The notes below the pieces were generated by a model. That model had not been told where the DNA came from and did no database searches. It saw only the letters and a program-made list of their open reading frames with translations. Made by a program: the position numbers and the translations under genes. Source: Tribonema minus (taxonomy: Eukaryota; Sar; Xanthophyceae; Tribonematales; Tribonemataceae). From it: a stretch of 64,000 bases of DNA. Positions 1 to 64,000 of the stretch are shown here, piece after piece (within the stretch, counting starts at the first letter, position 1; each line of letters opens with the position of its first letter). The DNA lies in contig JAFCMP010000235.1 of NCBI GenBank assembly GCA_017506865.1, positions 744,001 through 808,000 on the forward strand, given 5' to 3'.

Positions 1-320
1 TCCATCCGCAGCTTCGTGGCGAGCTGCTTCCGGGTGACCCCCCCCCATGTCTGCAGACTCGCAGGGTGTACCACTGCTATCTGGAAGCCCTTCCGGCGGC
101 TCAGAACGTCATCGTACATGATGAATCCATGCACGATGCCAAAAGTCTCGGTGTGCAGCTGGAAGACGAGACGCTTGGCGCCATCGTGCAGCTCGCACGC
201 GTCCAGAGAGTATCTGGATTGCATGGCTTGAGGCAGCTGCTGCCACCACTCGTCGAACGAAGCGTCGTCTGCCGGAAAGTCACGACTGCAAAATCGCGCA
301 AGAATGAGCTCCACACTCAT
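1..320 (-). CDS. Hypothetical protein, N-terminal part; runs off the left edge
   Basis: An open frame starts at an ATG (318-320) and stays open for 106 codons to the window edge, so the gene is partial. The protein begins MSVELILARF and continues through FDEWWQQLPQAM, LHDGAKRLVFQLHTETFG and VHGFIMYDDVLSRRKGF. I do not recognise a domain. That it is, or was, a real gene is supported by a decayed copy of its first about 40 codons on the same strand at 5870-6005, where the alignment includes the start region and the segment around the WW pair. Its neighbourhood is repeat-rich, so it may belong to a multicopy family or a mobile element. The upstream side (321-900) is GC-rich. Confidence 0.5.
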   Translation of the reverse strand, partial: MSVELILARFCSRDFPADDASFDEWWQQLPQAMQSRYSLDACELHDGAKRLVFQLHTETFGIVHGFIMYDDVLSRRKGFQIAVVHPASLQTWGGVTRKQLATKLRM

Positions 321-2751
321 GGTGTCCTTCCTTCGGCTGCTGCGCACACGCAGAGTATTTCGAATTCTGCAGATCTTTTGTTGGTTCATCTTTCCAACTT
401 CCAAACATATGTGATGATGCTCAGCAGTCACCCCACACTGTGCGCTCCACGCAATGGCCCCGCGGGTTCGGCCACGCAATGGCCCCGCGCCGGCGGGTTG
501 GGCGCGGCGGGCGCCGCCGCGGCTTCCACCACGCAAGCGCAAGCGTGCAACCTGGCGTGGTGGCTGACCTGCGGCGCTGGCGTAGCAGCAGCTGCTCTCG
601 GCGTGCACACCGCCCGTGTCTCGGGCGCAGGCAGCATCAACCAGGAGACTCCGCGAGACCACGCCGTGGACATTGGAAGAGCAGCACGGCAGTGCCGCCG
701 CCAAGCAGTGGCCCGCGCTCACGCCTGGCGAGTTGAAGATTCACCACCAATCTTCTGCTGTATGGCACCACGCTCGCAAGGCAAGTGACATCTCTCCCGC
801 AGATCAGCACGCAGAGATTGATGTGCCGGGTCGCAAACGGAGTGTGTTTTGTTGCGTGCGTACATGAACATGAGGTCGTAGGCGGAGATCTAGCAACGTG
901 TAGTGCACGCACATGACGTGCAGCAGGGGCTAGGCCTAATCCTCGGGAGATGAGACCCTGTTCTGTCGACGCTGCGCGCTCGTCTAGAACTGGGACATAC
1001 CGCGCTTTTGCTGCCAAGGTACGCGAACGCGTTGGCTGCAGGCGCAGCTGGCTTACTTGTACGTTGATGGAGTTCGCAGGTCTCATGAACGCTAGCGCGC
1101 CTGAGCAGTGAGCTTACACTCAGGGTGATGCATCCGCCCCGCTGCGGCGTGTGGGTCGTCGGGTAACAGCGTATGGGCACTGACATGTTTCTGCGTGCTA
1201 TACACATCGTGCACACAGCTGGTCTGCAGTCAGCCGGCTTCTTTAGCAGCGTGGTGTGTTGGCCGACACCATGTTGCATGTGATGTGCGTAAGTACAGCC
1301 AGTGCAGCACTGTCAGACATGTTGCAGATATTGCGCGTGCTACTGCATGCGCCTGCAGGGATAGTTTAAGGTGGATTCGACTTTTACATTTGCAGTGTGC
1401 CGAGATCCTCTGCAGTTGTTATGCATACCTTGAAGCAAGAGTGCCAATACATATCTGACAGGCGTTGTGCGCTCCTTTTGTTTTTGCCTGCTGCCCCTGT
1501 CCCGAAAGTGGAAGGTGATGCGCAGGCAAAATTCTTGGAAGTAAGTGGCGCCAGTGGCTGCAATCAAGCAGGCCAGCCAACGACGGTACATGCGACGGTA
1601 TCGGAGTCAACCTCCTGTTTTCCAACATCCTGTTAAGCAAGGTACGTGCTCACACTCTATGTAGTCAAACTCAATACTGCTTGCGTACAACTGCTCTGAG
1701 GGCGCTTGTGGTAATGGCTCTTGCGATAGATACGCGGCACTGCTTGATCACATTTCGGCAGTGCATGACTGCTGCAATCATCAATTAGCATAATTTCATG
1801 TTGAAGTAACTACCCTTCAGCACATGACAACTGTGAGGGATGGCAGCAACTCGTCAAGGATGCAGTGCTTTGACCGCTTGAATGAAATCATCACATCACC
1901 CACCAGCACCTGCTTGGTTTTGCTCCCCATGCAGGTTTGACAATGAGCCGCGGCTAGCTACGACCACAAGGACTACACTACAGCAGCCGATGCTCGCCGA
2001 TGCCACTGGTACAACACTTGGTGCGACACGTGTGCGGGCGATTACGCCTACAGCGCATCATGCTGTCACCACTGGTGGACGAATGCTACAGGCGGCGATT
2101 TCGCTATTAAGTAGCTGCCATGAGCTGGCTACGGCAGTATTGTTATCCTCATCAAGGACCTGCATAGATTTGGAAGTAGTTGCCATTGTGCATTAGCACT
2201 GTTGTGGAGTGTGGCGAACGATACACCAGTGGTTCAACTCGAAGTAGTGTAGTTACATGGTTCTTCTCATCCCAGGGGGTCTTTCTCTAGTGAGGGGGCA
2301 CATCGCATGCGACCACGGATTAGTGCGTGGCACACCAGCAACGCCTGTTTTGGACGCTTGCTGGCGAGGCACCATGAATGATCATTTAATTCTTGCGTGG
2401 CTGCACAGACACCTCTTTATGCTCTGGTGCTTTTCATTTGTACGCTCTCCCCAATGCTGTACTTGAAGTGTCTGTTTCTTGGACACTACCCGCAGATTCA
2501 CATCACACAAGAGGCGATGCATTCACCCGCCAACTGCACAGAGCAACAGAGCTTGGACCTTCATTGTTGCACACTTGTACTTGCTCTCTCGGATTGCAAT
2601 GTGAGTATGACCGACATCAAGGCTTGCGATGCTGAACAGGTGGTGGTGAGGATGCACTGCAGGTGATGTGACAACTGAGGCATGCATACATGGGTGTTCA
2701 GAAAGTTTTGTGCTAGCTGACGCTCATTTTGATGCGGTCATAAGAGTTGGA

Positions 2752-2788
2752 GGGGGGTAGGGGGGGGAAGGGGGGGGGGGGGGGGGGG
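2752..2788. repeat. G-tract with quadruplex potential
   Basis: A 37-base stretch made almost only of G on the + strand, with three interruptions of one or two bases and an unbroken run of 19 G at 2770-2788. On this strand it could form a G-quadruplex. Such runs are also prone to length error in sequencing, so the exact length is uncertain. Confidence 0.8.
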
Positions 2789-2981
2789 CACTTCCGCTGC
2801 CATTTCACATGACCTCTCAGGGCAGACGGACGCATATTTGCCTTGTTATTCGAGTGCTGGTATATGGCAGTCCCTCTGAACCTGTAAATCTAGAGGATTG
2901 AACTTATGAGTGAGTTGTGCTGATTTTTTGCACGTCCAGACTGCCTGTTGGCAAGGCTGCAGTTCAGATCATTGAACCAAA

Positions 2982-3083
2982 TTGAATGCATCCACTCATG
3001 TCAAGCTAAGATCGATCACACCATTGAATGATCGATCACACCATTGAATGCATCTACTCATGCCGAGCTAAGATCGTCACACC
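2982..3083. repeat. Imperfect tandem duplication (about 45-60 bp unit)
   Basis: The unit TTGAATGCATCCACTCATG followed by an AAGCTAAGATCG-type segment occurs at 2982-3028 and again, slightly changed, at 3043-3083. Between them the 21-base core GATCGATCACACCATTGAATG is itself doubled. Confidence 0.75.
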
Positions 3084-3107
3084 ACACATTTGGTAAGGTC
3101 AACTGCA

Positions 3108-3175
3108 ACATGATGTTGAGGTTGCGATGTTGTGTTTCGAGAGTGGACTGACTGATGGGGACAGCATAAAGCAGT
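3108..3175 (+). repeat. Dispersed repeat, copy 1
   Basis: About 68 bp beginning ACATGATGTTGAGGTTG and ending GGGGACAGCATAAAGCAG. A near-identical copy lies at 4284-4349 and a more diverged, split copy at 6031-6126 just before the CW-protein start codon. Same orientation in all three. The family is unknown. Confidence 0.75.
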
Positions 3176-3559
3176 TCAACTGCAACTTGAAAGGCAGCTG
3201 CGCTGCCGGAGTCCTGGGTCGTAGGCCCAGACCCCCAACGCGGGATTGTGTGCGGTTGAGCGCGCTGCTGTACGCGCTTGACCTTAGGGGCGTGTGCAAG
3301 AAACTGTGTTATGCAAAAAAGACACAAAACCATTAGCGACGGCTCCCGGAACACATAGGGTGAGCCTAAGCGCATTCCATTTCCCACCCAACTACAGCTA
3401 CCACTACGACCACTTCATACCCTCCCCCTGCAGTTGCAAAACTCCCAGCAATTGCTTCACTGTAATCCAGCTCCAGCACACATGTCCGCCCTCAGCTCGC
3501 GGGAGACACTTCAGTGCCATTGTGGTTGCAGCAAGCCCCACTATGTGATGCCGTCACAG

Positions 3560-3905
3560 TCAGGTCCGGCAAAGCTGCTGCTGCCGCTGCTGCTGGCAAG
3601 CGCGCAGGCTTAATGCGCTCTAGCCCCCCCTTGCATCCTGATACAGGCAACACTCCAGAGGAGTGGTTGCAGCAATCATGGGCGCCATTAATCTAAAGGC
3701 CCCAAGATAGTGCCTCCGTAAGCAGGTGCGGAACGAATGCAGGACCTGCTGCTGCTGCTGCTGCTGCTGCCAACGAGTCCACAAGTGCGCTCTAAACCCT
3801 AGCGCCGCCCTGAGCGGTGCTGTTTCAATTTGCATCTGGACAACATTCCAGAGGGGTAGGTATAGCAATTCTGGGCGCTAACAGGCGCCAGGGATAGTGC
3901 CAATG
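3560..3905. repeat. Degenerate tandem pair of about 180 bp with CTG/GCTGCT tracts
   Basis: Two diverged units follow each other. Each has a GCTGCTGCT-rich part (3568-3600 and 3748-3770), then a CAACACTCCAGAGGAGTGG-like segment (3650 and 3842), then a TAGTGCC segment (3709 and 3895). The repeat looks old. No coding sense is evident. Confidence 0.55.
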
Positions 3906-4283
3906 ATAGGGCCAATGCACGCCCTGCTAACCCTAACCCTCACTGCCAACCTTGCTTGACCTTCGAGCTGCTTCCAGTGTTGCAGCCGGCGTTTGACACG
4001 TGTCAAAATGACACGCGTCACTTAGTGAATCTGCGTACTCTAAGCCCTCTGAGCCTGTCCACGTGTCAATAAAAATGCCACGTGGCACACTTTAGCGCGT
4101 TTTTTCTCCCTCGTGCCGAGGCATGCAGCGGCCGCGGACGGCGGCGACCCCAGGGAAATTCGCCAGTCCGCGCGGCTCTCGCCCAAGCCCCAGCCGCCAG
4201 CGTCTCTCGGCCTGCGTCACGAGATGTGGCATCAAACGTGATCTGGCACCAAACTCGACGGAAGCCTAGGGTCTACGACAGGA

Positions 4284-4349
4284 ACATGATGTTGAGGTTG
4301 CAATGTTGTGTTTGAAAGTGGACTGACTGGTGGGGACAGCAAAAAGCAG
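4284..4349 (+). repeat. Dispersed repeat, copy 2
   Basis: Near-identical to 3108-3175: the same order of ACATGATGTTGAGGTTG, AATGTTGTGTTTG, GTGGACTGACTGG and GGGGACAGCAAAAAGCAG. Confidence 0.75.
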
Positions 4350-5045
4350 CTGCAGCGATGGCAGGTACTTCAGGTGTATATCTCTGCAATGAACGTACGC
4401 TAGAAGTATACAACTAGGCAGGTTGATGTCAATGAAGATGCCCCAGTGTTAATGATCGCAGCACAGCTCCTTGTGCGTTGCATGCAGCCTCTGTCAGAAA
4501 GGTTGCGCATACATGCCAACATCAGTGTCAGCGCTAGTCACTTCAGGTTTATGCCTCTGCGATGTCCGTGACTTCTATCCGTTAAGATAGGTCAAACTTA
4601 TATGTGTCGTGTCGCCGCACGTTTGGTTCAAGGCCCGTTCACCACCTTCTACACTACGCGCATTCAAGAGCGCTGTCAACAGCTGCTGCACCTCCTGTGT
4701 TTTGGGCTACCAGCTGGAGCTGGCCTACCGAACACGTGAGACCTTTCCATACTGAACACCCATGCTATTGAACGCTCAAGAAAAGCTTGCACACAGAAGT
4801 CTTTTTGACTGGTGGATACGGTGGTACTGTTTGACTCGTGGCCAATGACTGCAGCAGCGGCGACCACGGTTATCGGTGGAAGGCACTTGCGGCTAACCAT
4901 CCTTTTGTCACCTAGAGCTCTCCGATCTTTTGATTCGTTTCCATGTGCCCACATTGCCCCTTGTTGTCACAGCAGCGACTTGCCATTCCCCAACCTGGCG
5001 CCGCCTCCTGCTGCAAGCGCTCTCCTGCATCCCTCTGCACCTGGG

Positions 5046-5495
5046 ATGATTGCACTTCTAGATTCACTCATGCTCCCTTGTGCTGAAGAGGCACGCGCGC
5101 TTGTCCAGGAGGGCGATGCTGGCGATGCTTTGCTGGTTGTACCGGAGGCTGGCGTGGACGACCATGAGCAGCTTGAGCACCCTCATGGCATCCTCGGTCA
5201 TGACGACGATCCATTTTCCCCAGTCCTGCACGACATCTTTGGCGATGACAACGCTGCAATTCCGCCGCTTCCACAAGGCATATTCGGCGACGACGCCGCT
5301 GCAGCTTCCCCAGGGCCCGTCGAAGCCGATATCAACCAACAGCAGCAGGCGCATGAACAGTTCCAGGATGCCCTCAAAGCAGCCGCGAAAGGACAGGACT
5401 CTGATCATGAGCGCAACGCTGACACGGAGCCGCTGTATCTGCCTGCAGACATTGGTGGCGGTGCTTATGTTGACTGTCAGCGTTCGCCCCAGTGA
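5046..5495 (+). CDS. Hypothetical acidic protein inside an inverted duplication
   Basis: Frame of 149 codons from ATG 5046 to a stop at 5493-5495. The product is acidic, with loosely repeated short motifs (HGILGHDD, HDIFGDDN, QGIFGDDA) and a Gln-rich stretch. No known domain is recognised. Much of it lies in the left arm of an inverted duplication, and the right arm (5516-5790) encodes a clearly related but interrupted protein on the other strand. The protein-level similarity between arms suggests that a coding sequence was duplicated, not random DNA. It may be a fragment of the family seen at the left edge, because a decayed copy of that gene's start lies just beyond the right arm on the same strand as that arm. 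Confidence 0.3.
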   Translation: MIALLDSLMLPCAEEARALVQEGDAGDALLVVPEAGVDDHEQLEHPHGILGHDDDPFSPVLHDIFGDDNAAIPPLPQGIFGDDAAAASPGPVEADINQQQQAHEQFQDALKAAAKGQDSDHERNADTEPLYLPADIGGGAYVDCQRSPQ

Positions 5496-5790
5496 CAGAG
5501 AGCAGCTACAGCAACTCCGTGTCAGCGTTGCGCTCATGATCAGAGTCCTGTCCCCACGCGGCTGCCCAGGCGTTGAGGGCGTCGTTGATACGCCGGCTGC
5601 TGTCAATATCGGTTTCGACGGGCCCTGCGGATACTGCAGCGTCGTCGTCGCCGAATATGCCTTGTACAAGCATTGCCAAAGACGTCATGCAGGACTGGGG
5701 GAAATGGATCGTCGTCATGGCCGAGGATGCCATGAGGGTGCTCAAGTAGCTCATGGTCTTCCACGTCAGCCTCCGGTACAACCAGCAAGG
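5131..5790. repeat. Inverted duplication, arms about 298 and 275 bp, 87-bp loop
   Basis: The left arm 5131-5428 is the reverse complement of the right arm 5516-5790, with a spacer at 5429-5515. Matching landmarks are GGACAGGACTCTGATCATGA (left) against its complement near 5530, and the segment around CCTCATGGCATCCTCGG against its complement near 5725. The right arm lacks one block of the left arm and has several small changes. A transcript through both arms would fold into a long hairpin. Confidence 0.85.
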
Positions 5791-5869
5791 GCCCTGAGGA
5801 GTCGGGGCTGGGTGGCTAGCCATGAAGTCTTTGTAGATGTTGGACAGACCTCTTGACCCATCTGCAAAC

Positions 5870-6005
5870 GAAGGTGATGCAGAAAAACAACTGGCATCCG
5901 AGAGTATCTGCGTGTCTTAAAGTAGCTGCCACCAATCATCGAATGAGGCTGCGTCCGAGAAAAGTCACGACTACGAACTCGCTGAGAGTGGAGCACACTC
6001 TCTCT
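5870..6005 (-). pseudogene. Decayed copy of the 5' part of the gene at 1-320
   Basis: Read on the minus strand this matches 205-320: GTCGTGACTTT, TGGTGGCAGC and AGATACTCT occur in the same order with the same spacing. The reading frame is not kept and the start codon is not conserved. It lies immediately beyond the right arm of the inverted duplication and on the strand on which that arm is protein-like, so both may come from one duplicated locus. Confidence 0.6.
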
Positions 6006-6030
6006 GCCATTTTCCTTTCTCCACCATCAA

Positions 6031-6126
6031 CTGCATGTTGAGGTTGAAAGAGTTGACGCGCGTAGTGTGCACCTGAGCTCGTGATTTGCATCGGTGGGCT
6101 GGACAGCTCTGATGGGGACAGCAAAA
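6031..6126 (+). repeat. Dispersed repeat, copy 3 (diverged, split)
   Basis: Contains GCATGTTGAGGTTG at its left and GATGGGGACAGCAAAA at its right, the two ends of the repeat seen at 3108 and 4284, with unrelated sequence between. The right half contains the start codon I chose for the CW-domain gene, so the first codons of that gene may derive from the repeat. Confidence 0.5.
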
Positions 6127-6918
6127 AACACCGGCATCGATGGCAAGCACCGCCGAACCGCAGCTAAATCTGCAGCTGCGGCCTTCCATAGAGCTGCCAC
6201 AGACAACCTGTGCCCGACCAGCACTTCGCAGAGTAATCACGAGGCATACTACGAATCCGACTCAAGCTCTCAGGACTTGCAAAGCCTGCCGGCTTGGCTG
6301 CTGGAGGCCGACAGCACAGACGACGACAGCAGCGTGGCAGCAGTTCCCAGCGCAGACCCACAGGGAGCGGGGGTGGGCTTTGCCGCCGGCGGGGACTTGG
6401 GAGAGCGTTTGTGGGCACAGTGCGACGCCTGCAGGAAATGGCGCCAGCTGCCAAAACATGTAAGCGCCACGCAGCTGCCCGCCAAGTGGTACTGCAAGAT
6501 GAACGCAACGGATGATACACAGCACGGGAGCTGCGACGACCCCGAGGAGCCCTTTGCGGAGCAGAGGTCGCCTGCCGTCCCGCAATCAGAGCCGCTGCAT
6601 CTGCGGAGGCGCGTTGAGACGCGGGAGGCGACGCTCCGCACATTCTGCGGCAGCTGGGCGAGGCGGCTCGCTCTCGAGGAGCATGCGAGTGCTCGCAACT
6701 CGGCGCAGGAGAGCGGCGGACGCGCGGGCGGCATGATGTGGGTGCAGTGCTCCGCATGCTCCAAGTGGCGCTACATATGGTGCAATGCCACTACGGCCGC
6801 GGCGGAGCGGTGGTTCTGCGTTCAGAACACGTATGACGAGAGCATGGCGAGCTGCAGCGCGCCTCAGGAGACGGCATTGGATGCCATGTTCTTGCAGCGT
6901 GCTGTGAGCGATGGATGA
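6112..6918 (+). CDS. Protein with two CW-type zinc fingers
   Basis: Single exon, 268 residues from ATG 6112. Residues about 101-146 form one CW domain (WAQCDACRKWRQLP, then KWYC and a final SCDDPEE). Residues about 209-252 form a second (WVQCSACSKWR, then RWFC and ASCSAPQE). Both keep the Trp and Cys pattern W-x2-C-x2-C-x-KWR ... W-x-C ... C. CW domains in plants and animals read methylated lysine 4 of histone H3, so a nuclear chromatin-reader role is likely. The second finger has the shorter insert between KWR and WxC. The N-terminal 90 residues are Ser/Ala/Asp-rich and probably disordered. Tandem CW fingers with nothing else are uncommon. The ATG lies in a dispersed repeat, so an upstream exon cannot be excluded. 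Confidence 0.8.
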   Translation: MGTAKNTGIDGKHRRTAAKSAAAAFHRAATDNLCPTSTSQSNHEAYYESDSSSQDLQSLPAWLLEADSTDDDSSVAAVPSADPQGAGVGFAAGGDLGERLWAQCDACRKWRQLPKHVSATQLPAKWYCKMNATDDTQHGSCDDPEEPFAEQRSPAVPQSEPLHLRRRVETREATLRTFCGSWARRLALEEHASARNSAQESGGRAGGMMWVQCSACSKWRYIWCNATTAAAERWFCVQNTYDESMASCSAPQETALDAMFLQRAVSDG

Positions 6919-8323
6919 CCTGCCGTCTGATAGCATCAGTGAGTGATGGTTTTGTGTCAGTACGCAGCGTATGTGCCGTTGCGGAGGGCTCGCACTACAC
7001 GCGAGTCCTTACTAGCCTTCGTGAGTGGCGTGGGCCTTTGCAAGTCATGCATTGCATAGACACGCTGGAATGTACATGGCATGATCATATGTCACAGCGC
7101 ATTGCATGTGATCTTGTGGTTCATTCCACACATACAGACAGCTGTTTGTGAAGGACCTTTATAAATGTGGAGAGAGCGTGAGCAGACAGTAGCCATGTGT
7201 TTGGTGTGTCCTGCTTGCATTTTGTGTGTGCTTTGCAACTACGTCGGCACTATATCGTGCACACGTGCATGCATGCAGTGGTAGCTACAACTCCTGTGGG
7301 TGTCATGCTTTGGTGCATTAGTGATGTGCGCATTGCAATTCTTTTCAATGCTGCACTTTAGATTGACAACTGTCACCACACAGCCTGCTTTGAGCATGTG
7401 CTTGTGCCCACACACCTTTGAGTATTCGCATGCCAAGGAACATTTGCACATGGGTGTGTCAGATGAACTGAGAAGTGGAACTCCTATTTGTTCTGCTGCC
7501 CCTCATGATGAATGAGCTGCAAGTGCCAGTTGCAAGTTTTCACCATGTCGGCAGAACATAACTCGCTTTCTTGTCAAGAATTGCGCCTGACCGTATACAG
7601 TGGGATGGTCACATGCATTGGCGGGCAACAACGCTGCCCAGCAGACACCCAGTCCTGACAAGTGCACATCATCACCTGTGACCTCCATCGTGTATCCCAG
7701 GCTTTGGGAATGAGTGCTCTGGAACGAAGTGTGAGATCAGGCAAGGACAACACCTCTACATGATCCGGGAGGCGCGGTGATGCCATCAGGTGAGAGTACC
7801 TATACTGCCAGAGTACAAGGAGATTATAGCGTTGCAGCTCAACGACCATGTCACTACTGTTTAGCATGGTGTAGCGGCAGCACAATTCCTCTGCAGCGTG
7901 TCCACCAAAGCTCAGTGCGACAAAATAAGCACCTGGAAGTATATACTTGAATATGCCCGTGTGGATGTTTGCAACAACAAAAATCACTCACTGCATCCTT
8001 CATGTTATGCAGGCATTGTTGACAGCAGCATGACAGCAGCAGAGATCAATTAGGTCTAGCAAGTCCGAGCAACCAATCGTATTCGTATTCGTCTGAAGTG
8101 TAAGCTAATCACGTTACGGCAGCCTGCGACCCACGCATTCACCCCACTCGTCACAATACAAGCAAACACGCGAGGAGCACATCATCAGCTCCATACGTGC
8201 AATGCACATGGATTCAACAGCAAAGGTAACATGGAGGCATCGTGCTTGCCATCATCAGGGCGCATTGGTTTCAAGCTCTTTGATATTCACATTCACCACA
8301 TCAACACAAGCAATGAGAATGAG
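6919..8323. other. Intergenic, no gene recognised
   Basis: Downstream of both convergent genes (CW protein + and coiled-coil protein -). A 137-codon minus frame at 7574-7987 begins at a non-ATG codon and has no recognisable features. I see TG- and CA-rich low-complexity sequence (7100-7460) and nothing else. Confidence 0.5.
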
Positions 8324-9133
8324 CTAAAACAGCGCCAGCGGCGGCACCTTTGGTGGCCTCTCAGTGCGCCCATAGCTGCTCCCCCTGCTCCGTGTCTCGC
8401 TCCTATACGTCGCATAGCTAGCTTCGCTGCACATTGACATCGCTCGGCCGTGCCGCCGGTGCTGCCCCAGCGAACCTCCATGATCGCATGTAGCTGACAC
8501 TGCGCGCCGTGTGCTGCTGCCAAGGGAGGACGCCGATGAGCACTGCGCTGTTGTGAGTGCTGTTTGTTTGGCAACTACCTCTCGAAGGCCGCATAGCAAG
8601 GCGTGTTTCTCATGAAGCAGGCGTTTCCGATTCCCGTCGTCGATTGCAGGCAACCGGCTGCTGTTGTTGACTGCAGGTGCCATGGAACTTGATGATGCTG
8701 CTGAGACGCCTTTGGCGACGTGCCTGGCTTTGGGCATTACTGTGTCCAATCGGCTGTACATGCGTCGTAGAAAAGCGGTCGTCTGAACGTCTAATGCTGC
8801 GATCTCTCTACAGCTGGCGCTGCTTATGATGCCGCTGATGCCCGATCGGAAACCACTGTCGTCCCAGGCGCCACCATGATGAACAGGGTCCTCAACATGG
8901 CTCTTGGCAAGAGCGACGTCGTGCACGAGCCGCCGTATGCGAGTCTGCTCTGCCTCTCTCTCTAGTGTATACTTCCTCTCTAGCCGTCTCGCCTGCTTGG
9001 CGGAGGCACGAGCGAGCAGCTTCGTTCGGGCCTCCTCTGCTTCCCGTGCCTCGTGCAGGACTTGCAACAGGAAATCATCTGGCTGGTGCGCATGCTGCTT
9101 GTTCTGCTGCTGGTGTCCCGGACTCCCCGTCAT
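8324..9133 (-). CDS. Hypothetical coiled-coil protein, divergent from ODAD3
   Basis: Single exon of 269 residues from ATG 9133. Residues about 18-75 are highly charged and predicted coiled coil (HEAREAEEARTKLLARAS, then RRLERKYTLEREAEQTRIRR). The middle is Ser/Ala-rich with a second short helical part (LLHEKHALLCGLREVVAKQ). The C-terminal 70 residues are Ser/Arg-rich and likely disordered. I do not recognise the family. It shares a 142-bp upstream region with the ciliary gene ODAD3, which hints at co-expression and perhaps an axonemal role. That is inference from position only. Confidence 0.65.
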   Translation of the reverse strand: MTGSPGHQQQNKQHAHQPDDFLLQVLHEAREAEEARTKLLARASAKQARRLERKYTLEREAEQTRIRRLVHDVALAKSHVEDPVHHGGAWDDSGFRSGISGIISSASCREIAALDVQTTAFLRRMYSRLDTVMPKARHVAKGVSAASSSSMAPAVNNSSRLPAIDDGNRKRLLHEKHALLCGLREVVAKQTALTTAQCSSASSLGSSTRRAVSATCDHGGSLGQHRRHGRAMSMCSEASYATYRSETRSRGSSYGRTERPPKVPPLALF

Positions 9134-9275
9134 CTTCAGCCTTCAGTCATCACAGCTGTAGCACACACAGCCTGCAAGTCATGTGTTCTCGGGAGAAACG
9201 TAACCGCTACACACAACTTTTTGAACCCAGGCGGCAAGCAAAACCCTGCACACCGTGTTTAGAGGCAAGGCTACT
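9134..9275. promoter_or_regulatory. Shared upstream region of two divergent genes
   Basis: The start codons of the coiled-coil gene (-) and ODAD3 (+) are 142 bp apart, so both promoters and 5' leaders must fit here. I see no TATA box. GTAACCGCTACAC near 9200 faintly resembles half of an RFX X-box, the usual ciliary promoter element, but the match is weak. Confidence 0.4.
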
Positions 9276-12200
9276 ATGTTATCGCAGCAGAGGGCGCCCT
9301 CCTCTGCCGTGACGGTCATGGACCATCACCACCAAGCAGCAGTGGAGGATCAGGTCGATGATCTGAGAGAGCGCATGAGGATGCTGCAAGGAGACAGAAA
9401 AGCCAACATAGACATCATGGAGGCGAACAAAGCTGCAAACAGGGATGAGATACAGCGCTTAAGGGACGATAATAAGGACCTGAGGCTAAAGCTTAGTCAG
9501 TTGCAGCGGACGGGAGCCGAAGTTGCTGACGAAGGGGCAGAGTTGACGGCGTTGCAGGCGGAGGTCAGGTTTCAATGTCGCTTTTGGCACGTTGAATTGC
9601 GACGATGGCATTGATACAAGCTTCATGACGAGAAGTACCTAGGGTAGAGCCTCATGAGGGTATAACCTTATGAAGTCTTCTTCCTGCTAAGCTGAAGCGA
9701 CGTCCAAGCATCCCTGACACGCCTTGAAGCTTTTGACTGTGACAGGCACCACACCACTAACACATGCAATAATTGTGCTGCTTCACCATGGCAGGTTACT
9801 CGGCTGCGAAAAGTTCATGACGACTGCAAAACCAGATCGGCAACGCTAAGCCGGCAGTTACAGGCGCTGGGCGACTCTGCCAAGGACCTACAGCTGGAAG
9901 CAACACAGCCAGGCCACGAGGACACGCCGCTGACACGCCACATACGCATTCTGGAGAACAGGCTGGACAAGGCCATGATCAAGTACAACGAGGCGCAGAG
10001 CATCCGCAAGACGTATGAGCAGATTGTGAGGCGTCTGAAAGAGGAGCGCGTTGGCTTCGACAATCAGCTGGTGAGCACTTTGCCATCAAGATGGTGGCTG
10101 CCCTCATGTCCTTCGACACCGTGCAGAAGAGTTTCGCTGACCATGGATCATATGTTGTGCACCCGTGCTTACTGAATGTTGATGGCTTGACGGTACCTTC
10201 TGCATCTGTTGAGCACCTAGTGACAACCTGGCTTGTGCAGTGTGGCAGCAGAAATGGTTCTAGCTTGCATAACATGGTGAGCACTGTCCCTCTCCGTGAT
10301 GAGTGCCCTTTAGCATGTCAGGTGCCAGTCAGTTCGCAAACCATTGCTGATGTGCTTTCAAGTCATCAAGTTTACATGGGATGTCCTTTCAAAGCCTTGA
10401 AGTTGACGTTGTAGCGGCACAGGGTACGGGTGCATACACACGCCAGAGTCTCTGTAATGTGATGGGTGCGCTATGACAACCTGTGCTTCCTTACCGATGA
10501 CGGTACACACCTTGTCTGCATATTCAATTATTACAGTATGCTGGTTGGGCATGTGTCTTTTTTGCAGGGCGCTCTGGAGCGAACAATAGGCGCTAAGGCA
10601 AAGGACCACGAGGAGCTTATGCTGCTGAGCGGTGATGCAAACCATGCTAGAGAGGTATGTAACCCGGGCGCACAGCTGCGCTTCAGCTGGCCGGAGCTTT
10701 CAGAGTCGGGACCAAATATGCTTGTACTGTATTACAATTATTACAACACTACAGAACTAAGCATGCAGCAAAGTGATGAAACCAGTCTGTGGAAAAAAGG
10801 CATGGAATCAAGCATCTGGTTGATGAACTGCGCACAGCTTTAGACGCGCAGGCAGTAAGCTTCCTCATGTTGCTAGCTCGCCCGCATTGTCGTTACTTGT
10901 GCTGATAAATGGTCCTTTTGACACTAACTTTTGCAATATGTGGTTCTTGTTTCAATACGCACAATGATCTTGCGCCGGCGCAGACTCATCAGCCACACGA
11001 ACCTGGTCACGCGTCAAATGCGCAATTGATGCCCATTGTCCCAGTGCTTCACTGCATGCTGAAGGTTGCAATCAGATGCCACCTTGAGTGCTCACAATTC
11101 ACATTGGCATTATGCTGCTACACTGAATGTTACAGGTGGCGGTAGCGGAGCTGGAGCGTGTGCGCGCTGGCTATGAGGAGGAGAGGCGGCGCAGAGATGC
11201 AGAGCTCAGGGAGCGGCAGCAAGTGGCCACGCTGAGGCGCCAGATGAGGGACAGGGCTGACAGGCGCAACAAGGCTGAGGTGAGACTGCAGTGACATGGT
11301 GGCACAACAATGACATCATATGTCTAGCTGCAGCAGTGTAATGAGTGCACGCAACCATAACAAGCGTGTGCAGGGGAGTGTACTTGCTGAGCACCTGGGA
11401 AGTGGGATCCTGCTTGTGAATCAAAAAGTATTAGCATAATGATGGGTACTTGTGCAAACATGAGCTGCAATGGCTCACTATACATATAGTGCTACTGTAT
11501 GCGGCGCGCCAGCCTTACACAAGCTACACACATATGACAGGAGCTTGTTGCACTGCTTGAAGGAGCACATGCGCGCACATGTGCACACTACTTCGTAACA
11601 TGGAGAAGTGTCACAGGGTTTCAACGGCAAAGGACCAAGACAATGTGATACGCATATCACACAATGAAAGGGTAACACTAGATCATGTCATCAACTTGTC
11701 AAGGACAGGCGACTGCGGAGTCAGCTGTTGTAAAAGCCACTCCGCAGCTGCCTTGCCAAGTCACCAGTCTGCCGAGCACAGCGCATGCCACCCTCCAAAC
11801 AGCAATGCCTTAACGCTCTGTCACCTCCTCTGCAGGCGACCATCCGAGCAGAAGAATGTGGAGAGGGGGAGGGGGGTGAGGCTGGCCTCAAGTCGCGGGC
11901 AGAAGCTGATGGGGGGCCCAGTGCAGGCAGGGAGGCCATGGAACACCGCACGCGCATCGATGTATTTGAGAATGCGTTTAGGAGGATCAAGGAGGCAACG
12001 GGCGTGAGCGACGTCAATGAGGTGCGTTGGGCGCCTAGCGTTGCTGAGAGATTGATACTTTTTAGGTGTTATTTGCCTGACCACAATCATGAGGTGCCGT
12101 TCAGGGTCTGTGACAAGACATGTTGCACTGTTGAGTGGTGATGGGCAGCGAAGGGTGCAGCAATGTGTGCTTAGTCAAGCCATGATGTGAAACTGAAACA

Positions 12201-14659
12201 AAGGCAATTGATATTGTCAAGAGATGAAATAAGTGTGTGGTCAGCAGGTCACACGCATCCATCATGTACCGGCGCAAGCCAGCGAAACTGGCAACTTTGT
12301 TACAATGCAAAATTACGTCATTATGCTCACACCAGGGCTCATCTCATGGCCACTGCATGTGGCCCTCTTGCAGAAGTTGCAGGCCCCTCCTGACATTGCC
12401 ATTGGGATATCCGTCCTACTGAAGTGGTTGTTGCCCGAGCATTGGCTGCCTTGTTGACATTTCTGCGCATTTGCATCTCATATGCAGATCATCAAGAAGG
12501 TGGTTGGCCAGGAGCGCACAGCAGAGTCGCTGCTGGCACTGACGGGCGAGAATGCTGCGCGTGCGGAGGCCCTGCAAGCGTCTCTGGCCTCATTGCGTGC
12601 CCGCATGGAAGAGGTGAGACTTCAGGCACCTTCACATCGTGGCCCTGATGGCGACCTGTTTGCATGCTCAATGTATTGTCCAGCCTGCAGCGCATGCAGA
12701 TAGTAGAAAAGGTTACACAGGACAAAGTGTTGTATCAAGGGCAGATGAGGAGTGGGCTTGATGTATGACGAAGCTTCAATGTGCAGCTATGCACTGCTGA
12801 TTGCACAGGAACAAGCTGCGCATCAAAACAGTGCAAGTGGCCGATCTGCTGCTCTGCACATGGCATACACAGCATGCAAATACTTTGTGACGTGTGCATT
12901 CAAGGCGCGCATCGCAATGGCTGATGAATCTGCGCATTGCTTTGTGTGATTCCAGATCAAATACAGTGGCCCCGGCGAGGCACACTGGCGCAAGATGGTG
13001 TCCGAACAAGAAGCTCAACTGAGCAGCAGCCAAGCTAGGCTGGAGCACCTGCAGACACGACACGAGAGGCTTGCCAACATGCTCGTCAGCGCAAAGGCAG
13101 GGGTGCAGGTGAGCTGATAGTGGGCACCTAACACGGCTCTGCAGTCATGTATGCTTACGCGCATTCAAGTTCAGCGCCGATGAAGAGATTGCTTCATAAG
13201 CATACAATGCCCTCTGACAACACGTAGTGGCTTTCATCCTTCCCCTTGGTAAAATACTCCGTTAAGGTGCCATGCACACTATGTGCGCTACAGTATTATC
13301 ATACTATTATGTACTTCATTGCGTAGGCCGCAGCAGGAGGGACATTCATTACCATGCATTGCCGATGTACAACCGCGCTCGCGCTCTGGTTGCTTTGTTG
13401 TCATCTCCGCGCAACGATCAAGCGCACCTAAGAAAGACTACAATGAACACGCCAGTCAGCTGGCACACTGCATCTACAGCTCAGACACTTGCCCACCATC
13501 CCCTACCGCAGCACCTGGGCGAGAAGCTGCGGCCCGTCGCGGAAGAGCTGGGCGTTGAGATGGAGTCCACCAAGCACACCACCATGGCGGCAGCGCGCGG
13601 CCAGAACGACGCGCGCAGCGTGGCAGAGCTGCTGCTGGCGTCCGAGCGCGTGCTGTGCGAAGTGGCGGCCTTCCTGCAGTTCCTGGAGCAGAAGCAGGCG
13701 CTAGCACGAGAGCTGGGGGGTGACGCTCCAAAGGTCCCCCTAGGAACTGGTCGGCGCGATGAGCGCAGGGGCGAGGGGGCTGCCAGCGGGGGGGAGGAGG
13801 GGGGCGGCGGAGCGCTGCTGCGGGGGTTTCAGAGCCCCGCGCGGCCGTACAATCAGCGCATACCGCTGCCATCGCTGGTGGACGGCAGCGACGCGGGCAG
13901 TGCCAGCGACGGTGACGATGATGCTCAGGTACTGACCGAGCTGCTGAAGTTACTTCTGGATGTGATATGCCTGCCATCAGTAACAGTGCAAGGAATCGTT
14001 ATAGGAAGTTGTTTGGGATGCGTATGATCAGCAGCATGCAACATCATGCAGAGTCTCTGCTGTCCTCAGGCTGACATGCAGGGCAAATGCCTCACCACAT
14101 GCAGGGCCTAGCTGTGGCTTCTTGCGGTTGATAGTTCAGTACAAGGAACACAGACAGGCACAGAACCTCTACTGTGGTTGCCAAACACCTGCTCCCATAT
14201 GGCATGCCGTGTTGCAGTGGTTTCAAGACAGAACGCTGTCAAGAGGTAGTGTAGTGTACATGCATGCAATGCAGCAGCCGAGTGTGAGCAATTGCAAAGA
14301 TCAGGAAGTAAAAACTTTCGTGATTCAGGTTTGATTAGCTTCAACATAGACCACAAGAAAGGCTTCAGTTGTACAACTGACGAAATTGACTGACCCGGTA
14401 CAGCGCTATGTTGTACTTTTTATTAATTCTCGCTCAGGGCGCGAAAAAGCCCAGATGATTAGCATCTAGCTGTGTTGTACAAGTGCTGTGCGTGTTGCCA
14501 CTGACGCATCTGCACATACCCTATCGCAATCTCCAGGATCTTGACGATGAGGTCACGCGTGAGAAGGTCAAGCGCGCAGCCAACGCGGCAGTTGCTCAGC
14601 AGGAGAAGCGCAAGAAGGCACACAAGAAGAAGCAGGCACCGCACAAGGAGGCAGCGTGA
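9276..14659 (+). CDS. ODAD3: Outer dynein arm docking complex subunit ODAD3 (CCDC151)
   Basis: Nine exons: 9276-9563, 9795-10070, 10568-10654, 11136-11279, 11836-12021, 12488-12613, 12956-13108, 13512-13928, 14537-14659. Joined, they give 599 residues, almost the length of human ODAD3 (595). Every intron is GT-AG and phase 0. Colinear family segments are visible: LQGDRKANIDIMEANK in exon 1, HIRILENRLDKAMIKYNEAQ in exon 2, FENAFRRIKEATGVSD in exon 5, IKYSGPGEAHWRK at the start of exon 7, and YNQRIPLPSL followed by an acidic stretch in exon 8. The C-terminus is Lys-rich. The protein is nearly all coiled coil. ODAD3 is part of the docking complex that fixes outer dynein arms to axonemal doublets and is also needed for arm transport or assembly. 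ATG 9276 was chosen because the frame upstream has no other ATG. Confidence 0.9.
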
Positions 14660-17181
14660 CCAGGCCAGGTGCTACACGACTGCGTGAGGAGGGCTCGTAT
14701 ATAGCGAATGACACCATACTCAGAGTCACTGACGGCATGTGTGCACCTTTGTCGCCTCTGTCCGTCTGTGTTGAGCATGCATGCGCAAAACACATGATGA
14801 TGCACATTGTGATCAGCCCTAGCACACTGGCAGCTGGAGTGGCTACAGGCCCGGCAGTAGAGGCAATGCACATTGAAGTGAATTATGCTGCTTGTCATGC
14901 ATGAGCTTTGGTTCATCAAGGACAAAAAGTGAGGGCTTTTGTGTACCTAGCCGAGTACGTGGTCAACCTATCCCCACAACCGTAATACCGTATCTGAGTC
15001 AGAATGCATACAAGCAGAATATCTTTGCACATGCATTGCATGGTATGTAGATATGTGGAGCATGGGAAAGCTGTTCAAGCTTGTAAACCCCCTGGTAAAA
15101 GCCTTGTTGGCAATTTGGTAGCACACTTTTAAATTGCAACAGAATGCGAGCCGCTCCACAATCCAAGATGGAAGCCCGTCAATTGAGCAGGCAGGCGAGC
15201 ATGAACCAGTCCAAAGTTGGGCGCTTTGCTTCAGGGCAAAATTTTGGTGTACTGGGGCAGCTCTCGACAAATTAAACTTGGGGCTAGGGTTGCGCGCGCG
15301 AAGCCGCCCAGCCCTAGCCCTAGAAGATGCATAAAATTTCACATACTCTGAAGCACCATAACTCTTGACTGCTGTGCCTGCACCAGAGCTAGATTGTGTT
15401 GGTGGTAGATGATATGAGTCCCTTTGCCCCTGATACACACAGACCAGAATTTCAAGCACGTTTTCGGTCATGCTTTGCAGCAGCAAGCTGCTGCGCATAG
15501 TGTGCAAACAAGAGTATTCATCATGTGACTGCAACATGAGAGAGTGCATCCACGAATTGCTCATTGACCTCTGCAGCACTTTGCCAAGCCCAGGCCCCGC
15601 AAAGCCGTGCTTGCACCTGCAACGACGATGCTCTTTCAATGCAACAAAAGATTGGAGGGACGGTCTCGTCATACATTCCAAATGAATGTTAACCTAATTT
15701 AGCAAGCAGTCACTGTGTCACTGTGGGGAAACGTGCTGCATGTGGTCATGTTGTTGATGTTACTCAACAACGTCCTCTCACACAGGGTTGTGCCAGCAGA
15801 CAAAACGCACAATTGCAAGATCCATGCAGGAATGATCCATGTATCATGATGATACACAGGAGCAGGCACAGTCTTGCACAGCAACAATAGGGCACCAGCA
15901 GTGAACCAGTCCGCCCACTTCCCAGCCAGCCAGGGCTCAGCCGTTTTCAGCTAACGGATGTCATGGGCTCTGCTACGCTGCCGCCATTCGCACTGGCAGG
16001 TGTGCGAGCGTGCTGCCAGATAATAGCGCAGGCGCACATGACGCACCCACAACAGATTGAGCGCAGGCGTGCTTGACGTGTCCTCCGTTAGAAGAGCGTA
16101 GATGCGCGACGCCATGACGTGCTTGCCATTCACCAGTGCACGCGCATGCGATGCAGGTGCCGCCAGCCTGAGAAGAGTGCGCCTGACGCGCCCACGCGCT
16201 GCCAGCCAAGGAAAATTCGCAGGCGCCCTTGATGTGTCCGCCGCTGAGCACAGCCTAGGCACGATTGCATGTGCCCACAGGCAGAGCCTGGGCGCGCTGA
16301 CGGGTGGGCCGTAATGCGTGCATCGCCAAAAAACACTGACCGCATGTGATGAGCCCATTGTCCAATTAACGCAGGTGAACATCACGCACCCGTCGCCCGC
16401 ATACAGTCCGCATCTTGTAAGCGCAGATCTCAATCTCACTCGATGTGTGCACTGGTCCCACATTGCACCACAGCAACGCCACCTGGTGCGCCACAGCCTG
16501 CTGCATGCCCTGCATTCAAAAAGCTGCGCGTACATGAGTGCACCCACTTCATGGCTGCGGCTGGGCACTTCAGTTATGCTAATCTTGACATGTGACCAAA
16601 GTCCAGTGTGTACCCATTGGTCCCATACATGATCTGATGGCGTTGCCATCCACGTCAACGAGGCGGCATGCCTAAAACAGGTCGCATATACTCCCAGTAA
16701 AGTAGGTTCACCTTGATGAAATCTTGTCACAGGGACTTAATACTTACAGCAACATAGAATTGTCAGGATCACATCAAAGAACTCTCGCAGTTGCTCAAAA
16801 TATGCCTGCTGCCGAGACCGCAACGACACTTCCTAGCTCCCAATGTTGGCGCTCCTGCAAAAATCAATGTATATACAGGCTAGGCAGTTGGTCCCATGAG
16901 ATCACCTGCAGGCGACGCACCATCGCACCTCTTGTTGATGCCACGACGCCATGCTTTGCCTTGCAAAGCGCTTCAGATTTTGCTGCCAGCCACTTTTTTT
17001 GTGTGCACCTCGTCCCCTCGCACTGTCCTGCCGCTTCCTGCGCATGCCTTCAAGTCAGCTGCCTTTGCAAGCTTCGTCCTCGTGAGCACACCACCTCGGC
17101 TACCGTGCATCGCGAGTAACCTAGGCTGACAAGTGCTCGTGCTTGCGACGCTGCTAATAAGCTCGGTGGGGTGTCAGAAAA
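14660..17181. other. Intergenic, degenerate repeats only
   Basis: No gene recognised. Two long minus-strand frames (14968-15681 and 15951-16730) are rich in Cys, His, Arg and Trp, start at non-ATG codons or lack family features, and I take them as chance frames. 16010-16300 contains an old tandem pair of about 150-170 bp (GCGCAGGCG, GACGCACCCAC, then TTGACGTGTCCTCCG at 16075, and diverged equivalents near 16180-16245). Confidence 0.45.
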
Positions 17182-17257
17182 GTGCTTATGCCTACGATTG
17201 GCCAAGGGGGAAAGTGCTTTTGGTAAATGGCGCTCGCTGATTGGCAGGTGCTTATGC
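17182..17257 (+). promoter_or_regulatory. Paired CCAAT-type elements upstream of nitrite reductase
   Basis: Two inverted CCAAT boxes (ATTGGC, at 17197 and 17240), each next to a perfect copy of GTGCTTATGC (17182-17191 and 17248-17257). The pair lies about 320-390 bp before the nitrite reductase start codon. A role in nitrate or light response would be a guess. What is visible is the doubled arrangement. Confidence 0.4.
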
Positions 17258-17574
17258 GGATCTGCCCTAGGGGGCACCGAGCCTGCTTCAGCTCAGCGGT
17301 GATCGACGGTTACACAGGGAGGCGGAACTGTTCCGCGCCTCCGAGAACGGTCAGACCGAGAACGCGCCAAGAACGCACTTTGCGAGAAGTTCAAATTGGA
17401 AGCGGAGAGAGAAGGAGAGGTGAAAGAGGATGGTAAATACGCACTAAAAACCCTGCAGAAGGGCATGACGTGTGCTGCCATGTTCGTGATGGTCAAGACA
17501 GCGCACACAAGCTCACTCATATTTGTAAAAAAAGGTTTTCTGCTGACCGACTCGTCACCCACCAGCGAGCCACA

Positions 17575-20500
17575 ATGCGTGCAACAGCCACCGCAGTGCT
17601 CGCGCTGTACGCCAGCCATGTAGCAGCATTCCTCGCACCTCAGATGTCGGCAGTGCAGAAGGCCCCGGTAACCGCCCCAGCACAAACACCATCAGGCACG
17701 AAGCTGACCTCCACGCCTGTCACAACCAGCAACGACTTCCTCTCAGCTGACGCCCTCGAGCGTGCGCGTTCTGGCAACAAGTGGGAGAAGGTGAAGCTCA
17801 ACAGGGCGGGAGACCTCGCGTTTCAAGACGTACAGGAGTGGGCTGCTGCGGTAAGGTCGGGGGAGCTGACGTGGGAGCAGTTGGATGTTGACGACGCCGA
17901 CATTCGCCTCAAGTGGGCAGGCCTGTTCCATCGCCGAAAGCGCCACCCCGGGACCTTCATGGTGAGCTTACATCAGGCTGTGCTGGATGGCGTGTTTGGT
18001 GCCATTACATACACAGCCTTCGTAAAAGCACGAACTGCTTCCTTGTACAGCTCGACAGTTCACTGTTCCGATTTTGTCTCGGGCACTTTATTCAAGGTGA
18101 CCTGACGACTTTGCAATTGTACCAATTTATAGCTTCCATACCATGACGCTGGCCTTATTGCTGCGTGTGAGTCAAGAACCGCTGCGAAGTCCTGGCTGAA
18201 ACCTCGTGCCTCGTGTTTCAAGCATCACCTGAATGGGAGTGGTTGAGTCATGCCAGGAGCTCCACCTGCACACCCGCTGTTGACACCATAGTCCGACAAC
18301 TCAGTAGCGCTGTTACTTGATATATGCCATCAGTTTTGTACCGTCAACACACATGATGTCTCTACCGCACTTCATAGCTAACTTTCGTTGCAGCAGTCAA
18401 GCGCTTGCGTGGAGTAACTAGCGCATTGGCCTGGACAGTGTATGAACATACACAGCGAGATGTGCAGGCTGACATCAACACTTGCTGTAGAAGCGTGCAT
18501 TACCAGGCTTTGTGCATACTCATCGAGCATTTTAGAATCCTTTTTTTAAAACTGCACATATGCTTTGAGGTGACGTCGGGCCATTGCTGACTGAATGGTT
18601 TCAAGTGCTACAGGCTGCATTCAAAGCAAGAAAACACGTGAAGAATATGAGTGATAAGCACGAGTGATAACCATGTCAGCTTACTGTAATTTGCGTGAAG
18701 GCCCCAGTTCCTCAATGCATTCATCGCGCTTCATGCAATCGAATGCAAATTTCTCAGCATACCTACGTGCCATTCCACATTTCACATGCTACAGCAGCAT
18801 GTGAGCCATGCACCACAGCCAGCCATTTACCCCCTCAACCCCCCCCCCCCCACCCCATTCACCTCCCTCAGATGCGCATGAAGATGCCCAATGGCATCGT
18901 GACTTCCGACCAGCTGCGCTTTTGCGCGGACGCCGTCGCCAAGTACGACCCCTCCGTGGGCGTCATCGACATCACCACGCGCCAGGCCCTGCAGCTGCGG
19001 GGCGTCACACTTGAAGACGCGGACCGCGTCATCGAGGGCGCGCGCGCGCACGGCCTCTGCTCCTACCTCTCCGGCGCGGACAACACGCGCAACATCGTGG
19101 GCTCCCCCATCGCGGGCATCGACCCCCAGGAGATCATCGACACGCGCGCGCTGTGCACGGCCATCAACCACATGATCGTGGGGCGCGACGGCGCGTCGCC
19201 CGCGTTCGCCAACCTCCCACGCAAGTTCAACATTGCGGTGAGCGGCTCGCGCGACGACTTTGCGCACACGCACATCAACGACCTCGGCCTCGTCCCCGTC
19301 GCCGACGCCTCCGGCCGCATCGGCTTCAACATCGTCGTGGGCGGCTTCTTCAGCGCCAAGCGCGCCGACATCTCGATCCCGCTCGGCCTCTGGGTCCCCG
19401 CGGACGCCGCTGTCGCGCTGTGCCGCGCCGTCCTGGAGCTCTACCGCGACGGCGGCGCGCGCAAGGACCGCCAGAAGAACCGCCTCATGTACCTGGTAGA
19501 GCAGCGCGGCGTCGAGGCCTTCCGCGACGCCATCGCGGCAGCGCTCGCCGCGGCGGGCGTCCCCTCCGCCGACGTGCGCCGCGAGATCCCGGAGCCCTCC
19601 ACCCCCTTTGCGCGCCGCAGCGTGCTCGGCGTCCACGCGCAGGCGCAGCCGGGGCTCAGCTGGGTCGGCGTGCACGTCCCCGTGGGGCGTCTGACGCCCG
19701 AGACGACGCGCCTGCTCGCCGACTTCGCCGACGCGTACAGCGGCGGGGAGGCACGGCTCACCGTGGAGCAGGACGTCATCTTCCCCAACGTCAAGGACGC
19801 GGACCTGGAGGCGATGCGCGTGCACCCCCTGTTCGGAGCGCTGCCGCTGGAGGCGGGCGCGCTGAGCGCTGGCACGGTGGCGTGCACGGGCGCGACGTAC
19901 TGCGGGTTTGGGCTCATGGTGACCAAGGAGCGCGCGGTGGACGTGAATGCCAAGCTGGAGGCGCGCCTCCACCTGCCGCGCCCCGTGCGCATACACTGGT
20001 GAGTTGACAAGACCTGCTGTTTTGTGTAACGCGCGCTTTGATGCAGAGTGTGTCCAGGGTTGCTTTATTGTGAGGGAGTGTGGTTGTCTCACTCTCGCGT
20101 CATTTTGGAGCTGTCTTGTAGCATACTAGGCGCAGATTTGGGGCAAGCAGCCAGCATCACATTGTTGTGACTGTGACACTAGTCTTATGCTCTCATAGCA
20201 TCTGACCAAAAGTGCTCTCATAACATCTGACCAGAAGATGGCAATGTTTGCGGATTCTAGCAACAAAAGGTTAGACTCTGCATTTATACAGCATATATAT
20301 GGTTCTAATGTCCTAAGATGGCTTTTTATTACGTATTTGCCCTTGCTTGCACCTGATTATACACATTGATTTTTGGAGAAGTGGCCATTTTGGTTTCATC
20401 AGTGCAGTAGTATCACTTTTGAGTTCAGTTGAGCCTAGATGTGATATGCGGTCGCTGCGCACGCCATTTGCTTCAATAGGTACATTGCCGCTTTGATGCA

Positions 20501-20960
20501 GCATGCCTTTGCTTTGTTTGGCAGACCCAAGGACAACGCAAAGTCATGACAATCACTGCGGAAAACTCATGGTCTTGGTGCTACATACTTCTACAGTACA
20601 GCATTGCTGCAGAATTATCCCATGGATGCATTGCTCTAATCTTGCTCCAGTACCTCCATGTATGTGCACACCTCTGACCACCCCTCCCCCCTCCCATTGC
20701 GTGACAACAGGACGGGCTGCCCCAACAGCTGCGGACAGGCGCAGATTGGCGACATAGCTCTCATGGGCAGCGTCGCCAAGGTAGATGGCAAGACGGTCGA
20801 GGGCTGCGACATTTTCCTGGGCGGAACGATCGGGGAACATGCCAAGCTGGCGGAGAAGGTTCTGACGCGCATTCCCACGGCAGACGACCACCTTCTGCCC
20901 GTTCTTGAGGGGCTCCTGATTGAGCACTTTGGCGCCACTCTCAAGGCACAAGCTGCTTGA
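17575..20960 (+). CDS. NIR: Ferredoxin-nitrite reductase, plastid-targeted
   Basis: Three exons, 17575-17961, 18872-19998 and 20711-20960, give 587 residues, the normal size for algal and plant NiR. The enzyme reduces nitrite to ammonium with six electrons from ferredoxin in the plastid stroma. The first 19 residues are a signal peptide (MRATATAVLALYASHVAAF) followed by LAPQMSAVQK, the AF-LAP junction of bipartite presequences for complex red plastids. The mature part opens with KWAGLFHRRKRHPGTFM joined to MRMKMPNGIVTSDQLR across intron 1. The four cysteines that hold the 4Fe-4S cluster and siroheme are present as CTGATYC (end of exon 2) and CPNSC (start of exon 3). Intron 2 splits the Trp codon of HWTGCPNSCG. 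Exon 2 is far richer in GC than its surroundings. A long antisense frame over it is a composition artefact. Confidence 0.95.
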
Positions 20961-22651
20961 GCGTAAGTCTAGTGGGGGTCCACTGCTGGTATGCGGTGGT
21001 GTGCGCCGGGGGGTTGTAAGGGATCCTTCCCCCCTCCTAATCCGTAATCGGGGGGCATATCCCTAGCCATGTCACATCTCAAGGGGAGTGAATTGCTGCG
21101 ATATGCCACCTGCATACGCGCCTGCACATGGGGCTAGGGGGCATGCGTTGTGGTGAGCCCTTAGGTCCTACCTCGGCTTGTAGTAATGATCTGGCGGAAC
21201 TTCAAAGGTGCCAGACAGCAGGCAAACAGCAGCGAGGGGTGGTGCAGCACCATGGATGCATGTGAGCTCCAGGTATATGACCAGGATTTACGCCTGCGCT
21301 AGCGCCACTGCCTGGCGCTACTGAGATACTAGTAGGCCCAAGTGTGTGCCATGAGTCATTAGTTTATGGGTGAAGTGGTTGGATGTCTTTACAGTCCTGT
21401 TCCGTCGTTGAGCTTGTACAATATGACCACTCTTTTCTTATGACGCTCTCCTGTGTGTCACAAATAAATTGTGTTGGCTGCCCTTTCATCCTCATACGCA
21501 TGACCACACTCACTACAACATGTTGTGTGTTCATCTGCCCGCCTCATCTTTAGACAGCCGCTGAAGTAGCATCATGGTGGCTTGTTCTATGCGGCATGTC
21601 AAGTGTCTTGCATATTCTACACTCAGGTGTAGCTGACTCTAGCACATCGCTACTGATTGACTACATTGTGCAGCATTTCAGGGGCCTTCCAATGTGGGTG
21701 GGCAGCAGCACTTGATTGTGAGTGCCGCTGGTGGCTTGACAAGTGCAGTACTCAAAGCTGTGACCTTTGTCCGTTTACGCACAGTCCATGAGGCCTAGTC
21801 TTGCAGTAAAAAGGAACACGGTCTCTTTGCAGTGTTGTTAGGAGGCAGAGCTTGTGTGATAGTGATTGCTGCAACACTTGCAACACATTTGTGATTGACT
21901 GCAACTGCCGGTAAACTTCCCCCCGCTGGGCATTGTAGTACAGCGATCCATCAACATTGATGTCAATGCTGCTGCCACAATGATCACGTGCTGCTCTGCG
22001 CGCGGCAGTATGCCAAATGGTGCACATCAGCTAGACAGATGCAGTAGTGACAGAGCACTTTGTTAACCACACCCTCATCATCATTACATTTATATACTGC
22101 ATCAGGGCGCCCCCCCTTGTGTGCAATGCTCTACAAGTCAACAGTCAGGTTGACTATCCTAGGCCTTGTGTCTGGAGGCTGCTCGGTGTTGTGCTTGACA
22201 TACTTGGACACGCTGACCCCATCCTTGGGCGCCGCGTCTCTCAGGCCGCAGTAGTACTGTATCTGGACTCATGCGGCACACGTGCGCATGAAGGCAGCGG
22301 TCAGCAATGGGTTTTGAGCAGGCTCACAGCTCAGCATACATCAGCCTTCCTCGAAGGAAGGCACAGAAGCACGATTACGTTCAATTGGTGGAGGGTCAGC
22401 AATGGCATGCGCCGCAGTGCTCCATGCAGACACATCTGGTGCTCCAGCGCTGCGCACCGCCTTGTCAGCACTATGCACGAAATGTTGAGCCGCGGTACTA
22501 ACATCGCTATGATGGACATCGCTCTATCAGCGCAATGACACTGGCGATGAAGCATTGAATACCCGGTTCCTTGCGTGCAGGCTTGGGCATGCCGAAAGCA
22601 CAATGCCTACTGCACCAGGAGCACTTCATTATTGCAAGCATCAAGAGCATC
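20961..22651. other. Intergenic between convergent genes
   Basis: Lies between the 3' ends of NIR (+) and CFAP206 (-). I see no gene. Frames of 60-160 codons here lack any protein character. Both 3' UTRs must be in this stretch. Confidence 0.5.
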
Positions 22652-25600
22652 TCAAACTGCAAGCCCTCGTGCTGACTTCTTGTCTTTTTCAGCCGTGAAC
22701 CTCACCTGCCGGGGCGGGTTGTTGCCGCTGGAGCGCATAGTCTGTGTGCCCGTGAGTCGTGGCAGCCACACCTGCGTCGTGTTCTCTCTGCGGAAGTGAG
22801 AGTCGTCCGTCTGCTGCGCGGTCGTCGCACACTTACGCAGGTTCGCAATCTGCGTATCCAAAGGTCGGACAGTGGTGCAGCAGGAGGGTCAGTTAACTTC
22901 AGATTGCCCCTGCATTGAACTGTGACAGAGAGCTGCATGCTGCAAAATGTGCCATACTGGCCTACCGCAGTGAGCTGGCGTCTTTTATGCACACATTGCA
23001 CTGTCCATGCACGAAACAGTATATTAGCATTTGGGGTCATTGCCAAAGGCTGCACACACTTCATGCTTCCTATCCACAATCACCTGATGGTGCAACATTG
23101 CTGCTGCAGAACCAAAGCTTACCTGCAGGGCCTTGCGTCTAAGTGTCCACTCATTCCAGCTGTAGCTGTGGTCGATATTCTTGTCGGCAAAGTGCAAGGG
23201 CGTCTCTGTGCCAGCATCGCATTTCACGGCTGCCGGACCTTTCGCAGCTCCAGCGCCACCTGCCACAAAATATGTGCAAGATGAAGGGGATGCTGAGCTG
23301 CCAGTCATAAAGCTGGCAATACACAACTTCTGATTGTGTCAACACAGCGTATGCCAGCTGTTGCAATTAGGTCAGAAGATAGCATCGGATCACCTTGGGG
23401 TAAAAGCACGGCAAATGATTAGATGTCGAGTCACCATATAGATTATGAGCCTGATCTCACGTAGCTGATGTTGCCACAACACTCTTGCACCACCAAGACT
23501 TGACATGAAGCATCTTTACTTGTGCATTCAATCACTGTGCAGATGGCGATAGTACCGCAGCAAACTGTGCAGCATGCAAGGACTACAAAGGTGGTAGAAT
23601 CCATTGCACAGGCTGTGTGCCAGCTTTGCTCAAGTGTGATGCAGGCTGCACATCCTGCATGCACTAAAGGGCTCGTACAACTCGCCACCTTCATGTTGGG
23701 AAGTAATCCACCTTTTTTGGTAGACCAGGGAGGGAGGGCACGACTTGACTTGTGCATGACTCAACTCACACGCTACTGTCCACTCCACTGGCAAAGTAAT
23801 CAAGCGCCAACATCTCACCATCTGCCAGCAGGCCATCGCCGCGCAGCATGCGCATGATGGAGACGTTTGGGAACGAGTCCTGCAGCCTCAGCAGATGTAT
23901 GAGTTCTGGCGACTGCATGGCACGCTCAAGAACGCCATGCACCAACGCCTCTGGCGACTTCTGGAAGGCCTGTACAGGGATGAAATAAGGCAGCAGCACC
24001 CGAAGAAGGGGTCAATTGATGCTTGTCGTTATCGCTGCGGAATGGTAATCACGCGGTGTACGCGGTGTTGGCAGTCGCACTGCACACCTGTGTCATGCTG
24101 CTGCAGGCTGATTGTGACACAGACTCTGACTCAGACTTGCGGTTGTTGAGCACTGCTCAAGCCCGCATGACACGCAGGGCCCGCAAGGAGCATCCTTCCA
24201 GATGTTACACAAGCATGCACAAGACCATGCTTCAATTAGTCTGTAGCACAACAGCATCGATGGCCTCACCCTTGCAGCCGCCCTGTCGCATGTGCAATCG
24301 GAGCACAGCGCGCCCATACATAGACTGATGGCATCTCTACTTCAAGCAGCAGTTCACAGCACAGCCCACCCCCCCATCACGACGTGCACACACGCACCTC
24401 TGCGGCGACCTTGTGCGCAAACACGTAGTGCGCATTGCGCCAGCGTTGCACCCCCAGCTCGGGCCGCCCCGGCAGAAGCAACCCGCGCCTATTGACAATG
24501 GTCCACGGGCAGAACCCCTGGAACTCCAGCGGCAGCTGCATGAACTCCGGCGTCGACTCTATGGACAGCCTGACGGGCTTGTCTTTGGCACGAGCCGCCG
24601 CAGTGTCAATCATTTCGTCCGTGGAGGCTATGGGTGTGACATCCGCGGCAGTAACAGCTGCCGTGCGGGGGTCATCCTGCTGAGCGCTGCTGCCGGGCTT
24701 GTTGCTGCCGCGGCTGCTGCCCCTGCCGCTGCCCACGCTCTTGCTGTCCGAATGAGCTTCAATCGCAGGCGCGTCCTTGCTTTCCGCAGGCGCCTGCTCC
24801 TCATCTTTGCCAGGAGGTGACTCTCCGTCACCTGAAGTTTTCGCTGCCGCATCAAGCACTGCCGCCATCTCCTTGGCGTCTTCCTCATATGCGCTGCCCT
24901 TGAGGTCACCGGCGTCAAGGGACGCAGCTCTGGTGCTCTTCTCCTCTGCATTGTTGTCGTTGCCGGTGAGCGCTGACACACCAGCGGTGGACTCGGACTC
25001 TGACTCAATGCTGCGAACTGCAGCGTCTTTGCCCTTCCCGCTGCCATGTGAGCTGCGAACACTGCCTCTGCTACCGCCACCGCTGCTGCCGTCTCCATGC
25101 CTCACGTTGCTGCCGCCGCCGTCGCCGTCGCAGCCGCCGCCGCTGCCACCGTCGATAGTGCCACCCCTTCCCTCCTTGCCTGCACTTGAAGTTTTAGAAT
25201 GTGATGACCGAGGGCCCTCAAGCACAGCCGCTTTGTCCTGCATGTCAGCAGTGCCGCCTTCGAAACTTCTGCTATCACCGCTGCTCAGGTGCTTGGCGGG
25301 CGCAACCGTCGGCAGAGAGTGCTGGTAGAGGCTGCCGTGCGTGCTCTGCGACACGGTACTTGCGTTGGCGCCAGCGATAGCAACTGCGGCCTGGTCGCAC
25401 GGAGCGTTACAACATGCAACAAGAACAATCAGAGGAAGATGGGCTCAGCATTGCTGAATGCGGCACTACGAGCTGATACCGATGAGCTGAGCACTGTGGT
25501 AGGCCTTATACAAATGGAGTTGATGCGCGCGATCTGTCTTTGAGCTCTCACCTGCAGGCAACGCCTATCATGTACAGCAGAGGTGTCTGCTGGTGTGGTC

Positions 25601-28517
25601 ACACCGGCACAACCCACTAATGTTGCAGTTGAAGTATATGCTGTAGGACAACATGAACGGACGAGTCATCACTCTGGTTACATTCGGTCGCATCATGATA
25701 CTGATCACAACGAGCAGGATACTGTATACCAGAGCTCTCGCCCTTCCAGGTTCAGGAGCGCCATCAAGTGCAACATCCTGCAATGCATGTCCTGTTATCA
25801 TATGCAGCACCCCGACGATTATGCCTGCAGTGTAGTGCGCCTTTGAAAACTAGAACATATACATTCAAACAAGGTACACTGCAGGGTGCAACCAATACAC
25901 TCAGCGGTGATGCGACATCATATAGTTCAAATTGAACTTGTTTCAACAACTTCAACAGCAGCCGTACGCATGGACACTTGCGTCCTCACCTCCGCTGCCT
26001 CAGCCTCCTCCTCCAGCGGCGATATCTTGGCCTCACACGCCGCGCGCACTACATCCATGCTCTCCACAAGTGTGGACGTATACGATGCCTTGTACTTGCG
26101 CAGCACGGCGTAGGCGGCTTCGCGCGAGCGCAGCACCTGCAGCTCGCGGAACAGCGCGCGCCACTGCGTAGACACCTCGTCGAACTTGGGGTAGACGTGC
26201 TCCTGGGGGGCAGCAGCGCTCAGGTGCAATACGCGCACGCACCGTCAGCCATGTGTTGCGGTGGGTATTGGGTGCGAGGCAGGGAGTGGTAAGCAAGGGT
26301 TGCAGCTGATGTTCACAGCACAGCGCTCAATTGCATACGGAGGCAAACCTTGAAGTTGAAGCAGATGCTATGTTGCAGCCCAACGTCTGTCACAAAGAGC
26401 GTGGCGCCATCCCCAATGCAGTAGATGTGAAATAATTGCAATGCTACATGCCTACTAAGCAAAGCCACATGCGGGATGCTGAACCAGTCTGCTCATCACA
26501 ATGGCATCACATTGCCTGGGGGTCACAACATGTCGAAGATGTTTTGTTGGTTGGCTGACAAAAAAAATATGCTGCGCGCAAAGCACTCTCATGTTACTTC
26601 AGATTGGGGTGTCCAAAGCATACCGGATTTCACAAGCTCATCTTGCAGCTAGTGCTGTCATTTCAAGGCGAAAGCCTACAAGCATGCGCCTTAGTCAAGT
26701 AGGTGCTGCGTTGCATTTTCAACGGCGCTGCGAATGAGACAAACAAACCTTCTGGCGCACAAATGATCGCCCACAGTGAATGCAGCTTTTCTTGTTTAAG
26801 TACTGCATCATTGACTGAGGGATCACAAACAGTTCTCCAAAATGCTTTGCCACCTTGAGTCTGTACAGTGACAAACGCACCATTGATCACTCGTAGAAGC
26901 TTCCTATGTGCTGATGCGTAATGAGCCACTGTTCACGCCACGCGCGCAGCAACGCCCACCGATGCACGCCAAGGCACAAGTGATGAGCATACAATGATAA
27001 GTGATGTGTCTGCATTTTTGTTGAACTACAAACACGCTGCGGCAGACTTGCCAGAGCAGGCATCTACCAGCTCACCTTTGGAACAGATGCCTTGTTCTCC
27101 ACCAGCTGCCTCAAGTCCGAGAGCTCCCGCGCCAGCCGCTCACGCACGGACCGCACCTGTACAGGCGCAACACGTTTGAATGTCAATGACCATGCTTTAT
27201 GAGCACTCTGTAGATTGAACATTATATCCCATTGCATTGTAGAACATGTGTGCAGTGTTGGCTCAACAACAGGCTGTGGGCTGGCAGAGAGACGCAAAAG
27301 GCAACATCGACACAACCGTGGCGGAACCCTTTGTCGCCGGGATGCGTGGCATTTGCCAAGTATCATGACTCTTCTGCCACACAAAGAAAGGCCAACAATT
27401 TCATTTGTGCTATATGGTTCACAGCAAAGCTTTCAGTTCTCATCGAGTGTCGCAATGTGTGTCAAGCCCGGCGCCGCTTGTGCAATCTTCACCGCATGCC
27501 GCGCGTTGCTGCTCTTGACGAGCTTACTCCAACAGCCAACCCAAGGCACCGCATACATATTTACATGCCCAGCGCGCATTCCTAGCCAATTCAGATCGCG
27601 TGGCTGGCAACGCACACAGCAATATGTGCATATACACTTGCCTTGCGCTCGCTGATGATGACGTCCTCCTGGACGCTCTGCAGGTACGCCAGGTACTGCC
27701 GCCTGTTGGCCAACTCGTCCTTCCAGCGATCCACCACCTCAATCGTCAACCCCTGCGGCTGGTGCATGTACATGAGCACAATCACGTCTTGGTAGCGGCG
27801 GCACGCGATCTGCGTCTGCTCCACTTCAACCAGCAACTCCGCCGAGAGTTCAGCCAACAGCGCAGCGGCGTCGGCATCCGCATCCGGTACTCGATTGCCG
27901 CCCTTCCCAATGTGCTTGTTGAAGAGGCGTATGCCAAACACAATGCTGGCCAACTCTTCTAACTGAGCATATTTCTCTTCTGACGTCAGCGTGATGAAGG
28001 CTTTCAGGCTGATGCGCGGGAAGACGCTTTCGAGAGCTGCCGCAACCTCCCTCTCCACTGTCCTGTCCGCCTCCGACCCCTCATGTGCGTGCTTGAGCAA
28101 ATAGGTGAAGATCTGTCGGTGCATGGTGGTAAGAGCTTCAAAGTCGGCACCATCTCTTGGCTTTAATTGCACAATGGCCCTCTGCAGCTCCTTGAGTCTG
28201 GCAGCGCGACGGGAGGCCTTGACCTCGAGCTCTTTCTCCTCGCGCACGTACGTGGTGTCGAAGGCTACCTGCATGCGGAGCGTCTCCATAGGGGGACTAT
28301 CATCGGCAAGCAACCTGGCCACACTCACGTCTATCAGTTTGTTGATGCCTTCAGACGATAATGGAGCATCTAGGCTGAACAGCGGCATTGAGTGAGCGCC
28401 ATTGGCGGTCTCGATCACAGTCCTGGCCACGAGTGCTGCCAGCACCTCCGGAACTGCAATGCCACGGGCAGCGCATTGCTGCACTATCTCAGCTATAAGC
28501 TTGTCTATCTCCTCCAT
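22652..28517 (-). CDS. CFAP206: Cilia- and flagella-associated protein CFAP206
   Basis: Seven exons on the minus strand: 28517-27642, 27156-27076, 26202-25990, 25390-24398, 23969-23819, 23259-23123, 22849-22652; about 882 residues. Colinear matches to the family: MEEIDKLIAEIVQQCAARG (start), LRMQVAFDTTYV, SIVFGIRLFNKHIGKGG, VPKEHVYPKFDEV across the exon 2/3 joint, EFQGFCPWTIVNRRGLLLPG in exon 4, AEAFQKSPE across exon 4/5, YSWNEWTLRRKALQ in exon 6 and IANLRK then SHFRRENTTQVW in exon 7. CFAP206 is a radial-spoke-base and adaptor component of motile axonemes. Exon 4 adds about 260 Ser/Gly/Asp-rich, probably disordered residues absent from animal homologues (about 620 residues). Intron 1 uses a GC donor (AAG/GCAAGT). 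The start ATG is fixed by the homologous MEEIDK. A LINE lies 86 bp upstream. Confidence 0.92.
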
Positions 28518-28590
28518 CGCCCTTGTTTGTTTTTTTGTTTGTTTGTTTTTTTTTGCCGTAGGCCCCGCCACCCGGCGGTTACACTTCGTG

Positions 28591-28602
28591 TTGAAGTTGT
28601 AT
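28591..28602. repeat. Putative LINE target-site duplication, 3' side
   Basis: TTGAAGTTGTAT, identical to 35258-35269, immediately outside the LINE. It sits in a small hairpin (ACTTC-GTGTT-GAAGT). Confidence 0.6.
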
Positions 28603-28661
28603 ATCATGTCCTGGACCGCATGGGCTGCGCGCACGATAAATCGGGCTTGCAATAACTAAAT

Positions 28662-31600
28662 CTACGGAGGGGCCGGCGGTTCGGCGCTGGCCGGCGAGGG
28701 CCGCGGCACTTGCAACAGTGCGATGCGGCGGTAAGCGCTGACGTCGCCATCAGGGGCAATGACTGCGTTCCAGTTGTCGATCACGACACGTGTGAGCGCG
28801 CGCTGTAGCGCGAGGGAGGTGCGGCGGCGCCAGAAGGCAACGCGCTGCTCGAGATTGTAGCTGCCCTGCGAGCTCTGCTCGGCGAGTGCGTGTAGCAGCG
28901 CTTGGGTGTCGCGTGACACAGCGCCGAAGTGGTCAAAGGCTGCGGAAAATAGGGTGTGTGTAGTGGGGTCCAGGGCCCCTGAGACTACGTATGTGTCTAT
29001 CTTTTCCTGCGAAGCCGATTCAAGCACGCGCTGCACATCGCGTGCGCCCCCCTGAGCCTGACGGAGGCGGGAGGGGCATGAGCTGTCACGTATGGTGACG
29101 TCTATGCAACAAGCTACTTCAAAGCCGCCGCGCAGTTTAGTGCACCGGCCTGCTGCTACCGCGTCGGCGCTCGGCTGCGCTTTAGGGACTGGAAGGCAGA
29201 CCTGGTTGCTGCCAAGGACGATGTCCATGAACTTGTTGAACCCGTGGCGCGCCGCGTAGCGGCGGAAGGGGGCAAGGGTGTCCCGGTCGAGACCGCGGAG
29301 GTGGGCCACCTGCTTGAGCAGCTGAAAGAGCGCGTCTGCGAGCAAGTTGGGTCGCGTGACGTTAAGCCCTTGTGTGCAGCGGCGCAGGTGGGCACCCGAG
29401 TCCACTGGTCTATGGCACTTGGGGCACCGCGCCGCAGCGGGGGCGGGGCGCTCCACGCCCAGGTGGCGCCGCAGCGTCTCGCGGAATTCCGGCGGGGACA
29501 TGGTCTCCGCTGGGTCAGTGCTCGGCAATTGCGCCAAGAAACCCATGGCCCCCTTAGAGGCGCTGCTGCGCCACGCCGCGACTGCTTCCAACGCATTTGC
29601 TGCTTCAAGCCGACGCAGCTGCGTGGCGGCGAGCGCTGCGTCTAGCACCCGTGATAGCGCCGCTTGACGCCGCGGCAGCACGGCGGCCGGCGGGGCCTGG
29701 GCAGAGCCTGGCTCGCGCGCCACCGCTGGCGCAGCAGCGCGGCGCGCGCCGGCGAGAGTCCGCATGCCCGGCCCCGCAGCTCCGCCTGCCCGTTGCAGCA
29801 GATCGCGCAGCGCCCGCCATGCGCCGTCGTCCTGGCGCCAGTCCTGGTACCAGACCGTGGGCAGGAGCAGTGCGAGGGCCGCTGCAGCCTCATCGCTGCC
29901 GCTGCGCAGCTGCTGCAGGCAGGTAGCTATCTGGGTGAAGGTGAAGCCATAGCGGGCATGCTCTAGGACGCGGCTGCGTGCCGCGACTGGAAATGCCGCC
30001 AGTGCCGGCCCCATGCACTCGAGGGAACGTGCAGCAAATGCGGCACATGCACGGGGCGCCGCGCCCAGCACGCCAAAGCCACCACTCCCCAGCCGCAGAT
30101 GCACGCGTACCTGCTGATGTGCTGGTAGCGTCACTGGGGCCTCGCCACCCCAGTCGGCGCCGCGTACCCATGCCACTGCCGCCGCCCACAGAGAGGGCGG
30201 CGCCGCCGCCGCCGAACCCGCCGGCGGGCCGCGGCAATCGTCACCCGCCGCCGGCGCGCCCTGGTGGGCCGGCGGCGTAAGACCCGCCGATGGCTCCTGC
30301 GCCAGCGCGGCCACGGCCGCTAGCGTGATGGCGTCGAAGCGCCGTAGCTCCTCGTGCGTGAGGGATGGCGCAGAATTGCGCGAGACATGCCCTGCGCGGG
30401 CGGGGACGGCAAGACGCAGAATGGAGAAGGCAGCCTGCACATCCTCCATCTGCACAAGCTCCGCAACCAGGCGGTCGGTGCCGGGGGCACGAAGGGTCGC
30501 CGCCACTTGCGCGCGCACGAAGCCCTCGGTGCCGACCGGCACCCCCATCAGCGTGATGCCGTCGTCACATACTGGTACGGGGACATTGGCGGCGGCAAAG
30601 ACGGCGGCGGCGCGCTCGCGGGCGCCGCCTGAGGCCGGCACCAGCGCTGCGCATTTCGTGACGTTGACCTGAATGTTGAGCTCGCTCAGCGCCTGTTGTA
30701 TGAAGCAGAACGCGCGGCCAACGTGGCCGAGCACCGGCGCGTCACAGCTGGGCGTCATGATGGTGAGGTCATCGAGGTAGCCCGGAAGCGCCAGTTGCGG
30801 GAACTTGGCGCGGGCAGCCACCATGGTGCCGCGCAGTGCCAGCGCGAACAGCAGCGGCCCCAATGGGTGGCCGTGCTGCACGCCCTGTTGGGAGAGGATG
30901 ATGGCGGCGTCGGCGTGCCCATCTAGGCCAAATTGTAGCCAAGGGGCCCGGCCGGGGCCGTAGATGTGCTCGACGTAGCCGTACAGGCCAGGCAGATGCT
31001 CGGCCACCGCGGTGAGGACTGCCGAGCGCGACAGCGCGTTGAAGGCGTTACTGCCGTCAATGGCAAGGAGCACGCCGCCGCACTCATGCGTGAGCTGCGC
31101 CATGAGCGCCACTCTCTCTGCGCCCCCCCGCGCGCCGACCCCAAACTGGCCAATTGGTTCCAGCAGCGCGGAGACGCGGTCCCGGGTGTCCGTGCAGAAG
31201 GTGCGGGCGAACAGGCGGCGGATGGTGTCGCCGCACGCGATGGGGCGCGCCTTCTCGCCCACAGCGCTGAGGCGCGCGGCCGCGTGAAGGCGCCAAAAGG
31301 GGGCGGGCAGCGCGGCGGGGGTGGAGTACACCGCGGTACCCAGCCACGCCAGCAGCTCAAGGAGCCAGTCAACCGTGCGCCTCGACGTGTGCGCCGTGTG
31401 CCGGACGCACTGCTGGAAGTGGGAGTTGCGCAGCCCAGAGGGACCGGCGGCCGAGCCAGGGTTGGCGGCGAGGATGGCCTCGCGTAGCCCGTCCGTTGTG
31501 AATGAAGCGCAGTTGAGTGGTGCCGGCGCCGCCAGCGCCGCCGCCGCCACCAAGCTGCGCGCCCGCGATGCCGCGGCATCCAGCTTCGCAGACGCATCGC

Positions 31601-32828
31601 CAGCTGGGTGTTTAGCCTGCAGTTTATGCAAGGTAGCGGAGTCGCGGGGGGCAGATGTGTCAGCACCCTCCGCCAGCAGCCGCGCGGCGCGCCCGACGCC
31701 GCCCGGCTGCCGCGCCGTCGCCGCCGCGCGCTCCCGCGCTGCCGCCGCCGCCTCCGTCATAGACCTAGCGCGGCGCGTGCACGCACGGGCGGCGCCGCGG
31801 CGGCAGAAGGCCAGCGCTGTGCGCGTGAGCAGGTCCAGGTCGCCTGCCACGAAGGCCGCAAAACGGTGCGCCCGCGGCAGGGAGCCGTCGGGTACAAGCA
31901 GCAGGCACGGCAGCAGATGCAGCAGCTTGCACCATGCATCGGCTGTGGCGGACGCCTGTGCCGCTGCCTCAACCCCGTGTGCCTGCGCTACCGCCGTCTG
32001 CGCTTCCCGGAGGCCCGCCAGCGTGGCCGTCAAGGCGGCTGTGAAGTCCGAGCGGTGCTCCAGGCGAATGCAGCGGCCGACCACCAGTTGCTGCTGTAGA
32101 ACATAGTCAAAGGAGAGGTCGTCAAGCGCTGCGCGCGCGGGCGAGAGCGGCGCCAGCGTCCAGAGCGGAAGCGCGCTGCGCCATGTTGGCCCTGCCGCAG
32201 CCACAGCGGCAGCTGCGCGGGCGCCGGGGCCGCGCGCGCCGCCGCTGGCTGTAGAGAGGGGGAGGATGGGGGGCAGAGGCGCGACGCGGGGCCCGTGTGG
32301 CCGCTGCGTTGCGGCCGCCCCCCGGGACTTGTACAGGTGGTCGCGCTGGTGCAATTTCGTGCGCACGCACCCTGGCTCGCCGCACGAGGCGCATGCGCAG
32401 AGTAGCAGCTCGGGTTCCACGGCGTAGTAGGTGCCCGCGCCGGCTCGGTGGAGAGTCAAACACTCATCGTCGACCGCCTGCATACGCGCGAGAAAGTCGG
32501 CAGGCACATTCGGATGCTCGCGGCGCTGGTGATCCGCCAGCGTCGTGGCGATGCGGCGCGCCAGCGCCAGCGACGCCGACGTCTGCGCCGTGAGCGTGTG
32601 CGCCTCCCCGTTCCGGCGGAGGCGCGGTTTGGGCACTGGCACCCGAAAGAGGCAGCCAGTGTCATATAAAGGGCAGCGCGGATAGATGGCAGCCGTTGCA
32701 GGCTGAGCGGGCGCCTGCACTGCCTCAGGCTGCGCAGGGTCTATGCCTGCCGCGGCAGCCGCTGCTGCAGCAGCAGCTGCCGCAATGGCCGCCGGTGCGG
32801 CTCCCCCTGAAGTAGCCTCAGACATCAT
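28662..32828 (-). CDS. LINE ORF2: reverse transcriptase with C-terminal zinc knuckle and endonuclease-like domain
   Basis: 1388 residues from ATG 32828 without a stop. After an Ala/Pro-rich start comes a Cys/His cluster (CASCGEPGC...H...H, about residues 145-165). The reverse transcriptase spans about 420-760, with GSAAGPSGLRN, the first catalytic Asp in LLAIDGSNAFNAL (about 590), QQGVQHGHPLGPLLFALAL (about 650) and YLDD (about 685). A CCHC-type knuckle, CPKCHRPVDSGAHLRRC, lies near 1140, followed by a region with IDVTIRDSS (about 1240) that resembles the restriction-like endonuclease of R2-type elements. No apurinic-type endonuclease is visible at the N-terminus, which fits an R2-like build. 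The start overlaps the ORF1 stop (TAATG). The role is target-primed reverse transcription of the element's own RNA. Confidence 0.88.
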   Translation of the reverse strand: MMSEATSGGAAPAAIAAAAAAAAAAAAGIDPAQPEAVQAPAQPATAAIYPRCPLYDTGCLFRVPVPKPRLRRNGEAHTLTAQTSASLALARRIATTLADHQRREHPNVPADFLARMQAVDDECLTLHRAGAGTYYAVEPELLLCACASCGEPGCVRTKLHQRDHLYKSRGAAATQRPHGPRVAPLPPILPLSTASGGARGPGARAAAAVAAAGPTWRSALPLWTLAPLSPARAALDDLSFDYVLQQQLVVGRCIRLEHRSDFTAALTATLAGLREAQTAVAQAHGVEAAAQASATADAWCKLLHLLPCLLLVPDGSLPRAHRFAAFVAGDLDLLTRTALAFCRRGAARACTRRARSMTEAAAAARERAAATARQPGGVGRAARLLAEGADTSAPRDSATLHKLQAKHPAGDASAKLDAAASRARSLVAAAALAAPAPLNCASFTTDGLREAILAANPGSAAGPSGLRNSHFQQCVRHTAHTSRRTVDWLLELLAWLGTAVYSTPAALPAPFWRLHAAARLSAVGEKARPIACGDTIRRLFARTFCTDTRDRVSALLEPIGQFGVGARGGAERVALMAQLTHECGGVLLAIDGSNAFNALSRSAVLTAVAEHLPGLYGYVEHIYGPGRAPWLQFGLDGHADAAIILSQQGVQHGHPLGPLLFALALRGTMVAARAKFPQLALPGYLDDLTIMTPSCDAPVLGHVGRAFCFIQQALSELNIQVNVTKCAALVPASGGARERAAAVFAAANVPVPVCDDGITLMGVPVGTEGFVRAQVAATLRAPGTDRLVAELVQMEDVQAAFSILRLAVPARAGHVSRNSAPSLTHEELRRFDAITLAAVAALAQEPSAGLTPPAHQGAPAAGDDCRGPPAGSAAAAPPSLWAAAVAWVRGADWGGEAPVTLPAHQQVRVHLRLGSGGFGVLGAAPRACAAFAARSLECMGPALAAFPVAARSRVLEHARYGFTFTQIATCLQQLRSGSDEAAAALALLLPTVWYQDWRQDDGAWRALRDLLQRAGGAAGPGMRTLAGARRAAAPAVAREPGSAQAPPAAVLPRRQAALSRVLDAALAATQLRRLEAANALEAVAAWRSSASKGAMGFLAQLPSTDPAETMSPPEFRETLRRHLGVERPAPAAARCPKCHRPVDSGAHLRRCTQGLNVTRPNLLADALFQLLKQVAHLRGLDRDTLAPFRRYAARHGFNKFMDIVLGSNQVCLPVPKAQPSADAVAAGRCTKLRGGFEVACCIDVTIRDSSCPSRLRQAQGGARDVQRVLESASQEKIDTYVVSGALDPTTHTLFSAAFDHFGAVSRDTQALLHALAEQSSQGSYNLEQRVAFWRRRTSLALQRALTRVVIDNWNAVIAPDGDVSAYRRIALLQVPRPSPASAEPPAPP

Positions 32829-35242
32829 TACGGTGGATGAGGGGAGCGCCGCACCGGCGGCTTACAGGCCCAAGGCGCCGCCGCCTCCCTCCGGTGCCGG
32901 CGGCTGGGCCGTCGAGGTGGAGAGGAAGTGGTGGCGGCGGACTGACCTTGGGGCAGCCCGCGCGCGGGGCGTGCAGCGGGGGGTTCCGCCGCCGAGCCCG
33001 GCGTGCGCTCAGCAGCCGTGCGCTTGCGGCTGGCGCGGGGTGTGCCACTGTCGGACATAAGCGCGCTGCTGTCACTGGCAGGCATGGGGGGCTGCCTACT
33101 GCGCGAGGGGGAGGCGCTGCAGTCGCTGCCGTGCCGAGCCGCTGGCGACGATGCGCGCCGACACCGCGAGCGCCCGCGTGAGCAAGAGCGCGGCGGCTGC
33201 CGCGGCGCCGCCGCTGCCTCCAGTGCCACCGCGGGGTCCGCTGCCGCGCTTGCGGCCGCTGCCGCTGCCGCGCTGGCAGCACCTACAGCAGGCGGCGGCG
33301 CGCCCGCCGCCGCCGCGCCTGCCGCCGCCGCGCCCGCCGCCGTTGCTCCGTCCGCCGCCACCGCCGCCGCAGCGCCAGCCGCTGCAGAGCTAGCCTCAAG
33401 GTCTCCCGCCACGGGCGTGGTGGCCACCGCGCCGGCGGCGTCCGCCGCCGGCACCGCCACGCTCGCAGCGTGCGCCGCTTCCTCTGTCAGCTGCGCCTCG
33501 AGTTGAGCGGTCGCCGCAGCGTTGCGCACCTGCTCTCCTTCGCGCAGGCTCCGTTGCTGCGCCGCCAGCCGCTCCGCACGAACTTGCTCTGCCAGAGACC
33601 GGTCGCGATCGGCCTCAGCAGCCCGCTTTCCCGCCTCGGAGGCTGCCAGCAGCTTTGTCAGTGCCTTGACCTGCTGCTGCAGCCCCTTCCGCGCGGTCCT
33701 CCCCTCCAGGATGGCCCCCTGCAGCTGCTGAATGCGCTGCTCCTGGCCCAGCTGCGCAGGGTCCGCGTCGGCCGCCGGCGGCGGCGGCGAGGCGCCCGGC
33801 GACGCGCTCGCCAGCGCGGGCGTCGAGGCGGCGGCAGCGTCCGTCGCGGCGGCGCCGGTCGCCGCCGGCGCTGGAGGGTGCGAGGCGGCGGCGCCGGTGG
33901 GCGCACGCTGCGTCGCGGCGGCTGCCGCCGCGGCGGCTGCAGCCGTGGCTACCGCAGGGGCACCGGCGGCTGTGCCAGTGGCGGCGGCTGGCGTGGTGCA
34001 GGCCGCGGGGAGCGTGGTGTGCGCGCAGCGCGTTGCCCGGCACTGCTGACCCGGGCGCGTGAAGTGCCGTCGCAGGCAGGACGGGCACGCTGTCAGATTG
34101 TCAGGGCCCAGCAGCCGCAGCGCTACTTCCGTGCCGTCCACCGCGCATAGGACCGAGTGCGCGAGTCGCCGCGCAACGCCGCGGACCACTGTTAGCTCCC
34201 AAACACCCGCGGCGCCTGGCGATGCCGCCGACGCCGGCGCCGCGGATGAGGCCGCACCGTTAATGCCTACGCCGCAGGTCTTCAGAGCGCTGGCCAGCAG
34301 CAGAAAGGCGGCGGAAGTGCCGCCGCCGCCCGCCCGCAAGCGCACCGGCGCGATGGGCATGCCAGGAGCTGCGAGTGCGGGCGCAAGCAGCATTGCAAGC
34401 TGCACTGCAGACCACGCCGCCGGCGCGCCGCGCACGGTGACCGTGACCGGGGCGCTCATGTCACCAGCGCGGGTGATGCGCAGGCGGAAGCCGCTGAAGC
34501 TGAAGTCAGCGGAGTCGCCGACCGTTCCGAGCGCCGCGTCAACGAGCGCGGCCGGCGCCCGCAAGCATAGCGTGCGGAAGTCATCACGAGGCGACAGAGG
34601 TCTGCACCCTTGAATAGGGACGCAAGTGAGGCAGCGTCTCCAGCGCCGGCCCTCGCCGCGTCGTGCATGTGCGTGAGCGCCGCCGCTAGCAGCTGCTGGC
34701 GCCCCCGCGTGAGTCGGGCGCGGCGCTGTGCAGCCGCCGCAGGGGTGCTGCGCTCGCGCTCGTGAGGCTGACGGGCCGGCGCGAGCTCTGCTAACAGTGC
34801 GCGGACGCTGGCCGGCAAGGCAGCCAAGTGCTCCTGGGTGTAGCAGGTGACTGGATCCACCGTAAACGAGACTAGGTCTGTGCCGGCTGCCGCCGCCGGC
34901 GGCACAAATGGCTGTCCCTCCGCTGTCGGACGGCCCTGCACGCGCGCCGCCATCGCCATGAGGCGGCCCGCAGCGGCTCCACCCTGGCGCCCCACCGCCG
35001 CGACAGCGGGGGGCACGAAGAAGTACTGCTCCTGTTCCGCGGCGTGGAACATCTCGCTCGCCTGTTGGTCTAGCTGCCCTGGAGTGAGGGCGGATGGGGC
35101 TGGGGTTGGCGTGTAGCTGCCTCGGGGAGTGAAGTAGGCTCCATCGTGGCCGTGCAGCAGCCGTGCCTCCTCCCGAAGCAGGTTGCTCTTCGCTGTAAGC
35201 GACGGGGGTGTTGTCGCAGTTTTGGCGGCTTTGGCCGCCCAC
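32828..35242 (-). CDS. LINE ORF1 (nucleic-acid-binding protein), frame change in 5' third
   Basis: The frame that ends in the TAATG overlap with ORF2 is open from 35242, but its first about 210 codons are Arg/Gly/Pro noise. Over 35190-34590 the protein-like reading is in another frame (LTPGQLDQQASEMFHAAEQE, then SVRALLAELAPARQPHERER). From about 34580 on, the ORF frame is protein-like (RDDFRTLCLRAPAALVDAAL, a CPSCLRRHFTRPGQQC zinc cluster, an Ala-rich linker, a coiled coil with QLQGAILEGRTARKGLQQQV). So there is one frame change near 34570-34620, of the size a single lost base would give. ORF1 proteins bind element RNA. I do not recognise a specific RNA-binding fold beyond the Cys cluster and coiled coil. 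Confidence 0.6.
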   Translation of the reverse strand: MGGQSRQNCDNTPVAYSEEQPASGGGTAAARPRWSLLHSPRQLHANPSPIRPHSRAARPTGERDVPRRGTGAVLLRAPRCRGGGAPGWSRCGPPHGDGGARAGPSDSGGTAICAAGGGSRHRPSLVYGGSSHLLHPGALGCLAGQRPRTVSRARAGPSASRARAQHPCGGCTAPRPTHAGAPAAASGGAHAHARRGEGRRWRRCLTCVPIQGCRPLSPRDDFRTLCLRAPAALVDAALGTVGDSADFSFSGFRLRITRAGDMSAPVTVTVRGAPAAWSAVQLAMLLAPALAAPGMPIAPVRLRAGGGGTSAAFLLLASALKTCGVGINGAASSAAPASAASPGAAGVWELTVVRGVARRLAHSVLCAVDGTEVALRLLGPDNLTACPSCLRRHFTRPGQQCRATRCAHTTLPAACTTPAAATGTAAGAPAVATAAAAAAAAAATQRAPTGAAASHPPAPAATGAAATDAAAASTPALASASPGASPPPPAADADPAQLGQEQRIQQLQGAILEGRTARKGLQQQVKALTKLLAASEAGKRAAEADRDRSLAEQVRAERLAAQQRSLREGEQVRNAAATAQLEAQLTEEAAHAASVAVPAADAAGAVATTPVAGDLEASSAAAGAAAAVAADGATAAGAAAAGAAAAGAPPPAVGAASAAAAAAASAAADPAVALEAAAAPRQPPRSCSRGRSRCRRASSPAARHGSDCSASPSRSRQPPMPASDSSALMSDSGTPRASRKRTAAERTPGSAAEPPAARPARGLPQGQSAATTSSPPRRPSRRHRREAAAPWACKPPVRRSPHPP

Positions 35243-35257
35243 GAGGCAGCAGCATGT

Positions 35258-35269
35258 TTGAAGTTGTAT
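35258..35269. repeat. Putative LINE target-site duplication, 5' side
   Basis: TTGAAGTTGTAT, identical to 28591-28602. This marks the left end of the mobile-element island that follows. Confidence 0.6.
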
Positions 35270-35292
35270 TATATGGGACCAGCAGGGCTGAG

Positions 35293-37932
35293 CACACTTT
35301 GTTTGAAGTTCAGCAGAAGCGGGCTGTATGGCTCAACACCAGGGCTGCCCCTCGTTGAGGCGCAGGTGGCCGCACCTTCATCATGGCGCCTGATTCTGCA
35401 GCAACTTGAAGCGGCAGGTGCAGGTGTACACCAGCATGCCACAAAACTCGCTCGTGGGAGCAGATACTTGCACCACAGCGCGGCAGCAGTCAGCGACCCG
35501 CTCGTATATTCAGCACTGAGCCCTGAACTGGGTGAGGCCCGTCAGGTGTAGGAGCGGGCGTCTATATCGGGTCAACCACGCCGGTGCAAGGCGAGCAGCA
35601 GCAGCAGCATCATCACCCACCAACAGCAGCAACAGGTGTCAGCACCAACACATACTGGAGAGGCAGCTTGTCCTTGCTGGCCCGCTTTTGCGGGTGAGCA
35701 GAAGCTTCGCAAGTCATACTCTGCCACTGAAGTGACGAGCCTTGATACCTGGTGCAATGTCCGCCTGTGAACCACTCTGTTTGCGGTGCTGGGCAACCGC
35801 CACCTGGGCAAGTACAGGCAACAGTGTCTGGAGCAGCTTGGCCTGGTTGATCGCGTGGCTGGAGCAGGGCGACGTACCTGTGAAAGACGACGCCACCACC
35901 GGTGCCACCGCTATTGGCAGCTCGCCATCAACGTTAACAGCAGCACTTAGTGGCATGCAGCCATCTTTGGAGGCGTCGTTTACACTCACGGCAGCTAGGT
36001 AACCGCTGCAGCACTTTGTCAGGAATGCCTTTGAGGACGGCAGTCGTGAGTTTGGCAAACATTGCCTTGCCCAGTCTTTTACCAGGTTCTGTGTTTTCGC
36101 TATGAAGCCACTTTGGATGCAGGACTGCTGTGGGCAGGCATCAGTGGTGCGACGCTGTGCGCATGTTAGCCCCACGTACAGCGCCCTCAGGTCTGAGAAC
36201 GTGCAATGAGGTGACCCCAACACAGCCTTTGCAGCTGCATTGGAGGTCTTGCAGAAACATGAGTTTACGTCCTTGCAAGGAGTCGTGGATGACATTGGTT
36301 TCAGTTCCCGCAGCCTATGCAACGCCGCCAGGAATAATCTGGGCTCACATAGAAGGGGCAACGGTGCTGCAGTGCCACCGGCAGTGGTAGCTGATGAAAA
36401 TACGTTGAAAATACGTTGAAAACGATGCATGGGCATTTGCTGGTGCTGTGCGGTGTAGAAGTGAAAGTGCCTGTTGCAAGTAGTTCAGATAAGCTTCTCC
36501 CGGACATGAATGCCAGTGCGCATGCCAATTCAAATACTTTCGGTCTAGGATATTTCACGATTGCCAACATGTCGCACATAATCTCGTTGACTGCTGGTGG
36601 TCCTGGTGCTTTGCTCAACACTTTGTTTGAAGTTAAGCAGAAGCGGGCTGTATGGCTCAACACCAGGGCTGCCCCTCGTTGAGGCGCGGGTGGCCGCACC
36701 TTCATCATGGCGCCTGATTCTGCAGCAACTTGAAGCGGCAGGTGCAGGTGTACACCAGCATGCCACAAAACTCGCTCGTGGGAGCAGATACTTGCACCAC
36801 AGCGCGGCAGCAGTCAGCAACCCGCTCGTATCATCAGCACTGAGCCCTGAACTGGGTGAGGCCCGTCAGGTGTAGGAGCGGGCGTCTATATCGGGTCAAC
36901 CACGCCGGTGCAAGGCGAGCAGCAGCAGCAGCACCATCACCCACCAACAGCAGCAACAGGTGTCAGCACCAACACATACTGGAGAGGCAGCTTGTCCTTG
37001 CTGGCCCGCTTTTGCGGGTGAGCAGAAGCTTCGCAAGTCATACTCTGCCACTGAAGTGACGAGCCTTGATACCTGGTGCAATGTTCGCCTGTGAACCACT
37101 CTGTTTGCGGTGCTGGGCAACCGCCACCTGGGCAAGTACAGGCAACAGTGTCTGGAGCAGCTTGGCCTGGTTGATCGCGTGGCTGGAGCAGGGCGACGTA
37201 CCTGTGAAAGACGACGCCACCACCGGTGCCACCGCTATTGGCAGCTCGCCATCAACGTTAACAGCAGCACTTAGTGGCATGCAGCCATCTTTGGAGGCGT
37301 CGTTTACACTCACGGCAGCTAGGTAACCGCTGCAGCACTTTGTCAGGAATGCCTTTGAGGACGGCAGTCGTGAGTTTGGCAAACATTGCCTTGCCCAGTC
37401 TTTTACCAGATTGTGTGTTTTCGCTATGAAGCCACTTTGGATGCAGGACTGCTGTGGGCAGGCATCAGTGGTGCGACGCTGTGCGCATGTTAGCCCCACG
37501 TACAGCGCCCTCAGGTCTGAGAACGTGCAATGAGGTGACCCCAACACAGCCTTTGCAGCTGCATTGGAGGTCTTGCAGAAACATGAGTTTACGTCCTTGC
37601 AAGGAGTCGTGGATGACATTGGTTTCAGTTCCCGCAGCCTGTGCAACGCCGCCAGGAATAATCTGGGCTCACATAGAAGGGGCAACGGTGCTGCAGTGTC
37701 ACCGGCAGTGGTAGCTGATGAAAATACGTTGAAAACGATGCATGGGCATTTGCTGGTGCTGTGCGGTGTAGAAGTGAAAGTGCCGGTTGCAAGTAGTTCA
37801 GATAAGCTTCTCCCGGACATGAATGCCAGTGCGCATGCCAATTCAAATACCTTCGGTCTAGGATATTTCACGATTGCCAACATGTCGCACATAATCTCGT
37901 TGACTGCTGGTGGTCCTGGTGCTTTGCTCAAC
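35293..37932. repeat. Recent tandem duplication, two units of about 1.32 kb
   Basis: Unit 1 (35293-36620) and unit 2 (36617-37932) are in the same orientation and differ at roughly a dozen single bases plus one 11-bp length difference in a short ACGTTGAAAAT repeat, so identity is about 99%. The junction falls in CTCAACACTTTGTTTGAAGTT. After unit 2 the sequence runs on through a CTG tract into single-copy sequence. The units cover the 3' part of a minus-strand recombinase-like gene. The duplication is younger than that gene's decay. Confidence 0.92.
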
Positions 37933-38824
37933 ACTTGCTGCTGCTGCTGCTGCTGTGCTGTGCTTGAATCTATGTGCGCTGCAGCAGGCACGTGCATGGA
38001 GCTGGAGCTGGAGCTGGGGCGGCATGAAACACTTTGCCGCTGGGCAGCACTGCGCAATGTGTCATCATGTATGCCAGGTATAGCACCTCTGATATTAGAT
38101 GACACTGATTGGGCCTGGCACTGTGCCTGCACTTGTGTGCTAGGTGCTCGTTGCGCCGCACAGCCGTGTGCTGGGCCACTTTGCAGTTCGCTTCACGTGA
38201 GGTATGGGCAGCATAAGTTTGCACAGGCAGGCTATAGCGTGCTGTTTGTGTCACTTCTTGGTTGTGCACTTCAGCGCCCGCCTGCGGCGTAGCACAGCCA
38301 GTGAGTACCTTTTCATTTGCTGAAATCTGCTGTGGTAGTTGCACCACGTTTGATCCAGCTTGACGCTCGGGCGGCCTGAGCTCTGTAACATAGGCTGGTT
38401 GCCGCACGAGGACAGCAAGCACGCCATCCACAGACACACTACCAGTGTACGAGTGTGCCGCAGTTTTATGTAAGCTGCCACTGACCTTGAGCTCGTACTG
38501 GCTGGAGAAGCTAAGGGAGTCAAATTCACCAGTGCGTGCTTTGACGTGTTCCGCCCATACCCTCTCCTCATCGCTCTTGGCATGGCATATCATGCACTCT
38601 GCGCGCCGGATAGCCTGTTCCATTCCTACCTTGTATGCATCACCGCGTTTCACAACGCTGTCATCATATGTTCTGCGCCACAGGCTTCTGATATGGGCGA
38701 GGTCGTCAGAAAGGGCCTCAGGGTCAGGGTGCACCTGCTCTAACCACCTTACTACCGTGTAGGGGCTCTTGCGCTCATGGAGCCATGTGGTGAGCTTGTG
38801 GATGAGCGTACTCGTGCACGGCAT
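35714..38824 (-). pseudogene. Telomere-resolvase-like tyrosine recombinase gene, decayed, 3' part duplicated
   Basis: Fossil of a recombinase gene read leftward from ATG 38824, with its distal part present twice because of the tandem duplication. N-terminal sense is seen in HKLTTWLHERKSPYTVVRWL. The catalytic-domain region shows ALAFMSGRSLSELLATGTF, LPLLCEPRLFLAALHRLREL and TFSDLRALYVGLT, the same order of segments as in the intact gene at 39021-40124. This order resembles telomere resolvases (protelomerases), a branch of tyrosine recombinases. The copy is broken in a few places and is unlikely to be active. It is divergent from the intact gene, with 196 bp between start codons. Parent element unknown. 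Confidence 0.55.
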
Positions 38825-39020
38825 TGCGCTTAGAGTGTGTTATGTGCAATGCAGTATATATATTTGCTCGGCAGTGGTGATTGCACCACCTGTGCGTCAT
38901 GTGTGTTTTCTGATCAAAGAATCGATAGACCGGTCAGTGAAAAGATGGGCTGCTCGGCGCCACACTTTCGATACGGTTGAATACGCACAAAAATATCTTG
39001 AATGATTGGTACTGCTACAG

Positions 39021-40124
39021 ATGCCTGCGACAAAGCTAACATATGGCGTGGACCATTGGCGAGTGACTCCAGTAGTCGCTTTTGCCATGAAGCGATGTAG
39101 GGGGGTGGATCTGCAGGGCCCATGTGATGCAAGGGGATACTTGCTTGAGGTGATGGCAGCGTGCTGTGACTGGATTGCCAGCGAGGACACATATAGAGAA
39201 AAATGTGCCGCTGCTGTTGGTGCGCAAAAGGACACCCTGCTGGCTGCTCGCAGACCGCTCAGCTCAAATAGCCTGGCTGCTGTTCTCACCAGTGTCCGTG
39301 TAGCATTGAGACGGCATGCGTGGGGTGACTCATTCAGGTGTCCCCTACTTGCTCATCGAAACATCACAAGGCAAGATGAGAGCTATAAAATTAAAGGTAG
39401 GCGTGGGTATTTCATTATGAATTTTGGGCATGTAATGCAGTGGGCTGCAGCTACTGTAGACTCACTAGTGACAACAGAGAAGGAACGTTTTGTGGCTTTG
39501 GGTTTAGTTTCGGGTATGCGCGGGGCTGAGCTGAGGGACCCTGCTTACACAGTAACGCGTGGAGACGCCGGCCACTTCATTACCAGCGAGCGCGCCAAGG
39601 GCGGGCAGGCGAACCATCGTGCACCTTTGTGGTGTGACTTCACCAAGTTTCAGAATGGACTTGCACTCTTGCGCTGTCGCTCCCCTCACGAGCTGAACAA
39701 CATGCAGCGCAAGCTAGACCTGGAGAAAGTACCTGCGCTCAAAACGATAGCAAACCTTTATCGCAAGCACTTTGGTGTAGCCATGACTGCGCACAAGATC
39801 AGGCAGATCTATGCAGCATATTGCTTCCACCACGAGTACGGACACCTGCGCCTGGAGTTTCAAGCACAGTACACCAATGCCATCAAAGCGTATTTGGGGC
39901 ATAGATCTGAGCGATCGTCATCTAGGTATGAGTTCATGAAGCACAGCCCAGCCATGGCTGCTGGAACATTTAATTGGCTTTCAAAGGATGACAACCGCGC
40001 ACCAGCTGCCCTTATAGAGCAGATGCAAGTTATCTCAGATGCGCTGGCGGACATGAACGCAGATGTTATTTTGAAAGCGCTTGCACAGATGCAGGTCATA
40101 GTTGAGCAGCACAGGTCATCGTAA
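39021..40124 (+). CDS. Tyrosine recombinase resembling telomere resolvases
   Basis: 367 residues from ATG 39021, single exon, looks whole. The catalytic set of tyrosine recombinases can be read in order: Arg167 (SGMRGAEL), Lys193 (SERAKGG), His258 and Arg261 (TAHKIRQIYAAY), His294 (YLGHRS) and Tyr303 (SSSRYEF). The stretch between Arg and His-x-x-Arg, with PLWCDFTKFQNGLALLR and LNNMQRKLDL, and the YAAYCFHHEYG that follows, recalls telomere resolvases more than Crypton or phage integrases. Such enzymes cut and rejoin DNA at short inverted sites, either to integrate an element or to close hairpin ends. Two related but decayed genes flank it. I take it as the recombinase of a mobile or virus-like element. 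Which end sites it uses is not visible. Confidence 0.75.
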   Translation: MPATKLTYGVDHWRVTPVVAFAMKRCRGVDLQGPCDARGYLLEVMAACCDWIASEDTYREKCAAAVGAQKDTLLAARRPLSSNSLAAVLTSVRVALRRHAWGDSFRCPLLAHRNITRQDESYKIKGRRGYFIMNFGHVMQWAAATVDSLVTTEKERFVALGLVSGMRGAELRDPAYTVTRGDAGHFITSERAKGGQANHRAPLWCDFTKFQNGLALLRCRSPHELNNMQRKLDLEKVPALKTIANLYRKHFGVAMTAHKIRQIYAAYCFHHEYGHLRLEFQAQYTNAIKAYLGHRSERSSSRYEFMKHSPAMAAGTFNWLSKDDNRAPAALIEQMQVISDALADMNADVILKALAQMQVIVEQHRSS

Positions 40125-40212
40125 AGCTGGACTATAACAAGTGCATGTGAATGCAGGTGGGCGGCACTGGATACCTAATGATGACATATCCATGCTGACC
40201 GCACGAGGGCCA

Positions 40213-40752
40213 TCACAGAGTGTGGCGCTCCCAGCAGAGGGTTGTCAGGTGGCTCGTGAGCACAAGAGAGGTGGGGCGCTGACATATATACTCCATGGTG
40301 CCATGACCAGTTCGATACGAGAAGCAGCGGAAGTGCTTACGCCCGTGAGCTGCACCAAGCATAACACTGCCATGTGCACACTTGGCGCATGTGCAGCCTG
40401 ACAGTGTGACTGAATTGTGCTTGTGCTGGCTGTGCCTCCCTCGCCCTTGTGCACCTGGGCTGGGCATGCACTGGTTCGCCTGCCCTGTGTACCGCATTAC
40501 GAAGGCCGTGGCGCAGAATGCGTTCTGAGCTGCAAGTGTGCGTGACGCTGATGGCTTGCTTGCTCTACTTCCGCCTACCTCTGCGCACAGGTGCGTGAGG
40601 TGTCTGGCGCAGGTCTTGTCCAGCACAACCTGTGCCTTATCACGATCCAAGGCGAGCCGGCACCCCATGCGGTTTGTGCTGCAAGAGCACATCATGACAT
40701 TTTGGGATCCAGCACAAAGCTGCTGCTGCACTACGCTGCGTACTTTTGGCAC
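40213..40752 (-). CDS. Hypothetical Cys/His-rich ORF in the island
   Basis: A minus frame of up to 179 codons beginning at a non-ATG codon, tail to tail with the recombinase. It includes KVRSVVQQQLCAGSQNVMM, a Cys/His-spaced part (CARHLTHLC) and CTCAKCAHG with further His and Cys, which could be zinc-binding. I do not recognise it. It may be a fragment of an element gene or chance. Confidence 0.25.
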   Translation of the reverse strand: MPKVRSVVQQQLCAGSQNVMMCSCSTNRMGCRLALDRDKAQVVLDKTCARHLTHLCAEVGGSRASKPSASRTLAAQNAFCATAFVMRYTGQANQCMPSPGAQGRGRHSQHKHNSVTLSGCTCAKCAHGSVMLGAAHGRKHFRCFSYRTGHGTMEYICQRPTSLVLTSHLTTLCWERHTL

Positions 40753-41808
40753 GGCAGGACTATTTGAGGCTGCACTGCACCACTTAGGATGACTTCATGG
40801 TGTTTGATGGGCGCGGCATTGAAAGGTGCGCAATCAGCGGAGCACATATCCATTTGCTTCTAGTTCCTTGACGTGCCTCCCCCACACGCCCAAGTGAAAA
40901 ATTCTGCGACTTATAGTGTGGAAGTTCAGCAGACCCAGATCCGGCGCCCAAAATGCACGTCCCTCAAAGGAAAGCCGCAATCCAGGTGATTGCTTCTTAG
41001 TGCCCATTCACTTGCCTGGTTCATGCAATGCTGCACAACTCAACTATGTTTTTTGTTCTGCCATCTTGTCGTTGTGAAGATCCGCCATGTGGCAAGTCAT
41101 CGACAATGCGCCGAGTTGCATTATGCTCATCACTGTCATGCCATATCACCAGCGCCCTGACATCATCAGTCATCAGCGCCCCACTTGCAGCCCTGATCCG
41201 GTAGCCGCAGCCACTTGTGAACTTGCCAACTTTTGCGCATTGACGCCAATGCGCAGCCTAGACGCTCACAATGTGGCCGCTGTCTTGTTTCACTGCCAGC
41301 GCCCTCGCAACAGCATTAAGCAGCCAGCAGCAGCAGCTGTCGTGGCCCATTGTCACATGGCAATAGATGTGCAGGACTTTGTACAGGCCCTCATGCGCAA
41401 TATGCACTGCAGCTGGTGCAACTTTCCAGCGGGCCGCTCCGCCGGTGTACCCTCGCTTGAATCAACTGGTTACGTCAGGCAATGATATAGCAATTGATGG
41501 GCGCACAGGGATTCTTGTCACCAATGCGCATGCGTAGGTGGAAAGGCAGCTGATTGATGCTGTTGTGGTGTTACACTGAAGAGAGCGTACGTTTATACAT
41601 AGGCATGTAGTAGCGCTGCTGTGCCAATGTACGTTTATACATGGGCATGTAGTCGCGCTGCTGTGCCAATGAGCGCAACATGAGTTGGGCAATAAGCAGC
41701 GCCAGCTGCAATAGACGCAGATGCCGTCCCTCGAGAGCATGGCAGCGCTACGCTAAGCCTGAGCTGTCGGCGCAGTACACTTATGCCATCACTGTAGAAG
41801 GTGATACT
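40753..41808. other. Island sequence without recognised gene
   Basis: Contains a 132-codon + frame from ATG 41087 without recognisable features, and a short tandem repeat at 41589-41672 (GTACGTTTATACAT, GGGCATGTAGT, GCGCTGCTGTGCCAATG twice). Nothing else is seen. Confidence 0.4.
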
Positions 41809-42400
41809 TTAGCCACCAGCTCTAGCAGTCATCTCCACCAGGGTTATCACATTGAGGAACTTGCACGTACCACATCCATCACTGCGAGCTGCATAGCAAC
41901 TGCGGAGGTGATGAGTGTGCATCTTTGTGCCAAAGTGCGCTGTAAAGTTAGTTGCCAAGACCTGTGTGAACTTGATATCATCGAGATTGACTCTGCTCTG
42001 TAGCTTGCATAGTGCTGCAGGTGACACGGCTCGTATGCGCTCAAGCGCAGCCAAGAAAGGAGCAAACTCACAGTGCAGGGGGGGCACCCCTGCCCCCCCG
42101 CCCTTTGCACGTGAACTACATCTGAACGTATTGGGCTGCGCGCCATTGGTGATGTGATACTGCCTGCCGCACACTTCAGCAAATCGCAACCCACTACAAA
42201 GCATGATTGCTGCCACCAGCTCTACATCTGATGCCCGGCTGTCAGATTTTATGTGCTCAGCACTCTGCATCTCACAGCTATGTTGGTGACTAGATAGCCG
42301 AGTGCCGTTTTAGCTTCATACATTGGCTTCTGTGTTTCCATGTTTGTGAGAGCAAGTGCTGGACACCTGAATGAGTCACCCTAGTGATAACAGTTTAGGC
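41809..42400 (-). pseudogene. Second tyrosine recombinase of the 39021 type, decayed
   Basis: Minus strand. AAIMLCSGLRFAEVCG, SSRAKGGG, KLQSRVNLDDIKFTQVLATN and THHLRSCYAA line up in order with the intact recombinase at 39021-40124. The nucleotide sequence upstream (GGTGACTCATTCAGGTGTCC, near 42370) is shared with it. It is a fossil with a few breaks. It is clearly the same gene family as 39021-40124 but not a recent duplicate. Confidence 0.6.
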
Positions 42401-42655
42401 GCTTGCGCACCTTGGTCAGCACTGTAGCATTGGTAAAGTCAGTAAAACCATCCTCACGCATCTCTTCCACCCACCACTCACATTATTTTAAGTACCGACA
42501 TCGAGTGCCCCTTCTCATTGCGCTCTCCATTTCGGTCACAGTCATGCAGCGCAACAACAGCAAAACAGACAGCATAGTCTACTCTGCCGTCCATGATATG
42601 ACTTTACACACACTGTACATATTTAAGAGCTATCTTTGCGCGAGACATGTCAGGG

Positions 42656-42934
42656 TTAGGGTTTATACCAGCTCCGAGCGTTTGCATCCCACTTACAGCC
42701 GGCTTTCACTGCGTCAGCGCGGTCGTCATAGCTATAGTGTCGCCAGTCTTTGTTCCCCCAGGGGTTGGCGGCTTGGGCGTCCTCCTCACACATCCACTGC
42801 TTGCACACTTGCCATGGTGCAGGAAGACAAACATACCACTTTTTTTCGCTCATATCGAAACGGGCTCCTAAAGCCTTGGCGAGGTTCTTTTCTTTGTATG
42901 GCACGTTCAAGTATACGCGACGAGTAGGGTCCAT
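42656..42934 (-). CDS. Small protein with two DUF5710-like motifs
   Basis: 92 residues from ATG 42934. The first motif, RVYLNVPYKEKNLAKALGAR followed by FDMSEKKWYV, is a close match to the DUF5710 consensus. A second, shorter motif (DDRADAVKAGCKWDANARSW) repeats its end. DUF5710 occurs alone or attached to primases and topoisomerases in phage, plasmid and viral proteins and is thought to bind nucleic acid. The gene is divergent from the zinc-finger gene across the repeat cluster. It looks whole. Confidence 0.7.
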   Translation of the reverse strand: MDPTRRVYLNVPYKEKNLAKALGARFDMSEKKWYVCLPAPWQVCKQWMCEEDAQAANPWGNKDWRHYSYDDRADAVKAGCKWDANARSWYKP

Positions 42935-43112
42935 GATGTCCTATTGCTATAATACACCAGACAACAAAATAAATGCTTGAGTTTTCACATCCTCACATTA
43001 TAAAGAAGTCCTGTTCTGTGTGTAAAGTGAGAGTTGAATAGGCTACAAAACTTAGTTGAATGTGCCAGTAAGGTGAAAGTTGAAATGGGTCTCAAATACT
43101 TAGTTGAAGGTT

Positions 43113-43655
43113 TTTTGGGTATGCTTGGGCAGGCATGGGTATGCCCTGACCCCACCCTCAACGCACAGCTGAGAACACATCTCTCTCTTTTTCTTATATG
43201 TTTGAGTTGAAAAAGTACCAAGGGTACCCAAGCATACCCAACCTCATTTAAGAGGTCTCTGTCATGCTGTTATGGAGGTGAATTTGCCACATCCTCACAT
43301 TAACCACTATTTGGGTACCCTTGGGTAGGCTTGGGTACCCTTTTTCACTCAAACACAGCAGAAAAATAAAAGAGACATGTACTCTCTGCTGTGCGTTGGG
43401 GGTGGGGTCAGAGCATACCCATACCTGCCCAAGCATACCCAACCTCATTCAAGAGGTCTCTGTCATGCTATTAAGGAGGTGAAGTTGCCACATCCTCACA
43501 TTAACCACTACTTGGGTACCCTTGGGTAGGCTTGGGTATCCTTTTTCACTCAAACATATAAGAAAAAGAAAAGAGACATGAACTCTCTGCTGTGCGTTGG
43601 GGATGGGGTCAGAGCATACCCATACCTGCCCAAGCATACCCAACCTCATTTGACT
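43113..43655. repeat. Repeat cluster: one inverted and two direct units
   Basis: Two direct units of about 207 bp (43236-43450 and 43443-43655) each contain TTGGGTACCCTTGGGTAGGCTT, CTTTTTCACTCAAACA, AAAGAGACATG, CTCTGCTGTGCGTTGGGG and CATACCCATACCTGCCC. A shorter unit, 43113-43240, is the reverse complement of the second half of these. The arms can therefore pair with either direct unit. Many short GGGTA/TACCC inversions lie within. It fills the gap between two divergent small genes of the virus-like segment. Confidence 0.88.
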
Positions 43656-43719
43656 GACCATGCTCCATGGCTATAAAAAATAATGTGTAATATATGTCAA
43701 GTATACAATCACATGCACC

Positions 43720-43986
43720 ATGATGACCGACACAGAGAAGATCGCAGCACACATCTGCCCTGTATGTGACGTGCCTAGGCATGGTCAAGGGTTGAGACGA
43801 GCGTTACAGGAGCATCTGAGGGTGTCGAGAGACCCTGCTCACATAATGTGGCGTGACATACACTACACAAACCATTTTAAAAGAGGTGGCGACAGGAGCA
43901 GCTCAGTAGATCATACACAAGAACAGGTCGCAATTGCAGTCGAGAAAACGTTCGGACCTCAGTTGGCTGCGAGGATCAAAATATGA
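43720..43986 (+). CDS. Small zinc-finger-like protein
   Basis: 88 residues from ATG 43720. One possible zinc site, CPVC followed by HLRV and further His (HIMWRDIHYTNH), resembles a C2H2 finger with a long linker. The C-terminal third is helical and charged. Likely nucleic-acid-binding. It looks whole and overlaps the 3' end of the opposite ORF by 28 bp. Confidence 0.5.
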   Translation: MMTDTEKIAAHICPVCDVPRHGQGLRRALQEHLRVSRDPAHIMWRDIHYTNHFKRGGDRSSSVDHTQEQVAIAVEKTFGPQLAARIKI

Positions 43987-44525
43987 AATATATTACACAT
44001 GCACCAGCACTCAATTACTGTCACCCTCCTCTTCCCTTCCTCTGCGCCTCCCTCCGCCTGCTGTGCCGCATCCGCCTGCATTACCTCCTCCGCCTGCCTT
44101 TCCAACTCCTCCTTCTTTGTCTCCAGCACCGCCCAGAAGTTTAAACTGTCGACAGGATAACTCTTCCCGCGGTTTGCAGGCAGCTGGCGCAGCATGTACT
44201 CGTTGCGAATCTCGATGATGACCTCGCCCTCCAATGCCGACACCAGGTCATCGCTCACCAAGTGCTCCACCAATGTGACTGTGTCGATCACCCACGCAGC
44301 GCCTTTTCCGTGAGATGAGTCGCGTCTGAAGCCAGGCACTGACGCGAAGAAAACACCCAGAGCCTGAGATGTTGATGAGTAGTCAGAGCATTTGCCGGAG
44401 CTGGCCTTGTTGAGAAACTCTGTGAAGGACATGAAGAGCTCTGATGTCAAGTGCTTTCCCCCAATATCCCAGGGCTTGTCCCTGGCATATGACACCAGGA
44501 AGAGGAGCTCCCGACGCGTGTTCAT
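43959..44525 (-). CDS. ORF resembling the C-terminal part of D5-like helicases
   Basis: 188 residues. LTSELFMSFTEFLNKASSG and the region to VPGFRRDSS recall the domain that follows the ATPase in viral D5-type helicases. The end is Glu/Ala-rich (KKEELERQAEEVMQADAAQ) and probably helical. It lies directly downstream of the helicase gene on the same strand, which fits a common origin. Part of the virus-like segment, treated as a fossil. Confidence 0.5.
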   Translation of the reverse strand: MNTRRELLFLVSYARDKPWDIGGKHLTSELFMSFTEFLNKASSGKCSDYSSTSQALGVFFASVPGFRRDSSHGKGAAWVIDTVTLVEHLVSDDLVSALEGEVIIEIRNEYMLRQLPANRGKSYPVDSLNFWAVLETKKEELERQAEEVMQADAAQQAEGGAEEGKRRVTVIECWCMCNIFHILILAAN

Positions 44526-44594
44526 GCTCTTGCTGAGGTTGTAAGCCTCGCATGGTGCGCGGTCATTGATGAAATCGAAACCCTCAATATCTAT

Positions 44595-46658
44595 TTACAT
44601 GAGGTAATCATAGAATGCGCGCTGCACACCGGGCCTCTTGATGATGTCACTCAGCTTGCCGAAGTATTCAGCATCATTCTGTCTCGCATTCGATGCGCTG
44701 ATGTACTGAAACTTGCGATCCTTTGATCGTATGCGCAAGAGATTGTGCTCGGCATTGGTGGTGATGATGACACGCAAGAAGTCGGAGATGTTGAATGCGT
44801 GTCCTATGCCCTTCTGCTCGCAGCGTGAGCTCATGCTGGTGATGAGGTCCATGAGCTTGTTGTAGAAGGCGTTCACCTTCTTTGGCTCTAGCTCTTCGAA
44901 AAAAGCCATGACTCGGTTCTCGGCAATGTTGCTGAAGCGACCGAAGCAGTCATTTTGGAGGTCGGTGGTGCGATAGTGCAAGCCTATGCCCAACATGTAC
45001 TCGATCAGGTGCGTAAACTTTGATTTACCAACACCCTCCTCACCGAGGAGCACAATGGCAGTGCGTGTCTTTGCCCCGGGGTACTGAAACAGCTGCGCCA
45101 GCCAGTTGATGAGATATATCGCCGCCGGCTGGTAATTGTTGCATATGATCTCTTTGATGAACGGCAGCACATGTGTGTCCAGGAGGTGATTGTCCTCCTC
45201 CGTTGCAGTGTACTTCTCCACTAGGAAACCGCTCCATGAGTTGTACACTGTGTCAGGGCACTCATTAGGTGGAGGCACAAACCTACATGCCTCATATGTG
45301 AGTATCTTCTCATCATTGAGCCAGAAAGTCTCCTCATCATCTTTGCCCTTGCTTGCCCTCATGAAGGGGCGTTTGACCACACTAATCACAGCGTGCCATT
45401 TCTCCTCCTCCTCCTCAACCGTGACATCAGCATCAGCATCTGTACCGGCACCTGCAGCTGCCTTGCGCTTCTTGGGCTTTTTCTCTGGTTGGCTTGCGTA
45501 TGCTGAGATGTTGTAGTAGTACATTTTGCGGTAGGTGCCCATTAACTCCCTCTCAGCACGCGCATAGTGATCTAGAGAGCCGTCATCATGTTGACAAACT
45601 TCGACATAGCTGAGCGGCCTCTCGGTCTTGAAATTGGTCAACTCGAATATTTGCTTGGTCTGATCGTATGACCGAAATGCGGCATCGAATATCTCAGTGT
45701 TCTCCACCTGATGACGGGCCAAGGCAGTCCATATGGAGCATGTTGGCACCTTGTCGCTGCACCCCACCACGTCCAGTCCACTCGCCTTCTTGAACTCCGC
45801 CGACGCCCTGTCGAGCAGCTCCTGTAATATCTCTTCCGTGCTGCCGAGGGCGTCGTATATGTAGGCGGTCACGATGACGCCAGCCTCACACCACACCTTG
45901 TAGGCTACGTCCACCGCCCAACGCTCACACGTGGCCAGCAGGTAGTATATGGCCGTCGCGTCCGGATTGTCCGAGTCCTCTTTGATTTCCGTGCACCATG
46001 GGTAGAGTGCTAGCAGGGCTGTGACTGCGCTTCTCACCTCCTTCTTGAACAGCTTGGGCCACTGCCACTGTGGCTTGTACTTGCAAAAGTTGAGCAGTGA
46101 CAGCAACAATGCTTTCGCCGACGGCACGTCATCAACACTGTGCTCGTTCTCGACTACCTCCAACAGGATCTGACGCCGCTCGTTAACGTACTGCTGGATG
46201 TATGTGTGCGGCAAGCCGTGGAGCTGACAGAGGCCCAGCAGAAAACGGTAGTTGCAGTTGCTGATGTCATTCAGGTACTGTCCCTGCATCTGAGCCTGCC
46301 TCATGACCTTGCTGAGATATTGCTGGGACATGTTGCTGTCTGCGTAGTAGCGACCATAGCCGTGTGCATGTGTCCTCAACACAATGTCAAGTGTGCCATC
46401 TTCACGTACCATTTGTGACAATTCCATCATGTACTGGAGGCGGTGCTTGTGATCGCTGTTGTCCAGCTCCATGACCTTGTTAGGGCACGATATCTGAGTC
46501 CGTAATATGTCCATGTCGACACACTGGGTGATCCTCAGCCCTGTGGGGTCCGGAAATTGTATGGGCTCTGGCTCCATGTGGCTGTGTGTATCTGGAGATG
46601 GCGAAAACAACTGCGGAAAAGCAGCACATGGTACCATGTACAGAAATGAGATTTTCAT
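44595..46658 (-). CDS. TVpol-SF3 helicase replication protein
   Basis: About 687 residues from ATG 46658, the first ATG in a frame that opens at 46679. Residues about 115-290 read like the TVpol domain, a divergent family-A polymerase found next to SF3 helicases: GRYYADSNMSQQYLSKVMRQ, then SNCNYRFLLGLCQLHGLP, YVNERRQIL, AKALLLSLLNF and TCERWAVDVAYK. A Lys-rich linker (EKKPKKRKAAAG) follows. The SF3 ATPase has Walker A in LLGEEGVGKSKF (about 540), Walker B in MAFFEEL (about 588) and motif C in RVIITTNAEHN (about 632). Such proteins replicate small viral and virus-like DNA genomes. No host role is known. Confidence 0.8.
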   Translation of the reverse strand: MKISFLYMVPCAAFPQLFSPSPDTHSHMEPEPIQFPDPTGLRITQCVDMDILRTQISCPNKVMELDNSDHKHRLQYMMELSQMVREDGTLDIVLRTHAHGYGRYYADSNMSQQYLSKVMRQAQMQGQYLNDISNCNYRFLLGLCQLHGLPHTYIQQYVNERRQILLEVVENEHSVDDVPSAKALLLSLLNFCKYKPQWQWPKLFKKEVRSAVTALLALYPWCTEIKEDSDNPDATAIYYLLATCERWAVDVAYKVWCEAGVIVTAYIYDALGSTEEILQELLDRASAEFKKASGLDVVGCSDKVPTCSIWTALARHQVENTEIFDAAFRSYDQTKQIFELTNFKTERPLSYVEVCQHDDGSLDHYARAERELMGTYRKMYYYNISAYASQPEKKPKKRKAAAGAGTDADADVTVEEEEEKWHAVISVVKRPFMRASKGKDDEETFWLNDEKILTYEACRFVPPPNECPDTVYNSWSGFLVEKYTATEEDNHLLDTHVLPFIKEIICNNYQPAAIYLINWLAQLFQYPGAKTRTAIVLLGEEGVGKSKFTHLIEYMLGIGLHYRTTDLQNDCFGRFSNIAENRVMAFFEELEPKKVNAFYNKLMDLITSMSSRCEQKGIGHAFNISDFLRVIITTNAEHNLLRIRSKDRKFQYISASNARQNDAEYFGKLSDIIKRPGVQRAFYDYLM

Positions 46659-47232
46659 GTCGACACCCTGGGCACGCACTGAGCAGTTATACCGCCTCCT
46701 GTACAGGCGATGCCATCAGCATAGCCACCTTAGTGAAAAAGACGATGGTCTTGATGCTGTTCAAACCCTAGACAAAGCATACTTCCACCTCAGGCACCAT
46801 CAGCGCGTCAACAGCAGGAGCAGTTACAGCGGCATAACTGTAGCAGCAGCAGCAGCAGCAGTAGGCACACACCTCATGATCATATCCCTGAAGGCTCTGT
46901 CGGTGTATGGCGTCCACGTCCATGGCGGTCACAGGCTCCGGGCTACCTATGGAGTGTGAGTGGTCCAGAACACACCACCTATGGCGCACAATTATGGTGC
47001 TGAATCCCCGGGCTGAACCGTTTTGAACCCCCGGACCCTTGAATTCTCGGGAACCGGCACAAGGTGGTGAACTATAGTAAATATAGTAAATAGAGACTAT
47101 CATGTACTATTTTTTAATTCACACAAACATACACGGATTAGTTGCCCTCCCGTTCAACACAAGGGGGCCTTTTGAGTCCCGGCGGGGGGCGCGTCTGGAA
47201 GGAAGAAACGCCTTTTTTGTGGCAATAGAGCT
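46659..47232. other. Junction between virus-like segment and host gene
   Basis: Contains a GCA tract (46850-46868, Ala/Ser in a chance frame), two AGTAAATATAGTAAATAG-like units near 47080, and a GC-rich end. No gene and no clear terminal repeat of the element is seen. The promoter of the poly(A) polymerase gene should be here. Confidence 0.4.
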
Positions 47233-50200
47233 ATGTTGACGGTGACAATACGTGCGACGTCGACGCGGCTTGTGAGGAGCAGGATACTCTGCGACACTAG
47301 TGCCAACAGCGTCAACCTGATGTCTGGAGATAGCGATGATGATGTTGGTGGAGATGGCGACGGCTACATTCCGCTGGAAAGCTCGGATGAAGAGGAGGAG
47401 GATGAAACGGGTGCAGGTGCTGTGCTGCCGCCTTGGTTCAGGCACGAGCACTGGTGCCCTGAGAACGTTTTGGTTACGCTGCACAATGAAATACTGGATT
47501 TCTGCGACCTGGTGAAGCCCACGAAGGCTGAACATGAGGATGCAGAAAGAGCGTTGAACTTCGTCACGCAAGTTGCGGAGCAGGTGTTGGGAAACGGTGT
47601 GGCGGTGCATGTCTTCGGCAGCCATCTCACTAAGCTGCTCGTGCCCTCCAGTGACCTAGATCTGGTCATTATGAATGCCCCATCCAACGCCATCCACTTG
47701 CTGAGTCGGGACCTGAGGCGCAGGAGCAATACTGGTGAAATCGAAAGCCTGGAGGTGATCGGCAAGGCAAAAGTTCCCATCATCAAGTTTGTGTATGTGC
47801 CACCAGGCGGAACGGCCAAGCTGAATTGCGATATTTGCTTCAATCAGACCAGTGGCATCAACACCGGACGGCAAACCGTGGCACTCCTGAGCGAGTACGA
47901 GCCTGCACGCCCCCTTGCTCTGGTAAGTCCATCAGTGGCTGATTAGAGTATGGATGTCAGCGTACGCATGCGGGCAGTACTTTCACCTTTGCGTGCTTGT
48001 CCTTAAGAGGTTCTTGCTGTGAATGTCAGGATGCCTGCAGAGCGCCATTTCGGTTCCACAGAGTGCAGCGTTTGTTGTATTCTGTTTGCAGCTGACTGTG
48101 TGCTGTTTGCCCTGGCATGCTGGTACATCAACACAATGCCGCAGCCCGAGCAGTCAGAGCTGCCTCGTTATGGCTGCAAATTGATGAGTTGTCCCTTTGC
48201 TGGCCTGTTGGCCCATGCAGGTAATGAAGCATTATCTGGCACAGCGAAAACACAACGAGACGTATCAAGGCGGCGTGGGGTCGTTTCTGCTGCAGCTGAT
48301 GGCCATCAGCTCCGTGCAGGTAACTGACCTGGCAGTTAACACAGATCGCCAGCTGCATCCATAATAAGTTGCAACATTCTGTCCTGTCACATCATGGCCA
48401 ACGTGCATGTTTGCATGCTCAAAGTTTGGCAGGAACATAAACTGCTGAAACGACATGACACCCCATGCCCAGTTTGGTGCTGGAAGATGCTGTCAGCAGG
48501 ATTGGAGAATATAAGATTTCAGCAGTGCTCCAATGATGAGCAATGACTTCAATGTTACTGAGGATCCTTCATGGTGACCGCGCTGATGTCCACAATTGCC
48601 CAATGTCCACCCTGCGCCCATCGTGAGCGTACATATTAGGCCATCTTTTATGGGCGCAAAAGTCCACATTCAAAAGGATCGGGCGTCGCCGCATTGAGCC
48701 TGCACCATGCAAACGTCAGCAGTTCTGCGCCTGTTCGTCTCGAAGAGTCCGTGCCCGATAAGCGTGGCCGTTCTGTTTGCCTCATTTTCACGCAAAAGTC
48801 CAGGTCACTTTTCTTCGAAGCTGGCGTGGATTTAAAAGGGCGTTTGGGGCCCTGTTTAAATCGCCCGATTTGATTGCCATAAAAGACGGCCTTACTGTGT
48901 GTCATAACTAATGCGTGAACAGTATCGAAAGCTGTTAGTGACTGATTAGTTGAAGTGACAGTGTGTCATGGCAGTCCGTGACTGGCTAGTGCTGTTGGGA
49001 CCTGCATTGCCACACTGATGCAATGGAGATGTACCCTTTGACTGTGTGTTTCATGGACCTGATTTTGTGCAACAAATCAATTGTGTGGTTCTGGCTCATC
49101 AGTTACTTCCAATGAAACCATAATGCTGCCTCATGGCCAGAGCTTCTGCGCAAACAGCGCTGTTCGGCATGCAGCACTTGCATGTTTACATGACCACTTA
49201 AAAATATGGTATACTTCATAAAAGCCAAGTTGAGGCATCAGACGTTACTCAGCATGAATCAGCAACACTTTGTGGGTCAGCCTGTTCGCACCAGCAGCAT
49301 CATATGCACGTGCATTTGCTTCCTGTCAAGCTGCAGGCGACATCAAGTTCAGAGCATTAAGATGGCGTGTCATGAAGACTATTTTCTGAATACTATCTCC
49401 AGCGGTTGCTCGGTCGGTTTTCAATTTATGCTGCCGCCACCACGGATCGCATGACTTGCAAGTTGGTCACTGCATTATGCGCATGCGTCAGTTGACTTCA
49501 ACAATGCCCTCAGTCATGAGTCCATGTGCTGACACTTGCATCGCTCCATGCTGTTTGTGTACCCCAGACCCAATGGAATCTTGATGCACATCACAACCGT
49601 GACTTGCAGTACAACCTTGGAAGCCTGCTGCTGCACTTTCTCCACATGTTTGGAGAGGGCTTCAAGTAAGTACAGTAGCGGTATTGTGTGTTGGATATAC
49701 GACGGCCACTTACACGAGCATGAAAGATGAAACAGTCGTGCTGTGCTGTGATGGTTATCAATGATTATCATGGACAACATGCTCAAGGTCTTGAATATGG
49801 CAGTCAATGAAGACTAGAATAGATCTAGAAGACCTTGTTGCCTCCTGCTCCAGGCGAAGGTTTTTTTCTGTACACCTATATGAGCGTCAACGTTCTGTAT
49901 TTCTGATAGCAAACTCTGCCAAGCACGCATCCCGATTGCTTCCAAATCAGCATGTGAAGGTGCAGCTTTGTGTGAAAATCTCCATGCGTGGCGTCATGAT
50001 AAGCATGTTTTGCTATTCTAATTCTGTGCGCTGGTACTTGACTGAATGTGAGGTTTCTCGCATGCACACGCTGGACCTCAACTTGACCACTTTTAAAGCT
50101 GCTCACGCATTGCCGCCTTGTTGTGCAGCTACGAGGAGGTGGGCATCTCTGTACAAGACAAGGGGTACTTCTTCAGAAAGGTACGAATGCAGGGATCTCG

Positions 50201-52262
50201 TACAGGTGCTGGCAATCATGCTTTAGCTACAATAAGATCGGCAAGTGAGTTTTGCAATACTTTGCACTTAAGCCTTACGCGTCCTGGCCACTGTGGTTTG
50301 TCGGCCCCTTGTAAATTCCAGGTGTGATGTGATGCACAAAACATTGAGCACATGCCTTGTTCTTGCTTCTGTTTCTGCAAGGCTCACATGTTCCCTCATC
50401 TGGTGTTGCACTTTTAGCCGCCCACCTGGTGCACCTCAATGTTGGCCAACAACACATGAGCACGGCGCAGCGTGTCTTCTGCCAGCTCACCTGATTCGCT
50501 GATGAATGGACGATGCAGCATGACATGGCATGCTTAAGGCGATGTTAGCGAGTGGTGGCAATTTGTGCAGTCAGGTCGTGGCAAACTTTGCAACCACAGA
50601 GGGTTGGCTTATGCAGTTTCGTGATACATGCACCTGTGCCCTCAGCGGCATGTCATCAATTCATGTCCAGGACACAACGCGTTCGAAACCAGGGAGGATT
50701 GCTGCAGTCATGTGGGGCTCAGGTGATGGAAAGACACAGCGCATGCATGAGGTATCATCAACAGCTGTTTGTGTTTGTGAAACCTGCTAACTTGAGAATT
50801 CATGGCTTGATGCCGTGCAGGATCAGCTTGGGCGGACTGATGCTCTCAGGCCATGGCTGTTGAGCATGGAGAATCCTTGGGAGACCAACCTGGATGTTGG
50901 CAAGAACAGCTACCAAATACAGACGATTTCACAGTCATTTGAGGTGAGTTACCTGCTGTAACACGTGTGTCGCGCCTGGTGCTTGTGGCGCTGCTCATGA
51001 TACATGCACCACAACTGACAGGACATGCGCCCTTTTCCGGTTTCTTTGTGTGAAAGAGCTGTTGTTGAGTAAAAGAGCTGTTGTTGACATCACGAGGGAC
51101 TGTTTATTTGCAAAGCGGACAGAGCTCTGCACGTTGCCTCTGTATTTCACAGCACAGGCTCAATCTGCTTGCATCTGTTTGCGCTTGTCCGCTTGCGTTC
51201 ATGACAGTCCAACCATATGGCCCTGCAGAAGGCACTGGCAGACCGCAATCCCAATCAGACACCGCGCAGCTACCTTGCAACTGTCATCAAAGTGGATGAG
51301 TCACTAGCATCCAGGGCATTGCCAGCATATCCTCTCTTCAGGGCGCAGGTAAGCGTGTGTGCAAATGCCTTTGCCAAGTATGTGCAGCATATTGTGGAAA
51401 ATGCCCATAGCACTCAAGTCACCCCACTGATCAAGAGCGATCAGAAGCCTTTCAGCAGGACCTTGCACTGACTGCTGTCTTTGTTCGCTCTATCGTATTG
51501 GCGACTCATTCATTCGGCCACATCCCATTCTGCGCATTCAAGTTATCTGGTGCTGGTCATGATTCTTTTTGATTCGCATGTGAATCTGTTGTCCCATGTA
51601 CTGGTGTCAATCAACAGGAGTTCAACGTGCATGCTGAAGAACAGCAAGCGCATGGCAAGCGGCGACGCCGTGACAGTTCAGATGAGGAGGTCAGCGACAC
51701 AGGTGAGCTTGAACATAACCTCTGCTTGAGTGTTGGCAATGAAATGTGGAGCTGCTGTAGACTACGTGTGTCAACCGGCAATTGCATTCCACCAGTTTCA
51801 TCGTTGCGTTTTGCCCTCGTGCCCATTCGTTCATTACAGCACGCCCAATGCTGTAGAGCTTGCGCGCCTGGCACACAACTCACTGAGACCAGGCATGCAA
51901 CATCCAAGGCATGATGCACCCAACCGTTGATGGCCATTGTGTTGCTGTAGATCTGTGCATGAGTACGATCAGCAAGGCGAAGCATCCTTGTGTTTGTTCG
52001 GCTCACACACGTGTCACTCACTGATTGCCTTGGCATGGTGTTGATGAGGTCTGCTACTGGGTCAGTACCGGGAATGTGTCACTGCTGTCACATTTTTATT
52101 CGGCCTGAGCGTGCACAGACTGATGCAGCTGCACTGCTGGACTTCGCCTTGTGAACAGATGACCGTGGCTACTCCCGTCGCAAGAGGGCCAGCAATGGCA
52201 GAGAGAAGCGCACCAAGAGGACCTTCTCTGACCGCCGCAGTGGTGGCAGGTCGTATTCTTAG
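47233..52262 (+). CDS. TENT4: Non-canonical poly(A) RNA polymerase, TRF4/PAPD5 family
   Basis: Eight exons: 47233-47922, 48221-48319, 49568-49665, 50129-50180, 50821-50943, 51229-51348, 51618-51702, 52159-52262; 456 residues, or 427 if ATG 47320 (MSGDSDDD) is used. The catalytic signature is complete: GS in HVFGSHLTKLLVPSSDLDLV with the two Asp of DLD, and the third Asp in NCDICFN. The PAP-associated domain follows: MKHYLAQRKHNETYQGGVGS, LQYNLGSLLLHFLHMFGEGF, and the nucleotide-recognition loop ENPWETNLDVGKNSYQI. The tail is basic and Arg/Ser-rich (RSGGRSYS at the end). Family members add short A-tails to aberrant nuclear RNAs as part of TRAMP-like surveillance. An acidic N-terminus (SSDEEEEDE) precedes the catalytic core. 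The gene starts about 0.57 kb from the virus-like segment. Confidence 0.92.
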
Positions 52263-53158
52263 TTGTTGCAACAGCGGAGCGCGCTGCAATAGATGCATGT
52301 ATCAATTGACCTACAGCATACTATCATCTTACCTGTATACTGCCGCTGGCTTGTGTGGCATCATATTGTGCATTCAGATCCAATGCATCATCAGCACTGT
52401 TTGACATGCATGACAGTCAGTACTGTCGGACTGCAGGTGATGATCAGCTTTGACACTATCAGCCTTGATGCGTAAGAGGCAATGCATCCATCGGCATATC
52501 CTTGCTTGTGAGATGAGCTCCTGCTCCTGTTGAAGCTACAGGCTGTACGGTACCTGCCTGGGTGTGCTCTGCCAACTATGTAGATGCAACAAAGCTGACG
52601 GCCAGCGACAAGCATGTGCGATTTGATCTGACATAATTGTGTTCGTGTAAGGCACGAGAAATCCCAGGTGATGGATATCAAAGTTTTTTGGAAGCATCAT
52701 GGCACTACGAAGGAACACATGTACAGGCGCCCCAACCAGATGCCCTAAGAACTTGCAAGAAAAACGGAACAGAATACAGCACTGTGGCACTCACTGAGTG
52801 GCATTTTGTCATCAGACATGCTGCGTGTGCAAGCAACTTACTGGGAGGTTACGAGGTGGGGGCATTCAACTTCAGCTTCCGTCAACGAGTGTTGCAACCT
52901 GCAAATCAACAAATGCATGGTGGGATGCCAATCAGAGTTTATGCGTGCTGAAGGAAAGTCAATGTTGCAGGCCACGAAGCAAAGCTTTTAAAGCTTAAGT
53001 GCGACGCCTCCTCCTTTTGCTACATTGCACAAAGTTTTTTTTTCCAGTAGTTCAACTGTTTTTTCGCGCGCTCGCTCCAGTCCAGTGATTGAAAAGTGCA
53101 GTCCAACGAAGCTTGAGTTCCAGAGAGGGCCTTTCCAGTTACTGCTGCACTCAGCAAC
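52263..53158. other. Intergenic, no gene recognised
   Basis: Between two genes in the same direction. A 104-codon + frame at 52637-52951 begins at a non-ATG codon and shows no features. The poly(A) polymerase 3' UTR and the MCMBP promoter should lie here. A pyrimidine- and T-rich patch precedes MCMBP (53030-53060). Confidence 0.5.
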
Positions 53159-56100
53159 ATGTTGATAGACGCAGAAGATCTGTTGTCACGACCTTACGAG
53201 GCTCTCGACGAGCTTCTCACCAGTCTACCCGAACCAGGCAGCCAGGATCAGAGCGGCAATGACACGATCCGCAACGCTTGCCATGAGGCTCTCTACGGCA
53301 CAGGAGTGATAGAAAGGGTTCCTCTGCTCACCAAACACAACCTCGTCACAGGAGCGCTGTCGTACAATCAGCTGGTGCGGTACCAGGGCATGGTGCAGGA
53401 CATGTACGCTCCAGAGTTCTACCTCGGTAGCTTCGAGGAGGTGGAAGTGGCCACAGGCAGGAAGAGAACGGTGCAAGCCAAGTACAGGTAAGGACTGCAC
53501 CACCTGTTATAATGAGACTCTTGCTGCAGATTCGTCAAAGTCTGATGACATTCTTGTGATTGGTGCTCAGGGACGTCGTGCCTAGCAAGGCGGGCATTCA
53601 GGACATCTTCGACAACTCCACCTCGCTGGCGATGGAGCGCCTGCCCCTCTACTGTATTCCTGTGCCTGGATTATCTGCATGGGCAAACCCTGCACTCGCC
53701 GACTCGGGTGGCGTCAAAGCAGTCAGCAAGGTCCAGCGCGCATCACTGTCGCACAAGAAACGCGTACGGGAGCCAGAAACGAGCGAGGTGGCTGATGTGC
53801 ACCAACCGGCAGCGCAGCAGCAATGCTGTGACAAGAGCACACGATTGCCATCATCAGCCAGCTCCGCACCAGTGGCTTCTGATGCTGAAGCTGCATTTCG
53901 TCATGAGCAAGAGGTTTTCCTCGATGGTCTGCCATGCCTTGCGCGCATCTATGATGCCAAGGATGGTGAGCTCAAGCTCAATGACGTGGTGGAGCTGGTA
54001 GGCATTCTATCCTTTGACGACCCTGAAAGCAGTGAGCAGGCAACGCCTCATGATCTGAACCAGATGCAGCATATTATGGAAGAGATGAGGCAGGATACGC
54101 CGCCGCCGAGTCTTGCGCCGCGGCTGCACGTTGTCACCTTCAAAAAGGTGAGTTTGCATGATCACGCCGATGTTCTCACCGCAGCCGTGTTTATCTGACG
54201 TGGACTCGGTCTTTAATTAAGATTTAGCCTTGTGAGCTGTTGTGAGAACTTCATATTCTCATTCCACAACATGATTTACTCAGTTTTTGCTGACCTAGTC
54301 TGCTGCACAAAGCTTTGAGTAGTGTCCTGGCAACAGAGGGAACGCAGCCATCTGACATTCATTTGCAGTGCAAGTACTCCGTCAAACCTTGTTTGGCACT
54401 TAGAAACTTGAGGCAATACCGCATGTCGTCCGTATTGGTCTGAAGAAGACAATTGACCTCCATTCAATTTTTTGCTGTCAACTCGTTGCAGCTCACCGCA
54501 GCAGCGCCTATTGATGAGGGATGGCCCGCCGGTGAGGGAGAGAGCCTGTGCGCCAGTGGAGTGGCTGCATTGCGCGCTTTGTGCCCCGCCGTGCCTTTGA
54601 CAGATCTGATGGGCAGCGCTCGCAAAGGTGAGATGGCACATTCCGTGAATTTCACAAATTTCACTTGCATATTGTACAGCCTCCCACAACGTTGTCCAGC
54701 AGATAGCATCCAACTCAAAAATACTGCAGAACACTTGTGTTGCATTGCTATGCGTGGCTCACATGGCGTGCATGATGAATTGCTGCAGCAACATGTCCTC
54801 AGGTGTTCGCATGCAGCAATCAAATTATCGGACTGGCAATCAACCGTCAATTAACGCCATGTATTATGGCTTATGACAGGTCTGGTGCAGCACCTGACAG
54901 CTGCTCTTGGTGGAGACGAGTTGGCAGCGGAGTATGCTCTCCTAGCGCTGGTGGCAAAGGCAATTCATGCACAGAGCAATGCCATGGACATGCCACTGCA
55001 GGTGAGCCGTCCTCTGTCATGTGCCCGCCATAGCGACGTAAACATCATGAGCCATGCGACTGTAGTTTTGAGCCCTGGCGTGCAGAATGGGGGTGATGCT
55101 ACTCCAACTCGTGCGTTGCCCATCATGCTGTGCCATACTGCTGCCAATCTCAATCAGATTTGCTGCTTCAGTTGCTGACCATGCTTGTGTAAGGACGATA
55201 GATTTACAGCAGACACTTGCGGTGCTTTGCCCGTTGGAGCATGTGTGTCTGGTGCTTTGCTTGGTCTTGTCACTGCTGACACATTCGATAACCAATTGTA
55301 AAGCAACATGAATACGTTCTGTGATAAAAAAGAGTATCATCGATGGTATTGTTCATCGTTCCTGGGATGTTGCACAATCACTACCGGCGTTTGCGCAGAT
55401 TTTTGCCCAGTGTCATATGAGCACGATTGTGATAAAGGTGAAGAACTAAGGGTCGAGTGCATTCTGCGCCTTATGCTTGCCTGCCACTTAAAACGGAGCC
55501 ACGGGTCTGTTCACAGCCGCTGGCCTAGCTCAACTCACTCATATGCGTAATGTGGCTTTGCAGGGGCCTGTGCCTGGGTTGCTCTCAGTGTCACTGGCAG
55601 GACAGTGGGGTGAGGGACGAGTGGATGCCTTATTGGCGACACTGGCGGCTGTAGTGCCCAGGTGTACGCGCCTGGATGTCACTGCTCAGACACTGTCCAA
55701 AGAGTTTGGCATTGCGCCACGGAAGGTCAGTGGGCAGGATGTGAACGCTGTGCCCTTGTAATCAATGGGGCCTGACAGAAATCTGGCCTCATCATCAAAT
55801 CGGCCTAGGACGTGATTGAGTTCTCGAACGTTGTTCATGTAAAGGCGGATCATTTGTACATGTATACATGCTTGAACCAATTAGAGGCAGGCTGCATACA
55901 ACATGTCCGGTCCTCCTGCTGTAATAGGACACTATGGCATTAGTTCAGCGCCTGGGCACTGCTTCGACTTTCAGATTACAGGGTGGATGTTGAAAGCGCA
56001 TCATGGGCATGCGCATCTGCTTTGGAGTCAATAATCTCATGTTGTTTAGGAGAACACATAGTATTTCGGGGGCAAGACAAGAGCAATCATTTTTATTGTG

Positions 56101-58000
56101 CCTACCTTGCAGGTGCTGCACCCTGTGAGGCTCGAAGTTGCACGCAGCAGAATATCAACAGCTTAGATGGCACAAACCGTCATTGCTGAGGTCACTGACG
56201 CTCGACTGTTGCACATCATCCCCTGCAATGCAGGACTATGACCGTGACAGGCTCATGGCGAGTGCGCTGCAGCTGGCCGCAGGCACTGTGCTCCTGGTGA
56301 ACGAGACCTGCTTGCAGCCAGCGGTGGTGGGTGCTACAGCTACAGCGTCCAACCTGGCTGCTCTCCAATCCATCATGCAGCGTCAGCGGCTGCCATACGA
56401 CTTTGGATTCTACAAGCTTGACTTCCCAGCTGAGTATCCCACGCTGGTGCTCACAAAGGGGGGCGGTGGCCTGGTTGAAGCTCAGGTGGTGGTGCCAGTG
56501 GTGGGAAGTATGGAGTTCGATGCACAACAGCCTGGAGAGGTTGAGCTTCAGATGTGGCGCACATACTTGGCAGCAGTGAGACAGGTATGCTGCTTTCTTG
56601 CTTCTGTGCTTCAAAGCATTTTCAAGACATGCACCACATTCTGGGCCTGGATGTCTTTCTGCTTGGTGGGGCCTCTATTTGACTCTAATGTTGAAAAGAG
56701 TGCTTGTCTGCGCTTTCAGGCCGCTTTAGTTGACGACCGCGTCACTCGTCGCCCTACTTAGTTTCCATGGACACAACTGTCCTGGCCTCTGGTGTAAGCA
56801 CGGTTGCATATGCGTTCACAGCCACCTTTCACGCAGCACTAACACTGGTGAAGCAGCATCTTGACAAGCCTACTTTGTTAGCCAACTTTGGTGCCTGCGT
56901 TGTCTACCTGAAGGTGTGTGCGGCTTAGTGATGCAGGCTTGCCAGCATTGGCATCAAATCAACATCAGTGCGAGTTGTCGGCATGAACGCTTGATGGCAG
57001 TGCAAGCAAGCCATGTGGGCAGCGGCATTTGCGCAGTCCGTGGCAATACGCAATGCTGGTCGCAATCTTCATGACATACCGGCATGCAGCAACTTTCTGA
57101 GAGCATCCCACTGCCATGAATTGCTGCAAATTCTGCTGTGTTCTGCAGATGAGTGCCGGCTTGGACGAGGCGGTGTGCGGGCTGGCCGAAAAAGACTGGG
57201 TCAGTGCCAGACAGGTGCGTTGAAAACTTGGTTGTACACATGAGTGCTGCGCCATGAACAGAAATCGTTATTTTTGTTGTTGTTCCCTCTGCTAGACGGA
57301 TGGCAAATTAGTGCCCGGGCAAATCCAATGAGCCTGACATGTGTGGAAGTTAAAGTGCTCGTATAATCTGAACGCATCACTGCACTGGAGATGCATTGCG
57401 CCAAGATGTAATTCAGACGTCATCCATAGTCTTCACAGTCTTCGTTGCTTTTCTGTCAATGTTACCAGGTGGATCCATCCATTACTCCTGATACCTTCAA
57501 CATCTGGCTTACAATGGCCCGCCTGCTTGCACAATGCGATGGCGCCACCAACGTCATGCCGCAGCACTGGCACCGCATGAAGGTGAGCAATACCAGGTCT
57601 GAACATGCGCCATGCACCAGACCTTGTTGTTCTCTGTCATCTCGATGCCACAACAATGTTTGGTGGCATCAATACCATGAAGCTGTGTAATAAATGTAAC
57701 GGCCACATGGTCTTAGCTACACTCTATTGACTTGGCCTGAGTGTTCAGCTGCGACACCGCAGAGTGCTTGAAATTCTCAGTATCTTGCTCATTGAGGGCA
57801 CGCAAAGCCCCAGGTGGTGACTAGATGAATGCTTGATGACACGCACCTGCTTGGCTTGCCGTGGCCTACAGGTACTGGAAGCACTACGCAGACGGAGACT
57901 TGAAGCCAACAAGCAGGGCGCACCACCAACAGCTGGCGGAGGACACATGACACCTGGGCGTGCATCCCCAGAATCAGTCATGCAGACTGATGACATCTAG
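53159..58000 (+). CDS. MCMBP: Mini-chromosome maintenance complex-binding protein
   Basis: Nine exons: 53159-53487, 53571-54147, 54492-54627, 54880-55001, 55564-55725, 56234-56584, 57149-57214, 57469-57582, 57872-58000; 661 residues (human 642). Family landmarks: VRYQGMVQDMYAPEFYLGSF in exon 1, PCLARIYDAKDGELKLNDVV and ELVGILSFDDP in exon 2, APRKDYDRDRLMASALQL across exons 5/6, YDFGFYKLDFPAEYPTLVL in exon 6, and WLTMARLLAQCDGATNV with LEALRRRRLEANKQG at the end. MCMBP (plant ETG1) binds MCM2-7, protects newly made MCM subunits and helps unload or recycle the helicase in S phase, in the nucleus. Phases are consistent across all eight introns. The C-terminus is a short acidic tail. Confidence 0.93.
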
Positions 58001-58660
58001 TGCCAGCGAAGGCAGTGCACGCAGGAAATTTGAAGAGTTGCTGCTTGTTGCAGAATACGTTGAAGGTAGCATCTGTTCTGACACGAAGATTCCATCTTCT
58101 GAATACACGTTGCCAAGACATTCAAGTCTCAAGCGATTGCTGCACTCATGCACAAAGGCGGCTTGCCAGTGAACACCTGTGACTTCGCGTCGTTCAGGCC
58201 TTCAAGATTACTTTTTGAGTGGTGACTGAGGCTCATGAGATTCGTCATTGTGAGGAACTGCCGAACTTGGCTGTCATAAGAACTGTCTTGGGTCCAGTTG
58301 CCAGCGCAATGCCCCAACCCTGGCTTTTTGCTGGAATCTCAGCGCCCGATGTGCTGAATGCAGCAAGCACACTTTGATGACACAATCCCAGTAGAGCGCC
58401 ATTGTCCACCGCATGCCTGCATGCACTGTATGTACAGGGCATGTGGCACTGAACATGCAATTAGTACATCCCATATGAGACAACATAGTTCGATGCAAAA
58501 CATCAACTTTATGACATGCAGGTAACCTGCATCTCATGCACTGAATGATTCAGGTGCACTGTTCACATATGCAGCACATGCACTGAATGCTACACAGGGA
58601 CATACAGCCAAAACTAGGCACCAGAAGCAGCACAAACGTGATTATTGAAATGTGTCCCAG
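58001..58660. other. Intergenic between convergent genes
   Basis: Between the 3' ends of MCMBP (+) and uL23m (-). No gene recognised. Several TGCATGCA-like palindromes. Confidence 0.5.
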
Positions 58661-59631
58661 TCACCTCTGCTGCCCCTTGCTGGAGTCTGTTTGGCTCATC
58701 TTTTCCAAGTCCAGCGTCACTATCGCCTTCTTGAAGTCTGGTCGCTTGTAGCTGATAATACTGCGGCTGCCCTGTATGCGTTTTCGCTTGCCGAGGAAAT
58801 TTTGAGTCATGACCTTCTTGACAGGGACGCCATAAACCTTGAGCAGATACTCTTTCACCTCCAGCTTTGTCATTTTCGGCGACACACGAAATGCGGCTTG
58901 CTGTGGCCTGCCCCTCGTCGGCACTGCGCACGGGGAAAAAGACAAATTTGTTGAGAGTGCTGCCGTCAGCATTTGCAGATGTTGGAGGGCAGCACTGCAT
59001 CACTGATGTATTCAAGAGGGCATGCTCTGCCACTCGTGCAGTGCGACCACAGCAACTTCCGCTTCAACGTATTGCAGCAGTGCCAGCAGCAGTTGTCACC
59101 ATAGAGGTGGCCTCTGAGGCGCAGAAGCAGGCGAACAAGTGTGGCTTCCCAGGCTAAGCGTGCCCGCCTGGATCCCACTGCAGACGCACCTCTCTCAACC
59201 GGATATGGCGACGATCCAAAAAGCTCTGATACCAGCGACAATGTGTATATATGCATATACATGTACGCATGTCAATGCTTTGCCATCATGATATGATATT
59301 ATCAATGCCTTTGTTGCCACAGTGAGTGCCCTACATGTGTGTATGGCATGCTGTTTGTGTGATGCTGGATGTGCACCAAAAAACGGGAGTCGGCTTATAT
59401 CGAATCCAGCTAATGTTTTACCCAGGCGGTCAAATGTAGGTTTGTGGCCCGAATGTCACTCAGTTAGGTGCCCGCTGGCCTGAACAGCGACATGACAGCG
59501 ACATGACGATAGCACTGCCTTCAGCGTGAAGTCTGTGCCCATCACCAAACAAACAAGAACTATAGATAAAGCACTGACTTACTTGTGACGAGCTGCATGA
59601 AGAAGCTCGGGAACCACTCCTTGACGCCCAT
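58661..59631 (-). CDS. MRPL23: Mitochondrial large-subunit ribosomal protein uL23m
   Basis: Two exons, 59631-59583 and 58923-58661, joined in phase 1 give 103 residues. It begins MGVKEWFPSFFMQLV, matching the FFIQLV strand of mitochondrial L23, followed by FRVSPKMTKLEVKEYLLKVY, the family helix, then GVPVKKVMTQNFLGKRKR and YKRPDFKKAIVTLDLE. The acceptor of exon 2 (TTTTTCCCCGTGCGCAG) is strong. uL23m sits near the exit tunnel of the mitoribosome. ATG 59631 is the only ATG after an in-frame stop, but an additional upstream exon is possible because an acceptor-like CCCCCCGACAG precedes it. It has no long presequence, like other L23m proteins. Confidence 0.88.
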
Positions 59632-61121
59632 GTGCACCGCCGCCTGAGCCTCCTCAGTCCGCAAGCCTTGCTGTCGGGGGGTTGTCGAGTCCGCAATCAA
59701 AACAATCCGAGTGTGCTTCGCCTACTTTACGAGTCTGAACCAGCAGTACCAGCAGCTGCGACAGCGAACGCAGCGCCAGTGCGTGCTGGGGCATCTCTTT
59801 GCAAATTACATCCAAGTTCAAGTGGCAGTTGAAGTTTTCACATGGGAAAAAAAATTTGCCGTTTGCTGTATTGGTGCAGTTGGAGCGCGGCGCAGGGTCA
59901 AGCAGCAGCCTACATTCAGCATGCGGAGAGCGAGTGCTGGCAGCAAGGTCGGTTCCCAGACAACTGCAAGACGTACAGTACCAAAGAGCAAGTTGGTGAA
60001 CCAAAATATTTCTTGCATTATTCCCTGCGACTGGTTGATAATCATAGCGTACTAACGTGTTCACACGAAAACACTTGAAGCTACATGTGGTGCGTTATTG
60101 GGACACGGCATGCCGTCCAGGCTTTCAAAAAGCTACTCTGCACAACTGTGCAGCTGCCTCTCGACTAATGGCAATTTCTGACCTTATTGTATGTGGCAAC
60201 AGTCACCAATAGTGCTCAATGAGCCATATGGACACTTGCAGGTCAAAGGCACGATTGTTCAATACATGCGACTCGCTTTGATGGTAGTGACACGACAGCT
60301 CGCGTTGGCGCAGCGCGAAACGAATACCTCTGAAAATGCTACTGTACGTGGAAGCGAACTGCGCGCAGCATCTAGCACCCTCTTTGCAGCTGTCTAGCGC
60401 CTCACACGGCACAGCGAGGTCGTCACCAGCATGTCCAACTACAGCAATGGTCTCGATGACCGCTCAGCCATCAGGATCCCACAGGCTGCTCAGAAAAATG
60501 CAAACTCTCCACCACTCCATTGACCTTCCTGGCTGGCGCGACACAGGCTCGTTGTGCGGGGACTGTGCGGTTGCTGCGCCTCCTCCTGCCTAGCTGGCCT
60601 GTCAGGACTTCGCACGGCTACTTCCTCATCTGTACCCCCTTGTTTGTGCATCAAAAAAAACGGGTCGCGGAGGCTCATGTTCAGAGGCCGATATCTTTTC
60701 ACAGTGATCATGGCGTTGCGCTCGCATACCGTAACGCAGAAGAGTAGGTCTCACACTTTGGCTTGCACCACTTTGCAGCTCAAACTACCGCAGCGCCCGT
60801 GAGAAAGTGTACAACACGTGAAAAAGCAAAGTTTCTTTTTTACGTGATTTATTGCGTTTTGGTGTCGCTGTCACGTGGTTGACCCCCATACACATGAGAT
60901 TGAAGCTGAGAGTACTCTACATCTTGCATTAACATGGCATCCTCCTTTAATGCAGGTCTTCACGAGATACCACCACCGCAAGTTGGCCAGTCGAAATGTT
61001 CGTGACAGAAAAAATTGGCACGGAACATGTTTTTGTTCACTCTCAAGAACTCTTTGCGGGACTGTAGTATATACCCGATGTCAGTTCATGGCTAACATGA
61101 ATGGTGTGTTTTTGCGTGCAG
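59632..61121. other. Stretch between divergent genes, mostly unassigned
   Basis: Holds the promoters of uL23m (-) and CLASP (+), and any missing 5' exons of CLASP. One short minus ORF is listed separately. An ATG at 60430 begins a 30-codon + frame (MSNYSNGLDDRSAIRIPQAA) that could be a first exon, but I find no donor site that joins it to 61122. Confidence 0.4.
60490..60711 (-). CDS. Hypothetical short ORF, N-terminus reminiscent of syntaxin-6
   Basis: 73 codons from ATG 60711, or 62 from an internal ATG (MSLRDPFFLMHKQ). The start MSLxDPFF is like that of syntaxin-6/10 SNAREs (MSLEDPFF), but the rest (Gln/Ser/Arg-rich) is not and no further syntaxin exon is found nearby. It could be chance, or a first exon read past its donor. 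Confidence 0.2.
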   Translation of the reverse strand: MITVKRYRPLNMSLRDPFFLMHKQGGTDEEVAVRSPDRPARQEEAQQPHSPRTTSLCRASQEGQWSGGEFAFF

Positions 61122-63842
61122 GGCCTAGAGCACCAGGTGCGGGAGCTCTCGGCGCAGATCATGCAGCAGACCGACGATTGGGAGAAACGCAACAGCGCCC
61201 TCATTGCACTTCAGACAGCCGTGTCCGAGAATTTAGGCAACTTGGCCGCGTTCACTCCTGAAGTCTGGCGTCTTCTGAAGGGACCTCTTGCTCACACGGT
61301 GATTATTTCAAACGCTTGCTGTATGGAATTCAAGCATTGGCCACAGCAGCAGCATGATACATAGCTGCTGCAATTGGTGTGCATGTCGAAAATGTCCACC
61401 GACTAGCGAAGTTCGGCAGATGATGCACACACGTCACACTTGAGAGCACAGCTTTGACAATGTGAACCCCTTGTAATGCAGTCAGCAGAGTTATTAGCTG
61501 CCATCTTCAAGGCAAATAAATGTGCTCAGAGCTCGGCACCATCACCTGCTGCCCTCAATGGTTTTGGAGCTACAACATCCCAAAACAGCCACTGAACTCG
61601 TGTATCTGACGCAATACACTCAATCAACATGCCCCTGATTCATTTGCGACAGGTGTCGGACTTGAGGTCGGCACTGGTGCGCGAAAGCTGCGTACTGCTG
61701 GAAATGCTGGCTGCTGTGGTGGGAGATGCCATGCAGCCGTTGATGCGAGAAATGACCCCGCTTCTGCTGAGGTTAGTAGGTTCAGCAAATGGGGTAAGTA
61801 CCAGCTGACCACTTACATCACTTTGCTGTGTGCTCAAACCAGGAGAGACTCAAAATTTGCCTTGCACATACTCGCCATATCACAGGTTATTCAGGAGTAC
61901 GTCGATCATGCCATGGTCGCCATCATAGAGCATGTGCGCTTTCCAAGACAGCTCAAAGACATGGCTTATGAGATCAAGACCAGCCGCTCAAAAGAGCTGC
62001 GTGCGGTAAGTGATACGGAAAGCATCTCATTGGTTTCATATCATCGCTATTGTGATGTTCTGGTACCAGCTCAGCCGTGCCACAACGGCTCTTTGAGCTG
62101 CTGGCCACAAGTGTTGTATGCCTGTTGGTGCATGTCAACGATGTGTGCTATTCCATGAAGCTGATGTGGCATGCACAAGTGTCGCTGGTTGATGTAACAT
62201 GTACTGTTGCATGTGTATGCAGGTCCTTGCTCGTTACATCCTGCAGATTGTGCAGCAGTGGCCCCCAGAGGTGCTCGAACGGGATATTGACCATCTGCAG
62301 GCAGCCATAACGGTGAGTCTCGCTGCAAAAACATTGATGTCTTGGTTTCATAGATGACACACAGTGTGCTTATCAATGGTCGTGTTTGCTCCTCTGCAGA
62401 ATTTGCTGGAGGATGCGTCTCCTGTTGCACGAGAGCTTGCGAGAGGCGCGTTTGCACAGTTTCAACAGTCATGGCCCAGGCGGGCACTGACTGTAATGTC
62501 GGTGAGTGAAGGTATTCTTGACAGCTCGTTGCTCTACATGCTTGAAGTGGGAACACAGCTGAGCATGCAGTAAATGGCATGCATGGCATTTGGCTGCTTG
62601 TCTGCCTTGGGATAGCAAGGCAGGTAATAAACGTGCTGTCAATGAAATACACACCAACATTGAGCAGCTCAAAACGTTGCAAGAGCTTCTCTTGTAGTGG
62701 CATCAAATAAAAAGTGCATAGCTTGCAGTCGACCATGCTAATCATAATGTTGTGTGTGGTGTCTGTGTGCTTGTGTGTGCCTTGCAGTCATTGGATGGAC
62801 GGACTCAGAGGATGCTTCAGTCGCCAATGAAGGAAGATGCAGGCGGCAAGGTGAGAACACCGCCCTGGACACCATGAAGGACTGCTACACGGCAGGATGA
62901 ATTTGACCTGTGGTGGTGCTCAAAGATGTCTTTGTTTCCGTTATCCGCCCTCTTGCCTACCTACAGTCTCGCCTTGCTGTGACGACAGGAGCAATGAGGA
63001 TGCGGCGCTCATCCTCATCACACAGCCTGCACACCCCTCCTAGCCCCTCCAACAGTGCACACCAGGGCCGGTCCCAGCAGTCAATGGCCCTTAGCACTCC
63101 AGATGTGCTCGCACAGGTATGTTGAGTCATCATTAATTTGCAGCAAACTTCAACCATGTAGCAGTAGGTTTATGCACACTAAATGACAAAATGAATGCTG
63201 CAACAAAGCCTATACAGAGCAGAACATGATCAGATTACCAGGGATTGTCATGACTTCACGCTCGGAGTCATTACGCTCTGACCGGAGCGGAGTCACGGTC
63301 GTTCAGGATATCTCATTGCTTCGCGGAGTTGGAGTCATTTGCTGAGCAAATTGCTGTGGCCGGAGTCGGAGCGGAGTCGTATAGTCGTCTTGGATACAAT
63401 CTCAAAGGCAACAACTGCACACGTGTATACAGAGAGAGAAGATCTGTGCGCCTTTTTCCCCCAGGGTCTGACAGCCTGTATGTACAGTTTGAAACTGTCT
63501 TGCCTGAACGGGAATTTGCATTGCATGCGCTGCGCATTCTGTCTGTCACAGAGAAAAACATCAAGTCAGCCCAAGGACTTGGGCAGGAGCATGTCGACTT
63601 CAAATGCAGATGTGCAGGGCAATCAGCTCAGCCCTGTTGCTTGGATTGCACCCGCCGCGGTCGGCAATGGATGGTTATCACCAGCTGCAGAACCGCAAGA
63701 AATTGACACAGCAGAAAGTGTGGCTGTGAGCACGGGCGACAGGGTCATGGTGCGAACATCACATGGCAGCACTTCCAGGTCAGCTGTGGCTGCCCACCGT
63801 TTGAATGGATTCACCACACTGCAACAGACTAGGGCAACGTAG
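61122..63842 (+). CDS. CLASP: CLASP-type microtubule-binding protein (TOG domain); 5' end not placed
   Basis: Eight exons: 61122-61298, 61653-61794, 61886-62005, 62223-62312, 62400-62501, 62788-62850, 62967-63116, 63552-63842. All introns are phase 0. The first six exons form one TOG domain: WEKRNSALIALQTAV, SDLRSALVRESCVLLEMLAA, EYVDHAMVAIIEHVRFP, RYILQIVQQWPPEVLERDI, DASPVARELARGAFAQFQQS and SLDGRTQRMLQ, as in the second TOG of animal CLASPs. The last two exons are Ser/Thr/Gln-rich and end in a stop. CLASPs stabilise growing microtubule ends, in mitosis and in cilia. This one is short, without the later TOG and CLIP-binding domains. Exon 2 carries one extra T in TTT (61740-61742): the homologous reading, LMREMTPLLLRLVGSANG, is in the next frame, and removing one base would give an exon length divisible by three. 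This is a sequence error or a recent defect. Confidence 0.82.
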
Positions 63843-64000
63843 GGGGGATGAACAAGCACCGTACCTGGCATGGACCAAGCAAGGGCAGACTCATGACGTA
63901 CAATGAACACCATTGAGACCCGTTCATGAACATGGTAGTCAGCAGGTGTTGTTCGCTCTTTGAAGCATTCTCTTCTATGTCAAAGCATCCTGTTGATTGT
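63843..64000. other. Right edge, nothing recognised
   Basis: 158 bases after the CLASP stop, presumably its 3' UTR. Confidence 0.5.

Follow-up and report, generated by a model that had tools for sequence, protein, structure and literature searches.

Telomere resolvases have been described in phages, in a small number of bacteria and, of late, in giant algal viruses. What, then, do genes resembling them represent in a chromosome of the xanthophyte Tribonema minus? The initial annotation of a 64,000-nucleotide stretch of contig JAFCMP010000235.1 (C235, positions 744,001 to 808,000; hereafter the window) described three such loci on both strands between positions 35714 and 42400, and proposed that one lineage of elements, possibly with hairpin-ended linear DNA, had been captured there repeatedly.

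The open reading frames lie where they had been placed (Table 1), and the 367-residue protein does carry the full R-K-H-R-H-Y set: R167, K193, H258, R261, H294 and Y303 occupy all six catalytic positions, including the Tyr nucleophile. The 158-Mb genome contains its gene at 12 sites, far beyond chance. Nine of the 12 copies are open frames (344-367 aligned residues), one is split over two frames and two contain stops. Six copies were compared for dN/dS. In the 12 of 15 pairs whose dS exceeded 0.09 the ratio was 0.14-0.31; in the other three, the most similar pairs (dS 0-0.036), it was 0.50, 0.60 and undefined. The intact recombinase is under purifying selection.

Table 1 Features of the window locus (positions within the window).
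Feature	Position	Strand	Details
Internal direct duplication, unit ~1.3 kb	35294-37936		35294-35593 = 36618-36917 (98%); 36406-36623 = 37719-37936 (99%)
Duplicate fragment of second gene	35714-36436	-	77% to residues 358-581 of 582-aa protein; phrog_5272 E 3e-4
C-terminal, TelN-like catalytic-domain part of second gene	37038-38132	-	78% to residues 210-581 of C353 582-aa ORF; PF16684 E 1.7e-4 (below cutoff); phrog_5272 E 5e-10
N-terminal part of second gene, other frame	37970-38824	-	88% to residues 1-226 of 582-aa protein (C235:782141-782824)
Intact tyrosine recombinase, resolvase-like, 367 residues	39021-40124	+	Open frame, full R-K-H-R-H-Y set
Inverted-repeat arms, 83%	39323-39364 paired with 42340-42381		Two recombinase-derived stretches face opposite ways
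Stretch in common with C50 copy only, among fetched copies compared	40153-41873		84-87%
Truncated relative of intact recombinase	41809-42270	-	36% identity over 116 residues, without LGH..Y part

The three minus-strand ORFs at 35714-38824 are pieces of a single 582-aa gene, which is intact outside the window in contig C353 and is fragmented here because of the ~1.3-kb internal duplication and frame breaks. The truncated relative continues in an additional matching piece at 42276-42431 with one stop, and fetched element copies other than that in C50 diverge from the window at 40153 or earlier. The three reported loci are real ORFs, but they come from a single element copy, in which they represent two types of gene and a fragment. 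The cluster is one decayed, rearranged and truncated copy of a multicopy element, and the proposal of repeated capture was wrong. Contig C235 ends within the element, breaking in a CTG repeat. This ending had raised the idea of a chromosome-end role, which we rejected: the genome has TTAGGG arrays (7062 tetramer matches), with which contig C2 begins.

Elsewhere in the genome the element is multicopy mobile DNA of ~17 kb; the copy in contig C379 measures 16.9 kb end to end. It encodes a 930-aa D5-type primase-helicase, in which Pfam detects D5_N (E 2.7e-10) and, just under cutoff, a C962R-type AEP domain (E 1.1e-4). A tblastn search of a phage collection matched this protein to 577 phage records, kin of its helicase part; the best 10 of these show 27-32% identity over 25-29% of the protein. 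For the two recombinase-type genes one such search returned no phage match and another just two (E 6 and 8). A helicase encoded in the window at 44598-46679 was considered as an element gene and rejected, since it does not resemble the 930-aa protein (E 0.38).

We asked whether the two recombinase-type proteins are closer to telomere resolvases than to other tyrosine recombinases, as had been suggested. When searched at E values up to 10, Pfam names ResT-TelK_cat as the sole recombinase family for the element proteins; the annotation had held that a best structural and profile match to Crypton or DIRS recombinases, with no resolvase-specific features, would speak against its reading. The 582-aa protein gives the clearer matches: E 1.1e-9 to phrog_5272, a PHROG family defined by TelN and TelK that served as control, and E 1.2e-6 to TelK in a PDB profile search. 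In hhalign it aligned with TelN over the catalytic domain at 96% (E 2.4e-9), and ORFs of this gene made up the top 13 matches when a TelN HMM was run over 2035 ORF segments. Its family retains the box I Arg in seven of eight aligned rows and the box II Arg in all eight; in these eight rows the LGH motif is absent, and no Tyr column after box II is complete, with partial conservation at the +3, +11 and +65 columns. By these profiles, the 582-aa protein appears to match TelN/TelK protelomerases specifically, though without the LGH..Tyr part.

The intact recombinase aligned with TelN at 70% (E 4e-5; 58% on a local rerun). Xer/lambda Int, a non-resolvase control built from XerD, XerC and lambda Int (a lambda Int scan gave only near-identical sequences), reached 0.2-4% with the element proteins, one alignment giving 1.7%. 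Column shuffling, repeated 150 times for each, gave top scores of 24.4 and 22.6, versus real scores of 43.0 for the intact recombinase and 77.5 for the second gene. The likeness to resolvases over other recombinases thus held up, and for the intact recombinase profile comparison weakly suggests that it is closer to TelN than to Xer/lambda Int. It also has the same R-to-H spacing (33), H-to-Y spacing (9) and R-x-I-Y-A motif as TelN. Its match to PF16684 is below cutoff (E 0.0026; 17.8 bits versus a cutoff of 27) and is outscored by the non-recombinase model Cas3_HD (E 5.2e-4), which counts against a hairpin function; nor does any PHROG match it. A domain search that finds TelK_N, muzzle and stirrup in TelN and TelK detects none of the three in the element proteins. 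Mean pLDDT was 40.8 for the AlphaFold2 model of the window recombinase (from an alignment of 2 rows only) and 37.5 for the AlphaFold model of the second-gene ORF at 37041-38132, both too low for a meaningful fold comparison.

The ends of the element provide independent evidence. Halves of one palindrome, with core TATAGGSCCTATA and up to 45 bp long, lie at both ends. The core occurs at 15 places in the 158 Mb, all in element-bearing contigs, versus one for a reversed-pattern control. A motif-free scan of 244,699 fetched bases, with telRL of N15 scanned as a palindrome control, found perfect palindromes with arms of at least 14 at four places, where 0.006 were expected from base composition; all four are element ends or joints, which carry palindromes of 45 bp and 29 bp. 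At C150 and C179 the complete palindromes differ in sequence. In contig C226 (48 kb), two arms of ~18 kb form an inverted dimer centred on the palindrome; the right arm contains a 525-bp insert (19681-20205) missing from the left arm. An inverted pair in C334 is joined elsewhere than at the palindrome. The two ends of the C379 copy have 12 matching bases in common.

One element copy has homologous host sites without the insert, and possible 4-bp repeats flank both insertions that are readable at both outer ends. No further empty sites were found, both C150 flanks and the C146 flank being single-copy in the search; a 4-bp target duplication therefore rests on two insertions, one of them with empty sites. 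Two features of the ends count against hairpins: the far end of the C379 copy lacks extra palindromic bases (the near end of the C50 copy is not scorable), and the palindromes lie kilobases away from the recombinase gene. Palindromic ends could also serve a circular or open-ended intermediate.

Taken together, we lean slightly towards a linear element whose hairpin telomeres, which we infer, would be made by its own resolvase-like recombinase; the earlier guess of hairpin-ended linear DNA gains independent support from the palindromic ends and the inverted dimer. The free element would be linear DNA closed by hairpins, and the primase-helicase would copy it through its ends into inverted dimers. 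The recombinase would then act on the palindrome as TelN acts on telRL, cutting it and resealing it as two hairpins. The TelN-like second protein probably has a role in binding the ends or in regulating them. An integrated copy would arise where a hairpin opens away from its centre and becomes joined to host DNA, with a few palindromic bases left behind. The full picture, in which small nuclear mobile elements are linear and hairpin-capped, encode a primase-helicase of their own together with an active protelomerase and a Tyr-less TelN-like end-binding protein, and enter chromosomes by off-centre hairpin opening, leaving palindromic bases and ~4 bp of duplicated target, we put forward as a tentative model, less likely than not.

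Of the known systems, N15 and phiKO2 (TelN/TelK, telRL) are similar in that the second gene is homologous to the TelN catalytic domain and the element too has a palindromic site with a symmetrical core. They differ in several respects: the element has two recombinase-type genes, of which the better TelN match lacks the LGH..Tyr part, and it is integrated in several copies in a eukaryote genome. The telRL of N15 lies ~165 bases upstream of telN, whereas here the palindrome is at the element ends. Box II is KxxR in TelN (K380-R383) and is described as YxxR in TelA (Tyr363-Arg366; PMC3558466); in the intact recombinase it is HKIR, an HxxR motif with His, neither Lys nor Tyr, before xxR.

This HxxR is as in XerD and lambda Int, and would fit a Crypton-like or PLV-like DNA element of the recombinase type, one that is excised as a circle and whose palindrome is a recombination site and never a hairpin. 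The TelN HMM likewise does not find the intact recombinase among the 2035 ORF segments at E up to 10, and the single PDB match of its family profile is a XerC-like protein at a non-significant E of 0.35. Many PLVs are reported to carry tyrosine recombinases and primase-helicases, and as integrated elements of 15-30 kb they resemble this one (PMC4642659, PMC10120064). However, we regard a circular intermediate as doubtful, given half-palindromes at both ends with complete palindromes at joints, the TelN-specific profiles, and the fact that Pfam, searched at E up to 10, offers no second recombinase model. The inverted repeats described for PLVs span several hundred bases (PMC12220804), in contrast to the half-palindromes of the element, and none of the seven distinct element ORFs given to Pfam was named as a capsid or packaging gene. 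Tyrosine recombinases are said to make no target duplications, in contrast to the possible 4-bp flanking repeats at two insertions, and some longer duplication-like repeats are reported for recombinase-bearing PLVs (PMC12220804).

The primase-helicase domains also invite comparison with larger endogenous DNA viruses (phaeoviruses, coccolithoviruses or PLV kin), of which the element could be a remnant family keeping replication and telomere genes only. The Ectocarpus phaeoviruses EsV-1, FsV-158 and EVEc are described as having both an integrase/recombinase and a telomere resolvase, along with a telRL-like palindrome at which sense-antisense reads turn (PMC13236599); by that description, the element similarly pairs recombinase-type and TelN-like genes with a telRL-like palindrome. 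In coccolithoviruses, DNA viruses with a unicellular alga as host, the gene ehv387 is reported as a 'telomere resolvase' homologue, likened to the element by that account, and is there a core gene of a giant virus (PMC10222054). As described, phaeoviruses are giant viruses with capsid genes, 372 genes in EVEc and an internal telRL, whereas the element, at ~17 kb and without the giant-virus gene set, has half-palindromes at both ends. We think a viral remnant unlikely: the C379 copy spans just those 16.9 kb, and the four further ORFs of one arm that were among those given to Pfam yielded no capsid or packaging protein, although shorter or spliced genes could remain. The viral-metagenome search that the initial annotation had recommended confirmed no IMG/VR relative of the three element proteins, in scans seeded by short exact patterns and so of limited reach.

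Misassembly or simple foldback duplication as the source of the inverted dimer and the palindrome, at which the 48-kb length of C226, the C235 end in a CTG repeat and the C334 joint might hint, is very improbable, as the 525-bp insert in the right arm of C226 alone has a 100% identical copy in C235 and complete palindromes of other sequence exist at C150 and C179.

Among the matches listed in the open-licence literature, we found no description of a telomere resolvase in a small nuclear mobile element; eukaryotic DNA viruses do have such descriptions, and with resolvases already reported in phaeoviruses and coccolithoviruses the element is a variant rather than a new kind. In a nuclear element of this small size, hairpin ends would be out of the ordinary. 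If the hairpin reading is true, the element, small, nuclear and multicopy, would connect the hairpin telomeres of phages with the mobile DNA of eukaryotes, and its intact, conserved enzyme genes and short, defined palindrome would make eukaryote-borne hairpin formation directly testable in vitro.

All six residues of the R-K-H-R-H-Y set that the initial annotation had read in the intact window recombinase were found (R167, K193, H258, R261, H294 and Y303). The cluster of three telomere-resolvase-like loci described there holds as far as the ORFs are concerned, but the minus-strand pieces at 35714-38824 are remains of one second gene, split by frame breaks and a 1.3-kb internal duplication, and the third locus is a truncated relative of the recombinase.

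Coordinates of recombinase-related features and palindromic structures (C and a number, contig of the genome; plain positions, the window)
Feature	Position	Strand	Remark
Intact tyrosine recombinase	39021-40124	+	367 residues; ORF reading
Pieces of one 582-aa gene	35714-36436, 37038-38132, 37970-38824	opposite to recombinase	matched to intact 582-aa ORF
Truncated recombinase relative	41809-42270		36% identical
Dimer arms	C226: 1036-18572 and 18851-36955		99.4-99.6% identical
Palindromes with arms of at least 14	C226 (two), C179 end, C150 joint		motif-free scan

Two long ORFs of 1388 and 804 aa occupy a GC-rich block (64-75%) at 28662-35242 (minus strand). By eye, the 1388-aa ORF has a YLDD motif and zinc-finger-like cysteines, so the region is probably a non-LTR retrotransposon; Pfam gave no match for this ORF at E values up to 0.1. 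The 150 bases at 35105-35254 recur with 100% identity in another stretch of the genome, L039. A 694-aa protein (44598-46679, minus strand; DUF5906, 2.5e-10; PHROG primase, 1.7e-12) lies near a DUF5710 ORF (42659-42934, minus strand; 2.3e-20) and near clustered inverted and tandem repeats (43115-43643); this is perhaps another mobile element. The 694-aa protein shows no similarity to the 930-aa primase-helicase of the element studied here.

ResT-TelK_cat was the sole recombinase family in Pfam searches, matching three of six window ORFs at E ≤10 (0.0026, 1.7e-4 and 0.008) and both genes of the C353 copy at E up to 1 (0.0059 and 0.006), all of them short of the curated cutoff. Two queries had a better score with a weak model outside the recombinases: Cas3_HD for the intact recombinase (5.2e-4) and TetR_C_13 for the 582-aa protein (0.0023). 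The family phrog_5272, whose members include N15 TelN (3e-293) and phiKO2 TelK (5e-291), matched the window ORFs 37041-38132 (5e-10) and 35717-36436 (3e-4) and did not match the intact recombinase. When alignments were compared with hhalign, the 582-aa family matched 11 TelN-type proteins at 96% (E 2.4e-9) and the recombinase family matched them at 70% (E 4e-5; 58% and 9.9e-5 in a local rerun), all catalytic boxes lying within the aligned region. As controls, the recombinase family scored 4.1% against lambda Int, and against a XerD/XerC/lambda alignment the recombinase, TelN-type and 582-aa alignments scored 1.7%, 1.6% and 0.2%; best scores from 150 column shuffles each were 24.4 and 22.6, against unshuffled scores of 43.0 (recombinase family) and 77.5 (582-aa family). 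The top 13 hits of a TelN HMM over 2035 ORF segments were second-gene ORFs (E 5.8e-6 to 0.0011), and the intact recombinase was absent from this list at E up to 10. The recombinase profile retrieved its own family first and then second-gene ORFs (best 5.6e-4), which suggests that both genes are distantly related. Searches of the PDB returned TelK (1.2e-6) and then TelA chains (0.47-1.9) for the 582-aa family, and for the recombinase family a single, non-significant XerC-like chain (0.35).

The intact recombinase and TelN share their spacing from box-II Arg to His (33) and from His to Tyr (9). Because XerD (23 and 9) and TelA (28 and 11, going by residue numbers given in PMC3558466) differ, this spacing is TelN-like rather than general among resolvases. 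Box II of the intact recombinase reads HxxR, like that of XerD and lambda Int; at the position of this His, TelN has Lys and TelA has Tyr. We regard the intact recombinase as the candidate enzyme. In an eight-row alignment of the 582-aa family, the box-I Arg is present in seven rows and the box-II Arg in all eight; an LGH motif is absent, and none of the Tyr columns after the box-II Arg is complete across the rows, partly conserved ones lying at +3, +11 and +65. We infer that the 582-aa protein has lost catalysis and may serve in binding or regulation; alternatively, its Tyr may be displaced.

The window corresponds to C235:744001-808000. The genome (158 Mb in 554 contigs) contains TTAGGG repeats and the flagellar gene FAP206, which mark it as eukaryotic, and a TTTAGGG tetramer found no match in it. 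It carries the recombinase gene in 12 places: nine copies have open frames (344-367 aligned residues), another is divided between two frames and the remaining two have stops. Comparison of their neighbourhoods revealed a common unit, which in three copies (C353, the C226 left arm and the C235 end) comprises the 582-aa ORF (minus), the recombinase (plus) and a 930-aa ORF (minus). The gap between the 582-aa ORF and the recombinase is 176 bases in C353, and C226 has an extra ORF of ~295 aa, without a Pfam match, between the near end and the 582-aa gene. The 930-aa protein is predicted to be a primase-helicase because of its matches to D5_N (2.7e-10), a C962R-type AEP domain (1.1e-4, slightly under cutoff) and PHROG DNA primase (2.4e-33). 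This protein matched 32 stretches of the genome and the 582-aa protein 79, many just 32-51% identical; these are counts of stretches, not genes, and are lower bounds, as are the element copy numbers. The sequence retrieved covers parts of each copy.

For the recombinase, dN/dS is 0.14-0.31 in 12 pairs with dS >0.09 (six of the nine open copies), and 0.50, 0.60 and undefined in the three closest pairs (dS 0-0.036). The values are 0.39-0.55 for the 582-aa gene (four copies) and 0.20-0.33 for the 930-aa gene (three copies), and all three genes therefore seem to have been retained by selection while the element multiplied.

Dozens of diverged TelN-like stretches (32-51% identical, open frames of ~160-480 aa) are spread over many contigs (e.g. 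L056-L061), where the recombinase search gave no match; some may be host genes that arose from this family. Distant recombinase ORFs, 22-23% identical and with AK and LGHR..Y motifs, occur on contigs C490 and C92 (L038:4051-5475, plus, 474 aa; L039:4349-5734, minus, 461 aa).

Contig C226 (48,216 bases, 1-43,000 examined) holds a head-to-head dimer. Its arms are genuine separate copies, because a 525-bp insert, 100% identical to a C235 stretch, is confined to the right arm. At the dimer centre, a perfect palindrome of 45 bp, TGGTCTCGTGAGTGTATATAGG-G-CCTATATACACTCACGAGACCA, is present twice. When this centre was compared with the genome, homology in single-arm copies ended at the same point, to within 4 bases on the outgoing arm at 8/9 ends; in C179 it ends 50 bases short of the common stop point. 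AGG[GC]-CCTA stands at the edge in eight of the nine single-arm ends, C50 being diverged. The far end, located in the C379, C150 and C334 copies, has the same half-site, inverted; the two C379 ends share 12 matching half-site bases, and no clear inverted repeat extends beyond these (234 and 3000 bases compared). Beyond the dimer, C226:37950-43000 encodes, by eye, a 1427-aa gag-like ORF and then a DNA cytosine-methyltransferase-like ORF, possibly a retroelement with a methyltransferase; C226 sequence up to 39096 is common to C353.

A motif-free scan for perfect palindromes (spacers up to 5) over 244,699 bases of chosen neighbourhoods and ends, a non-random sample, found four places with arms of at least 14, against 0.006 expected from base composition. 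Their arms vary in sequence with pairing preserved. As a control, the scan ranked telRL top in phiKO2 and joint first with a terminator in N15. In 158 Mb, the 13-base core TATAGGSCCTATA has 15 occurrences (reversed-pattern control, 1), all within seven element-bearing contigs. Sequence homology places eleven of these at ends or joints, including one (C334:534028) that is a copy within a 32-bp direct repeat next to another insert; the other four, in C235, were assigned by half-site motif and by their distance (2.5 and 7.4 kb) from the primase-helicase gene. No site of this kind is present in the window copy, which is truncated.

The other C334 insert (531,376-534,040; ~2.65 kb) carries inverted repeats of at least 145 bases (99%) at its termini, and its flanking 32-base direct repeat contains the palindrome core. 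The flank outside a near end (C141:16128-16314) and that outside a far end (C235:1089954-1090140) are 98.4% identical over 187 bases and have their own half-site-like sequence; they may mark a junction between two elements or a target used by both.

The C379 copy extends over ~50,999-67,932. Empty sites for this insertion are present in C524 (two places) and C533, where the flank matches lie ~20 bases apart without the insert (identity 81-94% across 32-73 bases for the far flank and 91-95% across 51-56 bases for the near flank). CCTATA, which follows the dyad at the near end, is absent from the empty sites and so probably derives from the element. With the best centre chosen per end and CCTA required inside, extra palindromic bases number 3, 3, 3, 4, 6, 6, 8 and 14 at near ends (8/9 scored) and 6, 6, 6 and 14 at far ends (4/5); the C379 far end has none, and C235:704 is readable as 13. 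In V(D)J joining, off-centre hairpin opening leaves extra bases, and the variable end remnants resemble these. Both insertions with two outer ends read have a possible 4-bp repeat, AGTC (C379) and GTAA (two-copy C150 block), which is only suggestive as boundary placement is flexible. According to PMC12220804, tyrosine recombinases make no target duplications, apart from some duplication-like exceptions.

The gene set, its selection, the end structure, the dimer and one insertion compared with empty sites are observed here. We propose that the free element would be a linear hairpin form whose replication would yield inverted dimers, that the intact recombinase would resolve these, and that the hairpin would be opened during integration. 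According to PMC3558466, the two cuts made by TelA lie 6 bp apart, and dimers are resolved by protelomerase at their palindromic junctions; the C226 centre resembles such a junction.

Published reports describe telomere resolvases in phaeoviruses (PMC13236599, PMC2373305) and in coccolithoviruses (PMC10222054); for the phaeoviruses, a telRL-like site together with sense-antisense reads is described in Ectocarpus (PMC13236599). No capsid gene was detected in the present element, and searches of the open-licence literature gave no description of such an element among the matches listed. The novelty seems to lie in the setting: a small, multicopy, half-palindrome-ended element that pairs a TelN homologue lacking LGH..Tyr with an adjacent intact recombinase.
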